The notes under the pieces: generated by a model
Seen by the model: only the letters and a program-made list of their open reading frames with translations
Told to the model about the DNA's origin: nothing
Database searches by the model: none
Source of the DNA: Pacificispira spongiicola
GTDB taxonomy: Bacteria > Pseudomonadota > Alphaproteobacteria > UBA8366 > Aestuariispiraceae
Assembly: GCF_012926505.1 (NCBI RefSeq)
Contig: NZ_JABBNT010000001.1
Span: 186,001 to 250,000 of the forward strand
Direction of reading: 5' to 3'
Length of the DNA stretch: 64,000 nt
Position numbers and translations under genes: made by a program
Shown here: positions 1 to 64,000 of the stretch, piece after piece
Position numbering within the stretch: the first letter of the stretch is position 1
Layout of the letters: each line of letters starts with the position of its first letter

Positions 1-2
1 CC

Positions 3-479
3 AACGGCATTCAGGCCATGGACCTTGTCGGGCGCAAGGTGCTGCGTGACGAAGGTAAGGCAGCGTGGGAATTCATTGAGGAACTGAATGTCCTCATCAC
101 CGCGCTGAATCCGATCGAAGGCGACGACATGGCGCGCATCCGCAAGCGGTTCGCCTTGGCGGTCGACGCGGTCGAGGATGCGACGGAATGGCTGTTGGAA
201 ATCGGCCCGGAAAACCCGGACGCCGCGTCGGGCAGCGCCGCCTATTACCTGCGGGCGGTCGGCATCACGGCGGGCGGCGCGATCATGGCGCGGTCTGCCC
301 GGATCGCGATAGAAAAGCTGGAAGCCGATCCCAATCGTCCCGATGCCGCTTTCCTGAAGGCGAAGATTGCGACGGCGCGTTTCTATGCCGACAATATCCT
401 GCCCCAGGTTTCCAGCCTGTATCGGTCGATGAAGCACGGCTGGGAAACCCTGCGCGATATCCCCGACGATATCCTGTAA
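3..479 (+). CDS. Acyl-CoA dehydrogenase, C-terminal part (cut by window edge)
   Basis: This is the C-terminal end of an FAD-dependent acyl-CoA dehydrogenase, which oxidises an acyl-CoA thioester to the 2-enoyl-CoA. The reading frame is open from the first base. It begins with the residues NGIQAMDLVGRK, the conserved stretch just after the catalytic-base region (the YEGTNGIQ motif) in this superfamily. The rest is helical and matches the extra C-terminal domain of long acyl-CoA dehydrogenases, with a bundle rich in Ala, Glu and Arg. The true start lies upstream of the window, so the ATG at base 18 is internal. The substrate cannot be told from this fragment. Confidence 0.85.
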   Translation, partial: NGIQAMDLVGRKVLRDEGKAAWEFIEELNVLITALNPIEGDDMARIRKRFALAVDAVEDATEWLLEIGPENPDAASGSAAYYLRAVGITAGGAIMARSARIAIEKLEADPNRPDAAFLKAKIATARFYADNILPQVSSLYRSMKHGWETLRDIPDDIL

Positions 480-514
480 GGACCGGACGCGGCGCATCCC
501 CCTCCGCCCCATAC

Positions 515-919
515 ATGGCGCTGGATACGGCGGAAAGACTCTGCTCATCCTTGGTCATGCTGCAATCCGCCGACCTTTGGCGCTTTATTGCGCCGCCGCT
601 GATGCTCGTCGCGTCGAATGTCTTTATGACAACGGCGTGGTACGGCCATCTCAAATTCAAATCGACACCGCTTCTGCTGGCCATCGTGATCAGTTGGGGC
701 ATCGCCTTCTTTGAATACTGCCTTGCCGTCCCGGCGAACCGGTTGGGAAGCAGCGTCTATTCGACGGTTCAGCTCAAGACGATGCAGGAAGTCATCACCC
801 TGTGCGTCTTCGCCGGATTTTCGATGTTGTATTTGGGAGAGGTGTTTACGTGGCGCTATGCCGTGGGCTTCGCGCTGATCGCGCTGGGCGCCGCCTTCGT
901 GTTCTACGGAAACGGCTAA
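515..919 (+). CDS. DMT-family small membrane protein (DUF486-like)
   Basis: A protein of about 134 residues with four predicted membrane helices, roughly at residues 26-43, 51-70, 90-108 and 112-130. It contains the sequence FEYCLAVPANRLG, typical of the small DUF486 family of the drug/metabolite transporter superfamily. Members are close to 110 residues, so translation may begin at the internal ATG at 557 (MLQSADLW) rather than at 515. It sits 35 bases after the acyl-CoA dehydrogenase on the same strand. The function of DUF486 proteins is not established. Transport of a small metabolite is only an inference from the superfamily. Confidence 0.75.
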   Translation: MALDTAERLCSSLVMLQSADLWRFIAPPLMLVASNVFMTTAWYGHLKFKSTPLLLAIVISWGIAFFEYCLAVPANRLGSSVYSTVQLKTMQEVITLCVFAGFSMLYLGEVFTWRYAVGFALIALGAAFVFYGNG

Positions 920-941
920 AACCGCCCTGAAACGACCATCA

Positions 942-2303
942 TTATTCGCCGTCTTCGTGCGACCGCGTCGCCAACAGGCGCGCCACCATTTCCGGTGCGG
1001 ATCCCAAGTAATTCGCGGGATCGACCAGTTTGGCCAAGTCCTCGCGGTCCATGGCGCCCGATATCGTCGGTTCGTCGCACAGGACGTCCAGGAAGGGTCG
1101 GCCGGTTTCAATCGCCGCGCGGCAGCAATCGGCGACCAGATGATGGGCTTCCTGACGCCCCAGTAGCGGGGCCAATCCCATCATCACCGCTTCCGATACG
1201 ATCAACCCGCCGGTGCCGTCCAGCGTGCGGCGCATCGCGTCGGGATAGACTTCCAGCCCGCCCAGAACCTCAAGCGAGGCACGCAGGGAGCCCGAGGCCA
1301 GAATAAAAGCCGTCGGCAAAGTGTGCCATTCAATGGCCCAAGGACCGCTGGCCCGTTCATGATCCTGCACCATGGCGTCCAGCATCGCACCGTGCTGTTC
1401 GCGCAGCAGCCGGGCGGAGGTCTGCATGATTTCCGCGCCTAACGGGTTGCGCTTCTGCGGCATGGTGGACGATCCCCCCCGCCCCGGCAGATAGGGTTCC
1501 AGGACCTCCCCGATCTCGCTTTGCATCATCAGGATGATGTCCGTCCCGATCTTGCCCAATGTGCCGCAAATCATGGCGAGAAGGCCGGTCGTTTCCGCGA
1601 AGCCGTCCCGTGCCGTGTGCCACGTGATATCCGGGATTCCGAGGTCGAGTTCGCGGGCCAGCGCCGCCTGCACGGCCAACCCTTCTTCCCCAAGGGAGGC
1701 CAGGGTTCCCGCCGCGCCGGAAAAGGACACGACCTCTACCCGCGGACGCAACTCCTTCAAACGGGCACGATGCCGGTCGATGGCCGCCAACCATGTCGCC
1801 GCCTTGTAGCCGAAGGATATCGGCAGGGCGTGCTGCATATGGGTGCGGCCCGCCATGGGCGTTTCGGCATGATCGCGCGCCAGCGCGACCAGCGCTTCCG
1901 CCACGCCGTCCAGGTCTTCGGATACAAGGTTCAGCGCATCGCGGATTTGCAGGACATCGGCGGTATCCATGATGTCCTGGGTGGTCGCACCGTAATGGAC
2001 CCATTTGCCGTGTCCGTCGGGCGCCCATTTCGACATCTGGGCGACCAGCGGCGTGATCGGCACGCCGACGATTTCCGTGCGCTCGCCCAGCAACGCCATG
2101 TCGATGCGCGATGGGTCCGCCGTTTCGGCAATCGCCGCCCCGGCCTCCTCCGGAATCACGCCGACCCGCGCTTCCGCCTTGGCCAGGGCTGCCTCGACCT
2201 CGACATAGCGGGCGACCATGGCCGCATCCGAAAACAGGGCGCGCATCGCATCGCTCCCGAACATCTCACCGAATATGCGGGATTGGATGACGAGCGCGGG
2301 CAT
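942..2303 (-). CDS. Aspartase/fumarase-superfamily lyase (PcaB-like)
   Basis: A 453-residue member of the fumarase/argininosuccinate lyase superfamily, which removes a group from a succinyl-type substrate by beta-elimination. All three conserved regions are visible: HYGATTQD (residues 103-110), GRTHMQHA (152-159) and the signature loop GSSTMPQKRNP (277-287), whose serine is the catalytic base in known members. The overall form is closest to 3-carboxy-cis,cis-muconate cycloisomerase, but ethylenediamine-disuccinate lyase and other C-N lyases have the same form. The gene lies 9 bases after the carbamoylputrescine amidase gene in the same operon. That context favours a C-N lyase acting on an amine-succinate adduct over a protocatechuate-pathway enzyme. 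No other pca gene is present. Confidence 0.8.
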   Translation of the reverse strand: MPALVIQSRIFGEMFGSDAMRALFSDAAMVARYVEVEAALAKAEARVGVIPEEAGAAIAETADPSRIDMALLGERTEIVGVPITPLVAQMSKWAPDGHGKWVHYGATTQDIMDTADVLQIRDALNLVSEDLDGVAEALVALARDHAETPMAGRTHMQHALPISFGYKAATWLAAIDRHRARLKELRPRVEVVSFSGAAGTLASLGEEGLAVQAALARELDLGIPDITWHTARDGFAETTGLLAMICGTLGKIGTDIILMMQSEIGEVLEPYLPGRGGSSTMPQKRNPLGAEIMQTSARLLREQHGAMLDAMVQDHERASGPWAIEWHTLPTAFILASGSLRASLEVLGGLEVYPDAMRRTLDGTGGLIVSEAVMMGLAPLLGRQEAHHLVADCCRAAIETGRPFLDVLCDEPTISGAMDREDLAKLVDPANYLGSAPEMVARLLATRSHEDGE

Positions 2304-2312
2304 GTGGGATTC

Positions 2313-3176
2313 CTATCCGTCGAGGGTCAACAGTGTCTGGTACAATTCCGGTCTGCGATCTCGGAAAAGGCCCCAATTCGCCCGATAGTTCCGCATCGCA
2401 TCCAGATCGAATGTAGCGGTGATAACCGATTCTGTCCCGCTGTCGCATTCCGCCAGTTTCTCGCCCGTCGGTCCGGCGATGAAGGAATGACCGTAGAAGG
2501 TTATATTCGCCGCGTCGTGTTCTTCGTACCCGATCCGGTTGCTGGCGGCCAAGGCGACGACATTCGCGCCGGCATGGCCCTGCATGACGCGCTGCCAATG
2601 ATCCTTGGAATTCACGGTCGGATCGGACGGTTCACTACCGATCGCGGTCGGATACAGCAGGATATCCGCGCCTTTCAACGCCATGGACCGGGCGCATTCC
2701 GGGAACCACTGATCCCAGCAGATGCCGCAGCCGATCCGCCCGAAGGCCGTATCCCAGACCTTGAACCCGGTATCGCCGGGGTTGAAGTAGAACTTTTCCT
2801 CATAGCCCGGATTCTGCGGGATATGGCTCTTGCGATAGAGCCCCATCACCGACCCGTCGGCATCGACGATAGCGACGCTGTTGAAATAGGCCTGGTTCGA
2901 CCGTTCAAAGAAACTGACCGGCAGGACGACACCCAGTTCCTTCGCCAGATCGGCAAAGCGCGCGACGATCGGGTTGCCGGCCAACGGTTTCGCCAATTCG
3001 AAATATTCCGCCTTCTGATCGGGGCAGAAATACGGGGTGGCGAACAGTTCCTGCAACAGAATGACATTGGCACCGTCCGACGCGGCGCGGCGCACCAGCC
3101 CTTCCGCCCGGTCCAGGTTACCCTCAATATTCCAGTCGCAGGCCATCTGCGTCGCGGCAATGGTGACAGCGGTCAT
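2313..3176 (-). CDS. aguB: N-carbamoylputrescine amidase (nitrilase superfamily)
   Basis: A 287-residue C-N hydrolase that should convert N-carbamoylputrescine to putrescine, CO2 and ammonia in the cytoplasm, the last step of the agmatine route. The catalytic Glu-Lys-Cys triad is visible as E43 (LLQELFATPYF), K116 (YRKSHIP) and C153 (GICWDQWFPE). The sequences PYFCPDQ, KSHIPQNPGY and EKFYFNPGDTGF are characteristic of AguB rather than of beta-ureidopropionase. Its start codon overlaps the stop of the acetylpolyamine amidohydrolase gene by 4 bases (ATGA), so the two are translationally coupled. No agmatine deiminase gene is seen in the window. The substrate could therefore come from elsewhere or be a related ureido-amine. 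Confidence 0.88.
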   Translation of the reverse strand: MTAVTIAATQMACDWNIEGNLDRAEGLVRRAASDGANVILLQELFATPYFCPDQKAEYFELAKPLAGNPIVARFADLAKELGVVLPVSFFERSNQAYFNSVAIVDADGSVMGLYRKSHIPQNPGYEEKFYFNPGDTGFKVWDTAFGRIGCGICWDQWFPECARSMALKGADILLYPTAIGSEPSDPTVNSKDHWQRVMQGHAGANVVALAASNRIGYEEHDAANITFYGHSFIAGPTGEKLAECDSGTESVITATFDLDAMRNYRANWGLFRDRRPELYQTLLTLDG

Positions 3177-4201
3177 TTGTCTTCAAACCCCATGAGAACG
3201 TTGACGGCGTTGATGCCGATTTCCTCGACGGCATAGCCGCCTTCCATGACGAACAGGGTCGGACGCTTCAGATCCGCGATCATCGCGCCATAGGTCTTGT
3301 AGTCGTCGCTTTCCAGTTTAAAGAAGGAAATCGGGTCATCCTTGTAGGTATCGACGCCCAGGGAGATGACGACCGCATCCGGCCCGTAATCGTGGATGCG
3401 CTTGATCGCCGCCGTCATCGCGTCGCCCCAGGAGGCGAAATCCGTCCCCGGCGGCAGCGGATAATTGGCGGTGAAGCCCTCTCCCTTTTCCTTCCCCAAT
3501 TCGTCGGCATAGCCCAGGAAATACGGGAAGGCATGCTGCGGTTCGCCGTGCAGAGACTGGAAGAAGACATCGTCCCGGCCGTAGAAGATATCTTGCGTGC
3601 CGTTGCCGTGGTGGAAGTCCACGTCCAGGATCGCGACGCGCGACGCCCCCTGATCCAGGAAGGCCTGGGCCGCGACGGCCGCATTGTTGATGAAGCAATA
3701 GCCGCCATACATATCCGACGTGGCGTGATGCCCCGGCGGACGGCACAGTGCGAAGGCGGAGGACGCCCCTTTCGCGATTTCCGCCTGGGCCGTCAGCGCG
3801 ACATTGGCGCTGGCTTTTGCGGCCTCCCAGGTACCGTTGGAAATCGCGGTTTCCGCCGCCAGGGAATAGTAGCCGAGTTTACCGTCGATAAACTCGGGGC
3901 ACCGCGTCTGCATCCGGCGCGCGGGCCATCCGGTCGGGATCGCCTCTCCCTTGAAACCGGCGGCTTGCCATTCGTCCCAACACGTCGACAGGAAATCCAA
4001 AAACTTGGCATCATGGATACGGCGAACCGGGTCCAAGCCGAAGTCGTCCGGTTCCCGGAACTCGCCCAGCTTCACCGCCTTGGCGCGTTCCAGGATACGA
4101 TCGACACGGGCCGGACATTCGAAAGGCGGCACCAATTGCCCGCCGTGAAGTTCCGTTTTCGCATCGCGGAGCTTATGTTTATCCGTCTGTACCGTCAGCA
4201 T
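3173..4201 (-). CDS. aphA: Acetylpolyamine amidohydrolase (class II HDAC-like)
   Basis: A 342-residue zinc deacetylase of the arginase/histone-deacetylase fold that removes acetyl groups from acetylated polyamines. The general acid/base pair H158-H159 (RPPGHHA), the zinc ligands D195, H197 (DVDFHH) and D284 (GVDTYKDDP), and the catalytic Y323 (EGGYAVEE) are all present. As I recall, these fall at the same residue numbers as in the characterised Mycoplana ramosa enzyme, which supports both the family and the start codon. It is the first gene of a three-gene minus-strand unit with aguB and the lyase. It faces a LuxR regulator gene across a 57-base gap. Confidence 0.92.
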   Translation of the reverse strand: MLTVQTDKHKLRDAKTELHGGQLVPPFECPARVDRILERAKAVKLGEFREPDDFGLDPVRRIHDAKFLDFLSTCWDEWQAAGFKGEAIPTGWPARRMQTRCPEFIDGKLGYYSLAAETAISNGTWEAAKASANVALTAQAEIAKGASSAFALCRPPGHHATSDMYGGYCFINNAAVAAQAFLDQGASRVAILDVDFHHGNGTQDIFYGRDDVFFQSLHGEPQHAFPYFLGYADELGKEKGEGFTANYPLPPGTDFASWGDAMTAAIKRIHDYGPDAVVISLGVDTYKDDPISFFKLESDDYKTYGAMIADLKRPTLFVMEGGYAVEEIGINAVNVLMGFEDK

Positions 4202-4258
4202 TTGCCCGTCTTTCCTTCGCGTCGGTGGCTTGATAGCCTAGAATGACCGGCAAATGCG

Positions 4259-5116
4259 ATGTCGGTAAATACCCCTTTGGGGATGGTTTCAATTTGGATT
4301 GGGGCGTCGGTGTATAACTCCGCATCTCATACAGCCGAAAGCCCCGAAACCGCGCTGGCCGCCGCGATCGCCGCCGCCGGCACATCCGATTTCATACCCG
4401 CGCTGCTTGACTATCTGCGCCAGCACACGGCGTTTCGCGGGGCGTTCCTAAGCCTGCTGCATGGCAGTCGCCGCCCGGCCCATGTCTATGACAATGTCCG
4501 GCAGGAACGCCGGGGCGAGGTCATCGACCGCTATTTGGACGGGGCCTATACGATCGACCCGTTCTATGTTGCGTATCGGGCCGATCCGCGCTGCGCGGTC
4601 CTGCGGCTCAAAGACGTCGCCCCCGACCGGTTTCCGCAATCCACCTATTACAAACAATATTACAGCGCCATTCGACTGCGCGACGAATTGGCGATCCTGA
4701 TCGACCTGCCGTCCGGCAAATACCTGTTCTATTCCCTGGGACGATTGGCGGACGACCCGAAGTTTTCCAGCCGGGATGTTTCGAACCTGCGCCGCATCCT
4801 GCCAGTCGTCGCCGCCCTGAACAGAAAGCATTTCGAACAGGACGCCGACACGCCCGAGGATGGAATCGGGACGGAGGAAATCGACGCCGCGCTCGCGCAA
4901 TTCGGCACGGATCGTCTGACGGAGCGCGAGCGGCAGATCGCCAGCCTGATCCTGCGCGGCCATTCCAGTAAATCCGTGGCGCGGGAAACCGGGATCAGTC
5001 CCGGCACGGTCAAGATTCATCGCAAAAACATTTACCGCAAACTGGGTATTTCCTCGCAAAGCGAGCTGTTCTCCCGATTCCTCAATGCGCTCGCGGGCGG
5101 TTCGGAAGACGCCTGA
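4259..5116 (+). CDS. LuxR-family transcriptional regulator
   Basis: A 285-residue regulator with a C-terminal LuxR/FixJ-type helix-turn-helix of about 55 residues, from LTERERQIASLILRG to the end, including the recognition-helix stretch GISPGTVKIHRKNIYRKLG. The N-terminal 200 residues match no domain I recognise (no clear receiver Asp and no acyl-homoserine-lactone pocket motif). They probably sense a ligand. The annotated start is an ATG 57 bases from the divergent acetylpolyamine amidohydrolase. An in-frame ATG at 4283 is an alternative. Because it is transcribed away from the polyamine genes, it is the best candidate to regulate them and possibly the downstream Pot-type operon. This role is inferred from position only. 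Confidence 0.82.
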   Translation: MSVNTPLGMVSIWIGASVYNSASHTAESPETALAAAIAAAGTSDFIPALLDYLRQHTAFRGAFLSLLHGSRRPAHVYDNVRQERRGEVIDRYLDGAYTIDPFYVAYRADPRCAVLRLKDVAPDRFPQSTYYKQYYSAIRLRDELAILIDLPSGKYLFYSLGRLADDPKFSSRDVSNLRRILPVVAALNRKHFEQDADTPEDGIGTEEIDAALAQFGTDRLTERERQIASLILRGHSSKSVARETGISPGTVKIHRKNIYRKLGISSQSELFSRFLNALAGGSEDA

Positions 5117-5202
5117 GGCCTCCCGATTATAGCCGTGGCCCATCCGCTTGTTCTTTTCAACCGGACTCGGGTAAACTTAGTGTCTCTATTTTTGACCGGA
5201 TC

Positions 5203-6132
5203 GTGCCGTCCATGTCCCGCGCCAATCCCAAGACAATCGCGCTTGCCCGCCGGATCATGGATATCGTCCGGCATGAGGGGTTGGAGGCGGGAACGCACCT
5301 GCCTGAAACGGGATTGGCCGAAAGGCTGGGGGTATCAAGGTCGCCCGTTCGGACGGCATTGGCCCTGTTGCAGGAACGCGGGGTCGTTTCCACAGCCCCG
5401 AACCAGGGCTATTTCCTGCTGTGCAATACGGATAGCGAGGCCTTCCGCAACGCCGTCCCGCCGGAAAGCCTGGATGAACGCATAACCCGCGACCTCGTCC
5501 GCGCACGCTTTGCCAATCTTGTGCCGGAACAGGTTTCCGTCACGGACGTGATGCGTCGCTACGACCTGGACCGGCCCAGTGCGAATCGCATCCTGTCGGG
5601 CATGGCGCGGGACGGCATCGTTGAACGCGCCGCCGGGCAAGGCTATTCCTTCGGACCCGTCCTGAACGATGCCGACGCTTACGAGGAAAGCTATCGCTAT
5701 CGCCTGCTCATCGAACCGGCGGCCATCCTGGAGCCGGGCTTCGCGCCCGACCCCAAGCGGTTCGAGCAATTGCGCAAACGTCATATCGATCTGCTGGAAG
5801 CCGGGGTCGATAGCGCACCGATGTCCGAACTGTTCGAAATCGATGCCGAATTCCATGAGGCCATCGCCGAAGCCTGCGGCAACCGCTTCCTGCGCCATGC
5901 GATCCAGCTACAGACCCGGCTGCGGCGCCTCAGCGAATACGAAAATTACAGCGAACGGTCGCGGTTACGCGATTCCTGCGAGGAACATCTGGCCATCATG
6001 GATGCGATCCAGGCCGGGCGCGTGAAAGAGGCCGCAACCCTGATGCGCCGCCATATCGAAGTGTCGCGGGACGTCCGCCCGAACTTCAACAAGGTCCGCG
6101 CCCTCGCCCACCGCAAGATGACACGGCGCTAG
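5203..6132 (+). CDS. GntR-family regulator with two winged-helix segments
   Basis: A 309-residue FadR-type GntR regulator. Residues about 10-75 form the usual winged helix-turn-helix (ETGLAERLGVSRSPVRTALALL, then the wing at VVSTAPNQGYFL). The C-terminal half, about 160-300, is the FCD helical ligand-binding domain with its characteristic DAEFHEAIAEACGN segment and a later EEHLAIMDAI stretch containing the conserved His. Between them, residues about 93-152 look like a second winged helix (TDVMRRYDLDRPSANRILSGM and VERAAGQGYSF). The gene is 86 bases after the LuxR gene and convergent with the FAD oxidase gene. It is a likely regulator of the oxidase/Pot-type divergent promoter region. Confidence 0.85.
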   Translation: MPSMSRANPKTIALARRIMDIVRHEGLEAGTHLPETGLAERLGVSRSPVRTALALLQERGVVSTAPNQGYFLLCNTDSEAFRNAVPPESLDERITRDLVRARFANLVPEQVSVTDVMRRYDLDRPSANRILSGMARDGIVERAAGQGYSFGPVLNDADAYEESYRYRLLIEPAAILEPGFAPDPKRFEQLRKRHIDLLEAGVDSAPMSELFEIDAEFHEAIAEACGNRFLRHAIQLQTRLRRLSEYENYSERSRLRDSCEEHLAIMDAIQAGRVKEAATLMRRHIEVSRDVRPNFNKVRALAHRKMTRR

Positions 6133-6145
6133 GCTTCGGTTCCGG

Positions 6146-7498
6146 CTACAGCCACTCGTCCTTGATCGAATAGCCGACATAGGCGGCTTTCAGATAGGCG
6201 GTCCGCAGCGCCGGGAACGGGAAACGCTTCGGCGAATCCGTCATGGGTCGCGGCAGAGCAGCCGCGACGCCGTCGTCCCCCGCCACCAGATCCGCGACCC
6301 GCGCGCCGCTCCAACTCCCCATGGCGACGCCGTTGCCGTGATAGGCCATCGCCGCCCAGCTTTGCGGCATGGACAGGATCGGGCCGATATAGGGAACCAG
6401 ATCGTAGGCAAGGCAGACGAACCCCGCCCATGTCCGCTCGGACGGGATATCGCGCCAGGCCGGAAACATCTTTTCGAAGGATTGGCGCAACCAGTCCCGC
6501 GTCTTGCGGATGCCGTCGGGCGACGCATCGCTGCCGCCACGCCCGCCGAACAGGAAACGCCCGTCGGGCATCAGTCGGAAATAGTGCAAAAGATTCCGCG
6601 TGTCCGCCGACATCAGGTCCGTCGTCCATCCCTGCGCCGCCCGCTCTTCCGGTGTCAGTGGCCGGGTCACCAGAACGCTGGACATCGCGGGCAACAGCCG
6701 CCCCCCCAGCCATGCGGGCAGATTTTCGCTGCTATAACCGTTGGTGGCCAGAATGACGGACCGCGCCTCCACCCTGTATCCGTTGGCACGCAGGACGTGC
6801 CGACCGCCTTCCCAGCGCCAATCCGTGACTTTGCTGTGGCCATGCAGTGTCGCTCCTGACTCGATGGCGACATCGGCGAGGCCGCGGCCGTATTTCAACG
6901 GATGCAGACCGAACCCCAGCGGCGTCTGCAATCCGGCATGAAATTCCGGACCGCTGGCGCCAATTTCCGCCAAGCCGTCGCGATCGTAGAAAGTCGCCTT
7001 CACGCCGTAGATTTTTTCGACCTGGGCGGCCTCTTCCTTCAATTCCGCAACGCGGTTCGGGCGATGTGCCAGCAGCAATTCGCCGTCGCTATGCGTATCT
7101 GCATCGATGCCGTAATCGTCCAGAAAGCTCCGCACATGGTCGATGGCCGCGCGCTGCGCATCGGCAAATTTCTGCGCTTCCGTCAGGCCGTATTTGCGAC
7201 GCATTTCGTCGAATCCGATTTTCGCGGATCCGAGGCAGCAAAACCCGCCGTTCCGGCCGGAGGCTCCCCAGGCAGGCTCCCCCATATCGAAAACACGAAC
7301 ATCCATGCCGTATTGTTTCGCCAGTCGATGGGCGGCGGACAGACCGGTGAACCCGCCACCGATAACGGCAACATCGCAGGTCACCGCTTGATCCAGCGCC
7401 AGGGCCGCGTTCCGCATCGGCGGCGCGCTCGCCAGCCAATGGCTGTCCACCGGACGATCCGGATCGAACGCCGTGGCATGATACAAACGCTTTAACAT
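6146..7498 (-). CDS. FAD-dependent amine oxidoreductase (DAO family, PuuB-like)
   Basis: A 450-residue flavoprotein of the D-amino-acid oxidase family. It has an N-terminal Rossmann motif (CDVAVIGGGFTGLSAAHRL) and GASGRNGGF, and a C-terminal stretch HGNGVAMGSWSGARVADLV that closes the FAD site. The order of motifs is that of gamma-glutamylputrescine oxidase (PuuB) and related amine oxidases. I chose the ATG at 7498 (MLKRLYHATAF); the frame extends 54 bases further but without added conserved sequence. The gene is divergent from the Pot-type ABC operon across a 227-base control region. Its product probably oxidises the imported amine to an aldehyde, which the operon's aldehyde dehydrogenase could then oxidise. 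Confidence 0.87.
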   Translation of the reverse strand: MLKRLYHATAFDPDRPVDSHWLASAPPMRNAALALDQAVTCDVAVIGGGFTGLSAAHRLAKQYGMDVRVFDMGEPAWGASGRNGGFCCLGSAKIGFDEMRRKYGLTEAQKFADAQRAAIDHVRSFLDDYGIDADTHSDGELLLAHRPNRVAELKEEAAQVEKIYGVKATFYDRDGLAEIGASGPEFHAGLQTPLGFGLHPLKYGRGLADVAIESGATLHGHSKVTDWRWEGGRHVLRANGYRVEARSVILATNGYSSENLPAWLGGRLLPAMSSVLVTRPLTPEERAAQGWTTDLMSADTRNLLHYFRLMPDGRFLFGGRGGSDASPDGIRKTRDWLRQSFEKMFPAWRDIPSERTWAGFVCLAYDLVPYIGPILSMPQSWAAMAYHGNGVAMGSWSGARVADLVAGDDGVAAALPRPMTDSPKRFPFPALRTAYLKAAYVGYSIKDEWL

Positions 7499-7725
7499 GG
7501 CAATGCCCCCAAACTTCCCCAATCCGGCTTCCCAGCCGCCGGTCAGGATCACCTAGGCGACCGGTTGTTAATTTCAAGGAAATTCCATGTTGTATTTTTT
7601 TCTGAAATTGTACAACGTAAGAAATGGAATGACCCCGCAACGGGATTATGGCGGGATTATCGGGCGCTCCGGCCAAAACGGCACACAGACCGTGGGGGAG
7701 CGGAAACAGGGAACGGGAGACATCT
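7499..7725. promoter_or_regulatory. Divergent control region of amine oxidase and Pot-type operon
   Basis: This 227-base gap separates two divergent transcription units and contains two AT-rich inverted repeats. One is AATTTC-AAG-GAAATT at 7570-7584. The other is TTGTACAA at 7608-7615, whose right half also pairs with GTTGTA at 7589-7594 (GTTGTA, 16 bases, TACAAC). Both sit on the oxidase-proximal side of a long leader. They are good candidates for operators bound by the nearby GntR or LuxR protein. No clear consensus promoter could be assigned by eye. Confidence 0.4.
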
Positions 7726-8784
7726 ATGAGCACCCTGAAACGTTTTGCCGCGGCCTGCCTTGTCGGGACGGCTGCTATCGCGGTTTCGGTCACGACGGCC
7801 CAAGCCGAAGAGAAAATCGTCATCTCCAACTGGGACGGCTATATGCCGGCCGACATGCTGGAGAAATTCACCGCCGAAACCGGCATCGTCGCCGAAATGG
7901 CGGTCCACGCGACCAACGAAGAAATCATGGGCAAGGTCGTTGCCGGTAAGGGCAAGGGCTATGACGTTCTGTTCGTCTCCTCGCCCTTCGTGGAGGCGTT
8001 GAACCATCTGGGCCTCGTTGCCGAACTGGATCATTCGAAGATCCCGAACATGGCGAACCTGTATCCGCAGGCGATGGAACTTGAATACGATCCGGGCCTG
8101 AAGGTTTCTGTTCCCTATGCCTGGGGCACGACCGGCCTGTGCTATCGGGAAGACCTCGTCTCCCCCGCGCCGACCAGCTGGATGGACCTGTTGGAGCCGA
8201 AGGCAGACCTGAAAGGCAAGATCACCATGCTATCGACCGACCGCTGGTTGATGGCCGCGGCCTTCCTGGCGCAGGGCAAATCGGTCAACTCGACCGACGA
8301 GGCCGACCTGGAAGCGGCGAAAGACCTGCTGATCGCCGCCAAGAAGAACCTGCTGTCCTACGACGACACGACCTTCTATTCGAAGCTGGTGTCCGGCGAG
8401 GCATCCATGGTTCATGCCTGGGACGGCTGGTGCAACTACGGCATCGGAGAAAACGCGGCCATCAAATACGTCATCCCGAAGGAAGGCTCCGACCTGTGGG
8501 TCGACACGATGGTTGTGACCGCCGCATCGGAAAACAAGGACGCGGCCTTCAAGTTCCTGGATTTCGTCCTGAAGGCCGAAAACGGTGCCTGGGTGCCGGC
8601 CAACATCCTGTACAAGGTACCGAACAAGGCGGCCATGGAAGCCCTGGACCCGGCCCTGGTCACGCAGTTCCCGAATCTGGGCATCACGCCTGACGAATTG
8701 CTGTCCCAGGAACAGCTTCGCGATCTGGGGGCGGGCCAAAAGGCCTTCTCCAAGACCGTGACTGAAATTCTGGCGTCCAACTGA
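7726..8784 (+). CDS. ABC transporter substrate-binding protein, spermidine/putrescine type
   Basis: A 352-residue periplasmic binding protein of the PotD/PotF family. It has a Sec signal peptide ending near the AQA-E site at residues 25-27. The mature protein begins with the family-typical VISNWDGYMPADMLEKFTAE. The residues W and Y in VISNWDGY, the SPFVEAL segment and HAWDGWCNYG correspond to regions that line the polyamine site in PotD/PotF. The start at 7726 follows a GGGAGA ribosome binding site and gives a complete signal peptide. It is the first gene of an operon that runs to 16581. The amine ligand is not known. The context with a PuuB-like oxidase argues for a di- or polyamine or an amine conjugate. 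Confidence 0.9.
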   Translation: MSTLKRFAAACLVGTAAIAVSVTTAQAEEKIVISNWDGYMPADMLEKFTAETGIVAEMAVHATNEEIMGKVVAGKGKGYDVLFVSSPFVEALNHLGLVAELDHSKIPNMANLYPQAMELEYDPGLKVSVPYAWGTTGLCYREDLVSPAPTSWMDLLEPKADLKGKITMLSTDRWLMAAAFLAQGKSVNSTDEADLEAAKDLLIAAKKNLLSYDDTTFYSKLVSGEASMVHAWDGWCNYGIGENAAIKYVIPKEGSDLWVDTMVVTAASENKDAAFKFLDFVLKAENGAWVPANILYKVPNKAAMEALDPALVTQFPNLGITPDELLSQEQLRDLGAGQKAFSKTVTEILASN

Positions 8785-8793
8785 TAACGGACC

Positions 8794-8822
8794 GTCCCGC
8801 CGTCTCTCACGGGCGGCGGGAC
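8794..8822 (+). other. Hairpin after the Pot-type binding-protein gene
   Basis: A perfect 8-bp stem, GTCCCGCC paired with GGCGGGAC, with a 13-base loop, begins 10 bases after the binding-protein stop codon. No run of T follows, so it is more likely to protect the upstream mRNA or to limit downstream expression than to terminate fully. Binding-protein genes are commonly expressed above their permeases in this way. Confidence 0.6.
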
Positions 8823-8844
8823 CTTCCGGTTACGGGTTAGAGAT

Positions 8845-9717
8845 ATGCCGGCATCCCGCCTTCGCGATTGGTTGCTTCTGGGACCGGGCCTGTTATGGCT
8901 CGCACTGTTCCTGGTCATCCCCTGCGCCATCGTCTTTTGCTTTTCGTTCTTCGAACGCGGCGTTTACGGCGGCATCGACTATATTTTCACCTTCGAGAAT
9001 TTTCAGCGCGCCATCGACCCGCTGTATTTGTCCATTTTCCTGAAATCCGCGAAAATCGCAGGCACGGCGACGCTGGTCGCCTTGTTCCTCGCCTATCCGG
9101 CGGCCTATGCCATTTCGAAAGCCCCGCCGAACCGCCAGACGGCCCTGCTGGTTCTCGCCATGCTGCCGTTCTGGAGCAACTATCTGATCCGCACCTATGC
9201 CTGGATCGTGTTGCTGAACCGTGAGGGCCTGATCAATACCGGGCTGCGCGACCTGGGCTGGATCGCGGAACCGCTGCCCCTGCTCTATAACGAATTCGCG
9301 ATCATTACGGGCCTCGTGTACAACTACCTGCCCTTCGTGATCCTGGCGGTCTATTCGTCGATCTCGCGTCTGAACCCGGAAATTCTGGAAGCGTCGGAAG
9401 ACCTGGGCGCGCCGTCCTGGAAGACCTTCCTGCGGGTGACGCTGCCGCTGACCATGCCGGGCGTGGCCGCCGGATCCGTTTTCATCTTCGTCCTGTCCAT
9501 CGGCAACTTCATCACCCCCGACCTCTTGGGCGGCGGTAACCTGCTCATGGTCGGCAACATCATCTACGATCAGTTTCTGACCGCCCGCGACTGGCCGTTC
9601 GGCGCGACGCTCAGCTTCATCCTGATCGGCATCATGATGGCCTTGCTGTTCACGCAAGCGATCCTGGTTCGGCGTGCGCAAGGCGATGCGCCAGAGAAGG
9701 AAGAAGCCAATGCGTGA
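8845..9717 (+). CDS. ABC transporter permease, PotB type
   Basis: A 290-residue inner-membrane permease with six predicted helices, the first at about residues 12-32. The EAA loop that contacts the ATPase is visible as EASEDLGAPSWKTFLRVTLP (about 180-200). It follows the binding-protein gene after a 60-base gap containing a hairpin, and it overlaps the next permease by 8 bases. Together with its partner it would form the channel for the amine ligand. Confidence in the family is high. The precise substrate is unknown. Confidence 0.92.
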   Translation: MPASRLRDWLLLGPGLLWLALFLVIPCAIVFCFSFFERGVYGGIDYIFTFENFQRAIDPLYLSIFLKSAKIAGTATLVALFLAYPAAYAISKAPPNRQTALLVLAMLPFWSNYLIRTYAWIVLLNREGLINTGLRDLGWIAEPLPLLYNEFAIITGLVYNYLPFVILAVYSSISRLNPEILEASEDLGAPSWKTFLRVTLPLTMPGVAAGSVFIFVLSIGNFITPDLLGGGNLLMVGNIIYDQFLTARDWPFGATLSFILIGIMMALLFTQAILVRRAQGDAPEKEEANA

Positions 9718-10507
9718 ATTCAAACGCTTCGACCCGACACGCCTGTGGCTCGCGGCGCATCTGCGCTTGGTCTATGTCTTCCTCTACGTCCCGATCGGCG
9801 TGTTGATGGTGTTGAGTTTCAACAAGGCCGGTCTGCCGACGGTATGGAGCGGCTTTTCCTTCGAATGGTACGGCAAGCTGGCTGAAAACGCGGCGATCCT
9901 GTCGGCGGCGCGCAACACGATCGTCGTTGCCGTCATTTCCACGATCCTGGCAACGCTCATCGGCTCTCTGCTGGCAATCGGCATGGAATATCGGCGGCGC
10001 GGCGCAGGATTGGAGGCGATCCTGTTCGCCCCGATGATCATCCCCGACATCGTGCTGGCCATCGCCTTATTGTCCTTCTTCACGCTGTTGGAAGTCACGC
10101 TGGGCTTGCATTCGATCATCTTGAGTCATGTCGTCTTCAACATCGCCTTCGTCTGCGCGGTGGTGCGCACGCGCCTTCGCAGTTTCGACTGGTCCGTCTT
10201 CGAAGCCTCCATCGATCTGGGCGCGACGGAAATCACGACCTTTCGCCGGATCATCCTGCCCGCCATCCTGCCGGGCGTGATCGCCGGTGCGATGTTGTCC
10301 TTCACCCTGTCGGTGGACGAATTCATCATCGCCTATTTCACCGCCGGGGCGGGTCAAAGCTCCACCACCTTGCCGATGCAGATTTATTCCATGATCCGCT
10401 TCGGCGTGACGCCCGAAATCAACGCGATGGCAAGCATCGTCATGCTGGTCAGCTTCACGCTGGTCATCGCCGCACAGCGCATCAATAAGGAGTCCGTGAC
10501 CGGATGA
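9710..10507 (+). CDS. ABC transporter permease, PotC type
   Basis: A 265-residue second permease of the polyamine-type importer with six predicted helices. The EAA loop reads EASIDLGATEITTFRRIILP and is followed by a helix and the sequence SVDEFIIAYFTAGAG, typical of PotC. The ATG at 9710 is preceded by the purine-rich AGAAGGAAGAA and overlaps the end of the PotB-like gene by 8 bases. The frame is open upstream to 9674 but that stretch would only duplicate the partner's tail. The 3' end overlaps the ATPase gene by 4 bases (ATGA). Confidence 0.92.
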   Translation: MREFKRFDPTRLWLAAHLRLVYVFLYVPIGVLMVLSFNKAGLPTVWSGFSFEWYGKLAENAAILSAARNTIVVAVISTILATLIGSLLAIGMEYRRRGAGLEAILFAPMIIPDIVLAIALLSFFTLLEVTLGLHSIILSHVVFNIAFVCAVVRTRLRSFDWSVFEASIDLGATEITTFRRIILPAILPGVIAGAMLSFTLSVDEFIIAYFTAGAGQSSTTLPMQIYSMIRFGVTPEINAMASIVMLVSFTLVIAAQRINKESVTG

Positions 10508-11580
10508 GCGACCAAGACCGCACCGTCATCCGCATTGAAGGGGTCAGCAAACGCTTCGGCCCCGTCACCGCCGTCGATTCCATCGATCTGGACCTGCGGG
10601 AAAACGAGTTCTTCGCCCTGCTGGGCCCCAGCGGCTGCGGCAAGACCACGCTGTTGCGAATGATCGCGGGGTTCGCCGATCCGTCGGAAGGCCGCATCCT
10701 TCTGGACGGACAGGACATGACCCCGATCCGCCCCAACCGCCGACCGATCAATCTGATGTTTCAGTCCTATGCCCTGTTTCCGCATATGACCGTGGCGAAA
10801 AACATCGCCTACGGTCTGGAAATGGAAAACCTCGACAAAGCCGACCTGAACCGCCGCGTCGATGAAATCCTGGAAAAGACGGAACTATCGGCGATGCGCA
10901 ACCGGAAACCGGACCGGCTGTCGGGCGGCCAGCGGCAGCGTGTGGCCCTCGCCCGCGCCCTGGTCAAGAAACCGCGTGTCCTGTTGTTGGACGAACCGCT
11001 GGGCGCGTTGGATAAAAAGCTGCGCGAACAGATGCAGTTGGAATTGAAGCGGATGCAGCACGAATTCAGCATCACCTTCGTTATCGTGACACACGATCAG
11101 GAAGAAGCCCTGGTCATGGCGGACCGCATCGCGGTGCTGAAGGACGGACGCGTCGCCCAGATCGGCGCACCGCGCGACCTGTACGAAAACCCCGCGGATC
11201 GTTTCGTCGCCGGGTTCATCGGGAAAATGAACTTCTTCCCCGGCACGGTGGCCGGCACCGGCGTATCCTTCGCCGGGCAGAGTGTGCTGACCGGAGACAT
11301 CCCGACCGGCCTGTCCGGCGAGGCGGTGGCCGCCGTCCGCCCGGAACGGATAAAGCTGAGCGTCGAACAACCGGCTGGCGACATGAATGCGATGCCGGGA
11401 ACCATTTCGGAAGTCGCCTATCACGGTCAGGATGTGAACCTGCATGTCACCGTCGACGGATGCGACGATCCGGTCCTGGTACGCGTGCCCGCAACGGATG
11501 CCGACGAAACGGTCTGGCACCATGGCGGCAAGGTCTGGTGCAGCTGGAATCCGGCGCATACCCGCATTCTGGCCGCGTAG
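10504..11580 (+). CDS. ABC transporter ATP-binding protein, PotA type
   Basis: A 358-residue ATPase that powers the importer. It has Walker A GPSGCGKTT (41-49), Q-loop FQSYALFPH, signature LSGGQRQRVALARAL (139-153), Walker B VLLLDEP (159-165) and the H-loop VTHDQEEAL. The last 120 residues form the TOBE regulatory domain usual in PotA/UgpC-type ATPases. It is translationally coupled to the upstream permease by an ATGA overlap. The four Pot-type genes thus form a complete importer, and the next gene starts 36 bases later, after an AGGAGG ribosome binding site. Confidence 0.93.
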   Translation: MSDQDRTVIRIEGVSKRFGPVTAVDSIDLDLRENEFFALLGPSGCGKTTLLRMIAGFADPSEGRILLDGQDMTPIRPNRRPINLMFQSYALFPHMTVAKNIAYGLEMENLDKADLNRRVDEILEKTELSAMRNRKPDRLSGGQRQRVALARALVKKPRVLLLDEPLGALDKKLREQMQLELKRMQHEFSITFVIVTHDQEEALVMADRIAVLKDGRVAQIGAPRDLYENPADRFVAGFIGKMNFFPGTVAGTGVSFAGQSVLTGDIPTGLSGEAVAAVRPERIKLSVEQPAGDMNAMPGTISEVAYHGQDVNLHVTVDGCDDPVLVRVPATDADETVWHHGGKVWCSWNPAHTRILAA

Positions 11581-11616
11581 AAACACGAGAGACACAAGGG
11601 AACAGGAGGCACGATC

Positions 11617-12915
11617 ATGTCAGACAAGAAAACCATCGCATTCTTCCCGGAGGCCGCCTTCGGCCCGGCGCTGAACTCCGTCGGGATCGCCCAGGCCTGC
11701 GAAAAGCTGGGCCACAAGGCGGTTTTCCTGACCGATCCCGGCATGGGCGGCGTGTATTCGGGCTATGGCTTCGAAGAGCATCTGGTGAACATGTCCGAAC
11801 CCATGCCACCGGAAGAAATGGCGAAATATTGGGTCGACTTCATCAACGGGCATATCCCGAATTTCAACAAGACCCCGTATGAGCAGATCGACAATTACGT
11901 GAAGGATTGCTGGGACGCGATCGTCGAAACCTCCATCTGGGCGGAAAAGGACCTCCCTAGTGTTCTGGACAAGGTGAAGCCGGACGTCGTCTGCGTCGAC
12001 AACGTGATCCTGTTCCCGGCGATCAAGCGCTATTGCCGCGAAAACGGAAAGGCCTGGGTCCGGGTCATTTCCTGCTCCGAAAACGAAATCACGGACCCGG
12101 ATATTCCCCCGCACCTGTCCGGTTGCGGCGAGAACGACAAGGAATGCTTCGAAAAGTTCGATACGAAGTTCAAGGGAACCGTCAAACCGGCCCATGAAAA
12201 ATTCAACGCCTTCCTGGCCGAATGCGGGGAGGAACCGTATGAGCTGGGCGAATTCTTCGAGGCCTCGCCCTTCCTGAACCTGCTTTTGTATCCGGAACCG
12301 GCGAAGTTCAAACGCCGCAACCCGCTGGACCCGAAGCAGTTCCAGTATCTCGAAGGCTGCGTCCGGGACGAAAAACCTTACGACATCCCGACGTTCGAAA
12401 AGAACAACGACAAGCCGATCCTCTATGTCAGCTTCGGCAGCCTTGGATCGGGCGATACGGACCTGCTGAAACGCATCATCGACACGCTGGGCACGATGGA
12501 TGTCCGCGCCCTGGTCAATGTCGGCGATTACAAGGACCAGTACGGCGCCCTGCCCGGCAATGTGCAGATCGACAGCTGGTTCCCGCAACCGTCCGTCATC
12601 AAGCAGATGGACGCGGTCATCCACCATGGCGGCAATAATAGCTTCAACGAATGCCTCTATTTCGGCGTTCCGGCCATCGTCATGCCCTATGTCTGGGACG
12701 GCCACGACAACGCGACGCGGGTTCAGGAAACCGGCCACGGCCTGTATATGCACCGCGCCAATTGGACGGCGGATCAACTGAAGGCGAATATCCAGACGCT
12801 GCTGACCGACCCGGCCATGAAGACGAAACTGGCCGCGACGTCCGCCCATATGCAGGGTCAGAACGGTCCGGCGAAGGCGGCGAAACTTCTCGACGCCCTG
12901 GCAAAGGATGCGTGA
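11617..12915 (+). CDS. GT1-type glycosyltransferase in amine operon
   Basis: A 432-residue protein of the GT-B fold, family GT1/MGT type. The C-terminal nucleotide-sugar domain is well conserved: ILYVSFGSLG (268-277), WFPQPSVIKQMD (321-332), HHGGNNSFNECLYFGVPAIV (336-355) and the DGHDNATRVQETGHG stretch (361-375) that ends the donor site. In the N-terminal domain the segment that usually reads GHxxP and carries the catalytic His reads FGPALN here, so the standard base seems absent. It follows the Pot-type ATPase by 36 bases and precedes the first cupin by 3. It would transfer a sugar to, or act on a sugar attached to, the imported compound. The acceptor is unknown, and no antibiotic or lipid context is present. 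Confidence 0.82.
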   Translation: MSDKKTIAFFPEAAFGPALNSVGIAQACEKLGHKAVFLTDPGMGGVYSGYGFEEHLVNMSEPMPPEEMAKYWVDFINGHIPNFNKTPYEQIDNYVKDCWDAIVETSIWAEKDLPSVLDKVKPDVVCVDNVILFPAIKRYCRENGKAWVRVISCSENEITDPDIPPHLSGCGENDKECFEKFDTKFKGTVKPAHEKFNAFLAECGEEPYELGEFFEASPFLNLLLYPEPAKFKRRNPLDPKQFQYLEGCVRDEKPYDIPTFEKNNDKPILYVSFGSLGSGDTDLLKRIIDTLGTMDVRALVNVGDYKDQYGALPGNVQIDSWFPQPSVIKQMDAVIHHGGNNSFNECLYFGVPAIVMPYVWDGHDNATRVQETGHGLYMHRANWTADQLKANIQTLLTDPAMKTKLAATSAHMQGQNGPAKAAKLLDALAKDA

Positions 12916-12918
12916 CGA

Positions 12919-13287
12919 ATGACCGCGAATCTTGCTTCTTCCGCACCGTATATCCAAGGCGTAACCGCGTGGTCCGAGGACCTCGCCGACTGGGGTGTTC
13001 AACCGGACGCCCTGGACGGGGAAAGCCGCAATTCCGGGCGTCTTCTCTGGAAAGGGCCGGTCGCGAACCGGCCCGAATCCGGGGTATGGGTCTGCACGCC
13101 GGGCCGCTGGCGGCTGAAGCTGCCGGCGGATGAGCTGTGTCACTTCGTTTCCGGCCGGGCGACCTACCGCTCCGACGAAGGCGAGGTGATCGAGGTCACG
13201 CCCGGCACCGTCGTGCACTTCCGGGAAGGCTGGGCCGGCGAATGCACGGTCCATGAGACCATACGCAACGTCTATATGCTGATTTGA
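12919..13287 (+). CDS. Cupin protein 1 of 3 (EutQ/cupin_3 type)
   Basis: A 122-residue single-domain cupin of the DUF861/cupin_3 group. The beta-barrel core spans SGVWVCTPGRWRLKLP, DELCHFVSGRATYR and EVTPGTVVHFREGW, and ends with HETIRNVYML. The E and H of DELCHF and the H of VVHFRE are candidate metal ligands. It begins 3 bases after the glycosyltransferase stop. Related cupins include ureidoglycine aminohydrolase and EutQ, so an enzymatic or binding role on a small amine compound is possible but not shown. Confidence 0.85.
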   Translation: MTANLASSAPYIQGVTAWSEDLADWGVQPDALDGESRNSGRLLWKGPVANRPESGVWVCTPGRWRLKLPADELCHFVSGRATYRSDEGEVIEVTPGTVVHFREGWAGECTVHETIRNVYMLI

Positions 13288-13295
13288 AGGTAACG

Positions 13296-13661
13296 ATGGC
13301 CGCCCGTTTCGACTCGACCGCCCCTCATATCCAGGACGCCTCCCACTGGGCGGAGAACCTGACCGATTGGGGACCGCATTTGGAGCCGATCGACGGACGG
13401 TCGCACAATACCGGACGGTTGCTGTGGAAAGGCGAGGACGGGCTGCCGGAGGCGGGTTTGTGGATCTGCACCCCCGGTAGCTGGCGTCTGACCCTGCCGC
13501 GGGACGAGTTGTGTCACTTCCTGTCCGGGCGTGCCGTCTATCGGCGGGACGACGGGGAGGAAATCCAGATCACCCCCGGCACCGTCGTGCATTTTCGCGA
13601 GGACTGGTCCGGTACCGTCGAAGTCTTCGAAACCATTCGAAGCGTTTACATGCTCCGCTAG
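13296..13661 (+). CDS. Cupin protein 2 of 3
   Basis: A 121-residue paralogue of the preceding cupin with the same layout: SGRLLW homologue NTGRLLWKG, GLWICTPGSWRLTLP, DELCHFLSGRAVYR, TPGTVVHFREDW and ETIRSVYMLR. I place the start at the ATG at 13296, which has a GAAGG ribosome binding site five bases upstream. A TTG at 13284 overlapping the previous stop is a weaker alternative. All candidate metal residues seen in copy 1 are kept. Confidence 0.85.
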   Translation: MAARFDSTAPHIQDASHWAENLTDWGPHLEPIDGRSHNTGRLLWKGEDGLPEAGLWICTPGSWRLTLPRDELCHFLSGRAVYRRDDGEEIQITPGTVVHFREDWSGTVEVFETIRSVYMLR

Positions 13662-13674
13662 AAAGGGCGCATCC

Positions 13675-14031
13675 ATGAGTGACTTTTCCCCCACCCCCGT
13701 ACTGCACAACCCGATGGACGTCGAAGATATCGTTGATTGGGGCGTGATCCCGACGATGATCGAGGGCGAGTCCCGCACCTCCGGCAAGCTGCTGTACAAA
13801 GGCCCGGACGGATCGCCGGAAAGCGGCATCTGGATCTGCACGCCGGGCTATTGGGAATGCCATGTGACGAAAGACGAATTCTGTCACTTCCTGTCGGGCC
13901 GCTGCACCTATACCCACGAGTCCGGGGAAGTGATCGAGATCGTCCCGGACACGGCGGCCTTCTTCCCGCAAGACTGGAAAGGGACATGCCGCGTCCATGA
14001 AACGATCCGTAAGGTCTATATGATTCGATGA
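13675..14031 (+). CDS. Cupin protein 3 of 3, diverged metal site
   Basis: A 118-residue third paralogue. It keeps SGKLLYKG, SGIWICTPGYWECHV, DEFCHFLSGRCTY and HETIRKVYMIR, but the segment that reads GTVVHFRE in copies 1 and 2 reads DTAAFFPQ here. The candidate metal-binding His is lost and the following Arg-Glu is replaced. It may therefore be a regulatory or binding partner of the other two rather than an enzyme. Its ATG at 13675 follows AAAGGG, and its stop overlaps the next gene by 4 bases. Confidence 0.85.
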   Translation: MSDFSPTPVLHNPMDVEDIVDWGVIPTMIEGESRTSGKLLYKGPDGSPESGIWICTPGYWECHVTKDEFCHFLSGRCTYTHESGEVIEIVPDTAAFFPQDWKGTCRVHETIRKVYMIR

Positions 14032-15053
14032 CCGGGACCGACCGGAACGCGGCGCGGCGCGCCTTTGCCGTCGCCGCCGGATGGGGCGATGCGCCGGAAA
14101 CGGCGCTGCCCGCCGATGCGTCCTTCCGCCAGTACTATCGCCTGAACCGTGCCGACGGGACGTCCACCCTGATCATGGACGCCCCGCCGGACAAGGAAGA
14201 CGTGCACCCCTATATCGCCGTCGACGAGCACTTGGTTTCCTTGGGCCTCAGCGCCCCGCGCATCCTGGCCCAAGACGCGGATCGAGGATTCCTGCTGCTG
14301 GAGGATTTCGGCGACGGGACCTTCACCAATCTCTTCGCGCGGGGGACGGCCGACGGCCCGCTCTACGATCTGGCAACGGACGCATTGATCGCCCTGCATC
14401 GCGCGGAAGGGGTGGCCGCCCTGGATGTCCCGCCATACGACATGGATGTGTTGCTTCGCGAAGCGTTGCTGCTGCCGGAATGGCTCTACCCTGCCCAGAC
14501 CGGGCATGCCTGCCTGCCGGAAGTTCGGGAGGACTATGCCCGCGCATGGCGGACGGTATTCGATAGCCTTCCACCGGTGCCGGATACGCTGGTCCTGCGC
14601 GATTATCACGTCGACAACTTGATGCGACTGGACGGTCGCAACGGGGCGGCCGCCTGCGGTCTGCTGGACTTTCAGGACGCGCTGATCGGCCCCCGCGCCT
14701 ATGACCTCGTTTCCCTGCTGGAAGACGCGCGCCGGGACATTGATGCGGATATCGTTGCCCGCTGCCGCGCCCGATATATCGCGGGGATGGGCACTATGCT
14801 GGAAGACGAAGCCGCCTTCGACCGCTGGTACCGTGCCCTCGGCGCGCAGCGGCATGCGAAGGTCGCCGGGATCTTCACCCGTCTGATGAAGCGGGACGGC
14901 AAACCGAAATACCTGATCCACATTCCCCGCGTGGTCCGGCTGTTGCGCCGCCACCTGGAAACCGCGCCGGACCTGGCGCCGGTCGCGGACTGGTTCGCGA
15001 CCCATCTGCCGACATTCGACGCACCGTTGCCGCCGCCCGCTGAATGGGGCTGA
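14028..15053 (+). CDS. AmgK-like kinase (aminoglycoside phosphotransferase fold)
   Basis: A 341-residue kinase. Conserved regions are DASFRQYYRLNR and LIMDAPPDKED in the N-lobe, GFLLLEDFGDGTF in the hinge region, LRDYHVDNLM as the catalytic loop (Asp of the Brenner motif) and LLDFQDALIGPRAYDLVSLL as the metal-binding segment. This exact order is that of AmgK, the anomeric kinase for N-acetylmuramate/N-acetylglucosamine in cell-wall recycling. AmgK genes normally pair with murU, which is absent here. Instead the gene is coupled by ATGA to the third cupin and followed by an aldehyde dehydrogenase. It may phosphorylate a sugar released from, or an amino alcohol derived from, the imported compound. 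Confidence 0.82.
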   Translation: MTGTDRNAARRAFAVAAGWGDAPETALPADASFRQYYRLNRADGTSTLIMDAPPDKEDVHPYIAVDEHLVSLGLSAPRILAQDADRGFLLLEDFGDGTFTNLFARGTADGPLYDLATDALIALHRAEGVAALDVPPYDMDVLLREALLLPEWLYPAQTGHACLPEVREDYARAWRTVFDSLPPVPDTLVLRDYHVDNLMRLDGRNGAAACGLLDFQDALIGPRAYDLVSLLEDARRDIDADIVARCRARYIAGMGTMLEDEAAFDRWYRALGAQRHAKVAGIFTRLMKRDGKPKYLIHIPRVVRLLRRHLETAPDLAPVADWFATHLPTFDAPLPPPAEWG

Positions 15054-15072
15054 CAGGCACTAGGAGACCGTA

Positions 15073-16581
15073 ATGACCGACTTCGACACTTTCGCCCCCC
15101 GCATCTTCGCCGGGAACGCCTACCCGATCCTGGACGGCGCCGCGACCAAGACACTGATCGACCCTGCCAGCCTGGCGGAAGTCGGTCGGATCGCGCTGTG
15201 CACCGACGCCCAGGTGGAAACGGTTATCGCCGACGCCAATGCGGCCCAAAAGTCCTGGAAGCGCATGGACGCGAAGTCTCGCGCCAAGCTGCTGCACAAG
15301 ATCGCGGATTCCATCGAAACGACGGACTTCCACGACGTGGCCATTCTGATGGTCCGCGAAATGGGCAAACCCTATCCGGAAGCGACGGGCGAATTGGCGA
15401 ATTGCGGGGCCATCTTCCGCTACTACGCCGAATTGGCGCGGGACGAGGCGGGCAAGATCGCCGGGACGACCCAAACCGGATCGTTCCAGTTTTCCCGCTA
15501 TGAACCCTATGGCGTCAGCGTCCATATCATGCCGTTCAACTTCCCCATCCTATTGATGTGCTGGACCCTGGCGGCATCGCTGGCCGCCGGGAATGCCTGT
15601 ATCGTGAAGCCGGCGGAAGCGACATCGCTCTGCACGCTGAAATTCATGGAGCATTTCAAAATCCTCGCCCCGGGCATGGTGTCCTGCGTCACCGGCGGGG
15701 CGGAAACGGCCCAGGCGCTGATCCGGTCCAAGAACACCCATGCGGTCGCCTTCACCGGCAGCGTCGCGGCGGGCAAGATGGTCAACATGGCCTGCGCGGA
15801 ACAGATGAAACCCTGCGTCATCGAAGCGGGCGGCAGCGACCCGATGATCATTTCCGAACACGCGCCGCTGGACGTCGCGGTGCCGGGATCGGTCACGGCG
15901 GCCTTCCATCTGTCCGGCCAGATTTGCACCTCCGCCGAACGGTTCTTCGTAGATGAGAAGGTGCATGACGCTTTCGTCACCCGTTTCGCCGAAGCCGCAT
16001 CGAAACTGCGCGTCGGACCGGGCCTGGAAAAATCGGAAATCGGCCCCCTGGTCAGCGAGGCGGCCCGCAACAAGGTTATCGATCTGGTCGGCGACGCCGT
16101 CGCCAACGGCGCGAAGGCCGTCATCGGCGGGCGCGTACCGCCGGATTACAACACCGGCTGGTTCTACGAACCGACGATCCTGACCGGGGTCACGCCGGAT
16201 ATGCGCATCATGCGGGAGGAAGTCTTCGGCCCCGTCGCGTCGATCTGCAAAGTCTCCAGCTTCGACGAGGCCCTGCGCCTCGCCAATGACAGCGACTTCG
16301 GTCTCGGCGCCTCCGTCTTCACGTCGGATATGGGCGAGGCCATGCAGGCGGCGGAGGAATACGAATCCGGCATGGTCTGGGTCAACAACCCGTTGATCGA
16401 CAACGACGCCCTGCCCTTCGGCGGTTGGAAGCTGTCCGGCACCGGACGGGAACTGGGCCGCCACGGACTGGACGCGTTCCGACAGACGAAGATGGTCATC
16501 ATCGACGCCAAACCGGAGGTCCAGGAATGGTGGTACCCGTATCCCGAAGACTGGTTCTACGACGGTTCCGGACGCTTCTGA
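15073..16581 (+). CDS. NAD(P)-dependent aldehyde dehydrogenase
   Basis: A 502-residue member of the aldehyde dehydrogenase superfamily. The oxyanion Asn is in PFNFP (N156), the cofactor loop is FTGSVAAG (228-235), the general base is E251 in IEAGGSDP and the nucleophile is C285 in GQICTSAER. The C-terminal residues GWKLSGTGRELGRHG are typical of the superfamily's oligomerisation end. It is the last gene of the Pot-type operon, 19 bases after the kinase, and its stop codon abuts the stop of the convergent TRAP permease. It probably oxidises the aldehyde made by the divergent FAD oxidase. The unusual hydrophobic Trp/Tyr-rich tail (EWWYPYPEDWFYDG) may shape the active site or dimer contacts. Confidence 0.9.
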   Translation: MTDFDTFAPRIFAGNAYPILDGAATKTLIDPASLAEVGRIALCTDAQVETVIADANAAQKSWKRMDAKSRAKLLHKIADSIETTDFHDVAILMVREMGKPYPEATGELANCGAIFRYYAELARDEAGKIAGTTQTGSFQFSRYEPYGVSVHIMPFNFPILLMCWTLAASLAAGNACIVKPAEATSLCTLKFMEHFKILAPGMVSCVTGGAETAQALIRSKNTHAVAFTGSVAAGKMVNMACAEQMKPCVIEAGGSDPMIISEHAPLDVAVPGSVTAAFHLSGQICTSAERFFVDEKVHDAFVTRFAEAASKLRVGPGLEKSEIGPLVSEAARNKVIDLVGDAVANGAKAVIGGRVPPDYNTGWFYEPTILTGVTPDMRIMREEVFGPVASICKVSSFDEALRLANDSDFGLGASVFTSDMGEAMQAAEEYESGMVWVNNPLIDNDALPFGGWKLSGTGRELGRHGLDAFRQTKMVIIDAKPEVQEWWYPYPEDWFYDGSGRF

Positions 16582-17898
16582 TCAGCGTCGGATCCAGTCG
16601 GGCAGTCCGGTCGCCAGTTCCGGGACCAGGACAATCAGCGCCAGCACGATCAGTTCCAGCAGGATGAAGGGATAGGTCGACCGGTAAACATCGCCGATGG
16701 TGATGCCGGGCGGCGCGACCCCCTTCATGACGTAGAGCAACATGCCGAAGGGCGGCGTGGTGAAGCTGATTTCCATCACGACCAGCATCAATACGCCGAA
16801 CCAGATCATGTCGAACCCGGCAGCCTGCGCCAGCGGTATGAAGAAAGGCAGCGTGATCAGGATCATGCTGACCTGATCCATGAAGCACCCCAGGAACAGC
16901 AAGACCACCAGCATCGCCAGCAACAGGGCGAAGGACGACAGATCGAATCCTTGAATCCAGCCGAGCAGCCCATCCGCCGCGCCGGAGAAGGCAAGGATTT
17001 GCGAGAAGGTCAGCGACGCGCCGATGATGAACAGCACCATCACCGAAATCTTCGCCGTTTCCAGCAGCGACACCATCATGTTCTTCACAGTGACCCGCCC
17101 ATAGGCCAAGCAGGCCAGGAACGCGGCGACGGAGCCCAGCGCCGCCGATTCTGTCGGTGTCGCCCAACCGGCCAGGATACTGCCGACGACGACGACGAAG
17201 ATCGTAAACAGCGGCACGACATAGACCAGGGACGGCTTCACCCGATCCCAGAACGGCATCGCCTCCACCTCATAGGACGGGGCCAAAGACGGGTTCAGCC
17301 GGCAGCGCACGATGATGTAGAGCAAGAACGCCGCCCCCATCAGGAAGCCCGGCACGATCCCGGCGATCAGCAGTTGGGAAATCGACATCCCGGCGAGGGA
17401 GCCCAGCAACACGGCCAATGCCGACGGTGGGATCAACATCGCGATCGACCCGGTGGCCATGATCGGTCCCATGGCGATCGTCGGGTGATAGCCCCGCTTC
17501 AGCATGTCGGGCAGCAGGGCGCTGCCCAGAACGGCGGTATTCGCGATGGTCGACCCGGATAAGGAGGAAAAGACGATCCCGCCCCCGACCGCGACGATGG
17601 ACAGACGCCCCGGCACTTTCGTGATTAAGCGATCAATCGCATCGATAGCGCGGAAGGCGACGCCCGTATGAAACAGAATTTCGCCCATCAGCAGGAACAG
17701 CGGGATCGGCGCCAGAGAAAAATTGCTGAGCGCGGCGACGGTGTTCCGCGCGACCTGCTCCAGCCCCGCCTCGCCCCCCAGGAAGATGAAGGCGCCCAGC
17801 AGGTTGATGCCCAGAAAGGCAAAGGCGACCGGCAGGCCGAACGCCATCAATAAGACCATGCCGCCGATCAGCAGCGTCAGGGAAAGACCCCAATCCAT
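16582..17898 (-). CDS. dctM: TRAP transporter large permease (DctM)
   Basis: A 438-residue membrane protein with about twelve predicted helices, the large subunit of a TRAP importer that couples organic-acid uptake to a sodium gradient. Family features include the N-terminal MDWGLSLTLLIGGMVLLMAFGLPVAFAF-type start (first helix at about 4-28), SLSGSTIANTAVLGSALLPDMLKRGY around residue 112-138 and GSILAGWATPTESAALG around 235. It lies 2 bases after dctQ. There is no spacer at all between its stop and that of the convergent aldehyde dehydrogenase gene. Confidence 0.94.
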   Translation of the reverse strand: MDWGLSLTLLIGGMVLLMAFGLPVAFAFLGINLLGAFIFLGGEAGLEQVARNTVAALSNFSLAPIPLFLLMGEILFHTGVAFRAIDAIDRLITKVPGRLSIVAVGGGIVFSSLSGSTIANTAVLGSALLPDMLKRGYHPTIAMGPIMATGSIAMLIPPSALAVLLGSLAGMSISQLLIAGIVPGFLMGAAFLLYIIVRCRLNPSLAPSYEVEAMPFWDRVKPSLVYVVPLFTIFVVVVGSILAGWATPTESAALGSVAAFLACLAYGRVTVKNMMVSLLETAKISVMVLFIIGASLTFSQILAFSGAADGLLGWIQGFDLSSFALLLAMLVVLLFLGCFMDQVSMILITLPFFIPLAQAAGFDMIWFGVLMLVVMEISFTTPPFGMLLYVMKGVAPPGITIGDVYRSTYPFILLELIVLALIVLVPELATGLPDWIRR

Positions 17899-17900
17899 GA

Positions 17901-18401
17901 TTACAGCCCCTCCGTCAGCGGCGGCGCGATTCTATGGCCCGCAAGCCGCCGGGCGAATTCCACGGTCAGCAGGATACCCGCCACAGGCAGGATCGCCATC
18001 AGCCACCATTCGGGGAAGATCAGTTCCTTGAAGATCAGTTCCCCGCGTTCGAACGCCTTGACCGCGACGCGGCTACCGTACCAGGTGAACAGGGCGCAAA
18101 CCGCGAAGCCCAGAGTGTCGGCCAGGATATCGAGCCTATGCGCCCATTTTCCCGGCAGCTTCGTGACCAGCACGTCGACGCGCACATGGCTTCCCTGATT
18201 GAGGACCCAGGGCGCCAACAGAAAACTGACGGCGAACAGCGCGTATTCGACGCTTTCGAGAAGCCAGGGGAAGCTGGCGGTCCCGATATTCCGCAGGATG
18301 ACGTCCAGGCTGACCATCACAGCAATCAGCCCCAAACAGATGCCGCCCAAATAGCCCAGACAGAGCAGAAATCCATCATACCAGGACACCAGTTTCGACA
18401 C
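17901..18401 (-). CDS. dctQ: TRAP transporter small permease (DctQ)
   Basis: A 166-residue four-helix membrane protein, the small subunit of the TRAP importer. It has the conserved region DVILRNIGTASFPWLLESVEYALFAVSFLLAP (about 29-60, helix 2) followed by GSHVRVDVLV, which is diagnostic for DctQ. It is placed between dctP and dctM as in most TRAP operons and would hold DctM in the membrane complex. Confidence 0.93.
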   Translation of the reverse strand: MSKLVSWYDGFLLCLGYLGGICLGLIAVMVSLDVILRNIGTASFPWLLESVEYALFAVSFLLAPWVLNQGSHVRVDVLVTKLPGKWAHRLDILADTLGFAVCALFTWYGSRVAVKAFERGELIFKELIFPEWWLMAILPVAGILLTVEFARRLAGHRIAPPLTEGL

Positions 18402-18449
18402 GTCCCATCCCTCCCGAAATCTCTTCTTAACCAGCCCTTATATACAAAA

Positions 18450-18485
18450 GTCCCGACGCCCGGCATTCAGCCGTTGCGCCGGGAC
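18450..18485 (-). other. Hairpin after the TRAP binding-protein gene
   Basis: On the minus strand, 14 bases past the dctP stop, GTCCCGGCGCAACGGC can fold back on GCCGGGCGTCGGGAC with a 5-base loop and two mismatched positions. It lies between dctP and dctQ and has no T-run immediately after it, so an mRNA-stabilising or partly attenuating hairpin is most likely. Confidence 0.5.
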
Positions 18486-18498
18486 GAGAGCCTAACCC

Positions 18499-19479
18499 TT
18501 ACTTGGTCAGCAGACCTTTGATTTTTTCGCCGTTCTCGGGGTTCGTCTTGATGAACTCCGCCCAGCCGGCCTCACGCGCGGTTTCCAGATACTTTTCGGC
18601 ATCCGCACCGGTGAAGGAGATGACCTGGATACCGGCCTCTTCCTGACGCTTCAGTTCTGCCGCGGATTTCACCTTCTCGGCTTCGCAGCCCTTTTCGATT
18701 TCGAAGGCCGCGTCCTGCAGAACTTTCTTCTGGGCTTCGTCCAACCCGTTCCAGGCATCGAGGTTGATGATGAACTCGACGGAGGAGCGATAGAAGGACG
18801 GGTCGACACGATACTTCGTCACTTCCGCCCAACCCAGGTCGAAAATCCCCTGGCTCGGCCAGCCGTAGCCATCGACCGCTCCGCGTTCCAGCGCGGTATA
18901 GACGTCACCCGGCTTGGTTTGAATGGCGGTCGCCCCCAGCGCCGTGAAGAAGGCGCGGTAGATCGGCGTCACGCGGATTTTCAGACCCGTCAGGTCGGGG
19001 CTGTCGATCGGCTTGTTGAGGTAGAGATGAAACGGAATGCATTCCGTCTGCCGCGCCAGATGATAGACGTTCATCTTTTGCATGTGCAGGTCGTTCATAT
19101 AGGCCCAGGCGCCGTTCTCACGTTCTTCCGTGATCGTGTATTCGGACATTTTGACGGCGTCGATTTCCGGCAGCAGCTTCGTATAGAACGCGCCCGGCAG
19201 GTTGCCGATCTGCACCACCCCGGACCGGACGGCATCGCCCAGTTCGAATGGATTGATGACCTTACCGCCACCGCCTTTGTAGGAAATCTGAACCTGGCCC
19301 TTGCCGGTCTCGTTCACCATGTCGATGAACTCTTCGAAATGGCGCGAAAAGATCGTGCCTTCGGCGAAGCCGCTGACCGCGTTCAAGGTGACTTCTTCGG
19401 CCTGGGCCGGCGCGGTGAACGCGGTAGCGGCAAACGCCAGACCGGCGACCGCCGACAGAAGTGATTTCGTCCCCATCAT
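18499..19479 (-). CDS. dctP: TRAP transporter substrate-binding protein (DctP)
   Basis: A 326-residue periplasmic protein with a Sec signal peptide (cleavage after the AQA at about residue 26-28). The family's carboxylate-binding Arg is expected in GLKIRVTPIYRAFFTALGATAI, where IRVT holds the Arg. Further typical stretches are PGDVYTALERGAVDGYGWPSQGI and FIINLDAWNGLDEAQKKVL. The sequence resembles DctP proteins of the YiaO/TakP-like group but does not reveal the ligand. The start at 19479 is followed by a complete signal sequence and preceded by GGGAGAGAAAC. Confidence 0.92.
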   Translation of the reverse strand: MMGTKSLLSAVAGLAFAATAFTAPAQAEEVTLNAVSGFAEGTIFSRHFEEFIDMVNETGKGQVQISYKGGGGKVINPFELGDAVRSGVVQIGNLPGAFYTKLLPEIDAVKMSEYTITEERENGAWAYMNDLHMQKMNVYHLARQTECIPFHLYLNKPIDSPDLTGLKIRVTPIYRAFFTALGATAIQTKPGDVYTALERGAVDGYGWPSQGIFDLGWAEVTKYRVDPSFYRSSVEFIINLDAWNGLDEAQKKVLQDAAFEIEKGCEAEKVKSAAELKRQEEAGIQVISFTGADAEKYLETAREAGWAEFIKTNPENGEKIKGLLTK

Positions 19480-19682
19480 GTTTCTCTCCCTCGTGTTGAT
19501 GCCAGCCCCTGTTTTTCTTCGCCAAGTGTCGGCAGGCTAGGCAATTCGATAAATGCATTTTCATATTGTTATCTTTGCCCCGAACCGTCAATCACCCCGT
19601 CAAATGCCTTTCAGCATTTTAGGAACGCGGGCGCTGCCCGACGCGATACAAAGGTGAATAATATTGGAAACTCAGAGCGTGA
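19480..19682. other. Intergenic region upstream of the TRAP operon
   Basis: A 203-base stretch between dctP and the end of the polysaccharide cluster. It presumably holds the dctPQM promoter. It is more AT-rich near 19540-19680, but I could not assign a consensus promoter, operator or terminator in it. Confidence 0.3.
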
Positions 19683-20648
19683 CTATTCGGCGAGAAAGTC
19701 TTTGAGCGCCAGGGCATAGACGTTGGTCCATCCCGGACGCCGCAGGTGATCGGAATCCCGAAATGCGAAATCCGGGTATCGGCGCGCGTTATTCATGTCG
19801 TGGAACCGAACCTGCCCGCAGGCCCCGCCGCCAAGGTCGGCGATACGGTCCCGCAGGTCTCGCAGCGTTCCGGCGGAAAGCCAAAATCGATACACACTGT
19901 CCGGCACGGGCGCCCATACGACATCAAGGGCGATATTCCGCTCTTTGGCCAGCGTGCATAAACTTTCAATCGCGATGGACGCGCCGGGATCGATGGGCAT
20001 GTCTGCCACCATCCGGGTCTTGATCGCGTCTTCCTTGACGGCGTTTCCACCCCGGTCTTCGACCGGCAGCGCAGGGTCCGGTTCCCGGTCCCCGGCGGGC
20101 AAGGGCTGCGCCAAGACAAGTGCCGAAAGACGATCGAAAACCCGTGCCTCGAAATCCAGGATCGCGGGCTTCCAGTCGTCGCTTTCCATCGGCAATCCCG
20201 CGGCAGACAGGACCGGTCGTTCATCCTCGCGCGTGAAGACTGACGATAGATAGACCCGAGCGGTTTCCCCGTCCGGCATATAGGTGAAGAATTCCGGCGT
20301 GGCGGCGACGACCACCCGGCGCACCGACGGCGCTTGTTCCAGATACCGCCGCAGCAACAAAACGCTTCCCAGCGGGCCGCTTGCCTTGTTCGTGGTCAGA
20401 TTGGCCACTCTGCCGGGATCGGCCAATCGGAACATCCCGGCCACGTCCTGGGTAACGCTGTCCCCCAGCAGCACCGTATCGCCCGCGACCATTCCGGACG
20501 ACAGTGCCGCCACAGTGCGGTCCAGCGGGTGACGCTGCAACCCGACGCCCGACACCCCCCAGGCGGCCAGTTCGACGACCAAGGCCAGCGCCAAAGCAGC
20601 GAAAGGTAAGCGAAATGCAAGAAAGCGGATTTCCGTCGGCCCCATCAT
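19683..20648 (-). CDS. SGNH-fold protein of AlgJ/AlgX type
   Basis: A 321-residue protein with one N-terminal membrane helix (about residues 9-30) and a periplasmic SGNH/GDSL-like domain. The block I motif is VLLGDSVTQDV with the nucleophile Ser (GDS), and the C-terminal DSDHLRRPGW carries the Asp-x-x-His pair. This layout matches AlgJ/AlgX-type acetyltransferases that act with an MBOAT protein on exopolysaccharides. It follows the MBOAT gene by 6 bases and would finish acyl transfer to a glycan in the periplasm. Confidence 0.78.
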   Translation of the reverse strand: MMGPTEIRFLAFRLPFAALALALVVELAAWGVSGVGLQRHPLDRTVAALSSGMVAGDTVLLGDSVTQDVAGMFRLADPGRVANLTTNKASGPLGSVLLLRRYLEQAPSVRRVVVAATPEFFTYMPDGETARVYLSSVFTREDERPVLSAAGLPMESDDWKPAILDFEARVFDRLSALVLAQPLPAGDREPDPALPVEDRGGNAVKEDAIKTRMVADMPIDPGASIAIESLCTLAKERNIALDVVWAPVPDSVYRFWLSAGTLRDLRDRIADLGGGACGQVRFHDMNNARRYPDFAFRDSDHLRRPGWTNVYALALKDFLAE

Positions 20649-20654
20649 CCTCTC

Positions 20655-22139
20655 CTAGAACTGGAAGTAGATGAAGGCTTGGGGCCGGTCGAGCAACGAC
20701 AGGGACAGCCACGCCATCCCGGCAATCGCGAAGGCGGTTCCCCAGCCGAACCGCAACGACAACGCATTTTTGGATAGATTGGGGATCAAAAGCGACAGCG
20801 GCAGCAGAACAGCCAGCCAGGCCGCCAGTCGGATCGTATAGCTGCCGGTCGCGAAAAATCTGAGCGTATGCCAAGGCAGGCCGACGGTGTCCGCGATACC
20901 GGACAGCCAATTGGGCATCACGATCGTCGCGGGATTCGCCATCAGCGCCAGCAAATGGCCCGCATCAGCAAGAGTTTCGGCGCGGAAGAAAACAAACGAC
21001 ACCACCACCGTCAGCATGGTCAATACCCACCCCAGGAGGCGCGGCAATCTCGGCAGCTTACCCTTCTTCCAGGCGTGGTTCGCGACAAGCCCGACCGCAT
21101 TCACACCGCCGAAGGCGACATAGGTCCATGCGGCCCCATGCCATAGCCCCGATAGTAGGAAGGTGACAATGATCGGCAAGGCAACGGCGAGCACGAACTC
21201 ACCGGTCGCCGCCAGACGGCGTTCCATCGAAAAACGGGTCAGCGCGAGGGCGATCGGCGAGAACAGATACATCATGAAGAAACGCGTCATGGTGATATGC
21301 CAACGTTTCCAGAAATCGATCATCGACACCGCCCGGAACGGCGTGTCGAAATTGATCGGCAAACTGAACCCCAGCATCAGGCCGAGACCCACAGCCATGT
21401 CCGAATAGCCGGAGAAATCGAAATATAGCTGGAAGCTATAGGCCAACGCTGCGGCCCAGGCTTCCAGGAAGGTGAGCGTATCGACGCTTACAAAAGCTGC
21501 ATCGGCATAGGGGCCGATCGAATCCGCCAGCACCACCTTCTTAAACAGACCAAGGACAAACACCACGAGCCCCGCCGCAACAAGCGTGCAGCCCTTTCCT
21601 TCCCCCTTTTCGACGGCGTCGAATTGAAGGGTCATTTCGCGATACAGGACGATAGGTCCGGCGATTAGCTGGGGAAACAGCGCCACGAAGGTCACGAAAC
21701 CAAGGCCATCTTTCGGATCGGCCTTCCCGTCCGCGACATCGCAGAGGAAAGCGATCTGCTGGAAGGTGAAAAAGGAAATCGCCAGCGGTACAAAGATCGG
21801 GCCGAGGTCCCAGCTTTCGCCGACCAGATAGCCAATATTTTCGATAAAGAAATTCCGGTACTTAAAGTAACCGATGACGGCAAGGTTGGCCGCGACGCCG
21901 ACCGTCAACAACCAGCCGCTTCCCTTTTTCTTAATAGCCCGCGCGAGCAAAAGGTTCCCGGCGATCGACCCGAGCAACAATAGAAGGTAGGGCGGGTTCC
22001 ACCAGCCGTAGAAGAACAGCGATGTAACGCTTAGGATCAGAAGCGCGGCCTTGCCGCCCGCAAGATGCCGGGCCCCATGGTAGAGCAACAGCGCAATCGG
22101 CAGAAAGACGAAGAGGAATTCCCGACTGCTGAACAGCAT
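20655..22139 (-). CDS. MBOAT-family membrane O-acyltransferase (AlgI-like)
   Basis: A 494-residue polytopic membrane protein with about eleven predicted helices. The sequences FFGYWWNP-like FFYGWWNPPYLLLL, FPQLIAGPIVLYREM, YFDFSGYSDMAVGLGLMLGF and the catalytic His region LLSGLWHGAAWTYVAFGG are diagnostic of the AlgI/DltB MBOAT family. Such proteins pass an acyl group across the membrane for attachment to a polysaccharide or teichoic acid. It lies directly after an acyl carrier protein gene, so the donor is probably an acyl-ACP rather than acetyl-CoA. Confidence 0.93.
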   Translation of the reverse strand: MLFSSREFLFVFLPIALLLYHGARHLAGGKAALLILSVTSLFFYGWWNPPYLLLLLGSIAGNLLLARAIKKKGSGWLLTVGVAANLAVIGYFKYRNFFIENIGYLVGESWDLGPIFVPLAISFFTFQQIAFLCDVADGKADPKDGLGFVTFVALFPQLIAGPIVLYREMTLQFDAVEKGEGKGCTLVAAGLVVFVLGLFKKVVLADSIGPYADAAFVSVDTLTFLEAWAAALAYSFQLYFDFSGYSDMAVGLGLMLGFSLPINFDTPFRAVSMIDFWKRWHITMTRFFMMYLFSPIALALTRFSMERRLAATGEFVLAVALPIIVTFLLSGLWHGAAWTYVAFGGVNAVGLVANHAWKKGKLPRLPRLLGWVLTMLTVVVSFVFFRAETLADAGHLLALMANPATIVMPNWLSGIADTVGLPWHTLRFFATGSYTIRLAAWLAVLLPLSLLIPNLSKNALSLRFGWGTAFAIAGMAWLSLSLLDRPQAFIYFQF

Positions 22140-22146
22140 CGCCGGA

Positions 22147-22398
22147 TCAGCTTGCTGACGGATTCAAACCGGCAAGCAGGTCCACCATGGCCCCGACATT
22201 TTCCAGCGAATTGATATCCCGCGCATTCAGGCGGACATTAAACTTCTTTTCGCATGCCAGGATGATTTTGATCTGATTGAGGCTGTCCCATTCCTCGATG
22301 TCTTCCGCCGTCGTATCCCGGGTCAATACGATGTCTTCATCGTCGAAGATATCGCAGAAAACTTCGTTCAGATTTTGGAGGATCTGGTCATGCGTCAT
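22147..22398 (-). CDS. Acyl carrier protein
   Basis: An 83-residue acidic carrier protein. S39 in EEWDSLNQIKII is the expected phosphopantetheine attachment site (DSL motif). It overlaps the FkbH-like gene by 4 bases (ATGA) and precedes the MBOAT gene by 7. This arrangement is that of specialised carrier proteins paired with FkbH-type loading enzymes, not that of the housekeeping fatty-acid ACP. Confidence 0.93.
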   Translation of the reverse strand: MTHDQILQNLNEVFCDIFDDEDIVLTRDTTAEDIEEWDSLNQIKIILACEKKFNVRLNARDINSLENVGAMVDLLAGLNPSAS

Positions 22399-24239
22399 AG
22401 GGCGTATTCTTTCGCTTCCGTATCGGGCATTCCGGTATCGCGCGTCATGAAATGCGGCGGCATTTCATCCGGCGGCGCGCATGCAGCCTCATAGACCCCA
22501 TCAGCCGATGTTTCAACAAATCCCAGTTTCGGCAACACATCGCCGAGCAACCCGTTACGCCCGGACGGCGTATAGGTCAGCCGCAACATCTTACACCCGA
22601 AACGATCCGCCATGACGGCAAGCTCTTCGCGGATTCTGTATTCCAGGCGGCGGGAAAACACGCGGCAGCTCATCACCCAGTTCCGCACCTCAAGCACATC
22701 GCCGTCGACCTCCGCCACGGCGACGGAAACGATGCCATAATCCTGCAAACGATCCTTCAATCGGACGGCCAGCACGGTGTCCGCGCGTTGTTCGATTTCC
22801 GGCACATCGAAGCGGGTCGGGTTCAGTTTGAATTGATTGGTTTTCGCGATCAGTTGGCAAATCCGTTCGACGGTTTCCGGCCGCACCGCCTCGAACACCG
22901 CAACGGGGGAAAGGTCCTTCAGGAACCCGTCGAGATCGGAACCGCTGTCGACCGCATCGTGAACCGCCGCCATCGCCTTATAGCTTTCCGCGCGCGTCAG
23001 GTCTTCATCCGTCAATCGGGTGATCGGGAACGCATCGATCCGATCGACCTGCGTCGCAAAACCGGACGGATCCCCCGACAGTTCAATGGTCCAGACTTCG
23101 GGCAGTTCGCGACGGACCTGGGCGCATTCCACCGGGCTGTCATCGACAAAGACAAACGCATCCAGGCCAAGATTGAGAGACTTCGCGATCGCCCGGATAT
23201 TATCAGCCTTGTTTCCGAAATTCGCGACGAAACAGGCAATGTCGGATTCGGCCAATACCATGCCGGAATGTTGCCGGAACGGTTCCAGCGCGGTGTCGTG
23301 ATCGTTCTTGGAACAGACGCACAACGGCACCCCCCGCGCGGACAGTGCCTTCAAATAGCGCTGGAACGCCGAATAGGATTCCCCATTCGCTGTTTCCGGC
23401 CCCAATTCGATGCCGCCGACACCTTGATCGCCGATGACGCCGCCCCACAGCGTGTTGTCCAAATCCAGGATCAGTGCTTTACGCGCACAGCCCAGCGCCG
23501 CGGCGGTCGATGCCGCCAGCGCGTTGCAGAGGAACGGCAATGCCTCCATGGCGAAAGGCTGCTTGGCGATCCGGTAGAGACGTTCGTCTTGCCATAGCGC
23601 AGCACCCTGCCGGGCGGATAGCGCCTCCATATCCACGAAGGAAACGGATGCCGGGGCGGCATCGGCCATCGCCAAATTCACACGCCGGATGTGGTTCAAC
23701 AGTCCCCCCGGCACGCCCCCGTCCAATTCACCCAACGGACGTTGCGGCGGCATTGAGAACCCTGTCTGGATCACCTGTCCCTTGACCTGCGACCACATTG
23801 TTAGCCAGTCAGCTGCCTCCCGCGCGGCGCAGGATGCGGCTTCGTCGGGACCGACACCCGGCAGCGGCGCATGGCGAAGATCGCCTTGCCCGGGCAGCAG
23901 AATGGTAACGTCCGGCACAAAAGCGTGATAGCCGCTTGTCCCATCCAGTATTTCGAAACGATAGGTGCCGTAATCCGCATCGCGAATTTCCGCATCTATT
24001 CCACGCTGGGCCAGGAACAAAGGCAGGATTTCCGCGACATAGGCGGTCGTGATTCCACCCCCCATGGCTATTCGGGCCTGCCGGCGAAAAGGGGGCAAAT
24101 CCTGTTTGAACTTGCTCAGACGTTTCGCGAGTTTTCGCAACTCATCCACGGGCCGGTCGAGCAACAGGGGATCGTTCAATGCCTGTTTGATCGACTGAAG
24201 TTTTTCGTTCATTTCCGCCATGGTCGCCAAAAACTCCAC
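22395..24239 (-). CDS. FkbH-like HAD-IIIC protein, probable acyl-ACP loading enzyme
   Basis: A 614-residue protein. Residues about 50-240 form an SGNH-like region. The HAD phosphatase core follows with ALILDLDNTLWGG (DxDxT at 259-263) and VFVDDSP near 364-370. The C-terminal acyltransferase-like domain contains KTNQFKLNPTR (466-476) and MSCRVF (523-528), whose Cys (C525) is the expected thioester site. Characterised FkbH-type enzymes dephosphorylate 1,3-bisphosphoglycerate and load a glyceryl unit on an ACP. The adjacent ACP gene fits this. The start may be GTG 24239 or ATG 24221, the latter with a GGAG 12 bases upstream. Confidence 0.88.
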   Translation of the reverse strand: MEFLATMAEMNEKLQSIKQALNDPLLLDRPVDELRKLAKRLSKFKQDLPPFRRQARIAMGGGITTAYVAEILPLFLAQRGIDAEIRDADYGTYRFEILDGTSGYHAFVPDVTILLPGQGDLRHAPLPGVGPDEAASCAAREAADWLTMWSQVKGQVIQTGFSMPPQRPLGELDGGVPGGLLNHIRRVNLAMADAAPASVSFVDMEALSARQGAALWQDERLYRIAKQPFAMEALPFLCNALAASTAAALGCARKALILDLDNTLWGGVIGDQGVGGIELGPETANGESYSAFQRYLKALSARGVPLCVCSKNDHDTALEPFRQHSGMVLAESDIACFVANFGNKADNIRAIAKSLNLGLDAFVFVDDSPVECAQVRRELPEVWTIELSGDPSGFATQVDRIDAFPITRLTDEDLTRAESYKAMAAVHDAVDSGSDLDGFLKDLSPVAVFEAVRPETVERICQLIAKTNQFKLNPTRFDVPEIEQRADTVLAVRLKDRLQDYGIVSVAVAEVDGDVLEVRNWVMSCRVFSRRLEYRIREELAVMADRFGCKMLRLTYTPSGRNGLLGDVLPKLGFVETSADGVYEAACAPPDEMPPHFMTRDTGMPDTEAKEYAL

Positions 24240-24248
24240 GCCGTTCGA

Positions 24249-24980
24249 TCAGACCCGCCGAGGCGCCCTGGAAACCGGAACGACCGTCCCATAGAGCGTA
24301 TCCCCCGCCGGCCGGAGAAGGAAGCTGCACACATCCGCGACGTCTTCTGCCGCCGTCAGACGCTTTTCCGGCATGCCGTCCGCCACCTGTGCCAGATATT
24401 CGTCCGGCATATCGGCCGTGAGGGCCGAGGGCACCATCCCCGGGGCAAGAATATGTACGCGAATATCGTGCTTCAACACCTCCTGCGCGAGGACTTTGGC
24501 ATAGGCCGTGAGCGCAGCCTTCGCTGCCGCATAGGGCGCGATTTTCTGCGGCGGCATGCCCAAGACGTATTCCGTCGACAACACGACGATCCGGGCGCCG
24601 CCCGGACGGTTCTTCATCGCCGGAATGAGGCCTGTGGATATCGTGTGCAGCGCCTTCAATTGGCTGTCGATCTGATCCTGGAACACAGTCCAGTCCGTGC
24701 GCAAGGTCAGCTTGTGCGGAAACGGTCGGGCAGCGGCAAAGACGATCCCGGAAAGCCGATCCATACCCAGGTCTTCGCGCGCCGCGATTGCCGCCACGGT
24801 TTCGACGTCGCTTAAATCGCCGCTGACGGTAGGGCTGTTCAAATCCCGCCCCAATGACAAAAGGCGGTCGGAGTCTGTGCCACCATGTAAAACGACGGCA
24901 CGCTTTTCAGCCTTCAACCGTCGCGCGACGGCCCCGCCGATCGTTCCCGACGCACCGACAATCAGTACAGGATCTTGCAT
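24249..24980 (-). CDS. Short-chain dehydrogenase/reductase
   Basis: A 243-residue SDR. The cofactor motif is GASGTIG (9-15). An N-A-A/G-like segment is seen as FAAARP, and the catalytic pair is in YAAAKAALTAYAKVLA (Tyr and Lys four apart) with an upstream Ser in VLSTEYVLG. It belongs to the FabG-like branch and could reduce or oxidise an ACP-bound or free hydroxyacyl group in the polysaccharide-modification cluster. Its start overlaps the MaoC-like gene by 19 bases, so the two are coupled. Confidence 0.9.
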   Translation of the reverse strand: MQDPVLIVGASGTIGGAVARRLKAEKRAVVLHGGTDSDRLLSLGRDLNSPTVSGDLSDVETVAAIAAREDLGMDRLSGIVFAAARPFPHKLTLRTDWTVFQDQIDSQLKALHTISTGLIPAMKNRPGGARIVVLSTEYVLGMPPQKIAPYAAAKAALTAYAKVLAQEVLKHDIRVHILAPGMVPSALTADMPDEYLAQVADGMPEKRLTAAEDVADVCSFLLRPAGDTLYGTVVPVSRAPRRV

Positions 24981-25399
24981 GTCGCCTTTCCCCTGGCCAC
25001 TGTCGTCGCTATTTCGTCCCGTATGACGGTTGCGCGCAATTTCACTTCAATCAGGCTCATTTCTTCATGCCGCGCCGCGACCGTCCCGGTTAGGGTCACA
25101 TCGTCACTGACATGCACCGGCTTAGGATACGACAGGGAGTGATCCAACAACAGGCAACGGCGCCCCGGCAACAGCATCCCCACCAGCGCGGATACTTTCG
25201 CACCCAATAGGAAACCATGCGCAACCCGTGCCGGGAATCCTTGGGATCGCGCATAATCGTCGTCGATATGAAGCGGATTGAAGTCGCCGCTCAACGCCGC
25301 GAAGGCGTCCACATCCTCCGCACGGACGGTCCATCGCAGATCCCGAACCGTGCCGACGGGCAGATCGGAAATGCCGTGATCTTCCGCCCGTTCCGTCAT
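24962..25399 (-). CDS. MaoC-like hydratase/dehydratase
   Basis: A 145-residue single-hotdog protein of the (R)-enoyl-CoA/ACP hydratase group. The active-site stretch is FAALSGDFNPLHIDDDYARSQGFPARVAHGFLLGA, in which the Asp and His (DFNPLH) are the catalytic pair. The start at 25399 (MTERAEDHG) has an AAAGG ribosome binding site. A longer open frame to 25474 lies inside the next gene and is unlikely to be translated. With the SDR it would form or remove a 3-hydroxyacyl group. That suggests the carrier protein holds a hydroxyacyl chain. Confidence 0.88.
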   Translation of the reverse strand: MTERAEDHGISDLPVGTVRDLRWTVRAEDVDAFAALSGDFNPLHIDDDYARSQGFPARVAHGFLLGAKVSALVGMLLPGRRCLLLDHSLSYPKPVHVSDDVTLTGTVAARHEEMSLIEVKLRATVIRDEIATTVARGKATCKILY

Positions 25400-25403
25400 T
25401 CGC

Positions 25404-26675
25404 TCAACCTTTCTCGCCGGGCCACGGCTTGCGCCCTTTCTCGTTCCAGGGAAGTAAGGCGACAAGCAAGACAAACACCAACACCCACCACGCAGCCCAA
25501 ATCGAAAAGTTCACCATGGCGCTGGACCAAAAGACCCCCATCAAGAAGAGGCCCGCCCAGCCATCGCATCGACCCGCCACAACGCGCACGGAGTACCGGC
25601 GTACGAACATCAGCAAAGCAGCAACAAAGGCCGACAGCCCCAGAATGCCAGTTTCCGAGCCGATTTCCAGAACCCAATTATGCGGGTGGGCGGGGATATA
25701 TTCCTGGTTCATACCGGGAATGATGTCATGCGCGCCCGGAACCTTGCTGATCGTGTTCGGTCCGACCCCAAGCACAGGCGACGACTTTAACTGCTCCCAG
25801 GTGAAACCCCAGATAACCTGCCTGTGCCAATCGGGGAACGGCACGTTCATTTGCGGCACCGGCGGGGCCGGCGGCTTGGGCAGGGCTTCAAGGAACACAA
25901 CCGCTCCGCCCAGCGCGCCGACAAGTAGAACCGACAATACAATACGGCGCATGGCGGGTCTGATCCGTCCAAGCAGCAAGACGACCGCCACGAAGGCCGA
26001 GCTGCCAACCATACCAAGAATACCGGAATAGCTGGGCTCCACACCATCGGCGTAAAGTTCCAGCATGACCAAGGGCACACAGGAAAATGCAGCCCACTTT
26101 ACCGACCCCCCGATCCGAAGACCGAAGTAGAAGACAACCGGAAGCAAACAAACAACCGCGGACCCGAACATCTTGAAACGAACCTGCGCCGACGCCCATT
26201 CGCCGCCCCCTACCGCGCGTACAAAACCGTCGATATGATCGCCGAGATAAAAGCACGCCACCACGAATAGGATGACAGCGAGCGATATCCAGACAAGCGC
26301 CCGCCCCATAATCTGCCGCCGGTCCGAATCCTCATCCAGGAAAACGGAAAACAACAATCCCGCAAAAACCATGGCGACCGTGCGGATGACCGTTTCCACC
26401 GATGCCCAGACATGGTCCGACAACAACGCACTGCTCAGCCACAGCAGAAACCCAGCGCCGAGCGTCATCCCCAAGGGAGAGACAATACGCCTGAAAACCT
26501 CGTCCCACGCCGCGCGGGTCGTGAGGCTGGATAAGACACCGATCAGTGCCACCGCCAGGAAAGGCGCCATCGCCGCCTTACCGATCGCGAGTGCGGGTAC
26601 GGCAGCCCCCAACGACACCCCGACGGCGATCGTCCGAACCGACAACCCGCGAGGGTCTGACCCGCTATTTTTCAC
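25404..26675 (-). CDS. O-antigen ligase/polymerase family protein (Wzy_C)
   Basis: A 423-residue membrane protein with about eleven predicted helices. The large periplasmic loop contains the family signature, here GVGPNTISKVPG followed by the conserved His segment AHPHNWVLEIGSETGILGL. It would ligate or polymerise a lipid-linked O-chain or exopolysaccharide. It is the first gene of a seven-gene minus-strand operon (25404 down to 19683) and its stop is 4 bases from the MaoC-like start. This ties the acyl-loading genes to a surface glycan. Confidence 0.88.
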   Translation of the reverse strand: MKNSGSDPRGLSVRTIAVGVSLGAAVPALAIGKAAMAPFLAVALIGVLSSLTTRAAWDEVFRRIVSPLGMTLGAGFLLWLSSALLSDHVWASVETVIRTVAMVFAGLLFSVFLDEDSDRRQIMGRALVWISLAVILFVVACFYLGDHIDGFVRAVGGGEWASAQVRFKMFGSAVVCLLPVVFYFGLRIGGSVKWAAFSCVPLVMLELYADGVEPSYSGILGMVGSSAFVAVVLLLGRIRPAMRRIVLSVLLVGALGGAVVFLEALPKPPAPPVPQMNVPFPDWHRQVIWGFTWEQLKSSPVLGVGPNTISKVPGAHDIIPGMNQEYIPAHPHNWVLEIGSETGILGLSAFVAALLMFVRRYSVRVVAGRCDGWAGLFLMGVFWSSAMVNFSIWAAWWVLVFVLLVALLPWNEKGRKPWPGEKG

Positions 26676-26746
26676 GACATGCTCCCTGGAACGGAAAAGG
26701 CGCCGAGCCTAATCCGACCCAGCGCGCTTTTGGTTACACAATGACG

Positions 26747-26791
26747 CGGGCTTGCTCAACCCGGGAACGTCGGGGGCCGTCCGCAAGCCCG
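26747..26791 (-). terminator. Stem-loop downstream of ridA
   Basis: A perfect 9-bp inverted repeat, CGGGCTTGC at 26747-26755 and GCAAGCCCG at 26783-26791, begins 8 bases after the RidA stop. It is GC-rich but has no T-run. It could end the sox-related transcript (possibly with Rho) or stabilise its 3' end. Confidence 0.4.
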
Positions 26792-26798
26792 GTGCGGA

Positions 26799-27149
26799 TT
26801 ACTTGACCGCCGCGACGATGATCGCTTCGAACTTGTACTCCGGCGTGGCCAATTTCGCTTCGCCCGTGGCGCGGGCAGGCGTGTTGTTCGGGTCGACCCA
26901 GGCGTCCCAAACCGCGTTCATTTCGGCAAAATCCGCCATGTCGGCCAGCCAGAGAGTCGCCTGCAGGATCCGCGACTTGTCGGACCCGGCCTTGGCCAGC
27001 AGTTCCTCGACGGCAGCCAGGGCCGTTTTCGTCTGTTCGGTGACGCTGGCGCCTGCCGTGCCGACCTGACCGGCCAGATAGACGATACCGTTGTGGACGA
27101 CGGCCTGGCTCATACGTGGGCCGGGGTCGAGACGGGTAATATCACTCAT
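26799..27149 (-). CDS. RidA family protein
   Basis: A 116-residue protein of the RidA/YjgF/UK114 family, small trimers that speed hydrolysis of reactive enamines and imines to ketones. Typical segments are YLAGQVGT, QTKTALAAVEELLAKAGS and PARATGEAKLATPEYKFEAIIVAA, where the Arg of PARA is at the position of the catalytic Arg. It is encoded 18 bases after an amine-oxidising flavoprotein, which makes sense because such oxidases release imines. It belongs to the less studied Rid subfamilies rather than the archetypal RidA, judged by the ending. Confidence 0.88.
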   Translation of the reverse strand: MSDITRLDPGPRMSQAVVHNGIVYLAGQVGTAGASVTEQTKTALAAVEELLAKAGSDKSRILQATLWLADMADFAEMNAVWDAWVDPNNTPARATGEAKLATPEYKFEAIIVAAVK

Positions 27150-27167
27150 GAGATTTCCTTTCGGGGT

Positions 27168-28271
27168 TCAAGAAAGAAAACGGCCCGGCGAGAGTGCCGA
27201 AACCGTTTCGGCGTCCAGACCGCAGTCGCGCCCCAGACACAGATCGGCAGCCAGCGTGGATAGTGCGGGCGCGGTTTGGATGCCGTAACCGCCCTGCCCC
27301 GCCAGCCAGAAAAAGCCGTCGCAGCGCGGGTCGAAACCGACAACGGGGCTGCGATCCGGTGCGAAACTACGCAAGCCCGCCCAACTACGCTCCACGCGGG
27401 TGACGGGATAATTGACGGCCTGTTCGAACCGGTACAGGCCTTCCGCCAGCACCATATCGTCGGCCCAGGCATCGTGCGGATCGACCGGGTCCTCGTCGGC
27501 GGGGGAAACCATCAGGGTCCCGGCTTCCGGCTTCGCATACCATTCCTCCGACGCGGCGGCGAATAACGGCCAACGGTCGAACCCCTCAATTTCCGGCGCG
27601 GGCAGGATCGCCGCCGTCCGCCGCATCGGCTGAATACCGATCGGGGACAGTCCGGCCAATCCGGCAAGGACATCGGCCCATGCGCCCGACGCATTCACGA
27701 CGATCGGGGCTTGATAAGTGTCACCGCCCGCCGTGACAGTCCAAACGCCGTTGTCGCGGGACAGCGCTTCCACCGGGGCCTTGGTCGCAATGGTCCCGCC
27801 ATTGTGGCGCAGATACCGAATGTACCCCTGGAACAGGCGATCGACATCGATGTCCTGCGCGTCCGGTTCATACGCCGCCGCCACCAGCAATTCCTTGCGG
27901 AGAATCGGCACCAGTTCGACCGCCTGTTCCGGCGTCATGCGTTCGATGCCGACCGCGCCGTCCAGATAGGCTTCCAGTTCCGGCAGGTCCTCTTCACCCG
28001 CCACCAGCAATTCGCCACGCGGGGACAGGACCGACGTAAGGTCCAGAATTTCAGGCGATTCCAGGAACGGGGCGGATGCCGCATTCAGACTGCGCAGCAC
28101 CGCATTGCCGTAATTCCGGATGAAGATCGCCGCCGAGCGGCCCGTCGAATGACGGCCCGGCGCGTCTTCGGTTTCCAGAACGATGACTTTGGCGTCTCCG
28201 CTGAGCATCGCCGCGGCACCAATGCCCGCAATGCCGCCGCCGACGACGATGACATCCGCCGTTTCGGACAT
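27168..28271 (-). CDS. FAD-dependent oxidoreductase (glycine/D-amino-acid oxidase family)
   Basis: A 367-residue flavoprotein with an N-terminal dinucleotide motif (VIVVGGGIAGIGAAAMLSG, residues 8-26), GRHSTGRSAAIF near 40-51 and a C-terminal GQGGYGIQTAPALSTLAADL that completes the FAD site. The architecture is that of the DAO family (sarcosine oxidase beta, glycine oxidase, D-amino-acid dehydrogenase). It follows soxG after a 78-base gap that holds a strong inverted repeat and is followed by ridA. It probably oxidises a second amine or amino acid related to sarcosine breakdown. No ribosome binding site is clear apart from the repeat's GAGCGGGG. Confidence 0.87.
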   Translation of the reverse strand: MSETADVIVVGGGIAGIGAAAMLSGDAKVIVLETEDAPGRHSTGRSAAIFIRNYGNAVLRSLNAASAPFLESPEILDLTSVLSPRGELLVAGEEDLPELEAYLDGAVGIERMTPEQAVELVPILRKELLVAAAYEPDAQDIDVDRLFQGYIRYLRHNGGTIATKAPVEALSRDNGVWTVTAGGDTYQAPIVVNASGAWADVLAGLAGLSPIGIQPMRRTAAILPAPEIEGFDRWPLFAAASEEWYAKPEAGTLMVSPADEDPVDPHDAWADDMVLAEGLYRFEQAVNYPVTRVERSWAGLRSFAPDRSPVVGFDPRCDGFFWLAGQGGYGIQTAPALSTLAADLCLGRDCGLDAETVSALSPGRFLS

Positions 28272-28329
28272 GAAAAACCCCGCTCAAGCTATTCTCGTTG
28301 GGCGGACCTTAGAGAAGTCGAGCGGGGTT
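28272..28329 (-). terminator. Terminator-like hairpin overlapping the ribosome binding region
   Basis: On the minus strand AACCCCGCTC pairs perfectly over 10 bp with GAGCGGGGTT, with a 34-base loop, and is followed by TTTTTC directly before the ATG at 28271. It looks like an intrinsic terminator after soxG. However, its 3' arm is also the only purine-rich sequence upstream of the oxidase start. It may terminate, attenuate, or hide the ribosome binding site. Confidence 0.5.
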
Positions 28330-28349
28330 CGAAAGGGCTGTTTCCGTCG

Positions 28350-28853
28350 TCAGAGACCTGCCGCGAATTCCTTATTCGCGATATGCAGCAGTTCTTCCGC
28401 ATGAGGGGCGAAACTGCGCCAGACCGACAGGGTGAAGCGGTTGTCCGCTTCCCGTACCAGAATGGCGGGCACCGTGTCGAAAAGAGTCCGCGTGCCCGAT
28501 CCGACCGTGACCAGCGCCATGTCGCGCGGCACCCCGACGGTCAGCAGTTCCTCGGCCTGTTCGCCGGAAATCTGATAGGTGAATTCCCGGTCCGTGACCT
28601 CAACGAGGCTGTGCGGCGTGTCGGCATAGATACCGGCGAAGGCGGCCACGACCGCGTCGCGTTCGCTTGCGGCGGCATCCAACTGCCATTCGTCCGGCCC
28701 CAGGCACAGGGCGCGGCGGCTACCGTTCGCGGCCATCCCGCCGATGGTCGTCGGCAGATCGACGCCGAACGCCTTGGACGCGGCGGCGACGCCTCCCGCG
28801 GCGACACGGAAACTGAACCGGGCTTCTTCCGGCAGGCGCGTGATTTCAACCAT
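28350..28853 (-). CDS. soxG: Sarcosine oxidase gamma subunit
   Basis: A 167-residue protein matching the small gamma subunit of heterotetrameric sarcosine oxidase, which packs on the alpha subunit. Recognisable stretches are RALCLGPDEWQLDA, SLVEVTDREFTYQISGEQAEELLTVG and TLFDTVPAILVREADNRFTLSVWRSFAPHAEELL. It begins 15 bases after soxA. Gene order soxB-D-A-G is the standard one. Confidence 0.92.
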   Translation of the reverse strand: MVEITRLPEEARFSFRVAAGGVAAASKAFGVDLPTTIGGMAANGSRRALCLGPDEWQLDAAASERDAVVAAFAGIYADTPHSLVEVTDREFTYQISGEQAEELLTVGVPRDMALVTVGSGTRTLFDTVPAILVREADNRFTLSVWRSFAPHAEELLHIANKEFAAGL

Positions 28854-28867
28854 GGTCGTCTTCTCCG

Positions 28868-31800
28868 TTAAAGCTTCAGGCGCGCGCCTTCGGGGTCATA
28901 GAATACGGTGCTGGCCTGCACCGTCGCTTCAATCACGCCGTTCGGCATCGGGATATAGACCGACTTACCGTCCCGCGCGCGGCCGTCCTCAACAACCGCC
29001 ATGGCGATGGACCGACCCAGCGCCTCGCTCCAATAGGAGGAGGTGACATGGCCCAGCATCTTCATCGGGATCGGCTGTTTCGGGTCGTCGACGATCTGCG
29101 CGCCTTCTTCCAGCACGGTCTTGGGATCGACGGTTAACAGACCGATCAACTGTTTGCGGCCCGACGCAACCAAATCCGGGCGCGCGAGCGATCGCTTACC
29201 GACGAAATCCGGTTTCGCCTTGCCGATGGCCCAGGAAATCCCGGCATCGTCCGGCGTAACCGTGCCGTCCGTGTCCTGGCCGATGATGATATAACCCTTT
29301 TCGGCGCGCAGAACGTGCATCGTTTCCGTACCGTAGGGGCAGATATCGTATTGCTGTCCGGCTTCCCACAACATCTCCCAAAGCTGGAGACCGTAGCGGG
29401 CCGGTACGTTCACTTCGAAACCCAGTTCCCCGGTGAAGCTGACACGGAACAGACGCGCAGGTAGACCGCCGACCGTGCAATCCGCCACCGACATATGCGG
29501 GAAGGCCTCGTCGGAGATATCCAGACCTTCGACCAGCGGCTCCAGCAGTTTACGGGCGTTCGGACCGTTCAGCGCGACCACCGCCCATTGTTCGGTGGTG
29601 GAGGTCAGCCAAACTTTCAGGTCCGGCCATTCGGTCTGAAGATAATCTTCCATCATGTTCAGGACGCGCGGCGCGCCGCCGGTCGTCGTGGTCACGTGGA
29701 AACGGTCTTCCGTCAGGCGACCGATCACGCCGTCATCCCGGATATACCCGTCTTCCCCCAGCAGCAAACCGTAACGGCAGCGACCCGGCTGAAGTTTCGT
29801 CCAGGGATTCGTGTACATGCGGTTCATGAATTCGACCGCATCCGGGCCGACCACTTCGATCTTGCCCAGGGTCGACGCGTCGAACATGCCCAGCGACGTG
29901 CGGGTCGCCTTGCATTCGCGGTTGACGGCCGCATGCATGTCTTCACTGCCCTGCGGGAAGTAACGCGCACGGCGGAACAGGGCGACCGGTTCGAAGACCG
30001 CGCCTTTTTCTTCCGCCCAGCTGTCGATGGTCGTCTTCCGGGTGATTTCGAAATGACCGTCCTTGTGATAGCCCGCCAGCGCGCCGAAGGTCGTCGGCGT
30101 ATAGGGCGGACGGAAGGTCGTCAGACCGACCTGTTTCACGTCACGGCCCAGCGCGTCGGAGGCAATCATCAACCCGTTGATGTTGCTGAGCTTGCCCTGA
30201 TCGGTCGCCATGCCGTTGGTGGTGTAGCGCTTCACATGTTCGATCGACTTCATGCCCTCACGCACGGCCAGACGGATATCCTTCGCCTGCACGTCATTCT
30301 GGAAGTCGATGAAGGCCCGCGCCGATCCCGGATCGCCGTCGGTCGGCAATTCGCGATGGGTTTCGCCACTACCGGTCCGATCCTTCGACACCGTGAAAGT
30401 AACCGCCGCACCGGACTTGCCGAGGCTCTTCACCGCCGCGGCACCGGCGTCGGCCCCGTCTTTCAGCGTATCGGCGATGCCCCAGACGGCACGGCCCGCG
30501 CCCGCGACCTGGCATTCCTCGGTCTTTTCATGCGGCAAGTAGACTTTGTTCTCGTCGTCCCAGATCAAGGACCCCTTAGTGTGGGAGAACAGATGCAGGT
30601 TCGGCGTCCAGCCGCCGCACATCAGGACGGTGTCGCAGGCCACGACATGGGACCCGCCGGACACTTTGCCGTCGGTTACCGGCGCAACGGTCATCGACGT
30701 GACGCGCTTGCGTCCCGAGGTGCCCGTGACGGTGCTGCTGAGAAACACGTCGATGCCCAGCGCGCGGGCGGAATCGACCAGGGTCGGATCGACCTGTGCC
30801 CGCGTATCCACGATGGCGTTGACTTTCACACCCGCCGTCAGCAGGTCGAAAGCCGCGTACCAGGCGCTGTCATGGCTGGTCACCACCGCCGCATAGCGGC
30901 CGACCGTCACGCCGAAGCGGTTCAGATAGGTCTGCGCGGCCCCGGCCATCATGACACCGGGCCGGTCGTTGCCGTCAAAGACAAGCGGCTTTTCCGAGGC
31001 GCCCTGGGCCAGCACGACCTGCTTCGCCCGGACACGCCAGAGGCGTTCGCGCGGCGCATCCGCCGGCGGTGTCGCCATATGGTCCGTCAACTTCTGACAC
31101 AGGCCGACCATGTTCTGATGATAATAGCCGATGGCCGTCGTGCGGGTCATGATCCGCACATTGGCCATGCCGGACAATTCGGCGACCGTGGCGTCCAGCC
31201 AGGACCACGCATCCTTGCCGTCGATTTCGATCGACGGTTCGGACAGCAGCGACCCGCCCAGTTCCGACTGTTCATCGACCAGGACAACCGATGCGCCGCT
31301 GCGCCCGGCGGTCAAGGCCGCTGCCAGACCGGCCGCGCCGCCGCCGACGATCAGCACGTCGCAATGGTGGAAGCGAGACGCATAGTGATCCGGGTCTTCT
31401 TCCGTCGGCGATTTGCCGAGACCCGCCGCCGCGCGGATGAAAGGTTCGTAGACCTTGTCCCAGAAGCTGCGCGGCCACATGAAGGTCTTGTAGTAAAAAC
31501 CCGCCGAAAACAGCTTGTGCATCCGGTCGTTCACCGACCCGATATCCATGGTCAGGCTGGGCCAGCGGTTCTGGCTTTCCGTCTTCAAGCCGTCGAAGAC
31601 TTCCTGCATCGTCGCGCGGGTGTTCGGTTCGAATCGGCCCGGACCGCGCGTCGTACCGACCAGCGCGTTAGGTTCTTCCGATCCTGCGGTCAGGATGCCA
31701 CGCGGACGGTGATACTTGAACGACCGGCCGACCAGATGAATCCCATTGGCCAGCAATGCGGACGCAACCGTATCCCCGTCCAGCGCCTGAACGGTCTTGC

Positions 31801-31870
31801 CGTCGAAGGTGAAACGGACCGGTTTGGAGTGATTGACCCGGCCCTTGCCGGCGATACGAAACGCGCTCAT
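28868..31870 (-). CDS. soxA: Sarcosine oxidase alpha subunit
   Basis: A 1000-residue subunit. Residues about 15-90 form a ferredoxin-like domain, the NAD-binding Rossmann motif is CDVLIVGGGAAGLAAALTAGRSG with a following VLVDEQSELGGSL near residue 172-210, and the last 380 residues form a GcvT/aminomethyltransferase domain that binds tetrahydrofolate (YTNPWTKLQPGRCRYGL and the ending DPEGARLKL). The enzyme demethylates sarcosine to glycine, giving methylene-tetrahydrofolate and hydrogen peroxide. Length and motifs are those of complete family members. Its start overlaps soxD by 4 bases. Confidence 0.95.
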   Translation of the reverse strand: MSAFRIAGKGRVNHSKPVRFTFDGKTVQALDGDTVASALLANGIHLVGRSFKYHRPRGILTAGSEEPNALVGTTRGPGRFEPNTRATMQEVFDGLKTESQNRWPSLTMDIGSVNDRMHKLFSAGFYYKTFMWPRSFWDKVYEPFIRAAAGLGKSPTEEDPDHYASRFHHCDVLIVGGGAAGLAAALTAGRSGASVVLVDEQSELGGSLLSEPSIEIDGKDAWSWLDATVAELSGMANVRIMTRTTAIGYYHQNMVGLCQKLTDHMATPPADAPRERLWRVRAKQVVLAQGASEKPLVFDGNDRPGVMMAGAAQTYLNRFGVTVGRYAAVVTSHDSAWYAAFDLLTAGVKVNAIVDTRAQVDPTLVDSARALGIDVFLSSTVTGTSGRKRVTSMTVAPVTDGKVSGGSHVVACDTVLMCGGWTPNLHLFSHTKGSLIWDDENKVYLPHEKTEECQVAGAGRAVWGIADTLKDGADAGAAAVKSLGKSGAAVTFTVSKDRTGSGETHRELPTDGDPGSARAFIDFQNDVQAKDIRLAVREGMKSIEHVKRYTTNGMATDQGKLSNINGLMIASDALGRDVKQVGLTTFRPPYTPTTFGALAGYHKDGHFEITRKTTIDSWAEEKGAVFEPVALFRRARYFPQGSEDMHAAVNRECKATRTSLGMFDASTLGKIEVVGPDAVEFMNRMYTNPWTKLQPGRCRYGLLLGEDGYIRDDGVIGRLTEDRFHVTTTTGGAPRVLNMMEDYLQTEWPDLKVWLTSTTEQWAVVALNGPNARKLLEPLVEGLDISDEAFPHMSVADCTVGGLPARLFRVSFTGELGFEVNVPARYGLQLWEMLWEAGQQYDICPYGTETMHVLRAEKGYIIIGQDTDGTVTPDDAGISWAIGKAKPDFVGKRSLARPDLVASGRKQLIGLLTVDPKTVLEEGAQIVDDPKQPIPMKMLGHVTSSYWSEALGRSIAMAVVEDGRARDGKSVYIPMPNGVIEATVQASTVFYDPEGARLKL

Positions 31871-32169
31871 GCCTTGCTTCCGGTCAGTTTGGAAATGTCG
31901 GGACGGGCTTCACCCGCGGGATAGGTGGTCAGGAACTTGTCCGTAACCGTGTCGCGCGCCGCATTGAAGAAGCGGCCACAGCCATGGATATGGCGCCAGC
32001 GTTCGAAATGCGTGCCGCGCGGATTGGATCGAATGAACAGAAAATCGCGCCATTCGTCGTCGGACAGGGCGGACGGGTCGACCGGACGCGCGATATGGGC
32101 TTCACCGGCATAGGCGAATTCCAGCTCCGGCAATTCCTTGTCGCAGTACGGGCAGTGGATCAGCAACAT
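31867..32169 (-). CDS. soxD: Sarcosine oxidase delta subunit
   Basis: A 100-residue zinc-binding subunit. The ligands are C6 and C9 in CPYC near the start and the His and Cys of HIHGCGRFFNAARDT. It also has WRDFLFIRSNPRGTHFERWRH, highly typical of the family. It stabilises the alpha subunit in the tetramer. It lies 40 bases after soxB and overlaps soxA by 4 bases. Confidence 0.94.
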   Translation of the reverse strand: MLLIHCPYCDKELPELEFAYAGEAHIARPVDPSALSDDEWRDFLFIRSNPRGTHFERWRHIHGCGRFFNAARDTVTDKFLTTYPAGEARPDISKLTGSKA

Positions 32170-32209
32170 GATGGTCGGTCCTTATAAGACGGTCTCTTTA
32201 AGACGGGCC

Positions 32210-33463
32210 TTAGTGGGCAACGGCGGCGGCGGCGGCTTCGTCGATCAGCCGTCCGGTGGTGAAACGCTCCAGCGTGAAGGGCGCGTTGATCGGGTGCGGT
32301 TCGTCCTTCGCGACCGTCCAGGCCAGAACATGCGCCGCGCCCGGGGTCGCCTTGAACCCGCCGGTACCCCAGCCGCAGTTCACATACAGACCCGGCACCG
32401 GCAGCTTGCCGACGATGGGCGAGCGGTCCGGCGTCACATCGACGATACCGCCCCATTTCCGCATCATCCGCATGCGACGGAAGATCGGGAAAATTTCGCA
32501 GATCGCCGCGACCGTGTGTTCGATCAGCGGCAGACCGCCCCGCTGGGAATAGCTGGTATACTGATCGGTGCCGGAGCCGATGACCAATTCGCCCTTATCG
32601 GACTGGCTGATATAGGCATGCACCGTGTTCGACATGACAACGCAGGGGAAGATCGGCTTCACCGGTTCGGATACAAGCGCCTGCAGCGGGAAGCTTTCCA
32701 GCGGCATCCGCACGCCCGCGGAATCCAGCACCACCGTCGTGTTCCCGGCGGCGGACACGGCGACCTTTTTCGCCTTGATGAAGCCTTTGGCCGTTTCCAC
32801 ACCCTCGACGGCGCCGTCCGGACCGCGACGGATGGCGGTCACGGCGCAATTCTGGATGATATCCACACCGCGCTGAGACGCGGACCGGGCATAGCCCCAG
32901 GCCACCGCATCGTGGCGCGCAGTCCCGGCGCGGCGCTGCAGGGCGGCGCCAACCACCGGATAACGCGCACCCGGATCGATGCTGAGCGGCGGGCAGAATT
33001 CCTTCGCCTGTTCCGGCGTCAGCCAGGTGTTGTCCACGCCGTTCAGACGGTTGGCATGGATGTGACGCTGGAAGCTTTGGATGTCATGGACGTTATGCGC
33101 CAGCATCAGCACGCCGCGCTTGGAATACATGACGTTGTAGTTCAGATCCTGGCTGAGGTTTTCCCACAGGTCGACGGCGTGGTCATAAAGACCGGCGCTT
33201 TCGTCATACAGGTAGTTGGACCGAATAATCGTCGTGTTGCGGCCCGTATTGCCGCCGCCCAACCAGCCCTTGTCGATCACGGCGACATTCGTAATGCCGT
33301 GTTCCTTCGCCAGATAATGGGCACAGCCGAGGCCATGACCACCGGCACCGACGATCACAACGTCGTATTCGGCTTTGGGTTCGCGTTCGGGCCACTGTTC
33401 CTGCCAATTCTTATGGCCGGACAGGGCGTTCTTGAACAGCGACAGGGCGGAAAAATGCGTCAT
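32210..33463 (-). CDS. soxB: Sarcosine oxidase beta subunit
   Basis: A 417-residue flavoprotein that carries FAD and a covalent FMN and holds the sarcosine oxidation site. The Rossmann motif is YDVVIVGAGGHGLGCAHYLA, followed by NVAVIDKGWLGGGNTGRNTTIIRSNYLYD, a hallmark of SoxB. The C-terminal NCGWGTGGFKATPGAAHVLAW is also typical. It is the first gene of the soxBDAG operon. The 141 bases upstream to the nitrile cluster (33464-33604) probably hold its promoter, but no consensus was clear. Confidence 0.95.
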   Translation of the reverse strand: MTHFSALSLFKNALSGHKNWQEQWPEREPKAEYDVVIVGAGGHGLGCAHYLAKEHGITNVAVIDKGWLGGGNTGRNTTIIRSNYLYDESAGLYDHAVDLWENLSQDLNYNVMYSKRGVLMLAHNVHDIQSFQRHIHANRLNGVDNTWLTPEQAKEFCPPLSIDPGARYPVVGAALQRRAGTARHDAVAWGYARSASQRGVDIIQNCAVTAIRRGPDGAVEGVETAKGFIKAKKVAVSAAGNTTVVLDSAGVRMPLESFPLQALVSEPVKPIFPCVVMSNTVHAYISQSDKGELVIGSGTDQYTSYSQRGGLPLIEHTVAAICEIFPIFRRMRMMRKWGGIVDVTPDRSPIVGKLPVPGLYVNCGWGTGGFKATPGAAHVLAWTVAKDEPHPINAPFTLERFTTGRLIDEAAAAAVAH

Positions 33464-33604
33464 CGTGGATCTCTTACCGTACGGGGGGATCAGAACGGGG
33501 CGCAGAATGGGGGCCGCGCGCCGAAATGAATTGTACGCCTGCGTCGGAGATTCAACAAATTTGCGCCACGTGCGACATGTCTGGCGACGACACCAGACTT
33601 ATGC

Positions 33605-34003
33605 TCACGGGTTTTTCAACTCCAGGCCACGCTCATAGAGGATCGGCGTGCCGTGCGGCGTCGCTTCCGCGGCCCGCTTCCATGTCGCCGCGACATCGCC
33701 CAAATGCGCCGCATCGGCGACGCCCGCTTGTGCGATCATTCGCTCCAGCGCCTCAGTCCAAGCCGAAAAGTAGGCTTCGGCATAGGCGGAGGACCGGATA
33801 TCGCCGCCCATGTCGGACGGCAGGTCCTTCAAGACGTCGGAAAACATCTCCGCCCAGGCGGGCCACGTGAACAGACCGGCCTCATGCAGTTTGACGGTCA
33901 GCGCGAAGGCTTTCGCCTGCCACGGCGCATGGAAAACGGGTTCGTCATTATCGATCGGCAACCCCTGGATCGGCGGAACCGAATTCTTCCGTGTATCAGA
34001 CAT
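33605..34003 (-). CDS. Nitrile hydratase accessory protein (self-swapping chaperone type)
   Basis: A 132-residue protein that resembles the N-terminal half of the nitrile hydratase beta subunit, as NhlE/P14K-type proteins do. It has DNDEPVFHAPWQAKAFALTVKLHEAGLFTWPAWAEMF and AYFSAWTEALERMIAQAG. In Co-type systems such proteins deliver the cobalt-loaded, cysteine-oxidised alpha subunit to the holoenzyme. I placed the start at the ATG at 34003, which overlaps the end of the beta-subunit gene by 8 bases. The open frame upstream is antisense/overlap sequence without family similarity. Confidence 0.88.
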   Translation of the reverse strand: MSDTRKNSVPPIQGLPIDNDEPVFHAPWQAKAFALTVKLHEAGLFTWPAWAEMFSDVLKDLPSDMGGDIRSSAYAEAYFSAWTEALERMIAQAGVADAAHLGDVAATWKRAAEATPHGTPILYERGLELKNP

Positions 34004-34658
34004 GGTCCAGATACGGCTCCCACGCATCGATCGATACGGCATCGCCGTCCCGTCCCCGGTCACCCCATAGGGTCTTGGCGTCAAAGGTGACGGTATAGAT
34101 CCATTCGGCCGCCGAGCGATCACCCAACGCGCTCTTGTCCGGGAAGGCATGATATCCCTGCACCGCCTCCACCGTACCGACCTTATCGCGGGCATAGGAC
34201 GGTAGACGCACATGCCCGGTCGGTTGCAGGTTACGGGTCCGAACCCGGTCCCCGACGGCAAAGGCCGGTTTCCTGTCGCCCGGGTCGCGGTCTACAGGTC
34301 CGCCCTTTGCCAGGGCGGCGGCGACCATATCGGCCTTCAACACGCGGTTTGGCGGCGCTGTCTCATGCAACGGTTTTCCCGCCGCCAGTTCGTCTTGCGT
34401 CACCAAGCCGTGACGAATCAGCAGGCGCTCCAACGCCATGATCCAAATCTTGTAGTAACTCGAACTCAGATACTCGACGGGATCGCGGTCTTCGCGGGCA
34501 TGACGGGACTCATCCAGGGTCCAATGACCCATCGCCCCCGCCGCCAGGGTCACGGCCATGGCGCGCTTTTCCCAATCCGCATGGAACAGCGGTTCGTCCT
34601 GTTCCGGTGCAACGGGACCGAACCCGTCGCGCCCACCCAAATCCTGCGGTCCGTTCAT
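33996..34658 (-). CDS. nthB: Nitrile hydratase beta subunit
   Basis: A 220-residue beta subunit. It begins [16 protein letters not shown] and continues with [32 protein letters not shown] and [19 protein letters not shown], all characteristic. The C-terminal SH3-like part has [24 protein letters not shown] and [14 protein letters not shown]. Its ATG at 34658 overlaps the alpha-subunit stop by 4 bases (ATGA). It forms the substrate channel and active-site Arg contacts with the alpha subunit. Confidence 0.95.
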
Positions 34659-35263
34659 GGCTGCAACGCCTCTTCCGTACCGATCATGGAATTCCGGGTC
34701 ACCAAAGTGGCCAGCCGGTCTTCGTCCCAACCGTCGGTCCCCGCCGGACGTTGCGGGATGACCAGATAGCGAAGTTCCGCCGTCGAATCCCAAACACGAA
34801 CGGCTTTTTCTTCCGGCAGGGTCAGGCCGAATTCCGCCAGCACGCCGCGCGGATCGCTGACCGCACGGGACCGATAGGGCGGCGATTTGTACCAGACCGG
34901 CGGCAGCCCCAGGACGCTCCACGGATAGCAGGAACATAAAGTACAGACGACAAGGTTATGAGTATCGTCGGTGTTGAAGACGGCGCGCATATGTTCGCCC
35001 TGCCGCCCGCTATAGCCTAGCGACCCGATCGCGGCCGTGGCGTCGCGTTTCAGCCAGTCCGCGAAGTCGGGATCGCTCCACGCCTTGGCCACGACATGCG
35101 CCCCGTTGCGCGGACCGACCTTCGTTTCATAGGTATCGATAATGGCGTCCAGCGCCGCCGGATCGACAAGGCCTTTTTCGGTCAGGACGGTTTCCAGCGC
35201 CATGACCCGTGCTGTCATATCGTCCAGATGATTGTCGTGCCCATGACTGTGATCGCCGCTCAT
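34655..35263 (-). CDS. nthA: Nitrile hydratase alpha subunit, cobalt type
   Basis: A 202-residue alpha subunit that binds the active-site metal and hydrates nitriles to amides. The metal-binding claw is [10 protein letters not shown] with C107, C110 and C112. Thr between the first two cysteines (CTLCSC) marks the Co(III) type, whereas iron enzymes have Ser. The N-terminus is His-rich ([12 protein letters not shown]), which may help metal loading. The beta subunit and accessory gene follow in the order alpha-beta-accessory. The acyl-CoA ligase and amidase genes lie upstream in the same operon. Confidence 0.96.
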
Positions 35264-35341
35264 GATCCCGCCGCTGCGTTAATTTTTCCGAATGACCGGA
35301 CTGGACCATAGAATACCGGCTTAGGCAACGGCGGCACCGCC

Positions 35342-37132
35342 TCAATGCGCGGTCTTACCCTTCAGTTCCTCGATCATCGCATCGCGCATCGCGAACTTTT
35401 GCGCCTTGCCGGTCACGGTCATCGGCAAGGCCTCCTTGAACCGGATAAAGCGCGGGACTTTGTAATGCGCAATCTGGCCCTTGCAGTAGGCCAGCACCGC
35501 CGCTTCGGTCAGCGTGGCGCCCGCTTGCGGCACGATCCAGGCGCAGACTTCCTCGCCATAGGTATCGTCCGGCACGCCGAAGACCTGGACTTCCGACACG
35601 TCGGGATGGCGGTGCAGGAATTCCTCGATCTCGCGCGGATAAATGTTTTCCCCGCCCCGGATGATCATGTCCTTCACCCGGCCCACGATGCGGCAATAGC
35701 CCCGCTTGTCGAGGGTCGCCAGATCGCCGGTATGCATCCATCCGGCCCGGTCGATGGCGGCATGGGTCTGACCGTCGTCGGCCCAATAGCCCTGCATCAC
35801 GGAGTAGCCCCGCGTGCACAGTTCCCCCTGCTCCCCGACCGGAACCGTCCGCCCTTCCCCGTCGACGATCTTCACTTCGACATGCGGATGGACGCGGCCC
35901 ACTGTCGCCACACGGTCTTCCAGCGCGTCATCGACGCCGCTTTGGAAGGAAATCGGGCTGGTTTCCGTCATGCCGTAACCGATGGTGACCTGCGCCATGT
36001 TCATATCGCGCACGACACGGCGCATGACCTCAATCGGGCATGGCGCCCCGGCCATGATCCCGGTACGCAGGCTGGACGTATCGAACGTGTCGAAATCCGG
36101 GCGGTCCAGCATCGCCGTGAACATGGTCGGCACCCCATACAGCGCCGTGCACTGTTCCGCGCCGACGGCGGCCAGGGTCGCCCCCGGCTCAAACCCCGCG
36201 CCGGGAAAGACCATTGCCGCCCCCGCAGACACACAGCCCAATGTGCCCAGGACCATGCCGAAACAATGATACAGCGGCACGGGGATGCACAGGCGATCCG
36301 CTTCCGAAAAGCCCATGGTGGCAACCGTGAAGCGGGCATTGTTGACGATATTGTAGTGAGTCAGGGTCGCGCCCTTCGGCGCGCCGGTCGTCCCGCTGGT
36401 GAATTGAATATTGATCGGATCGTCCGGGTCCAGGGACGCGGTGATCGCGTTCAACCGCATCTGCTGCGCCGCGCCGCCCAGCCGACCGACATCCTTGAAC
36501 GACAGCATGCCCGGCGTCTTCTCATCCCCCATGCGGATGACGATGTGAAGATGCGGCAGTTTTTCAGACGCCAATGCCCCGGCCCGGCAATCGGCCAGTT
36601 CCGGGGCCAGTTCCCGGATCATGCCGATATAGTCCGACGACTTGAACGATTCAGCCGTGATCAGCGCCTTACAGCCGACCTTATTCAGGGCGTATTCGAC
36701 CTCCGACAGGCGATAGGCGGGATTGATGGTCACCAGGACCGCGCCGATCCGCGCCGTCGCGAATTGGGTGATCAGCCATTCCGGCCGGTTCGGCGACCAG
36801 ATACCGACGCGGTCGCCGGGCATGATGCCCAAGGCAAGCAACCCGCTGGCGAGCGCGTCCACTTCCCGGTCCAGATCGTAATAGGTGTAGCGGACACCGC
36901 TTTCCGGAAAGATCGCCGCGTCGCGTGGGCCGAACCGCGCCACCGTTTCCGCAAATATCTGCGGCACCGTAGCGCGGCGCAGCGGCACGGTACGATCGCC
37001 CGCGACATAGGACTTGCCGTCCCGTGGCGCTAGATCGACCAACCGCACCGCCGCGACCGGCGCCCGCCCCACCTCTTTTCGCAACAGACTGGCAGACAAT
37101 CCTTCCGCCAGGGATTCCGATAGAATGGACAT
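35342..37132 (-). CDS. AMP-forming acyl-CoA synthetase
   Basis: A 596-residue adenylate-forming enzyme that activates a carboxylic acid with ATP and CoA. The phosphate loop is [18 protein letters not shown], the A5 motif is [11 protein letters not shown]7 is [22 protein letters not shown], and the C-terminal Lys is in [13 protein letters not shown]. The start at 37132 has a GGAGG ribosome binding site, and the open frame above it is not conserved-looking. Placed between the amidase and nitrile hydratase genes, it probably activates the acid released by nitrile/amide hydrolysis for CoA-dependent catabolism. The acid's chain length cannot be deduced. Confidence 0.92.
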
Positions 37133-37167
37133 CGCTTCCTCCCGGGAAATCCTCGTTGCCGCGCCCG

Positions 37168-38682
37168 TTACATTGATCGCCAATCGCCGAGGGATTCGAA
37201 CGCCGCCGCCGCGCGATAGACCGTGCTTTCCGCATAGTGTTTGCCGATGAGCATCATTCCGACGGGCAGGCCCTGCGCCAAACCGCACGGCACGCTCATC
37301 GCCGGATGACCGGTCGTGTCGAAAGGCGCCGTGTTGCCGACCATTTCGAAGGCTCGTTGGATATGGATATGCAATGGATCGTCCGCGGCCGGAATCGGCT
37401 GCGCCTTGATCGGCATCGTCGGCATCAGAAGAATGTCGTACTTCGCCAGCGCTTCGTCATAGGCGCGACGCAGCAGGCGGCTCTGATTCTGCGCCTTCGC
37501 ATAGTAATGGCCGCGATGATGCTTCAGCATGTATTCGCCCACGAACATCGAAATCTTCAGGCTTTTCGACAATTCGTCGGCACGGCTACGCCAATTTGCG
37601 TGGTAGTCGAGAAGGCTGATCACATAGAGCCCCTTCCAACCGGTCGCGAAACCGTTCCCATGCATCATGATATCCACAAGGCCTTCCAGCGCGATCGGCG
37701 TCCAGATTGCCAAGCCCATCTGATGCATGGGGATCGATACTTCCTCCACCGTTGCGCCCATGGACCGGAATTTTTCCGCCGCGCTGCGGACCTTGTCGTC
37801 CACATCGGTTTCGGAATTCGGCAGGTCGAACCCTTCCTTGACGATCCCGATGCGCAGGCCGCTGACACCCTGGCCGAGGGCCTGTGTGTATTTATCGACG
37901 CGCGGCGCATATTGGCGCGGGTCCAAACCGTCCTCGCCCGCGATCACTTCCAGCAGCAGCGCATTGTCGCGGACCGTGGACGTGATCGGACCGGCATGGT
38001 CGATCGTCGGTTCGATCGGCATGATGCCGGTATAGGGAACCAGACCATGCGTCGGCTTCATGCCATAGGCGCCGCAGAAGGACGCGGGCATGCGGATCGA
38101 TCCGCCCTGGTCCCCGCCAATGGCCATTTCGATCTCGCCCGCCCCGACCAGCGCCCCGGAACCGGACGACGATCCCCCGGCGATGTAACCGTGACGATAG
38201 GGGTTGTGCACGGGACCGGTCGCATTGGTATGGCTGCCGCCGGATAGGCAGAAATATTCGCAATGCGCCTTGCCGGCGATGGTGCCGCCCGCATCCAGGA
38301 TGCGCGTCACCACGGTCGCGTCGACATCGGGGGTGTAGCCTTCCAGCGTCGATGCGCCGTTCATCATCGGCACCCCGGCAAGACAGACATTGTCCTTCAG
38401 AACGACCTTCTTCCCTTCCAGCGGGCCGCCCGCCGCACCGCGCACTTCCGCCTTGTAGTACCAGGCGTTCATGGGATTTTCCGCGCCGCTCGGTCGGTAT
38501 CCGGGGGTGCGCGGATATTTAACCTTCGGCAGGTTGTCGGGCAGGGAATCGACGACGTCATAGGCCTTGAACGTGTCTTCCATGATCGTCATGTAGTCGA
38601 TGATCTCCCGATCATCCATGGACATATACAGGCCCTGCACGACCTTGCGCATCTGGTCGAGGGTGGGACGTCTGACGCTCAT
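37168..38682 (-). CDS. Amidase from internal start (nitrile-linked amidase signature family)
   Basis: A 504-residue amidase read from an ATG inside the fusion frame, preceded at five bases by a strong GGAGG. Numbered from this ATG, the Ser-cisSer-Lys triad is K96 (VVLKDNV), S171 ([11 protein letters not shown]) and S195 ([11 protein letters not shown]). As I recall these are the residue numbers in the Rhodococcus nitrile-cluster amidase, and many other stretches are alike ([24 protein letters not shown]). This suggests that the ATG is the ancestral start. It hydrolyses amides made by nitrile hydratase to acids and ammonia. Confidence 0.85.
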
Positions 38683-39615
38683 GCGTACCTCCGTTGGCCC
38701 GGCATCGATCCGGGCGGACTGCTGCGGTTCCGGCCGCGTCGGGACCATCGCCCCGTCGCTGCGGTAACCGGCTGATAAATCCGGTAAAGGTGAATAGGGA
38801 ATCGGGGTGGCGGCGGCCGCCGCCCGGGACGCCACGGGGGATGCCGGCGTTCCCGCACCGCGCGTCCGGCGCACCCCGCCGAACCCCAGAAATTCCTCGA
38901 TCTCGCGGGAATCCGTCAATCCGGCGGCGTCGAACTCGGCTGTGATTTTCCCGCGTTCCAAAACGAGAACCCGGTCGGCCAGGGCGCTGATGAAATCGAA
39001 GTTCTGCTCGACCAGCAGGATGGTCAGGCCATGGCGCTGACGCAGGGCCAGCAGGGTTTCTTCCATTTCCTCGATAATGCTGGGCTGGATCCCCTCCGTC
39101 GGTTCGTCCAGCAGCAACAACCACGGATCGGCCATCAAGCCGCGCGCCAGGGCCAGCAATTGCTGTTCCCCGCCGGACAGCGCGCCGCCGTCCCGGTCCA
39201 GCAAACGGCGGATGCGCGGGAAGTCGGACAGCACGGAATCCAGCGCCTCTTCCTCGCTCCCCTCACCGTCCTGTTGCCAGGCGAGGCGCAGATTGTCCCG
39301 CACCGACAGTTTCGGGAAGATACCGCGCCCCTGCGGGATATAGCCCAATCCGCGCCGGGACCGTTCATGCGGTTTCAGCCGCGTGATCTGTTCCCCGTCC
39401 AGATGGATGCTGCCCGACCGCGCGGGCAGGAACCCCATCAGGGTCTTCAGCAGCGTCGTTTTCCCCATGCCGTTATGGCCCAGGATGCCGACGATTTCCC
39501 CATGTGCGATGGAAAGATCGATCCCATGCAGAACCGGAATACGGCCATACCCCGTCGCCAGGGAACGCACTTCCAGGGCAATATCCGGGACGGCATCGGT
39601 CATCACGTCGCTCAT
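37168..39615 (-). CDS. Fusion ORF: ABC ATPase (UrtE/LivF type) joined to nitrile-pathway amidase
   Basis: A single uninterrupted frame of 815 residues. Residues 1-255 are a complete ABC ATPase: Walker [10 protein letters not shown] (46-54), [14 protein letters not shown]-loop, signature [15 protein letters not shown] (146-160), Walker B LLLLDEP (166-172) and an ending REIEEFLGF, where LivF/UrtE proteins normally stop. Residues about 256-311 are an Ala/Pro/Ser-rich linker. Residues 312-815 are an amidase. The ATPase start overlaps the previous ATPase gene by 4 bases. It would power the amide importer. Either the product is a true fusion or it is processed, or the amidase is mainly made from its own internal start at 38682. 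Confidence 0.85.
38677..38694 (-). promoter_or_regulatory. Internal ribosome binding site before the amidase
   Basis: On the minus strand the sequence CGGAGGTACGCATG places a consensus GGAGG five bases before an in-frame ATG at 38682, within the open frame of the ABC ATPase-amidase fusion. It is one of the best ribosome binding sites in this operon and argues that the amidase can be translated on its own. Confidence 0.75.
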
Positions 39616-40325
39616 GCCTTTTTCCCCAGATAGACGTCGCGCACCTGTTGGTCCTGCATCACCGCATCGACATCGTCTTCCATCAGGATGCGGCCTTGGC
39701 TGAAGACGGTCACTTTCCGGGCGATGGACCGGATGAACTGCATGTCATGCTCCACAATGATGATCGCGGCCTCGCGGTTGAGATCGACAATGATGTCGGC
39801 CATGCGGTCGACCTCCTCCGCCGTCATGCCCGCCGCGGGTTCGTCCAGCAGGATCAGCCAGGGTTCGCCCGCAATGACGATGCCCAGCTCCACCCGCTGG
39901 CGTTCGCCATGGGACAGGCGCCCAACCTCCGAATTCGCTATAGTACCGAGGTCCAGCCGCTCGATCGCGTCGGCGGCCCGGTGCCGGGCTTGTTCGCGAC
40001 CATGAGTCCGGTTCGCGGCCAGCCAGATATTCTCGCGCACCGACAGGCCGTCCATGACGCTGGGCACCTGGGTTTTGATCCCAACGCCCAGCCTTGCGAC
40101 CTGATGCGGGTCCCATCCGGTCGTTTCCGCCCCGTCGATGAAGACTTGCCCGTCACTGGGTTTCAATTGTCCCGTCAGGCATTTGAAGAAGGTGCTCTTC
40201 CCCGCCCCGTTCGGGCCGATCAGGCACCGCAGCTCCTTGCGCTGAAGGTTGAAATCAACCGTATCGACAGCGGTCACCCCGCCGAAGCGCATGGTCAGGC
40301 CACGTGTCTCCAGAACGCTAGACAT
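39612..40325 (-). CDS. ABC transporter ATP-binding protein, UrtD/LivG type
   Basis: A 237-residue ATPase: Walker [23 protein letters not shown] in the Q-loop region, signature [13 protein letters not shown], Walker [12 protein letters not shown] and H-loop [16 protein letters not shown] and [13 protein letters not shown] are typical of UrtD of urea/amide importers. I chose the ATG at 40325 because it follows AAGGAGGG. It overlaps the permease gene by 8 bases. With the fused ATPase it would drive the amide/nitrile importer. Confidence 0.92.
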
Positions 40326-41388
40326 CCGCGCCCTCCTTCGCAGCATCCTCTTGCATGGCACGGCGGCCTCTTCCCGACCTGCCACGACCGGCCCTGCGGC
40401 GCGACGACCCGCCGCCCCGACGCTTGCGACCCAACAGGCCCAGCGTCGGCACGACACCGCGCGGCAGGAACAGGACGGACAGGACCAGGATCAAGCCGAA
40501 GACCAGCGTCGTATCGACCAAGGACTGCTGACCCAGCAGGAATTTTAGATAGGCCAAAGCCATCGCCCCGACGACCGGCCCGACCAGCGTGCCAAGCCCC
40601 CCGACGATGCACCAGATGATGATTTCCGCCGATTGCGCCAGGGAGAACATGCCCGGCGTCACGATTTCCGCCCAGGACGCGAACAAGGTCCCGGACAGGC
40701 CCGCAATCGCGCCGCCGACGGCGAATAGAACGGTTTTGCGGAACCGCACATCATAGCCCATCAGTTCGACGCGTTGTTCGTTCTCGCGAATGGCGACGGC
40801 GACCCGACCGAAGGGACTGGCCAGTAACCAGCGCACGAGGGCATAGACGACCAGCAGCGCGACGCCGCAGAAGTAATAGAAATCGATATCGTAGATATAT
40901 GCGCCGGGATCGCCCGGAACGTTCAGAGTCTGGAAACCGGGGATACCGTTAAACCCGCCCAGCCGTGCATTGCCGATCACATATTCCGGCCCCGCCGTCG
41001 AATTGACGAATTTGTAGAAGATCAGCGTCACGACCAGCGTGATGACCCCGAGATAAACGTCAGACAGCCGCCCATAGAACATCATCGCGCCCAACAGAAA
41101 GGCGAAGGCGAAGGGAATCGCGATGCCCAGCAGGAACGGCACGGTGCTTTCGCCGATATTTGTGGCGGCGATGGCATAGGAATAGGCCCCCAGGCCGAAG
41201 AACACCGCTTGGCCGAAGCACAGGATACCGCCATAGCCCCAAATTAGGCCAAGGCTGAGCGCCAACATGCCGTAAATGATCAGGACGGTGAGCGTGTAAC
41301 TGTCGATCAGCGACGGCCCGATCAGCATTGCGACAAAGGCAACGACGATGACGGCGAGTGTTTTACGGAACTCTCCCCCGACCATCAC
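40318..41388 (-). CDS. ABC transporter permease, UrtC/LivM type
   Basis: A 356-residue permease with eight to ten helices. Family stretches are ILIYGMLALSLGLIWGYGGILCFGQAVFFGLGAYSYAIA and YDVRFRKTVLFAVGGAIAGLSGTLFASW, followed by PGMFSLAQSAEIIIWCIVGGLGTLVGPVVGA. The last 35 residues are an unusual Arg/Gly-rich cytoplasmic tail (RKRRGGGSSRRRAGRGRSG) before an acidic end. It is coupled to the previous permease by ATGA. Confidence 0.93.
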   Translation of the reverse strand: MMVGGEFRKTLAVIVVAFVAMLIGPSLIDSYTLTVLIIYGMLALSLGLIWGYGGILCFGQAVFFGLGAYSYAIAATNIGESTVPFLLGIAIPFAFAFLLGAMMFYGRLSDVYLGVITLVVTLIFYKFVNSTAGPEYVIGNARLGGFNGIPGFQTLNVPGDPGAYIYDIDFYYFCGVALLVVYALVRWLLASPFGRVAVAIRENEQRVELMGYDVRFRKTVLFAVGGAIAGLSGTLFASWAEIVTPGMFSLAQSAEIIIWCIVGGLGTLVGPVVGAMALAYLKFLLGQQSLVDTTLVFGLILVLSVLFLPRGVVPTLGLLGRKRRGGGSSRRRAGRGRSGRGRRAMQEDAAKEGADV

Positions 41389-42251
41389 AGACCACCTTTA
41401 AAGAAGCGGCCGGTAATGCCTTGCGGCAGCAAGCGCAGCAGAACCACGGCGGCGACCAGAAGCGCGATCTCGCCGACCATGGAATCGACTAGGAAGGTGA
41501 ATGCCTGGGATACGAGCCCGAACAGCGTGGCGCTCGACAGCAGCCCGGCGATGACCGACGCGCCGCCGGATATCACGGTGATAAAGGCCTTCGCAATGAA
41601 CTGTGCCCCCGCCGTCGGTACGATCCCGACCAGCGGCGACAACAACCCGCCCGCCAGCCCCGTCAAGGCCGACCCCGCGAAGAACGTGACCATGTAGACC
41701 TTGTCCGGATTGTAGCCCAGCGCGTCCGCCATGTCGGATCGCTGCATCGTGCCGCGCGCGATCAGGCCCAACCGCGTGCCCGACAGCACGGCATAAACCG
41801 CGCCGACGATCAGCACCGTCATCACGATCAGGAAAAGATTGTACCCGTTGACCTGATAATCGCCGATCGGGAAACCTTCGATGGGCGGGGAAATCCCGGT
41901 CGTCGTATTGCCGAATATCAACGTCGCCAGCCCGATCAGCAGCAGGCTCAACCCCCAGGTCGCCAGCATGGTATCGACCAATCGGCCATACAGATGCCGA
42001 ATGACCAATCGTTCGACGATCAGGCCCAGAATGCCGACGACCAGCGGCGCGACCACCAACATCGCAAAATAGACGTTCAACCCGGCATTGACCGAAACGA
42101 TGGTGGCATAACCGCCGACCATCATGAATTCCCCATGCGCCAAATTGATGACGCGCATCATGCCGAAGACGATCGCAAGGCCGCTGCTGATCAGGACCAG
42201 CAGGGCGACCGAATAAACGATCTGGATTATGACGACGACCGCGAGATCCAC
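41385..42251 (-). CDS. ABC transporter permease, UrtB/LivH type
   Basis: A 288-residue permease with about eight helices, with VFGMMRVINLAHGEFMMVGGYA near the N-terminus, the loop ARGTMQRSDMADALGYNPDKVYMVTFFAGSALTGLAGGL and GFVSQ-like GLVSQAFTF near the end. It follows the binding-protein gene after a 108-base gap that contains a strong UUCG hairpin. It is part of an importer of the branched-chain amino acid/urea/amide class. Confidence 0.93.
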   Translation of the reverse strand: MDLAVVVIIQIVYSVALLVLISSGLAIVFGMMRVINLAHGEFMMVGGYATIVSVNAGLNVYFAMLVVAPLVVGILGLIVERLVIRHLYGRLVDTMLATWGLSLLLIGLATLIFGNTTTGISPPIEGFPIGDYQVNGYNLFLIVMTVLIVGAVYAVLSGTRLGLIARGTMQRSDMADALGYNPDKVYMVTFFAGSALTGLAGGLLSPLVGIVPTAGAQFIAKAFITVISGGASVIAGLLSSATLFGLVSQAFTFLVDSMVGEIALLVAAVVLLRLLPQGITGRFFKGGL

Positions 42252-42331
42252 TGTGCGTCCTTTCCTGCCAAACCGACGGCAAGGCTTACCCGTTCGGTGC
42301 CGATGCTAACCGGCCCCGCCGACTGGAAACG

Positions 42332-42351
42332 GGCGGGGCCGAAGCCCCGCC
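42332..42351 (-). other. UUCG-capped hairpin after the amide-binding-protein gene
   Basis: On the minus strand, 9 bases after the binding-protein stop, GGCGGGGC-TTCG-GCCCCGCC forms a perfect 8-bp GC-rich stem with the very stable UUCG tetraloop. No T-run follows. It probably blocks 3'-exonucleases or gives partial termination, raising binding protein over permease. Confidence 0.7.
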
Positions 42352-42359
42352 GTCCTCTA

Positions 42360-43592
42360 TCAGATTTTGATTTCGTACTGCGTCGTGTCGTCCGGATTGG
42401 CCTGCAGATCGCAGACCGCCTGGGTGTCAACGGGCGGACGCTGCGAGAAGCTTTCGATGACCTTCAGGCTCTGGTCCTTAAATTCCATCAGATGCACGTC
42501 CAGGATCGCATGATGCGTCTTGGGATCGATGCTGACCTTCCCGGCGGGACCGTCGATCGACAAGCCGCCTTCCACGGCCTCGATCATCTTATCCCGATCC
42601 GGCGTACCGGCATTGGTCACCGCCTGCGCCCACAGCTTGACCCCCTGATAGTGGGAAACCGCGATTTCGTGGATCGCGGAGACGTCCCCGTATTTCGCCG
42701 TCCAGGCTTCCAGGAAGGCCAGGTTCGTCGGGGACTGCAATTCCGGGGAATAGTTGTAGGCGACCATGATGCCGTTGCCTTCTTCCGGCGTCAGCACCTT
42801 GTGTTCGTTGCCGACACCGATGGTCGACGACGCCATCGGGATTTTCGCGTTCATCCCGGCGGCGGCCCACTGACGGTAGAAGGACAGATGCGCCCCGCCG
42901 ACCAGCGCCGACACGACGATATCCGGCGCGGCGCTTTGGATCTTCGCAATGGTCGATCCGAAGTCGGAAACGTCCAGCGGGAAGAAATCGACCGCGACCA
43001 CTTCACCGCCCGCGTCCTGGGCGTATTTCTGCATCCAACGCGCGGTGATCTGACCGTAGTTATAGTCAGCCGCCAGAATGTAGATTTTCTTGCCCCATTT
43101 GTTGATGATCGCGGGCATCAGGATTTCGCTCTGCTGCGCCGGGGTCACGCCGTCGATGACGATATTCCGGTCGCAGACGCCGCCTTCATACTGAACGTTA
43201 TAGAAATACGGCACCTTGGACTTGCGCAGCGTTGGGCGGATCGCCTCACGCGAGGCGGACAGGATCCCGCCTTGCACGACATCGACCTTGTCCTTGCGCA
43301 CCAATTGTTGGGCATATTGCGTGTAGAGCGCCATGTCCGACTGCGTGTCGTAGGAGATGATTTCGACCTCGCGACCGACCAAGCCGCCCGCGCCGTTGAT
43401 TTCATCGACAGCCAGGCGAAGCGCCATGTCCATCGGCTTCCCGTAGGCGTCGAACAGGCCGGATGTATCCAGCAAGGAGCCGATCTTGATCGTATCGGCG
43501 GCAAAGCCCGTCCGGGCGATGGCCGGTGCCGCAAGCGCCCCCAGCGCGATGGCGGAACCGGTGGAAAGGAATTTACGTCTGTTCATCGTCAT
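42360..43592 (-). CDS. Amide/urea-type ABC substrate-binding protein with Tat-like signal
   Basis: A 410-residue periplasmic protein of the type 6 binding-protein family (UrtA/FmdD/AmiC group). It starts MTMNRRKFLSTGSAIALGAL, with a twin-arginine RRKFLS motif and a hydrophobic stretch ending in an A-A site near residue 33. Mature landmarks are IKIGSLLDTSGLFDAYGKPMD, VVQGGILSASREAI and FYNVQYEGGVCDRN. The first of two in-frame ATGs, 43592 and 43586, is used. It should capture a short amide or nitrile-derived compound for the downstream permeases. Length and motifs are complete. Confidence 0.9.
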   Translation of the reverse strand: MTMNRRKFLSTGSAIALGALAAPAIARTGFAADTIKIGSLLDTSGLFDAYGKPMDMALRLAVDEINGAGGLVGREVEIISYDTQSDMALYTQYAQQLVRKDKVDVVQGGILSASREAIRPTLRKSKVPYFYNVQYEGGVCDRNIVIDGVTPAQQSEILMPAIINKWGKKIYILAADYNYGQITARWMQKYAQDAGGEVVAVDFFPLDVSDFGSTIAKIQSAAPDIVVSALVGGAHLSFYRQWAAAGMNAKIPMASSTIGVGNEHKVLTPEEGNGIMVAYNYSPELQSPTNLAFLEAWTAKYGDVSAIHEIAVSHYQGVKLWAQAVTNAGTPDRDKMIEAVEGGLSIDGPAGKVSIDPKTHHAILDVHLMEFKDQSLKVIESFSQRPPVDTQAVCDLQANPDDTTQYEIKI

Positions 43593-43656
43593 TGTCTTTC
43601 TGTCCCTTGTTTTGAAGCCGTCCCTGTCGACCCTGATTTTCAGGTGTCTTATGCTT

Positions 43657-45258
43657 TTACGTGTCTTTCTTGGGTCGGGTGGCCGCAGCCGCCCGTCCTG
43701 CCGCATCGGCGGTTCGTCCGGCGAGTTGGGCATCGAAGTCGAGCCCGATTTCCTCGCCGATTTTCTTCATCATCGGCAGTTGCACCGACATGCCGAGAAT
43801 CGAGTCCAGCGCCTGGGTGAAGGGCGAGCTGTCGCCGCCGCCCCCGCCATTGCCGCCTTGGCCCAGTCCGGCGATCTGATTGATCCGGATGGACTCGATC
43901 TTCTCCACGGGCTTCATCATCTGGGCGGTGATTTCCGGCAGGCGATCCAGCTTGTACATCTCGACCCGCGACCGCAGGACGCTCTCGCTCTGCTGGTTCT
44001 CGGCCTCGATCTGGGCACGTTTTCCGGTGGCTTCGGCGACCATGCGTTCGCGTTCCGCCGCCCCCTTCAGTTCCGCGGCCGCGCTTTCCGCCCTGGCCAG
44101 CGCCAGGATGGAACTGACCTGCGATTTTACCTTCGCATCGTCGACATCGGATTCCTCCTCCGCCCGCATCAGGGCGAGGCGGCGTGCCCGTTCCGCGACG
44201 GCAATGTCTTTCGACGTCTGAACGGTTTCCGACGCTTCCACGACCTTCAGCCGCGCCATTTCAGCTTTCGCCTGCTCCAGAACTTCCTCGGCCTTGCGCG
44301 CCTCGATCTGGATTGCATTGTCGATCTTGCGCTGTTCGACCTCGTTCAAGGCTTCCAACTCGCGTTTGCGCAGATGCAGGTCGCGTTCGATCTCGGCTTG
44401 TTTGACCTCGCGCTCCCGTTCGATCCGCGCTTCCTCGGTCATGGAGGATGAGCGGGTTCGCGCGGTTTCAATTTCCGTTTCCGTGCGGATGCGCTGCTGT
44501 TCGATATCCAGGCGTTTGGCGATTTCCGCCTCTTCCTGTTCGCGCTCGATGGACAGGCGTTCTTTTGCCTGTTCCAACTGGCGCTTGCGGATGGCGATAT
44601 CGGCATCGGCCTCGATCGTGACGCGCGCACGGCGGTTTTCCGAAACCAGTTCGGCCAACCGGCGCATCCCTACCGCGTTGAAGGCGTTGGTATCGTCCAG
44701 CGCAGCGAAAGGGGTCTGATCCAGCCGGACCAGGGAAACGGATTCCACCGTCAGCCCGGACGACGCCAGCGCCTTATCCAACCGCGCGGTGACCGCGTCG
44801 ACGAAACCGGCGCGATCCTCGTGCAGCATATCCATGCTGCGGATCGAGACCTCGCCCTGCACGGCGTTGATAAGCTTGCCGGAAAGCTGTTCCTGCATTT
44901 CGTCTTCGCGGAACGACCGTGACCCGAAGGTCTGTGCCGCCGTCGCGATCCCTTCCACGGTCGGGGCGACCCGCACATGAACTTCCACCCCGACATCGAC
45001 GCGCAGCCGGTCGGCGGTGATCAGCGACGCATTGCCGCCCTTGTCCACATGCAGCCGCAGGGACCGCATGTTCATGCGGTCTATCTTGTGCAGGAAGGGA
45101 AAGGCCAACGCCCCGCCGTCGATGACGATCTTGCGTCCGCCCGCGCCGGTACGGATCAGCGCCGTATCCCGGGTCGCCTTCGCATAGAACCGATTAAGAA
45201 TGATAATCCCGACGACCACCAATACGATGGCCGCAAGAATGAGAATGGTCCAAATCAA
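43657..45258 (-). CDS. Flotillin-family (SPFH) membrane protein
   Basis: A 533-residue flotillin. One N-terminal membrane helix (residues about 3-21) is followed by an SPFH/band-7 domain to about residue 190 (ALAFPFLHKIDRMNMRSLRLHV and VDVGVEVHVRVAPTVEGIATAAQTFG). A long charged coiled coil rich in Glu/Arg/Ala runs from about 205 to 440, and a Gly-rich segment precedes the tail. It resembles YqiK/FloT proteins that form membrane microdomains. It is the first gene after a repeated operator-like motif and lies 65 bases before the amide-binding-protein gene. It may organise the importer in the membrane, though this is only inferred. Confidence 0.92.
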   Translation of the reverse strand: MIWTILILAAIVLVVVGIIILNRFYAKATRDTALIRTGAGGRKIVIDGGALAFPFLHKIDRMNMRSLRLHVDKGGNASLITADRLRVDVGVEVHVRVAPTVEGIATAAQTFGSRSFREDEMQEQLSGKLINAVQGEVSIRSMDMLHEDRAGFVDAVTARLDKALASSGLTVESVSLVRLDQTPFAALDDTNAFNAVGMRRLAELVSENRRARVTIEADADIAIRKRQLEQAKERLSIEREQEEAEIAKRLDIEQQRIRTETEIETARTRSSSMTEEARIEREREVKQAEIERDLHLRKRELEALNEVEQRKIDNAIQIEARKAEEVLEQAKAEMARLKVVEASETVQTSKDIAVAERARRLALMRAEEESDVDDAKVKSQVSSILALARAESAAAELKGAAERERMVAEATGKRAQIEAENQQSESVLRSRVEMYKLDRLPEITAQMMKPVEKIESIRINQIAGLGQGGNGGGGGDSSPFTQALDSILGMSVQLPMMKKIGEEIGLDFDAQLAGRTADAAGRAAAATRPKKDT

Positions 45259-45316
45259 TGCGACCTCCTCTGCCCAGCTGTCCCTGTCCGGCTTGCCCTT
45301 TGTCGAGCTACCGTTT

Positions 45317-45380
45317 CTTGAATTGGAAAATTATTATGCGGATATATTTTCCAATTCAAGTATTTTGTTTTCCAATTCAA
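45317..45380. promoter_or_regulatory. Operator-like array TTTCCAATTCAA upstream of flotillin
   Basis: Three copies of the motif lie here. CTTGAATTGGAAAAT at 45317-45331 and its perfect reverse complement at 45346-45360 form a 15-bp inverted repeat with a 14-base spacer. A third copy, TTTTCCAATTCAA, is at 45368-45380, exactly 21 bases (two helical turns) from the second. The region is far more AT-rich than its surroundings. It lies 58-122 bases before the flotillin start and is likely the control site of the nitrile/amide operon. Confidence 0.65.
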
Positions 45381-45434
45381 AGAAAACATGACGGACATGA
45401 GAATTGGCCGAGACGGACCGGCTCTTCCGCGCGT

Positions 45435-46592
45435 TCAGCCTGAGATTTTGTCGAGTATCTGGAAATCGTGTCCATCGGCGCGGGACAGATAGATCGGCAG
45501 CTTCTTGCGGTTGTTGGACAGGAAACAGCCGCCGCGCGCGCTTTGATACCGGATCGGGCCGGGCGTGCCAGTCCGCCGCTGGTTCAACATGGCGGCATAA
45601 AAATGGATGCCCTCATAGACCGATTGCCCCAAGGCGTTCAGGACCGGCGGTCGGCCCTTATGCTGCGCCTGATACCGTTCCTTGAACGTCTCGTTTTCCG
45701 GGGTTTGCAGGCCGGAGAAATAGGCCGCCGCCGCGAATAGGCGTTTGGTATTCTCCGCACCCGCCGCCATCAGGATGTTCTCTTCGACCGCCGTCGAAAA
45801 CCGGAAGATAGACCGGTCCAGCCCCCGCTGACCGAAGGCACGGTGGAATTCGACCGAGTCCTGACCGACCAGCGATACCAGCACGATATCGGGCTTGGTC
45901 TGCGCGATCCGATCGACAAGATCCTCCGCCGCCTCGATCCCGAAGGGCACATAATCGTCGAATGTCACGATGCCGCCGCTGGCCGCGATGCTGTCCTTCG
46001 CGACGGCATGCGATGTCCGGGGCCAGACGTAATCGTTGCCGATCAGGGCCCAGCGCCGAACGCGCAGCGTTTCCGATAGATAGCGAATGGCGGGCCGCAA
46101 TTGATCGTCAGGCGTCTCCCCGATCGTATAGACGTTCGGGCTGCGCTCATTCCCTTCATATAGCGGTGTGTAGATATAGGGTATCTTGCCGCGCAGGATT
46201 TTGTTCAGGCGCTGGCGGACGGAACTGACATTCATTCCGATCAGGGCATGGATACTGCCGTCATCCAGCAAGGTACTGATTTCGCGTTCCAGCGCGTCGG
46301 TATTGCTGTCGTCGGAATTCAGGAACAGCGGGGCGACGGGCCTGCCGCCGATGCCGTTGGTGCGGTTGATTTCGGCGATGGCGAGTTGGGCGCTGGAAAT
46401 ACAGGACGGCCCCCAGATACCGGCCTCCCCCCCCATGGGAACCAGCACCGCGACCCCGTGTTCGTGGCGGGCCGCGGCTTCTTCCCGGTGCACCCGATCC
46501 TTGAACCCCGGAAGAGCGGATTCCTGCCAAAACGGCCCCATGTCTGGACGGTCCCCCACGATCGTCGTACTTGCCTTTCCCCGAAAAACCAT
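45435..46592 (-). CDS. AmiC/NhhC-like amide-sensing regulator protein
   Basis: A 385-residue protein of the type 6 periplasmic-binding family, with GVAVLVPMGGEAGIWGPSCISSAQLAIAEIN and the segment YEGNERSPNVYTIGETPDDQL. There is no signal peptide: the first 45 residues are polar. This agrees with AmiC, a cytoplasmic amide sensor, and with the AmiC-like NhhC/NhlC proteins reported in Rhodococcus nitrile hydratase clusters. It lies divergent from a MarR gene across 98 bases with a copy of the repeated motif. It probably senses the amide product and tunes operon expression. A transport role is less likely. Confidence 0.8.
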   Translation of the reverse strand: MVFRGKASTTIVGDRPDMGPFWQESALPGFKDRVHREEAAARHEHGVAVLVPMGGEAGIWGPSCISSAQLAIAEINRTNGIGGRPVAPLFLNSDDSNTDALEREISTLLDDGSIHALIGMNVSSVRQRLNKILRGKIPYIYTPLYEGNERSPNVYTIGETPDDQLRPAIRYLSETLRVRRWALIGNDYVWPRTSHAVAKDSIAASGGIVTFDDYVPFGIEAAEDLVDRIAQTKPDIVLVSLVGQDSVEFHRAFGQRGLDRSIFRFSTAVEENILMAAGAENTKRLFAAAAYFSGLQTPENETFKERYQAQHKGRPPVLNALGQSVYEGIHFYAAMLNQRRTGTPGPIRYQSARGGCFLSNNRKKLPIYLSRADGHDFQILDKISG

Positions 46593-46599
46593 TCAATAA

Positions 46600-46613
46600 C
46601 TTTCCAATTCAAA
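46600..46613. promoter_or_regulatory. Fourth copy of the TTTCCAATTCAA motif
   Basis: TTTCCAATTCAA at 46601-46612 lies 8 bases upstream of the AmiC-like start and 79 bases upstream of the MarR start, in an AT-rich pocket. Its identity with the array upstream of flotillin over 12 bases suggests one regulator acts at both places. Confidence 0.6.
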
Positions 46614-46690
46614 TATACTAAGCGTAAACCGAAATCGGGCGCAACAGGCACGATTCGGCGGTCGCATAAGGGAAACGCCAGGAGACGCCC

Positions 46691-47128
46691 GTGACGACGG
46701 CACTGCAAACGGACCGGATTGCCTTTCTGATCACGAAACTGCATCGTTTCGTCCATAACAGCCTGGAAGAAACGCTTCAGCCTCATGGGATCAGCGTCGA
46801 ACAATGGCGTGTCCTGGAACGCCTGTCCGACGGAAACGGCTTTTCCATGGGCGAACTGGCCGCCGAGGTCCTGATGAACCACCCGGCCCTGACCAAGATG
46901 ATCGACCGTATGGTCGCGAACGGTCTCGTCCATCGTGCGCCGGACCCGGCGGACCAGCGGCGCGTCCTGGTCTATGCCGCCGATCGCGGCGTCGCACTGA
47001 CACGGAAATTGCAGCCGATCGTCGCCGCCCAGGAAGCGAGACTGCGCGATATGCTCGGCAGCGACACCGCCGAACAGGTCGAAGGTATGTTGACCGGAGC
47101 CAGCCGTGCCATTCCCGAAAGGGTATAA
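46691..47128 (+). CDS. MarR-family transcriptional regulator
   Basis: A 145-residue winged-helix regulator with a GTG start preceded by CAGGAGA. The DNA-binding part is SMGELAAEVLMNHPALTKMIDRMVANGLVHRAPDPADQRRVLVYAADRG (about residues 53-101), with the typical DxR wing. It is divergent from the AmiC-like gene. A MarR plus AmiC-like pair is the known regulatory arrangement of Rhodococcus nitrile hydratase clusters (NhhD/NhhC, NhlD/NhlC). It is the prime candidate to bind the repeated motif. Confidence 0.9.
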   Translation: MTTALQTDRIAFLITKLHRFVHNSLEETLQPHGISVEQWRVLERLSDGNGFSMGELAAEVLMNHPALTKMIDRMVANGLVHRAPDPADQRRVLVYAADRGVALTRKLQPIVAAQEARLRDMLGSDTAEQVEGMLTGASRAIPERV

Positions 47129-47346
47129 TACTTGTCACGCAACCTCTGCGGACACTCTGGCCGGCACCATGCCGCCGGTCGTACAAACAGATCTTCAATC
47201 AATTTTCTCGTATTCTGCCCTGACCAAGGAAATGAAGGCTGGCGGTTCTGACAAGACGTCGCTCTTTAACGGTATCGCGACCCGTGACGGGCGACCTGAA
47301 TCGGTCGACAACACGTCCTGTCTTGGAGCGAACGGAAAAACTCATC
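47129..47346. other. Intergenic region between marR-like and glycosyltransferase genes
   Basis: A 218-base gap. An open frame extends the glycosyltransferase upstream to a GTG at 47284, but without a good ribosome binding site or conserved sequence. I see no RNA gene or clear repeat. It probably holds the promoter of the next gene. Confidence 0.3.
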
Positions 47347-48480
47347 ATGGCGGACGAAACCGTATCTGTTTTGCATGTGATCGTTGACCTGGAGGTCGGC
47401 GGCGCGGAACGCGCATTGGTCAATCTGGTTACCTCTGAAAAAGACCCCGGTATTCGGCACCATGTCATGTGTTTGCGCATCGGCGGGGCATTTTCCGATC
47501 AAGTACGAGACAGCGGCGTGCCGTTGATAGTCGCGGGCGGCGAAGGTCTTCGTGCCGCGCCGCATTGGATAGGGTCAATCCGTCGACAAATCCGGACCCT
47601 CCAACCGGATATCGTTCACGGCTGGATGTATTACGCTAATCTTTTTTGCTTTGCGGCGTTGCGGTTTCCCTGGCCGATTGGTGTCGACCGATATCCGAAG
47701 CTGGTTTGGGGAATTCGGTGTTCGGATATGGATATGGACCGCTACCCGCCGAACCTTCGCCGCGCCATCCGTTTGGGGGCCCTTTGCTCGCGCGGTGTCG
47801 ATTCAATCATTGCAAATTCTTTCGCCGGGTTGGGCGTTCACGTGAATGCCGGATACGCGAGTAGGAAATTCGGCGTCATTCCCAACGGATTCAATGCCGA
47901 CCTATTCCGCCCAGACAGCGAGACTCGGAGTACGGCGCGAATCGAAGACTTTAAGGTCGGTCCGGACGATGTCGTCGCCCTGACGGTCGCCAGGGTCGAC
48001 CCGATGAAAGACTTCGCGTCGTTAACGGCGGCGGCCAGAATCTCGAAAAAGGCAAGGTTCTATGCTGCGGGTCTGGGAACGGACGCGTTACCCGAACAAA
48101 CCGCGCTAAAGGGTCTTGGCCGCCGTTCGGATGTGGCGCGCCTTCTGAACGGCGCCGACATTCTGGTGTCGAGTTCCGCCTATGGCGAAGGAATGTCCAA
48201 TTCTATCGGCGAAGCCATGGCATGCGGAATTCCGGTGGTGGCAACCGATGTCGGTGACGCCGCACGCATGCTAACCGACGGCGAGGACCATGAACCGGCG
48301 GGCATCGTCGTTCCGCGCCGAGACCCTACTGCTATAGCCAACGCTGTGGAAAGGTTGGCTGCGGACCGGAGCATGCGCGAAGCCATGGGCAAAGCCGGGC
48401 GCCAGCGCATTCTCGATCTATACAGCCTGTCCACTTGCCACGATCAATACGCGCGGCTTTATAGAAGTCTTGTATCGTGA
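47347..48480 (+). CDS. Family 4 glycosyltransferase
   Basis: A 377-residue GT-B fold enzyme. The acceptor-side loop is VLHVIVDLEVGGAERALVNL near the N-terminus. NSFAGLGVHVNAGYASRKFGVIPNGFNADLF is the mid-region, LTVARVDPMKDFASL starts the donor domain, and the E-x7-E motif is within EGMSNSIGEAMACGIPVVATDVGD. It is a retaining transferase that uses a nucleotide sugar, typically in surface polysaccharide synthesis. It stands alone, with base composition slightly more AT-rich than its neighbours and no linked glycan genes. It may be a stray or acquired gene. Confidence 0.88.
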   Translation: MADETVSVLHVIVDLEVGGAERALVNLVTSEKDPGIRHHVMCLRIGGAFSDQVRDSGVPLIVAGGEGLRAAPHWIGSIRRQIRTLQPDIVHGWMYYANLFCFAALRFPWPIGVDRYPKLVWGIRCSDMDMDRYPPNLRRAIRLGALCSRGVDSIIANSFAGLGVHVNAGYASRKFGVIPNGFNADLFRPDSETRSTARIEDFKVGPDDVVALTVARVDPMKDFASLTAAARISKKARFYAAGLGTDALPEQTALKGLGRRSDVARLLNGADILVSSSAYGEGMSNSIGEAMACGIPVVATDVGDAARMLTDGEDHEPAGIVVPRRDPTAIANAVERLAADRSMREAMGKAGRQRILDLYSLSTCHDQYARLYRSLVS

Positions 48481-48752
48481 CCATCTGTCTGTTGATCCGG
48501 TCGCTTGATGTCGGGGGTTGTTTCTCAATCTGTCATACCCTACCCGCGTACAGTGTTTTCCCGACAGCCCTCAAAGCGAAAATTATATTGTAAGATTTCT
48601 TCAATCTATGCTGGCGGGAACAAATTGTGGATTACTTGCCCATGCCGGTCGTGTCCGAGAGCGTCTTCCGCCGTGTCACGATAACGGAATAGCTATCGTG
48701 TTTCATCTCCGTATCCTTTCCTCCTGGATCGGATATGGAGGGAGAAAACTTC
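48481..48752. other. Gap downstream of glycosyltransferase and cbiO
   Basis: A 272-base convergent gap, more AT-rich than average near 48575-48605. An inverted repeat CACGATA/TATCGTG (48677-48683 and 48694-48700) lies inside a possible small reading frame listed separately. I see no clear intrinsic terminator. Confidence 0.3.
48632..48706 (-). CDS. Possible 24-residue small protein after cbiO
   Basis: A short frame of 24 codons begins MKHDSYSVIV and ends GMGK. It has AGGAGGAAAGG 8-18 bases upstream and a second GGAG directly before the ATG. It lies 47 bases after the cbiO stop on the same strand. The strong Shine-Dalgarno sequence is the only support. The frame is too short to judge coding, and part of it forms an inverted repeat. 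I do not recognise the peptide. Confidence 0.2.
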   Translation of the reverse strand: MKHDSYSVIVTRRKTLSDTTGMGK

Positions 48753-49436
48753 TTAGGTGACCGGATCTGCATTCCGGCATGTCGGTTCCGGTTCGACCAA
48801 ACGGCCGTCGGTCAGATGCAGACGACGCGTCGCGATCTTGCGGCGAAAATGCGGGTCATGGGAGACGATAACCATGGCCTGAGGCAAGGACTGCAGAATT
48901 TCCGTCAACCGTGCCTCGTTCATCTCGTCGAGGGCGTTGGTTGGTTCGTCCAGGAGCAACACGTCCGGTTCCATGACAAGAACGGAGGCCAGGGTGACCA
49001 GACGCTTCTCCCCACCGGACAGACGATGCGTGACCCGGTCGCGGAACCGCATCAGGTCCAGGCGCGTCAGCACATCCTCGACAATCGACAACGCCTCGTC
49101 GCGGGACTTGCCGAGGTTGAGTGGCCCGAAGGCGATGTCCTCCGCAACGGTCGGACAGAACAGTTGATCGTCCGCATCCTGGAACACAAGCCCCGCCCGC
49201 CTACGAACCTCTTGGAAGTCCTTTTCCTCCGTCCGTTCCACCCCGAAGGCGACGACGGACCCTGATGTCGGTTTCAGAAGCCCGACCATGATTTTCAGCA
49301 GCGTCGATTTCCCCGCCCCGTTATGGCCGGTGACGCACAGACGCTCACCCAAATCCAGCGAGAAACACGCGTCATCCAGGACCGGGGGATGCCCCGGATA
49401 TCCGAACCGGATGCCGGACAAATCAAACAGCGCCAT
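48753..49436 (-). CDS. cbiO: ECF metal importer ATPase (CbiO/NikO)
   Basis: A 227-residue ATPase: Walker [36 protein letters not shown] (the ECF-type Q-loop region), signature LSGGEKRLVTLASVL and Walker B LLLDEPTNALD. The sequence DADDQLF-PTV-DIAFGPLN is diagnostic for CbiO-class ATPases. Its start overlaps cbiQ by 14 bases. It is the last gene of a five-gene unit under a cobalamin riboswitch. Confidence 0.93.
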   Translation of the reverse strand: MALFDLSGIRFGYPGHPPVLDDACFSLDLGERLCVTGHNGAGKSTLLKIMVGLLKPTSGSVVAFGVERTEEKDFQEVRRRAGLVFQDADDQLFCPTVAEDIAFGPLNLGKSRDEALSIVEDVLTRLDLMRFRDRVTHRLSGGEKRLVTLASVLVMEPDVLLLDEPTNALDEMNEARLTEILQSLPQAMVIVSHDPHFRRKIATRRLHLTDGRLVEPEPTCRNADPVT

Positions 49437-50220
49437 AGAGATACTCCAGAACGGGGAACGACCCCATGACCACCCCCATCAGCACGGCGAATGCCGAGTC
49501 CCGACGCGAGAGTTCGAACTTGGCGAGCAACGGGATCGCGCCGGTGAAGCCCCGGCATTTCATGGCATCGAGAATCCGTTCCGACCGCTCCAACGCGCGG
49601 ACGAGCATCATGCCCACCAGATACCCGAAGGAGCGATAGGTATGCAGGCAGTTGGACGGCTTGAAACCGCGCGCCTTCATCGCCTGCCTTAGCCGCAGAT
49701 ATTCTTCGTGCAGAACTTCGACATAGCGCACGGTGAACAGCAGCAGATGGACCAAGGCCGCCGGAACGCGCAGGGCATGGAGCGCATGGCCGAAGGTCAC
49801 TGCCTCCAATGTACCCACAAGGACCATCAGCATCAGAACGATCGCATTGGCCTTCAGGGCGATGGTCACCGCCTGATGCACGCCTTCCCAACTGGCGGTG
49901 AAGCCCCAGACGGTGAAGATCTGCTCTCCCGGCACCGTGAAGGGTAACAGTAGCAGCAGGAAGATGATGAAACTGTCCATCGCCGCCATGCGCTTCAGCG
50001 TGCGCGCGATCGGCAAACACTCCGCCAACATGACGCAGAGCGATACGCCAAGCGCGAGCACAAGGACGGGAATCCAGTGACAGGCTACCGCAACCACCGC
50101 ATACGCCACAGCAGCCACGATACGCAAACGCGGGTCGATACCGGAAACGAACGACCCTTGGGCGTCGGGTGCGCCCGACGCTTTCAGCGTCTTTTCACTT
50201 TTCGATAGGACATGCCCCAC
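49423..50220 (-). CDS. cbiQ: ECF metal importer transmembrane protein (CbiQ/NikQ)
   Basis: A 265-residue membrane protein with about five helices, the energy-coupling T subunit. Near the C-terminal side are the two coupling motifs with Ala-Arg-Gly, here AMKARGFKP and AMKCRGFTG, which contact the ATPase. RLRIVAAVAYAVVAV follows an N-terminal FVSGIDPR, typical of the family. It lies 3 bases after the CbiL-like gene. Confidence 0.92.
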   Translation of the reverse strand: MGHVLSKSEKTLKASGAPDAQGSFVSGIDPRLRIVAAVAYAVVAVACHWIPVLVLALGVSLCVMLAECLPIARTLKRMAAMDSFIIFLLLLLPFTVPGEQIFTVWGFTASWEGVHQAVTIALKANAIVLMLMVLVGTLEAVTFGHALHALRVPAALVHLLLFTVRYVEVLHEEYLRLRQAMKARGFKPSNCLHTYRSFGYLVGMMLVRALERSERILDAMKCRGFTGAIPLLAKFELSRRDSAFAVLMGVVMGSFPVLEYLYGAV

Positions 50221-50223
50221 GGT

Positions 50224-50835
50224 TTACGCCTTCACCTTCCGGCGCGCCGCCACGTAGAAGGCCACGCCGAAGAGACCGACAATATAGCCGACCCCGCCGA
50301 GAATGTTCTGGAAATTGTTGTGCTCCTTATAGGCCGCAATCTCCCGGCGCAGCGGGCGCACCTCGTCTCGCACCACGTCGGCGATCGCTTCCTTCTCCTC
50401 CTCGGTCAAGGCCGCGACGACAACCGCGGCACCGCCGGGAGCCGCCTTCTGCACGGCGCTCTCGACAGCCTGTTCTTGGGCAAGCTCGGCAGCAGCCGCT
50501 TCCGCCTTGCCCAGAAGGGTGGCAATCTCCGAAGCCTCCATGGCGACTTCCGCGACATGTCCGGCACCGAGATCGGCCCGAAAGACATGCGTGACGGGTT
50601 CCGTCGGCGTGAAGGTAAAAAAGCCCTCATCGTCGGTCTGCGTTTCGCCGATCTTGTTTCCCACCGCGTCGAAAACTTCGACCAAATGGTTCGCGGCCAT
50701 ATCGCCGTTGGAAAAGCCGATTTCACCTTCGATAGCGGTCCCGCTGCGGAAAACCGAGGCAATCACCTTATGCGCCTGAGCGGGCGAGGCCGCCAACAAG
50801 ATCGCGAAGGCAACCGACAGATAAACGGGTTTCAT
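50224..50835 (-). CDS. NikL/CbiL-like component of metal importer
   Basis: A 203-residue protein with a Sec signal peptide (ending near AQAHKV, which puts a His at the mature N-terminus) and a beta-sandwich domain (EGEIGFSNGDMAANHLVEVFD and GFFTFTPTEPVTHVF). An Ala/Glu-rich coiled segment follows, and the single C-terminal membrane helix is NILGGVGYIVGLFGVAFYVAARRK. This is the NikL/CbiL arrangement known from NikKMLQO-type transporters. It replaces CbiN, overlaps cbiM by 4 bases and precedes cbiQ. Confidence 0.85.
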   Translation of the reverse strand: MKPVYLSVAFAILLAASPAQAHKVIASVFRSGTAIEGEIGFSNGDMAANHLVEVFDAVGNKIGETQTDDEGFFTFTPTEPVTHVFRADLGAGHVAEVAMEASEIATLLGKAEAAAAELAQEQAVESAVQKAAPGGAAVVVAALTEEEKEAIADVVRDEVRPLRREIAAYKEHNNFQNILGGVGYIVGLFGVAFYVAARRKVKA

Positions 50836-51467
50836 TGTATGCCTCCCTTGGCGCCATGCAGCACCGTCAGCGCGCCGAACAGTTCGGGCTTCACCTTACG
50901 GGCAAGAAACACGGCCGCCGCGGACAGCAGGGCCTCAATGATCATGACCGGAATATGGGCGAAGAAGACCAATTTTGCCGCCGGTAGGAACTCTTCCACC
51001 GATAGGGCGAGCGCAATGGCAACCGTTCCGGTGGTCAAGGCAATCGCCAGGCCGCCACCGACACCGCCCCATATTGCAGCCGCCACCGCGGACGGCGACC
51101 GGACGCCACGCAGGCAGGCGTAATAGACGATGACCGCTGGCAGGGCGATGTTCACCGTATTGACGCCGAGCACGGTAACGCCGCCAAATCCGAAGAACAC
51201 GGCCTGAAGCAGCAACCCGACAAACAGGGCCGGAAAGGCGGCCCAACCGAGCACAAGCCCGGCCAGACCGTTCATGATCAGATGCACCGAGGACGGGCCG
51301 ATAGGCACATGAATCAGGGAGGCGACAAAGAAGGTGGCGGACAGAACGCCCGCCGCCGGGATCTTTTCCATGGGAAGCTTCCGCAAGCCCATGGCGATGC
51401 CGCCCACCGCGAGAACCGCGCCCCCGATCACCACGGGGTTGGACAGGGCACCGTCGACGATATGCAT
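50832..51467 (-). CDS. cbiM: ECF metal importer substrate-specificity protein (CbiM/NikM)
   Basis: A 211-residue membrane protein that begins MHIVDGAL. The amino group and His2 of this N-terminus ligate the metal in CbiM/NikM structures. FVASLIHVPIGPSSVHLIMNGLAGLVLGW carries the further metal-coordinating His. About seven helices are predicted. Sequence alone does not split Co from Ni. The riboswitch upstream of the operon favours cobalt. Confidence 0.94.
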   Translation of the reverse strand: MHIVDGALSNPVVIGGAVLAVGGIAMGLRKLPMEKIPAAGVLSATFFVASLIHVPIGPSSVHLIMNGLAGLVLGWAAFPALFVGLLLQAVFFGFGGVTVLGVNTVNIALPAVIVYYACLRGVRSPSAVAAAIWGGVGGGLAIALTTGTVAIALALSVEEFLPAAKLVFFAHIPVMIIEALLSAAAVFLARKVKPELFGALTVLHGAKGGIQ

Positions 51468-51479
51468 CCGACCGTCCCC

Positions 51480-52277
51480 TTATTGGATATCGTAGGCGCG
51501 GATCCAGATCACCGCGTCCTGGCTGAGCTCCTTGCCGTCATGCTCCTTTGCCGGACCGGAACCGAGCGCCGCGAAGCCCCAATACCCGGCTTTCGGGATA
51601 CCGAAGGTGAAGTAGCCGTTATCGTCGGAAATCGCGACGACCGATCCGCCCGGCATCGGGCCGGCGGTCGGCTCCTTTGGCGCGTTCGTCGCCATATCCG
51701 GTTCGGCCGCCATGTATTCGATTTCGATTTCCGCCCCGGCGACCGGTTGGCCTTCCGCCAGAACCCGGCCCGTGAAGGTCGATCCGGCGATGACATTGGT
51801 CGGCTTGTTCAGCGGCACGATTTCCGTGGCGAGCCCCTGCGGTTCCGTCCAATCCGTCGGCAGTTCGTTGCGATTCAAATAAGCCTTGGTGACCTGCTGG
51901 ATATAGATGTCCTCGCTTTCCTCATAATAAGGCGCGGGATTGAGAACCAGGACGTAGTCGCCGGAGCGTTTGATCGGCAGAACGGCGTCGAACGCAACCG
52001 CTTCATTCTTGGCCCCTTTGAAGCTCGTCTGCTTCAGCGTGTCCATCAGATCGATCTTTTCGCCGCGATGAACCGCGTAGAATTCGATCGGCTGGCCCAT
52101 ATCCATGACATGACCGTTTTCGAACGGATGCCAGAAGATCAGTTTGACCGGCACATCACCGGCGGCTTCGATTTGCGTATTTTCCGTATAGATCAGTTGG
52201 AAATGCGCCTCGGCACCCGTGATCGCCACCGGCGACGCGGCCAGCACCGCGCCCAGAACTGCATTGCGAAATTTCAT
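51480..52277 (-). CDS. DUF4198 (NikK-like) periplasmic component of metal importer
   Basis: A 265-residue protein with a Sec signal peptide ending near GAEAHFQ. The exposed mature start is His-Phe, typical of NikK/DUF4198 proteins and likely to bind metal. It contains LIFWHPFENGHVMDMGQP, rich in His, and a C-terminal carboxypeptidase-regulatory-like beta domain (SDDNGYFTFGIPKAGYWGFAAL). It is the first gene after the riboswitch and 12 bases before cbiM. It probably captures metal in the periplasm. Confidence 0.85.
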   Translation of the reverse strand: MKFRNAVLGAVLAASPVAITGAEAHFQLIYTENTQIEAAGDVPVKLIFWHPFENGHVMDMGQPIEFYAVHRGEKIDLMDTLKQTSFKGAKNEAVAFDAVLPIKRSGDYVLVLNPAPYYEESEDIYIQQVTKAYLNRNELPTDWTEPQGLATEIVPLNKPTNVIAGSTFTGRVLAEGQPVAGAEIEIEYMAAEPDMATNAPKEPTAGPMPGGSVVAISDDNGYFTFGIPKAGYWGFAALGSGPAKEHDGKELSQDAVIWIRAYDIQ

Positions 52278-52424
52278 AGTGCTTCCCCTTACTACCGCAC
52301 ACCCGCGGAATGGATGGTTCGGTGACGGGGAAAAGGGCGTGAAGGCAGAACGCCGGATAGATTCGGAGCCCGCCTTACCGCTGGACGTTCACCCCGACAT
52401 CCGGTCTCGGTCGCGAACCTTTCG

Positions 52425-52610
52425 GTCCACTGCGCAGGCAGGTCTCCTGGCTTGCGGGTCGTCGCCTTCGTCCACCTTCCCGATCTGACGATCAGTGGCA
52501 TTATCGAACGAGTGCTCTCCGCTTACAGTTGCGGGGGCAGCCACGGTCTCGGTCCCTGATGGGTACGCCTCACCGTGTTCCCTTTTCAGCCCGGCCATCT
52601 TCACGGCCGA
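52425..52610 (-). ncRNA. Cobalamin riboswitch upstream of the metal importer
   Basis: On the minus strand the conserved parts occur in order: AAAAGGGAACACGGTGAGG (52590-52572), GGCTGCCCCCGCAACTGTAA (52543-52524), TGCCACTG (52500-52493), GGGAAGG (52481-52475) and the B12 box GCCAGGAGACCTGCC (52452-52438). Together they give a complete adenosylcobalamin-type aptamer. It ends about 150 bases before the first gene. High cobalamin would reduce expression, so the five downstream genes are most likely for cobalt uptake. Confidence 0.93.
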
Positions 52611-52629
52611 GCAACCATGCGCGTTTTCT

Positions 52630-52658
52630 GTCTTCCGCGTCGAGGTGCCAATTGTCAA
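52630..52658 (-). promoter_or_regulatory. Possible promoter of the riboswitch leader
   Basis: A perfect -35 hexamer TTGACA lies at 52658-52653 on the minus strand. A weak -10, GAAGAC, is 17 bases downstream at 52635-52630, which would start the RNA just before the riboswitch aptamer. The -35 is convincing but the -10 is poor. Confidence 0.35.
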
Positions 52659-52763
52659 GTGAAATGCAGGATACCGATTACCTCTGTGAACAGATGTTCC
52701 GGCATCGGACTCGCCAATCCTGTTGCGCTGGGACTGCCGATCAAAAACGAGATTCTTATTGTG

Positions 52764-53317
52764 TCACTCGATCGGCGTGTGGTCGAAATTCTCGCGTGCA
52801 TAGATGCCGTCGAACCCGCCCAGCTCCGCGATCCGACTATCCAGATCGGCGAAGGCGCGGCGGCAGGCGTTCCGGGTCATACATGTCATAGAACGGTTTC
52901 GGGCAAGTCAGCGGATAGTGCGGACGCAGGAACGACACGAACAGCGCCCATGGTTTATCGCGGGCCGCCGCCCCTTCTTGTGCCAGCCAGTCGACCGCGT
53001 GATCCCGGACCTTCACATCATATTCTGTATAGCTATCATCGCCCGGACCGATATCCTGGGCATATTGAGAATTATCAAAACAGGTATGATCGTGGGGGCG
53101 CAGAATACCGAAGCCCCACCCTTCCCCATTGCTGACATGCAACGCGACGATTTCCTGCGCAAAACCATCGTCGTATTCCGGCGACCGGTAGTGCGGCTTG
53201 CCGATGGAAACGGTCTCGTGGCCCGCCGCCTTCAGACGGTCCGTCCAGCCTGCCGGTTCGCCGCGATGCTTGCGGCAATCAAGGCAATGGCACCCCCCAC
53301 GCGGTCGGGCTGCCCCC
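52764..53317 (-). pseudogene. Sulfatase remnant (truncated, deleted and frameshifted)
   Basis: Translated on the minus strand from about 53280, the sequence reads like the middle of a bacterial sulfatase: GWTDRLKAAGHETVSIGKPHYRS, then LHVSNGEGWGFGILRPHD and WALFVSFLRPHYPLTCPKPFYDMYDPE. The frame then stops at 52837. A second frame continues with AFADLDSRIAELGGFDGIYARENFDHTPIE and a stop at 52764, which resembles the family's C-terminus. The N-terminal part with the CxPSR catalytic cysteine is missing, with a TAG in frame at about 53316, and the central/C-terminal bulk is deleted. It is therefore a decayed gene, related to choline-sulfatase-like enzymes. Confidence 0.75.
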
Positions 53318-53507
53318 TAGCCACGATTCGGACGCTCCTCCGAATTTCAGGGATATAGCGTTCCAGATCGTTCAGCCCTTTATCGGTGCCAAACCCATGG
53401 TGCCGATTTGAATCGGAACGCGAGATTGACCGGCACGCCATCCTTGCCAAGTGCCCGGCCACACAACTAGGCTCTCGCCCGAAGAACAAGAACAGGGGGA
53501 TGAGAGC
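53318..53507. other. Gap between the sulfatase remnant and xylX-like gene
   Basis: A 190-base region with no convincing gene. It probably includes more decayed sequence next to the sulfatase remnant and the promoter of the XylX-like gene. No operator or repeat was clear. Confidence 0.3.
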
Positions 53508-54653
53508 ATGAATGCCGTGGATTTGCCGAAGGATGGCGTAGTCTTGGGGCGTGTGTGGTCCTCGGACGCTCAGGGACCGGCCGTCGTCACCCTTCGCGAC
53601 GGCGAGGTGATTGACATCACATCCAAGACCGCCGCGACCGTCCGTGACATCTGCGAATTGGACGATCCGTCCGGCTTTGTTCGGAACGCATCGGGACGGT
53701 CTCTCGGGTCCGTGGAGGCCGTCGCGACCGCACCGGTGGGTGTCCCGGACCGCACGCATTTCCTCTCCCCCTGCGACCTTCAAGCCATCAAGGCCTGCGG
53801 CGTCACCTTCGCGGGGTCCATGGTCGAACGCGTGATCGAGGAAAAGGCGGCCGGCGACCCCAGTAAGGCGGCGGAAATCCGAGACCGGATCGGATCCTTG
53901 ATCGGAGACAGCCTGCGCAACATCGAAGCCGGGTCGGAAACGGCCCAACTCGTGAAGAATGCACTCATCCAGGAAGGCTTGTGGAGCCAATATCTCGAAG
54001 TCGGTATCGGACCTGATGCGGAGGTGTTCTCGAAGGCGCAGGTCCTGTCGTCGGTCGGCCTGGGCGCGGATATCGGCCTGCATCCGATTTCGAAATGGAA
54101 CAATCCCGAACCTGAAATCGTGCTGACCGTCAGTTCCAAAGGCCGCATTGTCGGCGCAACGCTGGGCAACGACGTGAATCTTCGCGATGTCGAGGGAAGA
54201 TCGGCCCTTTTGCTGTCCAAGGCAAAGGACAACAACGCATCCTGCGCCATCGGTCCGATGATCCGGCTGTTCGACGATACCTACGGCATGAACGACGTGC
54301 GCAACGCCGAATTGACGTTGACGGTTCGGGGGGAGGACGGATTCGTCCTGAATGGACGGTCATCGATGAACCAGATCAGCCGCGATCCCGAGAATCTGGT
54401 CGCCCAAACGATTGGACGGCATCATCAATATCCCGACGGGATCGTCCTGTTTCTGGGAACATTGTTCGCGCCGACGGAAGACCGCGATCATCCCGGGGAG
54501 GGGTTCACTCACAAGATCGGCGACATCGTCGAAATCTCCGCCGCCGGTTTGGGTACGTTGCGCAACCGGGTAAAGCTATCCACCGAATGCCGCGAATGGA
54601 CATTCGGCGCGTCCCATCTCATGCGGAATCTGGCGGCGCGCGGTCTTCTTTAA
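53508..54653 (+). CDS. xylX: XylX-like 2-keto-3-deoxy-pentonate dehydratase
   Basis: A 381-residue enzyme of the fumarylacetoacetate-hydrolase fold. It has the hallmarks of Caulobacter XylX: LSPCDLQAIKACGVTFAGSMVERVIEE, GLWSQYLEVGIGPDAEVFSKAQVLSSVG, WNNPEPEIVL, GNDVNLRDVEGRSALLLSKAKDNNASCAIGP and WTFGASHLMRNLAARGLL. XylX converts 2-keto-3-deoxy-xylonate to 2-oxoglutarate semialdehyde in the Weimberg pathway. The ATG at 53508 follows GGGGATGAG. The configuration of the pentonate (xylonate or arabinonate) is not decided by sequence. Nearby genes for a sugar-acid dehydratase, SDR and lactonase support the pathway. Confidence 0.9.
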   Translation: MNAVDLPKDGVVLGRVWSSDAQGPAVVTLRDGEVIDITSKTAATVRDICELDDPSGFVRNASGRSLGSVEAVATAPVGVPDRTHFLSPCDLQAIKACGVTFAGSMVERVIEEKAAGDPSKAAEIRDRIGSLIGDSLRNIEAGSETAQLVKNALIQEGLWSQYLEVGIGPDAEVFSKAQVLSSVGLGADIGLHPISKWNNPEPEIVLTVSSKGRIVGATLGNDVNLRDVEGRSALLLSKAKDNNASCAIGPMIRLFDDTYGMNDVRNAELTLTVRGEDGFVLNGRSSMNQISRDPENLVAQTIGRHHQYPDGIVLFLGTLFAPTEDRDHPGEGFTHKIGDIVEISAAGLGTLRNRVKLSTECREWTFGASHLMRNLAARGLL

Positions 54654-54724
54654 CCGGCCCAAACGTGCTCAAATGGTTGATCGAAGTTTCCTGAATATCC
54701 GGTCGGCATGGCAAGGATACGCGC

Positions 54725-56017
54725 GTGAACGGTTTTGCAGCGACCGGTGATGCGGATTTCATCAAGCGCATCAACAAGCACAAAATTTTGACGGTCCTGC
54801 GCCCGAACGAACGGCGCGCCCGGATCGATATCGCCGAGGCGGCCGGGTTGAGCCCCGCCACGGTTTCAGCGCTGACGCAGGAACTCCTGGACGAGGGGGT
54901 GCTTGTCGAATTGGACGCGGATCGGCGGGATTTCGTGCGTCCCGATGGTCGTCACAGTGGGCGTCCCCGCGGGCGTCCGCGCGTGCTGTTGGGACCGAAT
55001 CCGGACGCGGCGATCGTCGCCGGCACCAAGATTTCCATGCATCAGGTAGCCGTTTCGATCACCAATTTCGTGGGCGACGTTCTGACCTCGAAAACCCATC
55101 CGGTGAATGTCGAACACGAACCGCCCGAAATTGTCGCGGACTTGATCGAACGGCTGCTCTACATGTCCGCGGACGATATCGGATGCAGCATTTCCGGCCT
55201 ATCCGGCCTTGGCGTCGGTATCCCCGGATTCATCGACCATGTCGCGGGCGTCTGCCATTGGAGCCCCGTCTTCGGCGCCAAGGCCATTCCCTTCGCCGCG
55301 ATGCTGCGCGACCGGTTGGGCATCCCGGTGCTTGTCGACAACGACGCCAATCTCGTTACGCTGGCCGAACAATGGTTCGGCCACGGCCACGGGGTGTCGG
55401 ACTTCGTCGTCGTCACGGTAGAGCACGGTGTCGGCATGGGCGCGGTAATCGGCGGCGAACTCTATCGCGGGCATCGCGGCTTCGGATCTGAACTGGGACA
55501 CACGAAGATCGACAGAAACGGCGCCCTGTGCCGGTGCGGACAGCGTGGCTGCCTGGAAGCCTATGTCGCGGACTACGCGCTTGTGCGCGACGCCCGCACC
55601 GTCTTTCGGTTGCCCGCGGGCGACGACCCGTCCACCGTCCGGGAAGCGATCGGATCCCTGACGGCCCTGGCGCGCGCCGGTGACGACAATGCCGCCGCCC
55701 TGTTCGCCGCAGCGGGGGAGGCATTGGGCATCGGCGTCGCCAACGCGGTCAATATCTTGAACCCGCCCCTGCTGATCCTGTCCGGCGCGGGTATGGAATC
55801 CTACGATCTGATGGAAGACGCCTTTCTGAGGGCCCTGAAAGCCAATGCGTTGAGTGTCGAGCAGCATACCATGCCCGTGGCGGTCGGGTCCTCCGACGAC
55901 ACTGTTTGGGCCCGTGGGGCCGCCGCATTGGTGCTGCAGGCGCTTTACGAACCACCGATTACGCGGCCCATCACCGGTGACTTCTGCGTTATAGGCAAGG
56001 GACCCCTTACCCGGTAA
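54725..56017 (+). CDS. ROK-family transcriptional regulator 1
   Basis: A 430-residue repressor-type ROK protein with a GTG start. Residues about 15-70 form the winged helix (RARIDIAEAAGLSPATVSALTQELLDEGVLVEL). The ROK domain has LGVGIPGFIDHVAGVCHWSP, VLVDNDANLVTLAEQWFG, HGVGMGAVIGGELYRGHRG and the zinc motif GHTKIDRNGALCRCGQRGCLEAYV. It lies between xylX and the SDR gene, overlapping the latter by 11 bases at their 3' ends. It probably responds to a pentose or its acid and controls this cluster. Confidence 0.92.
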   Translation: MNGFAATGDADFIKRINKHKILTVLRPNERRARIDIAEAAGLSPATVSALTQELLDEGVLVELDADRRDFVRPDGRHSGRPRGRPRVLLGPNPDAAIVAGTKISMHQVAVSITNFVGDVLTSKTHPVNVEHEPPEIVADLIERLLYMSADDIGCSISGLSGLGVGIPGFIDHVAGVCHWSPVFGAKAIPFAAMLRDRLGIPVLVDNDANLVTLAEQWFGHGHGVSDFVVVTVEHGVGMGAVIGGELYRGHRGFGSELGHTKIDRNGALCRCGQRGCLEAYVADYALVRDARTVFRLPAGDDPSTVREAIGSLTALARAGDDNAAALFAAAGEALGIGVANAVNILNPPLLILSGAGMESYDLMEDAFLRALKANALSVEQHTMPVAVGSSDDTVWARGAAALVLQALYEPPITRPITGDFCVIGKGPLTR

Positions 56018-56783
56018 TGCCCGCATCCACGATGAAGTTCTGCGAGGTGCAGCCCCAGGATACGTCGGATGCCAGGAACAAGGCCATCTGCGCGATATCG
56101 TCGGCAACCAGAGTGCGCGGCAAGCATTGCGCCTTTTGATTCTCCTTCTCGATTTCCTCCGTGATCCACAGCTGGCGTTGCCGTTCGGTCATGATCGCCC
56201 CGGGAACGATGGCATTCACGCGGACGCCGAATTCGCCGAATTCGCGCGCCAGACTGCGTGTCAGTCCCTGCACCGCGGATTTGCAGGTCGAATAGACGGC
56301 AAGATTTCGAATACCCAAACGCGGCGCGACGGAACCGAAATTGATGATCGATCCGCTTCCCCGCCGCCGCATATGGGCGAATGCCCGCGTCGCGGCGAAA
56401 AATTGGTGTTTCAGATTGACCGCGATGCTGGCGTCGAAATTGGCCTCGTCCACCTCCGCCGACAGATAACGGGTATCGTTGGCGGCGTTGTTGACGAGCA
56501 CGTCCAACCGTCCCGTCAGATCCGCAATCCGGTCCAGGGCGGCGGCAAGCGACTCCAGGTCGGTTACGTCGCAGACCTGAAAATCCGGCGAACTGCCGGT
56601 TTCTTTCTTCAGCTCCTCGCATAATGCATCGCTTGCCGACCGGTCTATATCGACGAAGAACGTCGCTGCGCCCTGTGTGTGGAACGCACGGACGAGGTCG
56701 GCTCCGATACCGCTGCCGCCCCCCGAGATAAAAACGGACTTACCATGAAGATCGGCGTATTTGGCAATCTGACGTATGGTCAT
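56007..56783 (-). CDS. SDR sugar dehydrogenase (XylB-like role)
   Basis: A 258-residue SDR with cofactor motif ISGGGSGIGADL (18-29), NNAAN near 96-100, active-site Ser in INFGSVAPRLG and YSTCKSAVQGL (Tyr and Lys four apart). It ends CTSQNFIVDAGITG. In the pentose cluster it would oxidise an aldopentose to the lactone, like Caulobacter XylB, although other sugar or polyol oxidation is possible. It is divergent from the dehydratase gene across 179 bases that contain a ROK-type palindrome. Confidence 0.88.
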   Translation of the reverse strand: MTIRQIAKYADLHGKSVFISGGGSGIGADLVRAFHTQGAATFFVDIDRSASDALCEELKKETGSSPDFQVCDVTDLESLAAALDRIADLTGRLDVLVNNAANDTRYLSAEVDEANFDASIAVNLKHQFFAATRAFAHMRRRGSGSIINFGSVAPRLGIRNLAVYSTCKSAVQGLTRSLAREFGEFGVRVNAIVPGAIMTERQRQLWITEEIEKENQKAQCLPRTLVADDIAQMALFLASDVSWGCTSQNFIVDAGITG

Positions 56784-56811
56784 GTACAGGAACCTCTCTG
56801 AGAAAATCGAT

Positions 56812-56832
56812 TTATTTTGACGCTCGAAATAA
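56812..56832. promoter_or_regulatory. ROK/NagC-type operator palindrome
   Basis: TTATTTTGA, three bases (CGC), TCGAAATAA: an imperfect palindrome matching at 8 of 9 positions per arm. It resembles the NagC/Mlc-type ROK operator layout TTATTT...AAATAA. It lies between the SDR (start 56783) and dehydratase (start 56963) genes, close to the SDR start, so either nearby ROK protein could repress both. Confidence 0.6.
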
Positions 56833-56962
56833 TAGGGGTCAATATTCGATGCGGTTCCATTGCGAGACCTGTTAAAAAAAGGGGATAGGGAGGGGCGCGG
56901 GGCCGAATGCGATGTGTCGGCGCCGTCCCAAATCGCACAATACGGCAGTTGAAAGGTATACT

Positions 56963-58744
56963 ATGTCCCGGAAGCCCGTGAGACCGTTCCGATCTCAGGA
57001 TTGGTTCCGCAATGCGGATCACGTAGATATGGCCGCCCTGTATCTGGAACGGTTCATGAATTATGGGCTCACACCGGATGAGCTGCGGTCCGGACGCCCG
57101 ATCATCGGGATTGCGCAAACCGGCAGCGATATCTCCCCGTGCAATCGCATTCATGTCGATCTTGCCAAGCGGACCGCCCAGGGCATCCGCGATGCGGGCG
57201 GGATTCCGATGGAGTTTCCCGTCCATCCGATTTTCGAAAACTGTCGCCGCCCGACGGCAGCGTTGGACCGGAATCTGGCCTATCTCGGCCTGGTCGAAAT
57301 CCTCTACGGCTATCCGATCGACGCGGTCGTGCTTACCACCGGATGCGATAAGACGACGCCTGCGAACATCATGGCCGCGACGACGGTCGATATTCCCGCG
57401 ATCGTCTTGAGCGGCGGGCCGATGCTGGACGGCTGGCATAACGGCGAATTGGTCGGGTCCGGAACGGTTATCTGGCGGAGCCGCCGGAAATATGCCGCCG
57501 GCGAGATCGACGAGGAGGAATTCATTCAGACGGCTGCCGATTCCGCGCCCTCCGCCGGTCACTGCAATACGATGGGAACCGCATCGACCATGAATGCGGT
57601 TGCGGAGGCCCTGGGGCTTTCGCTGACCGGCTGCGCCGCGATCCCCGCCCCTTACCGGGAACGCGCGCAAATGGCCTATGCCACCGGCAAGCGCATCGTG
57701 GAGCTTGCCTATGAGGATTTGAGCCCGTCCAAGATTTTGACGCGGGACGCCTTTTTGAACGCGATCATGACCATTTCCGCGATCGGCGGATCGACCAATG
57801 CGCATCCGCATGTCATGGCCATGGCAAAACATGCCGGGATCGAGCTGACGCAAGCGGACTGGCAGTCCTATGGTTACGACATCCCGCTGCTTGCCAATGT
57901 GCAGCCCGCCGGCGCTTATTTGGGCGAGCGGTACTACCGGGCCGGCGGCGTTCCGGCGGTCATGTGGGAACTGCTCCAGAAGCGGAAACTCTACGGCGAC
58001 GCCACTACGGTGACCGGCAAGACGATGGCGGAAAACCTGGAAAACCGACAATCGACGGACCGGGAGGTCATTCTGGCCTACGGCAAGCCGCTTCGGGAAC
58101 GGGCGGGTTTCCTGGTCATGACCGGCAATTTGTTCGACACGGCGATCATGAAGACCTCCGTTATCTCCGACTCCTTCCGCGAACGCTACCTCGTCACCCC
58201 CGGCCAAGAAGGCGTCTTCGAGGGACGCGCCGTCGTTTTCGAAGGGTCCGAAGATTATCATGCACGGATTGAAGACCCGTCGCTAGGAATAGACGAAAAT
58301 TCCATCCTGGTTATCCGGGGGTCCGGCCCCATCGGATGGCCGGGGGCGGCGGAGGTCGTGAATATGCAACCGCCCTCCGCGCTGCTGAAGAAAGGCATCG
58401 AAAGCCTGCCGACAATCGGCGACGGACGTCAATCCGGCACCTCCGACAGCCCTTCCATCCTGCATGCGTCGCCGGAAAGCGCGGCCGGCGGGACACTGGC
58501 GCTTCTGGAAACGGGTGATCGGATCAGGATCGATCTCAATCAAGGACGCTGCGACGTTCTGTTGAGCGACGAGGAACTGGCCATGCGCCGAAACCGGCCC
58601 ATGCCGGATATCCCAGTCAGCGAGACGCCCTGGCAGGAGATATACCGCAATACGGTGGGGCATCTGTCGGACGGCGCATGCATGGAATTGGCGACCAAGT
58701 ATCGAACCGTGTCGCGGAAGAAACTGCCCCGGCATAATCACTGA
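56963..58744 (+). CDS. xylD: IlvD/Edd-family sugar-acid dehydratase (XylD-like)
   Basis: A 593-residue [2Fe-2S] dehydratase. The cluster ligands are C60 (GSDISPCNR), C128 (TTGCDKTTPA) and C201 (GHCNTMGTASTM). The Mg-binding and catalytic regions AIGGSTNAHPH and RGSGPIGWPGAAEVVNMQPP are also present. It belongs to the pentonate dehydratase branch (xylonate/L-arabonate dehydratase, XylD/AraC) rather than dihydroxyacid dehydratase. It makes 2-keto-3-deoxy-pentonate, the substrate of the XylX-like enzyme. The start at 56963 follows GAAAGG. An earlier in-frame start at 56912 is unlikely. Confidence 0.9.
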   Translation: MSRKPVRPFRSQDWFRNADHVDMAALYLERFMNYGLTPDELRSGRPIIGIAQTGSDISPCNRIHVDLAKRTAQGIRDAGGIPMEFPVHPIFENCRRPTAALDRNLAYLGLVEILYGYPIDAVVLTTGCDKTTPANIMAATTVDIPAIVLSGGPMLDGWHNGELVGSGTVIWRSRRKYAAGEIDEEEFIQTAADSAPSAGHCNTMGTASTMNAVAEALGLSLTGCAAIPAPYRERAQMAYATGKRIVELAYEDLSPSKILTRDAFLNAIMTISAIGGSTNAHPHVMAMAKHAGIELTQADWQSYGYDIPLLANVQPAGAYLGERYYRAGGVPAVMWELLQKRKLYGDATTVTGKTMAENLENRQSTDREVILAYGKPLRERAGFLVMTGNLFDTAIMKTSVISDSFRERYLVTPGQEGVFEGRAVVFEGSEDYHARIEDPSLGIDENSILVIRGSGPIGWPGAAEVVNMQPPSALLKKGIESLPTIGDGRQSGTSDSPSILHASPESAAGGTLALLETGDRIRIDLNQGRCDVLLSDEELAMRRNRPMPDIPVSETPWQEIYRNTVGHLSDGACMELATKYRTVSRKKLPRHNH

Positions 58745-58786
58745 TCCGCCGACGGTCGCCCCGCCACATCCGGGCGCAACCGCGTC

Positions 58787-59995
58787 TTAGGCCGCGCTCC
58801 TTTCGTCGATCCAGTGTTGAACGGCCATGGCGATGGTGCCGCGCCCGTCGATTTCCAGACTCCAATCCATCACTGTGATTTCGGTGATGTCCCGCACCGA
58901 CGGAAGAATGTTCGGCATCAGCGCCTCGTCGAAACCAGGCTTCATCAAGTCGAAAGACGCCGTGCCCGCCCCGGTGATCAGTACCGCTTCCGGGGCCAGA
59001 AGGTTGACGATGTTGGAAACGCCCAGCCCCAAAACCGACCCGGCATGCCGGAACAGATTGCAAATCGCGGCGTTTCCGCGACGTCCTTCCGCCGCGATCT
59101 CCTCCATCGTCGCACCGTCTGCGGGCAGGGTTACGGACGGCGACAGTTCCAGTATCTCGCGCGCATCGCGATAGATCGCGTAATCCCCTACCGATGCCTC
59201 GATGCACCCCCTAGCGCCGCAACGGCACAAGGCACCCGACCCGGAAATCTTCATATGCCCAAACTCAGCCGCGCTCCCCCGATTTCCGCGATAGACGCGC
59301 CCATCGATGACGATCCCCATGCCGACGCCATATCCGATCATGATCGACACAAGGCACCCATTCCGAGATCGCTGCGGCTCGACACTATGCGCGAGGCCCA
59401 GCGTGTTCGCGTCATTGTCCATCATCACGGGCACGCCGAACCGCCTTTCCAACGCGCCGCCCAGATCGACCGGCGTGCAGGACAGAATGGGAGACCAGCG
59501 GATGCAGCCGACCGTTTCGTCAACGATGCCCTGTACCGCGATCCCTATTCCGGCAAGATTTCGAATATCGACCGATCGCTCGTCGATGAAACGGCGGACG
59601 CTTTGCTCTATGAAATCCGCGATACCGTTCGACGACAACTGGCGGGTCTTTACCGTGAAAACCGTGTGTCCTTGCAAAATCGTCCGGGCGTCGCCCTGAA
59701 AGACATCCAACCGATCGCTAGTCAGGCGCAGACCGATAAACGCCGCCGCATCCGGGTTGATGTCCAGCAAGATGCGCGGCCGTCCCCGCGACGAGGGGGC
59801 CGCAGATGTCGGTGCGGTTACTTCCCGTAGCATTCCTTCGGACAGAAGGTCCGCGGTAATTCCTGAAACGGCCGCTGGAGAAAGTAACGTCGACGCGCCG
59901 ATATCGACGCGCGCCAATGGTCCCAGCCGCCGCAACGCAGACAAAACGGCCTTACGGTTCGTCGACCGCATTACATCTGCATCGGCTTTCTTCAA
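58787..59995 (-). CDS. ROK-family transcriptional regulator 2
   Basis: A 402-residue ROK regulator. The winged helix spans residues about 8-60 (ARVDIGASTLLSPAAVSGITADLLSEG). The ROK domain has GIAVQGIVDETVGCIRWSP, VMMDNDANTLGLAHS, GYGVGMGIVIDGRVYRGNRG and the zinc motif GHMKISGSGALCRCGARGCIEASV. It is divergent from the XylF-H-G importer operon across 239 bases. Having its own paralogue four genes away suggests separate control of import and catabolism, or two inducers. Confidence 0.92.
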   Translation of the reverse strand: MKKADADVMRSTNRKAVLSALRRLGPLARVDIGASTLLSPAAVSGITADLLSEGMLREVTAPTSAAPSSRGRPRILLDINPDAAAFIGLRLTSDRLDVFQGDARTILQGHTVFTVKTRQLSSNGIADFIEQSVRRFIDERSVDIRNLAGIGIAVQGIVDETVGCIRWSPILSCTPVDLGGALERRFGVPVMMDNDANTLGLAHSVEPQRSRNGCLVSIMIGYGVGMGIVIDGRVYRGNRGSAAEFGHMKISGSGALCRCGARGCIEASVGDYAIYRDAREILELSPSVTLPADGATMEEIAAEGRRGNAAICNLFRHAGSVLGLGVSNIVNLLAPEAVLITGAGTASFDLMKPGFDEALMPNILPSVRDITEITVMDWSLEIDGRGTIAMAVQHWIDERSAA

Positions 59996-60234
59996 TGGCT
60001 CCCCCTATTTTGTTCAATCAAAGAAAAAAACCAGAGTTGTATCAAGGGAAAGTTTCGTAAGACGACATTCCACAACAATTTTATTACCATGCTCAGGCAC
60101 CGATTTTCTCAAAACCCCCGAATTCCAGTTGACCGATCCTTGGTCTCTAGGGATATAATTCGAGCAACAAAAAAAATAATTCCACGGCCAATCTGGCCCA
60201 GGAACCCAAAGAATGAACGCTAAGGGAGGTAAGA
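59996..60234. promoter_or_regulatory. Divergent control region of ROK 2 and XylF-H-G operon
   Basis: An AT-rich 239-base region. A perfect -10 TATAAT is at 60154-60159 with TTGACC at 60129-60134 (19-base spacer), directed towards xylF. A GACC/GGTC inverted repeat overlaps the spacer. A weak palindrome TATTTTG...CAAAGAA at 60006-60025 is a possible ROK site next to the ROK 2 start. A Shine-Dalgarno GGGAGG precedes xylF. Confidence 0.5.
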
Positions 60235-61278
60235 ATGTCGCTTTCAAAGAAACTAGTCTGCGGAGTTGTCGCTCTCGGCGCCATCGCCTATGCCGGTGCG
60301 GCGTCGGCGGCGGATCTGATTGTCGGGGTCAGTTGGTCGAATTTCCAGGAAGAGCGCTGGAAGACGGATGAAGCCGCCATCAAGGCACAGCTCGACGCCA
60401 TGGGGGCCGAATACATTTCAACCGATGCGCAAAGCAGCAGTGCCAAGCAGCTCAGCGACGTCGAAAGCCTGATCGCACGAGGGGCCAATGCCCTGATCGT
60501 GCTGGCCCAGGATTCCGACGCGATCACGCCTGCGATCTCGAAGGCGACATCCGAAGGCATTCCGGTGGTCGGCTACGATCGCTTGATCGAGAACAAGGAT
60601 GTCTTCTATCTGACCTTCGACAATAAGGAAGTCGGCCGGATGCAGGCCCGAGCGGTCTTCGCGGCGCAGCCGACCGGAAATTACGTGTTCATAAAAGGGT
60701 CGTCGACCGATCCGAACGCCGACTTCCTGCATGAAGGTCAGCTTGAAATTGTCGGCGACGCGCTGAACAGCGGGGCGATCAAGAATGTCGGCGAAGCCTA
60801 TACCGACGGCTGGTTGCCGGCGAATGCGCAACGCAACATGGAACAGTTCCTGACCGCGAACGATAACAAGGTCGATGCGGTCATCGCTTCCAATGACGGC
60901 ACGGCGGGCGGCGTCGTCGCCGCACTGACCGCGCAGGGCATGGAAGGCATTCCGGTGTCCGGTCAGGACGGCGACCATGCCGCGCTGAACCGCGTGGCTC
61001 TCGGCACACAGACGGTCTCCGTCTGGAAGGACGCGCGCGACCTGGGCAAGGCCGCGGCGACGATCGCCGTTGACCTGGCCAAGGGGGCGATGCTTTCGGA
61101 TATCGATGGCGCGGTCAAATGGTCCGGCGGTGCCAAGGGCGTGGAAATGAACGCCATGTTCTTGAAGCCGGTGCCGATCACCGCGGAAAATCTGAACGTC
61201 GTCGTCGACGCCGGGTGGATTTCCAAGGACGCCCTTTGCCAGGGTGTCCCGGCGGGCAAAGTAGCCGTTTGCAATTGA
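60235..61278 (+). CDS. xylF: Xylose-type ABC sugar-binding protein
   Basis: A 347-residue periplasmic protein with a Sec signal peptide ending near ASAAD (residue about 24). Features of the XylF branch are [65 protein letters not shown] and the hinge region [28 protein letters not shown]. XylF binds D-xylose, and close relatives take other aldoses. It is first in the order F-H-G and fits the adjacent pentose catabolism genes. Confidence 0.9.
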
Positions 61279-61296
61279 CGGCTGACTGAGGCGGAA

Positions 61297-61335
61297 CGTG
61301 TTGACGGCGCCGGCTCTGACCGCGCCGTCAACACG
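61297..61335 (+). other. Hairpin after the sugar-binding-protein gene
   Basis: CGTGTTGACGGCGC (61297-61310) and GCGCCGTCAACACG (61322-61335) form a perfect 14-bp stem with an 11-base loop, 19 bases after the xylF stop. No T-run follows. It probably stabilises xylF mRNA or gives partial termination ahead of the permease gene, which starts only at 61490. Confidence 0.7.
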
Positions 61336-61489
61336 CGCCCCGGTAAGTATGGTATCCTTCAAAAAACATCCAGGGTCGGCGGTTACGGGCGGAATTGCAG
61401 CGGTGTCGCCGCGCAAAACAATCCTGCGCAACCGGAGGCGTTGATCGCCTAACCCTATCGGATGATTGATCGCGCAAAGGGATGCGTCG

Positions 61490-62758
61490 ATGGACGGACT
61501 TAAGAAAATCTTGGCGGATATGGAAGTCGACACGCGTCTCCTCGGCATGATTGGGGCGCTTCTGGTCATCTGGATCGGATTCGACCTTTTCACCGATGGA
61601 CGCTTCATCACACCGCGCAATCTGTTCAACCTGTCGGTTCAGACCGCTTCCGTCGCGGTCATGGCCTGCGGTATGGTATTGATTATCGTCACCCGGCATA
61701 TCGATCTGTCCGTTGGGTCTGTCTTAGGGGTGGTGGCCATGGTCATGGGGGTCGTTCAATCCGATCTACTGCCCGAAATTCTGGGATACGAGCATCCGGC
61801 AACCTGGATCGTCTCGCTGTTGATCGGGATCGGCGTCGGGGCGGCCATCGGTTGCCTTCAGGGCGTGACCGTCGGGTTTCTAGGGGTTCCCGCCTTTATC
61901 GTCACGCTGGGCGGATATCTTGTCTGGCGCGGGGCGGCCTGGTGGGTGACGCAGGGGCGCACCGTCGCGCCGCTGGATTCCACGTTCCAGCTTATGGGCG
62001 GCGGCATTGACGGCACAATCGGCGCGACATGGAGCTGGGTCTTCGCCGCCATCGCCATATTGGCGATCCTGGGCGGCACAGCCTATGGACGTGCGCGGCG
62101 TAAATCCTTCGATTTCCCCGTAAAGCCGCTTTGGGCGGAGATCGTGACCGCCGGAATCCTGTCCGCGCTTGTCATCGCCTATGTCGCGACGATGAACGCC
62201 TATCCCATCCCGGCCCGCGCGGCGCTGCGCATCGCGGAAGAACAAGGACTGCCCGTCCCCGAAGGCGGATTGGACATTGCCCATGGCGTGCCGATCCCGA
62301 TCCTGATCGTCGCCGCCGTCGCGATCGCCATGACCATTCTGGCGACCAGGACCCGTTTCGGGCGGTACGTCTTCGCCATGGGCGGCAATCCGGAGGCGGC
62401 GAGCCTCGCCGGGATCAACGTCAAACGGATGACGGCCGCGATCTTTGTTGTCATGGGGATACTCTGCGCGATTTCCGCCGCCATCGCCTCCGCGCGATTG
62501 CAATCCGCGGCGAACGATCTGGGCACGCTCGACGAATTGCGGGTGATCGCCGCGGCGGTGATCGGCGGCTGTTCGCTGGCCGGTGGAGTCGGCACGATTT
62601 ACGGCGCGTTGCTGGGCGCCCTGGTGATGCAGAGCCTGCAAAGCGGTATGGCCCTGATCGGCATAGACACGTCCCTGCAAAGCATCATCATCGGGATCGT
62701 CCTGGTTTTGGCCGTTTGGATCGATCACCTCTACAGACGTCGCCATGGCGCTCACTAA
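61490..62758 (+). CDS. xylH: Xylose-type ABC sugar permease
   Basis: A 422-residue permease with about ten to twelve helices. Family stretches are [39 protein letters not shown] (residues about 45-85), [34 protein letters not shown] and [20 protein letters not shown], diagnostic of the sugar permease (RbsC/XylH) family. The ATG at 61490 follows AAAGGGA; a longer frame from 61466 is not needed. The 211-base gap after xylF holds a strong hairpin. Confidence 0.92.
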
Positions 62759-62778
62759 TCGGACGCCGGAGAAACACG

Positions 62779-63543
62779 ATGAACGCACCCACCCCTCTTG
62801 TCGAAATGCGCAACATGTCGATTTCCTTCGGCGGCGTGAAAGCCGTCGATGACGTCTCCATCGACCTCTATCCCGGCGAAGTCGTCGGTTTGCTGGGCCA
62901 TAACGGCGCCGGTAAATCGACGCTGATCAAGATGCTGTCCGGCGCCTATCCGCCGGATTCCGGTGAAATCTTCATCAACGGGGAAAAGGCGGCCATCGCC
63001 GACCCGCACGACGCCAAGGAATACAATATCGAAACCATTTATCAGACTCTGGCGCTGGCGGATAATCTGGATGCCGCGGCGAACCTCTTCCTGGGCCGGG
63101 AAATTCGGACGCCGCTGGGCTTTCTGGACGACTCCGCCATGGAAGCGGCGACGCGCGAGGTGATGCATCGCCTGAATCCCAATTTCAAAAAATTCCACGC
63201 CCCGGTGAAGGCCCTGTCCGGCGGACAGCGACAATCCGTGGCGATTGCGCGCGCCATCCATTTCAACGCCAAAATCCTTATCATGGACGAACCGACCGCC
63301 GCCCTGGGCGTTCAGGAAACGGCGCAGGTCGCGGAATTGGTTCAGCAATTGAAATCCGAAGGCATCGGCATCTTCCTGATCAGCCACGATCTGCACGATG
63401 TGTTCGATCTGTCGGACCGGCTGACGGTCCTGAAGAACGGCAAGCTGGTCGGGACCGTCGCGACCCAGGATGTCACCCATGACGATGTCCTGGGCATGAT
63501 CATCCTGGGAAAGATGCCGGGCGATAGTGCGGACGCGGCCTGA
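62779..63543 (+). CDS. xylG: Sugar ABC transporter ATP-binding protein (single-domain XylG-like)
   Basis: A 254-residue ATPase: Walker [10 protein letters not shown] (41-49), signature [14 protein letters not shown] (146-159), Walker B ILIMDEP (166-172) and H-loop ISHDLHDVF. Escherichia coli XylG and RbsA have two ATPase domains (about 500 residues). Here there is one, as in the short sugar ATPases of many alphaproteobacteria. It follows the permease by 20 bases and ends 20 bases before a convergent lactonase gene. Confidence 0.9.
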
Positions 63544-63563
63544 TCGCGCGCCAGAGAGTTATG

Positions 63564-64000
63564 CTATAGGCCGCGCGCGTTCACATAAATCGCCCGCACG
63601 GATGTCGTCGCGCAGATGAACAGCCGGTTCCGCTTCGGCCCACCGAAGCACAGATTGGACACGATTTCGTCAATCAGGATTTTTCCGAGAAGCGTGCCGT
63701 CCGGCGCATAGCAATGCACCCCGTCGCCGGCCGAGGACCAGATGTTTCCCGCCGTATCCAGCCGGAACCCATCGAACAGGCCGCTGTCGCAGGTGACGAA
63801 GTCTCGACCGTTCTCGACCATCCGCCCGTCCTCGGCAACGTCGTATCGGCGGATCTTGGGGGTGCAGTCGGGAAAATGGGTTTGGCCGGTATCCGCAACG
63901 TACAGTGTCTTTTCGTCGATGGAAAAAGCCAGACCGTTCGGCTGCACCATATCGTCGATTACGCGGGAAACCGTACCGTCCTGACCGATGCGATAGACAT
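63564..64000 (-). CDS. SMP-30/gluconolactonase family protein (cut by window edge)
   Basis: The C-terminal 145 or so residues of a beta-propeller lactonase. The frame is open to the edge, with YRIGQDGTVSRVIDD before MVQPNGLAFSIDEKTLYVADTG, and continues with DGFRLDTAGNIWSSAGDGVHCYAPDGTLLG and SNLCFGGPKRNRLFICATTSVRAIYVN. These contain the metal-binding Asn and Asp of the family (PNGLAFS and FDGFRLD). A lactonase that opens xylono- or arabinonolactone (XylC role) is the expected missing step of the neighbouring oxidative pentose pathway. The N-terminus lies beyond the window. Confidence 0.88.
   Translation of the reverse strand, partial: VYRIGQDGTVSRVIDDMVQPNGLAFSIDEKTLYVADTGQTHFPDCTPKIRRYDVAEDGRMVENGRDFVTCDSGLFDGFRLDTAGNIWSSAGDGVHCYAPDGTLLGKILIDEIVSNLCFGGPKRNRLFICATTSVRAIYVNARGL

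Follow-up and report, generated by a model that had tools for sequence, protein, structure and literature searches.

The window analysed here, a 64,000-nucleotide stretch of the Pacificispira spongiicola genome, carries at positions 7726-16581 ten genes that all lie on the + strand and form an operon, with a gene for an FAD-oxidase-like protein running divergently. The first four genes encode a Pot-type importer, consisting of a PotD-type solute-binding protein (7726..8784; Pfam SBP_bac_8), a PotB-type permease (8845..9717; Pfam BPD_transp_1), a PotC-type permease (9707..10507; placed by Pfam, with 254.9 bits against the NCBIfam PotC cut-off of 326) and a PotA-type ATPase (10504..11580; 382.4 bits against the cut-off of 355.6 for NCBIfam TIGR01187). 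They are followed by a GT1-fold glycosyltransferase (11617..12915), recognized by Pfam, residue alignments, an AF2 model and a PDB fold match, and by three EutQ-like cupins of Pfam family PF05899, Cup1 (12919..13287), Cup2 (13296..13661) and Cup3 (13675..14031), the last two also placed by a tree and Cup3 by an AF2 model. The operon ends with an APH-fold, AmgK-like kinase (14028..15053; Pfam APH) and an aldehyde dehydrogenase (ALDH; 15073..16581; Pfam Aldedh, with NCBIfam scores below cut-off). The divergent gene encodes a DAO-type FAD oxidase (6146..7498, - strand; Pfam PF01266), and beyond it lie a GntR/FCD regulator (5203..6132, + strand; Pfam), an HDAC-family amidohydrolase (3173-4201, - strand; Pfam Hist_deacetyl) and AguB (2313-3176, - strand; 462.3 bits against a cut-off of 410.25). 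Genes were called from open frames and sequence resemblance rather than with a trained gene finder, and the named families of window proteins, including ALDH, LuxR, GntR and DctQ, exceed their Pfam gathering scores; Cup2 starts with the ATG at 13296, the TTG at 13284 being a possible alternative. Pfam families and coordinates bear out the gene set and divergent oxidase described in the original prediction, and the spacings of 3, 8, 13, -4 and 19 bases that it gave are exact.

The operon arrangement is more than chance because it is conserved far beyond its own genome, and the window operon exemplifies a widespread system, whose core is a GT1 and one or more EutQ-like cupins. In a class-level sample of 385 genomes, GT1 and cupin occurred in the same 13, representing 9 genera, and were neighbors by coordinates in 13/13; in a phylum-level sample of 398 genomes, GT1 and strong cupin (at least 125 bits, the next relative in other genomes reaching at most 91) occurred in the same 8 and were adjacent in 7, while G165 had them on different contigs. 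These counts represent non-independent events, as both samples include related genomes and share G000 and G050, and cupin absence is not certain, as at most 11 candidates per genome were scored. The sampled co-occurrence (13/385 and 8/398) led us to reject a chance neighborhood, and a housekeeping glycosyltransferase was rejected as well, with GT1 found in just 7/43 genomes of the order. Among plasmids, the 11 records with a cupin were the same 11 that carry a GT1 at 59% identity or above, and 4 GT1 relatives that are more distant or incomplete lacked one.

We confirmed 323 GT1 loci and surveyed 88, i.e. the best 80 of the 323 plus 8 more, with the window itself not counted; thresholds for these neighborhood counts, as for co-occurrence in the samples, were set by us. 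Within 8 kb of GT1, the 55 well-flanked loci of this set (5.5 kb upstream and 4.5 kb downstream present) contained a cupin in 52, a PotD-type gene in 49, an ALDH in 49 and all three in 45, which speaks against a glycosyltransferase-cupin block found beside Pot genes solely by chance. The original prediction had treated the whole gene set as one unit: GT1, cupin, Pot and ALDH do recur together, while the kinase proved optional (7/55), and cupins are near-constant, but their copy number differs between loci and three is not the rule. Pelagibius litoralis DSM 21314 (L027), for instance, combines PotDBCA, GT1 and ALDH with two cupins and has no kinase nearby. The unit is conserved across records whose titles name Alpha- and Gammaproteobacteria, and its core is present on two haloarchaeal plasmids, although the Pot importer is sometimes absent or Liv-type.

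Importer and oxidation partners of the GT1-cupin pair vary, from Pot with ALDH to Liv with a GcvT-like protein and Liv with AOR. L018 and L034 have no Pot importer or a Liv-type one in its place, and L040 and L094 are arranged alike; L018 combines a Liv-type importer with AOR, and next to its cupins encodes a ROK-family protein that carries a helix-turn-helix domain. In L227 the neighbors (a flavoenzyme of the OYE type, an ETF/Fe-S protein and a GcvT-like protein) point to N-methyl amines. A cupin was missing near GT1 in 16/88 loci (best 80 of 323, plus 8); two of these, ending within 350 bases, were excluded, and 8 of the 14 remaining genomes, all titled MAG and some with contigs that stop soon after GT1, lacked any strong cupin. 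Both the changing partners and these 8/14 genomes with GT1 but without strong cupin would fit a role of GT1 and cupin in making or regenerating a small cofactor with a sugar attached, or a signal in the form of a ligand, for the oxidation of amines or aldehydes; this is improbable in our view, with a PotD-type gene linked in 49/55 well-flanked loci. We regard the window operon as, very probably, an amine catabolic unit, in which GT1 and cupin probably work on one and the same glycoside.

The GT1 model has a pLDDT of 93.1 and a pTM of 0.91, and its top PDB fold match is 7mco (TM 0.87-0.88). The protein shares the GT-B fold of the mite enzymes UGT203A2 and UGT202A2 (TM 0.81-0.89), and the C-terminal nucleotide-binding motif of GT1 UDP-glycosyltransferases such as the mite UGTs and macrolide glycosyltransferases. 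It differs from these enzymes in that Pro17 occupies the position of the catalytic His and Gly362 replaces the Gln of the donor motif, with Asp128 kept. A score of 600 bits against the window GT1 was used to divide relatives into GT1a and GT1b. The catalytic-His column held Pro in 83/83 GT1a sequences, and Ala in 36/37 and Ser in 1/37 of GT1b; Asp128 was retained in 120/120, and an acidic residue, E12, is invariant in the group. A later set of GT1s likewise lacked the His in 31/31, with Pro or Ala there. His-independent transfer to nitrogen is proposed because it fits this conserved loss. In the accessible text of PMC12246196, plant UGTs with Cys instead of His still N-glycosylate, proximity alone being proposed as sufficient, and weak O-glycosylation is also reported. 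The latter would suit a GT1 whose acceptor is a hydroxyl or carboxyl on an oxidized or hydroxylated product; the glycoside would then be a sink, an export form or a means of detoxification, and the cupin would tune or reverse the reaction. The closest folds, spider-mite UGTs of which several were solved with flavonoids, point the same way, as do a PhyH-family dioxygenase immediately 3' of GT1 in L033 and a Rieske-domain protein after the cupin in L037; set against the absence of the His in 120/120 and 31/31 sequences, we judge such an acceptor unlikely. Under the preferred reading, with a sugar on nitrogen, the His-free GT1 would be a candidate amine N-glycosyltransferase.

Cup1, Cup2 and Cup3 score 53.9, 55 and 61.5 bits with PF05899, against a gathering score of 23.5. 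Cup1 and Cup2 fall in one half of the tree, and Cup3 in the half that contains two haloarchaeal cupins. The Cup3 model (pLDDT 96.4) matches 3bcw, EutQ and PpnP by fold. PpnP is a cupin nucleoside phosphorylase that cleaves N-glycosides, chemistry that we give from general knowledge; it belongs to a separate family, and its resemblance to Cup3 is in fold alone. The literature that our search covered included no paper on PpnP joining all three terms sought. The window cupins have the Cupin_3 family and fold of EutQ/DUF861 proteins, without the HxH metal motif, and differ from them in following a glycosyltransferase in up to three copies; no eut genes were present among the window proteins scanned. 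PMC3483176, in its accessible part, describes EutQ as independent of metal, with a Glu/Asp pair that may serve to bind sugars or a nucleotide; neither ligand nor activity was found for the C. difficile protein. Pfam identified no glycosidase among the genes of the window operon.

The importer resembles PotABCD in that its ATPase passes the curated TIGR01187 cut-off, but this protein falls below the PotA equivalog NF006987 (376.8 against 482), and the PotC- and PotD-type proteins also fail their equivalog cut-offs (PotD, 162 against 582; NCBIfam). We compared the binding protein and 56 sequences scoring above 400 bits to it with the PotD chain 8y5h_E in a HMMER alignment, taking residue numbers and spermidine-contact roles to be those of PotD. 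Across these 57 sequences, group-specific residues of the predicted ligand site (NWDGY, TDRW, AWDGWCNY, W258 and D260) make up a near-invariant pocket that is remodelled relative to PotD: E36 is replaced by G, D168 by T and E171 by W, altering three of the four acidic spermidine contacts, and W255 and D257 are kept. The ligand therefore need not be putrescine or spermidine, and, judged from these residues, may be no common polyamine. Such a pocket could also serve a ready-made glycosyl-amine, from which GT1 acting in reverse would salvage NDP-sugar and the kinase free sugar, and AmgK-like kinases are indeed found in the window and in 9/88 other loci (best 80 of 323, plus 8). They stand, however, in only 7/55 of the well-flanked loci, and on the haloarchaeal plasmids of L095 and L099 the GT1-cupin-ALDH genes have those of a ROK kinase and a phosphosugar mutase next to them. 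Jointly, these two enzymes could in principle make sugar-1-phosphate and supply it for synthesis. Because these two genes adjoin the glycosyltransferase in both loci, we favor glycosylation inside the cell over the uptake of a glycosylated amine suggested in the original prediction, and import of this kind has a low probability.

Similarity of the window kinase to AmgK extends across most of its length, with an APH fold, but the score (232.8 bits) is below the cut-off of 500 for model NF045698, which nothing exceeded in 14 genomes of the family, and the gene lies in an amine operon, not beside murU. AmgK phosphorylates MurNAc and GlcNAc at C1, according to the accessible text of PMC5371407. 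With an AmgK-like gene near GT1 in only 7/55 well-flanked loci (from the best 80 of 323, plus 8), the kinase was rejected as a core part. The kinase might instead be the housekeeping AmgK, relocated to the operon by accident and playing no part in the pathway. This would agree with the gene being the sole AmgK-like one found in its genome, whose murU locus is without amgK, and with its grouping (0.922) with the L018 kinase and AmgK-like genes of G001, G002 and G003, three genomes of the family that yielded no GT1; two of these genes, when inspected, were not next to murU. We nevertheless find this rather unlikely, as the GT1-linked kinases of other lineages (L016, L018, L028, L050, L073, L084 and L116-L118) form no single clade, and in the L016 genome a further AmgK-like gene is retained next to one resembling murU.

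Oxidation of an amine to an acid, as originally predicted, is plausible in direction, yet NCBIfam names no substrate for ALDH or DAO because their scores are below cut-offs: the top ALDH models, among the best 25 of 42 matches, are BADH, aminobutyraldehyde DH and SSADH, and the oxidase is below cut-off in 17/17. A DAO relative is divergent in L016/L009, and 3' of ALDH in L119, L230 and L231. In well-flanked loci (from the best 80 of 323, plus 8), GT1 has a GntR homologue nearby in 43/55, a GS-like gene in 14/55 and GS-like and DAO genes together in 12/55, the last combination fitting a polyamine context. Upstream of 57 PotD genes, no exact inverted repeat of 6 bases was common to more than two. 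AguB and the HDAC-family gene give the window a polyamine-type context outside the operon; they are not a conserved part of the system, based on the HDAC count (1/55 of the same loci), the conservation queries having included HDAC but not AguB.

In the Puu pathway a gamma-glutamyl group is considered to prevent cyclization of the amino-aldehyde. The window shares with Puu/Pau gamma-glutamylation an importer and, at family level and below the NCBIfam cut-offs shown, a DAO-type oxidase and an ALDH, and its gene set would make sense if one amine carried a blocking group; it differs in having GT1 and cupins, not a gamma-glutamyl synthetase and hydrolase, neither of which occurs among the proteins scanned at 942-19479. 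Gamma-glutamylation may coexist in the genome, which has 10 GS-family matches, all at or below 650, the gamma-glutamylputrescine synthetase cut-off; the control genomes, among them E. coli, did not reach this value either.

Amine catabolism is well supported, and a sugar mask with recycling is what we infer from gene families and context. The Pot-type importer would take up an amine and GT1 would transfer a sugar from a nucleotide-sugar to its amino group; DAO would convert the free amine end to an aldehyde and ALDH the aldehyde to an acid, with the mask blocking cyclization as gamma-glutamyl is considered to do in Puu. The EutQ-like cupin would then cleave the glycoside by hydrolysis or phosphorolysis, and a sugar kinase, where present, would return the sugar to sugar-1-phosphate, the candidates being the AmgK-like enzyme in the window, and ROK kinase with phosphosugar mutase in the two haloarchaea. 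As a whole, uptake and catabolism of a polyamine-type amine whose nitrogen is masked for a time by a sugar is a serious possibility, somewhat short of an even chance. More tentatively, bacteria and haloarchaea might share a further route of amine and polyamine catabolism, by glycosylation, with sugar transfer to an amine nitrogen by a His-less GT1, oxidation under the mask, N-glycoside cleavage by a metal-free cupin, and recycling by kinase or kinase plus mutase.

In its accessible text, a review names five characterized bacterial polyamine routes, i.e. gamma-glutamylation, aminotransferase, direct oxidation, spermine/spermidine dehydrogenase and acetylation (PMC9397018), and contains no word starting with "glycosyl" or "cupin"; in the accessible text of PMC8394153 the words "glycosyl" and "cupin" are likewise missing, as are "glycosyltransferase" and "cupin" from that of PMC8437039. 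The open-licence literature covered by our search yielded nothing relevant on glycosylated polyamines or on the gene set, and neither this unit nor, as originally predicted, a pathway with this set is described there. Sugar masking, if true, would add a route to known polyamine catabolism and a chemistry to EutQ-type cupins; even with other chemistry, glycosyltransferase and cupin form a strongly linked unit in amine metabolism.

Neighbors elsewhere also fit a polyamine context. In Natrialba, GS-family, FAD oxidase, type 1 glutamine amidotransferase, Pot-type and HDAC genes lie within about 22 kb of GT1, and in L175 an agmatine-deiminase-like gene (below cut-off) adjoins a cupin. L148 includes genes that we take to be AddB and TsaE.

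The operon claimed in the original prediction is present as described, both in gene positions and in family matches, with PotD-B-C-A, a GT1-fold glycosyltransferase (GT1), three EutQ-like cupins (Cup1-3), an AmgK-like kinase and an aldehyde dehydrogenase (ALDH) all encoded on the + strand at 7726-16581. A DAO-type flavoenzyme gene (6146-7498) is divergent from it, next to a GntR gene (5203-6132), and just past the GntR side lies a one-strand group (942-4201, - strand) of a lyase of the PurB/carboxymuconate-cycloisomerase superfamily, AguB (462.3 bits against an NCBIfam cut-off of 410.25) and an HDAC-family gene. At the opposite operon side a TRAP importer (16582-19479, - strand) is convergent with the operon, and a comparable TRAP set adjoins the same operon at another locus, L074.

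Across variant loci the shared element is GT1 plus cupin, mostly in an amine-oxidation setting. In a class sample of 385 genomes, with thresholds of E 1e-80 or less for GT1 and E 1e-30 or less for the cupin, both were found in the identical 13 genomes and were neighbours by coordinates in all 13. In the phylum sample GT1 and a strong cupin (at least 125 bits) were found in the identical 8 of 398 genomes, adjacent in 7 and on separate contigs in G165, and 7 other genomes had only weaker cupin relatives (91 bits or less). Among plasmids, the 11 records with a cupin are the same 11 whose GT1 shows at least 59% identity across 96-97% of its length; a further four GT1 relatives, at 33-46% identity, had no cupin at the threshold used.

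Full-length GT1 occurs once in the genome from which the window comes, and was present in 2 of 14 genomes of the family and 7 of 43 of the order. A contig scan confirmed 323 GT1 loci, and the best 80 of these 323, six phylum-sample loci and two haloarchaeal plasmids make up a set of 88; record titles of the kept loci include Mesorhizobium, Rhizobium, Shinella, Defluviimonas, Pelagibius and MAGs named Kiloniellaceae or Gammaproteobacteria, among others. The cupin lies immediately 3' of GT1 in 70 of the 88 loci, and 16 of the 88 have no nearby cupin, which counts against a strict bond between the two. A genome-wide cupin search covering 14 of these 16 (two loci cut off within 350 bases were excluded) detected both positive controls, L015 and L042, and found a strong cupin elsewhere in 6 genomes, in 3 of them next to another GT1 copy (L094, L176, L090), and no strong cupin in the other 8.

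Neighbours within 8 kb of GT1, counted at the 55 loci with enough flank, were cupin (52), PotB (50), PotC (50), PotD (49), ALDH (49), PotA (46), GntR (43), a second GT1 (38), a saccharopine-dehydrogenase-like gene (17), a second ALDH type (16), DAO (15), a glutamine-synthetase (GS)-like gene (14), APH kinase (7), AOR (2), ROK plus mutase (2) and HDAC (1), with PotD, cupin and ALDH together in 45 of the 55. The saccharopine-dehydrogenase-like gene lies 3' of ALDH in many Rhizobium-type loci (L042, L038, L073, L120 and others), with carboxyspermidine dehydrogenase as the best relative of solved structure. Mesorhizobium-type loci have GS-like and DAO genes in addition, and at L119, L230 and L231 ALDH is followed by DAO on the same strand. 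Other importers also appear: at L034, GT1 and two cupins are followed by a Liv-type set (Peripla_BP_6 binding protein, two BPD_transp_2 permeases, branched-chain-type ATPase), with a GcvT-like gene on the opposite side, a layout repeated at L040 and L094 as judged by gene clusters. L018 combines two cupins, two Liv-type permeases, GT1, kinase, AOR and a saccharopine-dehydrogenase-like gene with an ROK-family helix-turn-helix protein (L018:3957-5129) that adjoins the cupins and is of the kind that senses sugars. L227, with an OYE-type flavoenzyme and ETF/Fe-S protein, a GcvT-like gene, two GT1, a cupin and ALDH, and L229, with two GT1 and a cupin near a LivK-type binding protein, may be a form of the system for N-methyl amines. 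At L225 an alpha-amylase-family gene (2599-4335, - strand), a possible further sugar link, immediately precedes GT1 and cupin and shares their strand.

The only archaeal records seen with the system are two plasmids, Natrialba magadii pNMAG01 and one from Natronorubrum, on which GT1, cupin and ALDH share one strand and are adjoined by an ROK kinase (opposite strand) and a phosphosugar mutase. Among NCBIfam models the Natrialba pair comes closest to a glucokinase and archaeal GlmM, without reaching either cut-off. Up to about 22 kb around lie GS-family, FAD oxidase, type 1 glutamine amidotransferase, class III-type aminotransferase and Pot-type genes and, in Natrialba, an HDAC gene.

An AF2 model of GT1 (57 input sequences; pLDDT 93.1, pTM 0.91) has as its nearest solved folds the spider-mite enzymes UGT203A2 and UGT202A2. 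Mite UGTs are of bacterial origin, and this closeness to a bacterial GT1 may bear on that origin. Where UGTs have the catalytic His, 83 of 83 GT1a sequences (GT1a and GT1b being split at 600 bits to the window GT1) have Pro, and the 37 GT1b have Ala (36) or Ser (1); the dyad Asp, which we assign by position, is kept in all 120 aligned sequences, and the donor-motif Gln is replaced by Gly in all 120. A second set of 31 sequences, including the window and from genomes partly overlapping the first, gave Pro in 26 and Ala in 5, Asp in 31, Gly in 30 with one truncated, and Glu at E12 in 31. In the retrieved text of PMC12246196, plant UGTs with Cys for His N-glycosylate, and its authors suggest that proximity may suffice; because the same text also reports weak O-glycosylation, His loss is a hint, not proof, of N-transfer. 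Glycosylation of an oxygen or carboxyl group in place of the nitrogen, which that weak activity would favour, seems to us unlikely. Alongside the observed linkage, co-occurrence, residue changes and genomic context, we tentatively favour, at a little short of even confidence, a scheme whose every chemical step we infer: a sugar would be placed on the amine nitrogen as a mask, the free end of the masked amine would be oxidised, the cupin would cleave the sugar from the nitrogen, and the kinase would recycle it. Gamma-glutamylation may run alongside masking, since the source genome has several GS-family genes.

The cupins match DUF861 and EutQ structures in fold, with PpnP, which cleaves nucleosides, lower; in alignment they are without the HxH metal motif, and E48 and E67 are invariant across the aligned sets. 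Their tree places Cup1 and Cup2 in one half and Cup3 with the haloarchaeal cupins in the other. In the retrieved text of PMC3483176, EutQ is described as metal-independent, its acidic pair may bind sugars or a nucleotide, and no ligand was found. A cofactor role for GT1 and cupin, in place of sugar transfer and removal on a substrate, appears improbable. At L175 a lone cupin of the same family adjoins a PAD_porph (agmatine-deiminase-like) gene scoring below cut-off.

For the recycling step of the masking scheme, AmgK offers a precedent, converting MurNAc and GlcNAc to sugar-1-phosphates in the retrieved text of PMC5371407. The window kinase scores 232.8 against the NCBIfam AmgK cut-off of 500, and an AmgK-like gene is present in 14 of 14 family genomes, in none above cut-off. 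Among four surroundings read, it stands next to a murU-like gene in L145 and L146 and not in L143 and L144; at the murU locus of the source genome (G000:C13, L148) the interval from the tsaE-like gene to murU lacks amgK, and the operon kinase is the sole AmgK-like gene found in that genome. In a tree with modestly supported deep branches, the kinases of GT1 loci are spread over more than one clade, which suggests that they were recruited repeatedly. The window kinase groups with that of L018 and with kinases from three family genomes that yielded no GT1, so that a housekeeping gene simply relocated is conceivable, if on balance unlikely.

No description of the system was found in the open-licence papers searched; the review PMC9397018, in its retrieved text, names five bacterial routes of polyamine use, and a word search of that text returned neither 'glycosyl' nor 'cupin'. 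We class the system with amine catabolic operons, as a new form of them, and hold the bolder reading, a glycosylation route of amine catabolism, to be possible and rather doubtful.

In alignment with PotD, the binding protein has Gly, Thr and Trp at the positions of PotD E36, D168 and E171, with W229, W255 and D257 retained. Its ligand is probably an amine, judging from the alignment, and import of a ready-made glycosyl-amine has in our estimate little probability. The altered ligand-site residues are near-invariant in 57 binding proteins (the window protein and 56 scoring >400 bits to it, lower scorers such as that of L033 being excluded), and a pocket so altered and conserved suggests that the ligand is perhaps other than plain putrescine or spermidine.
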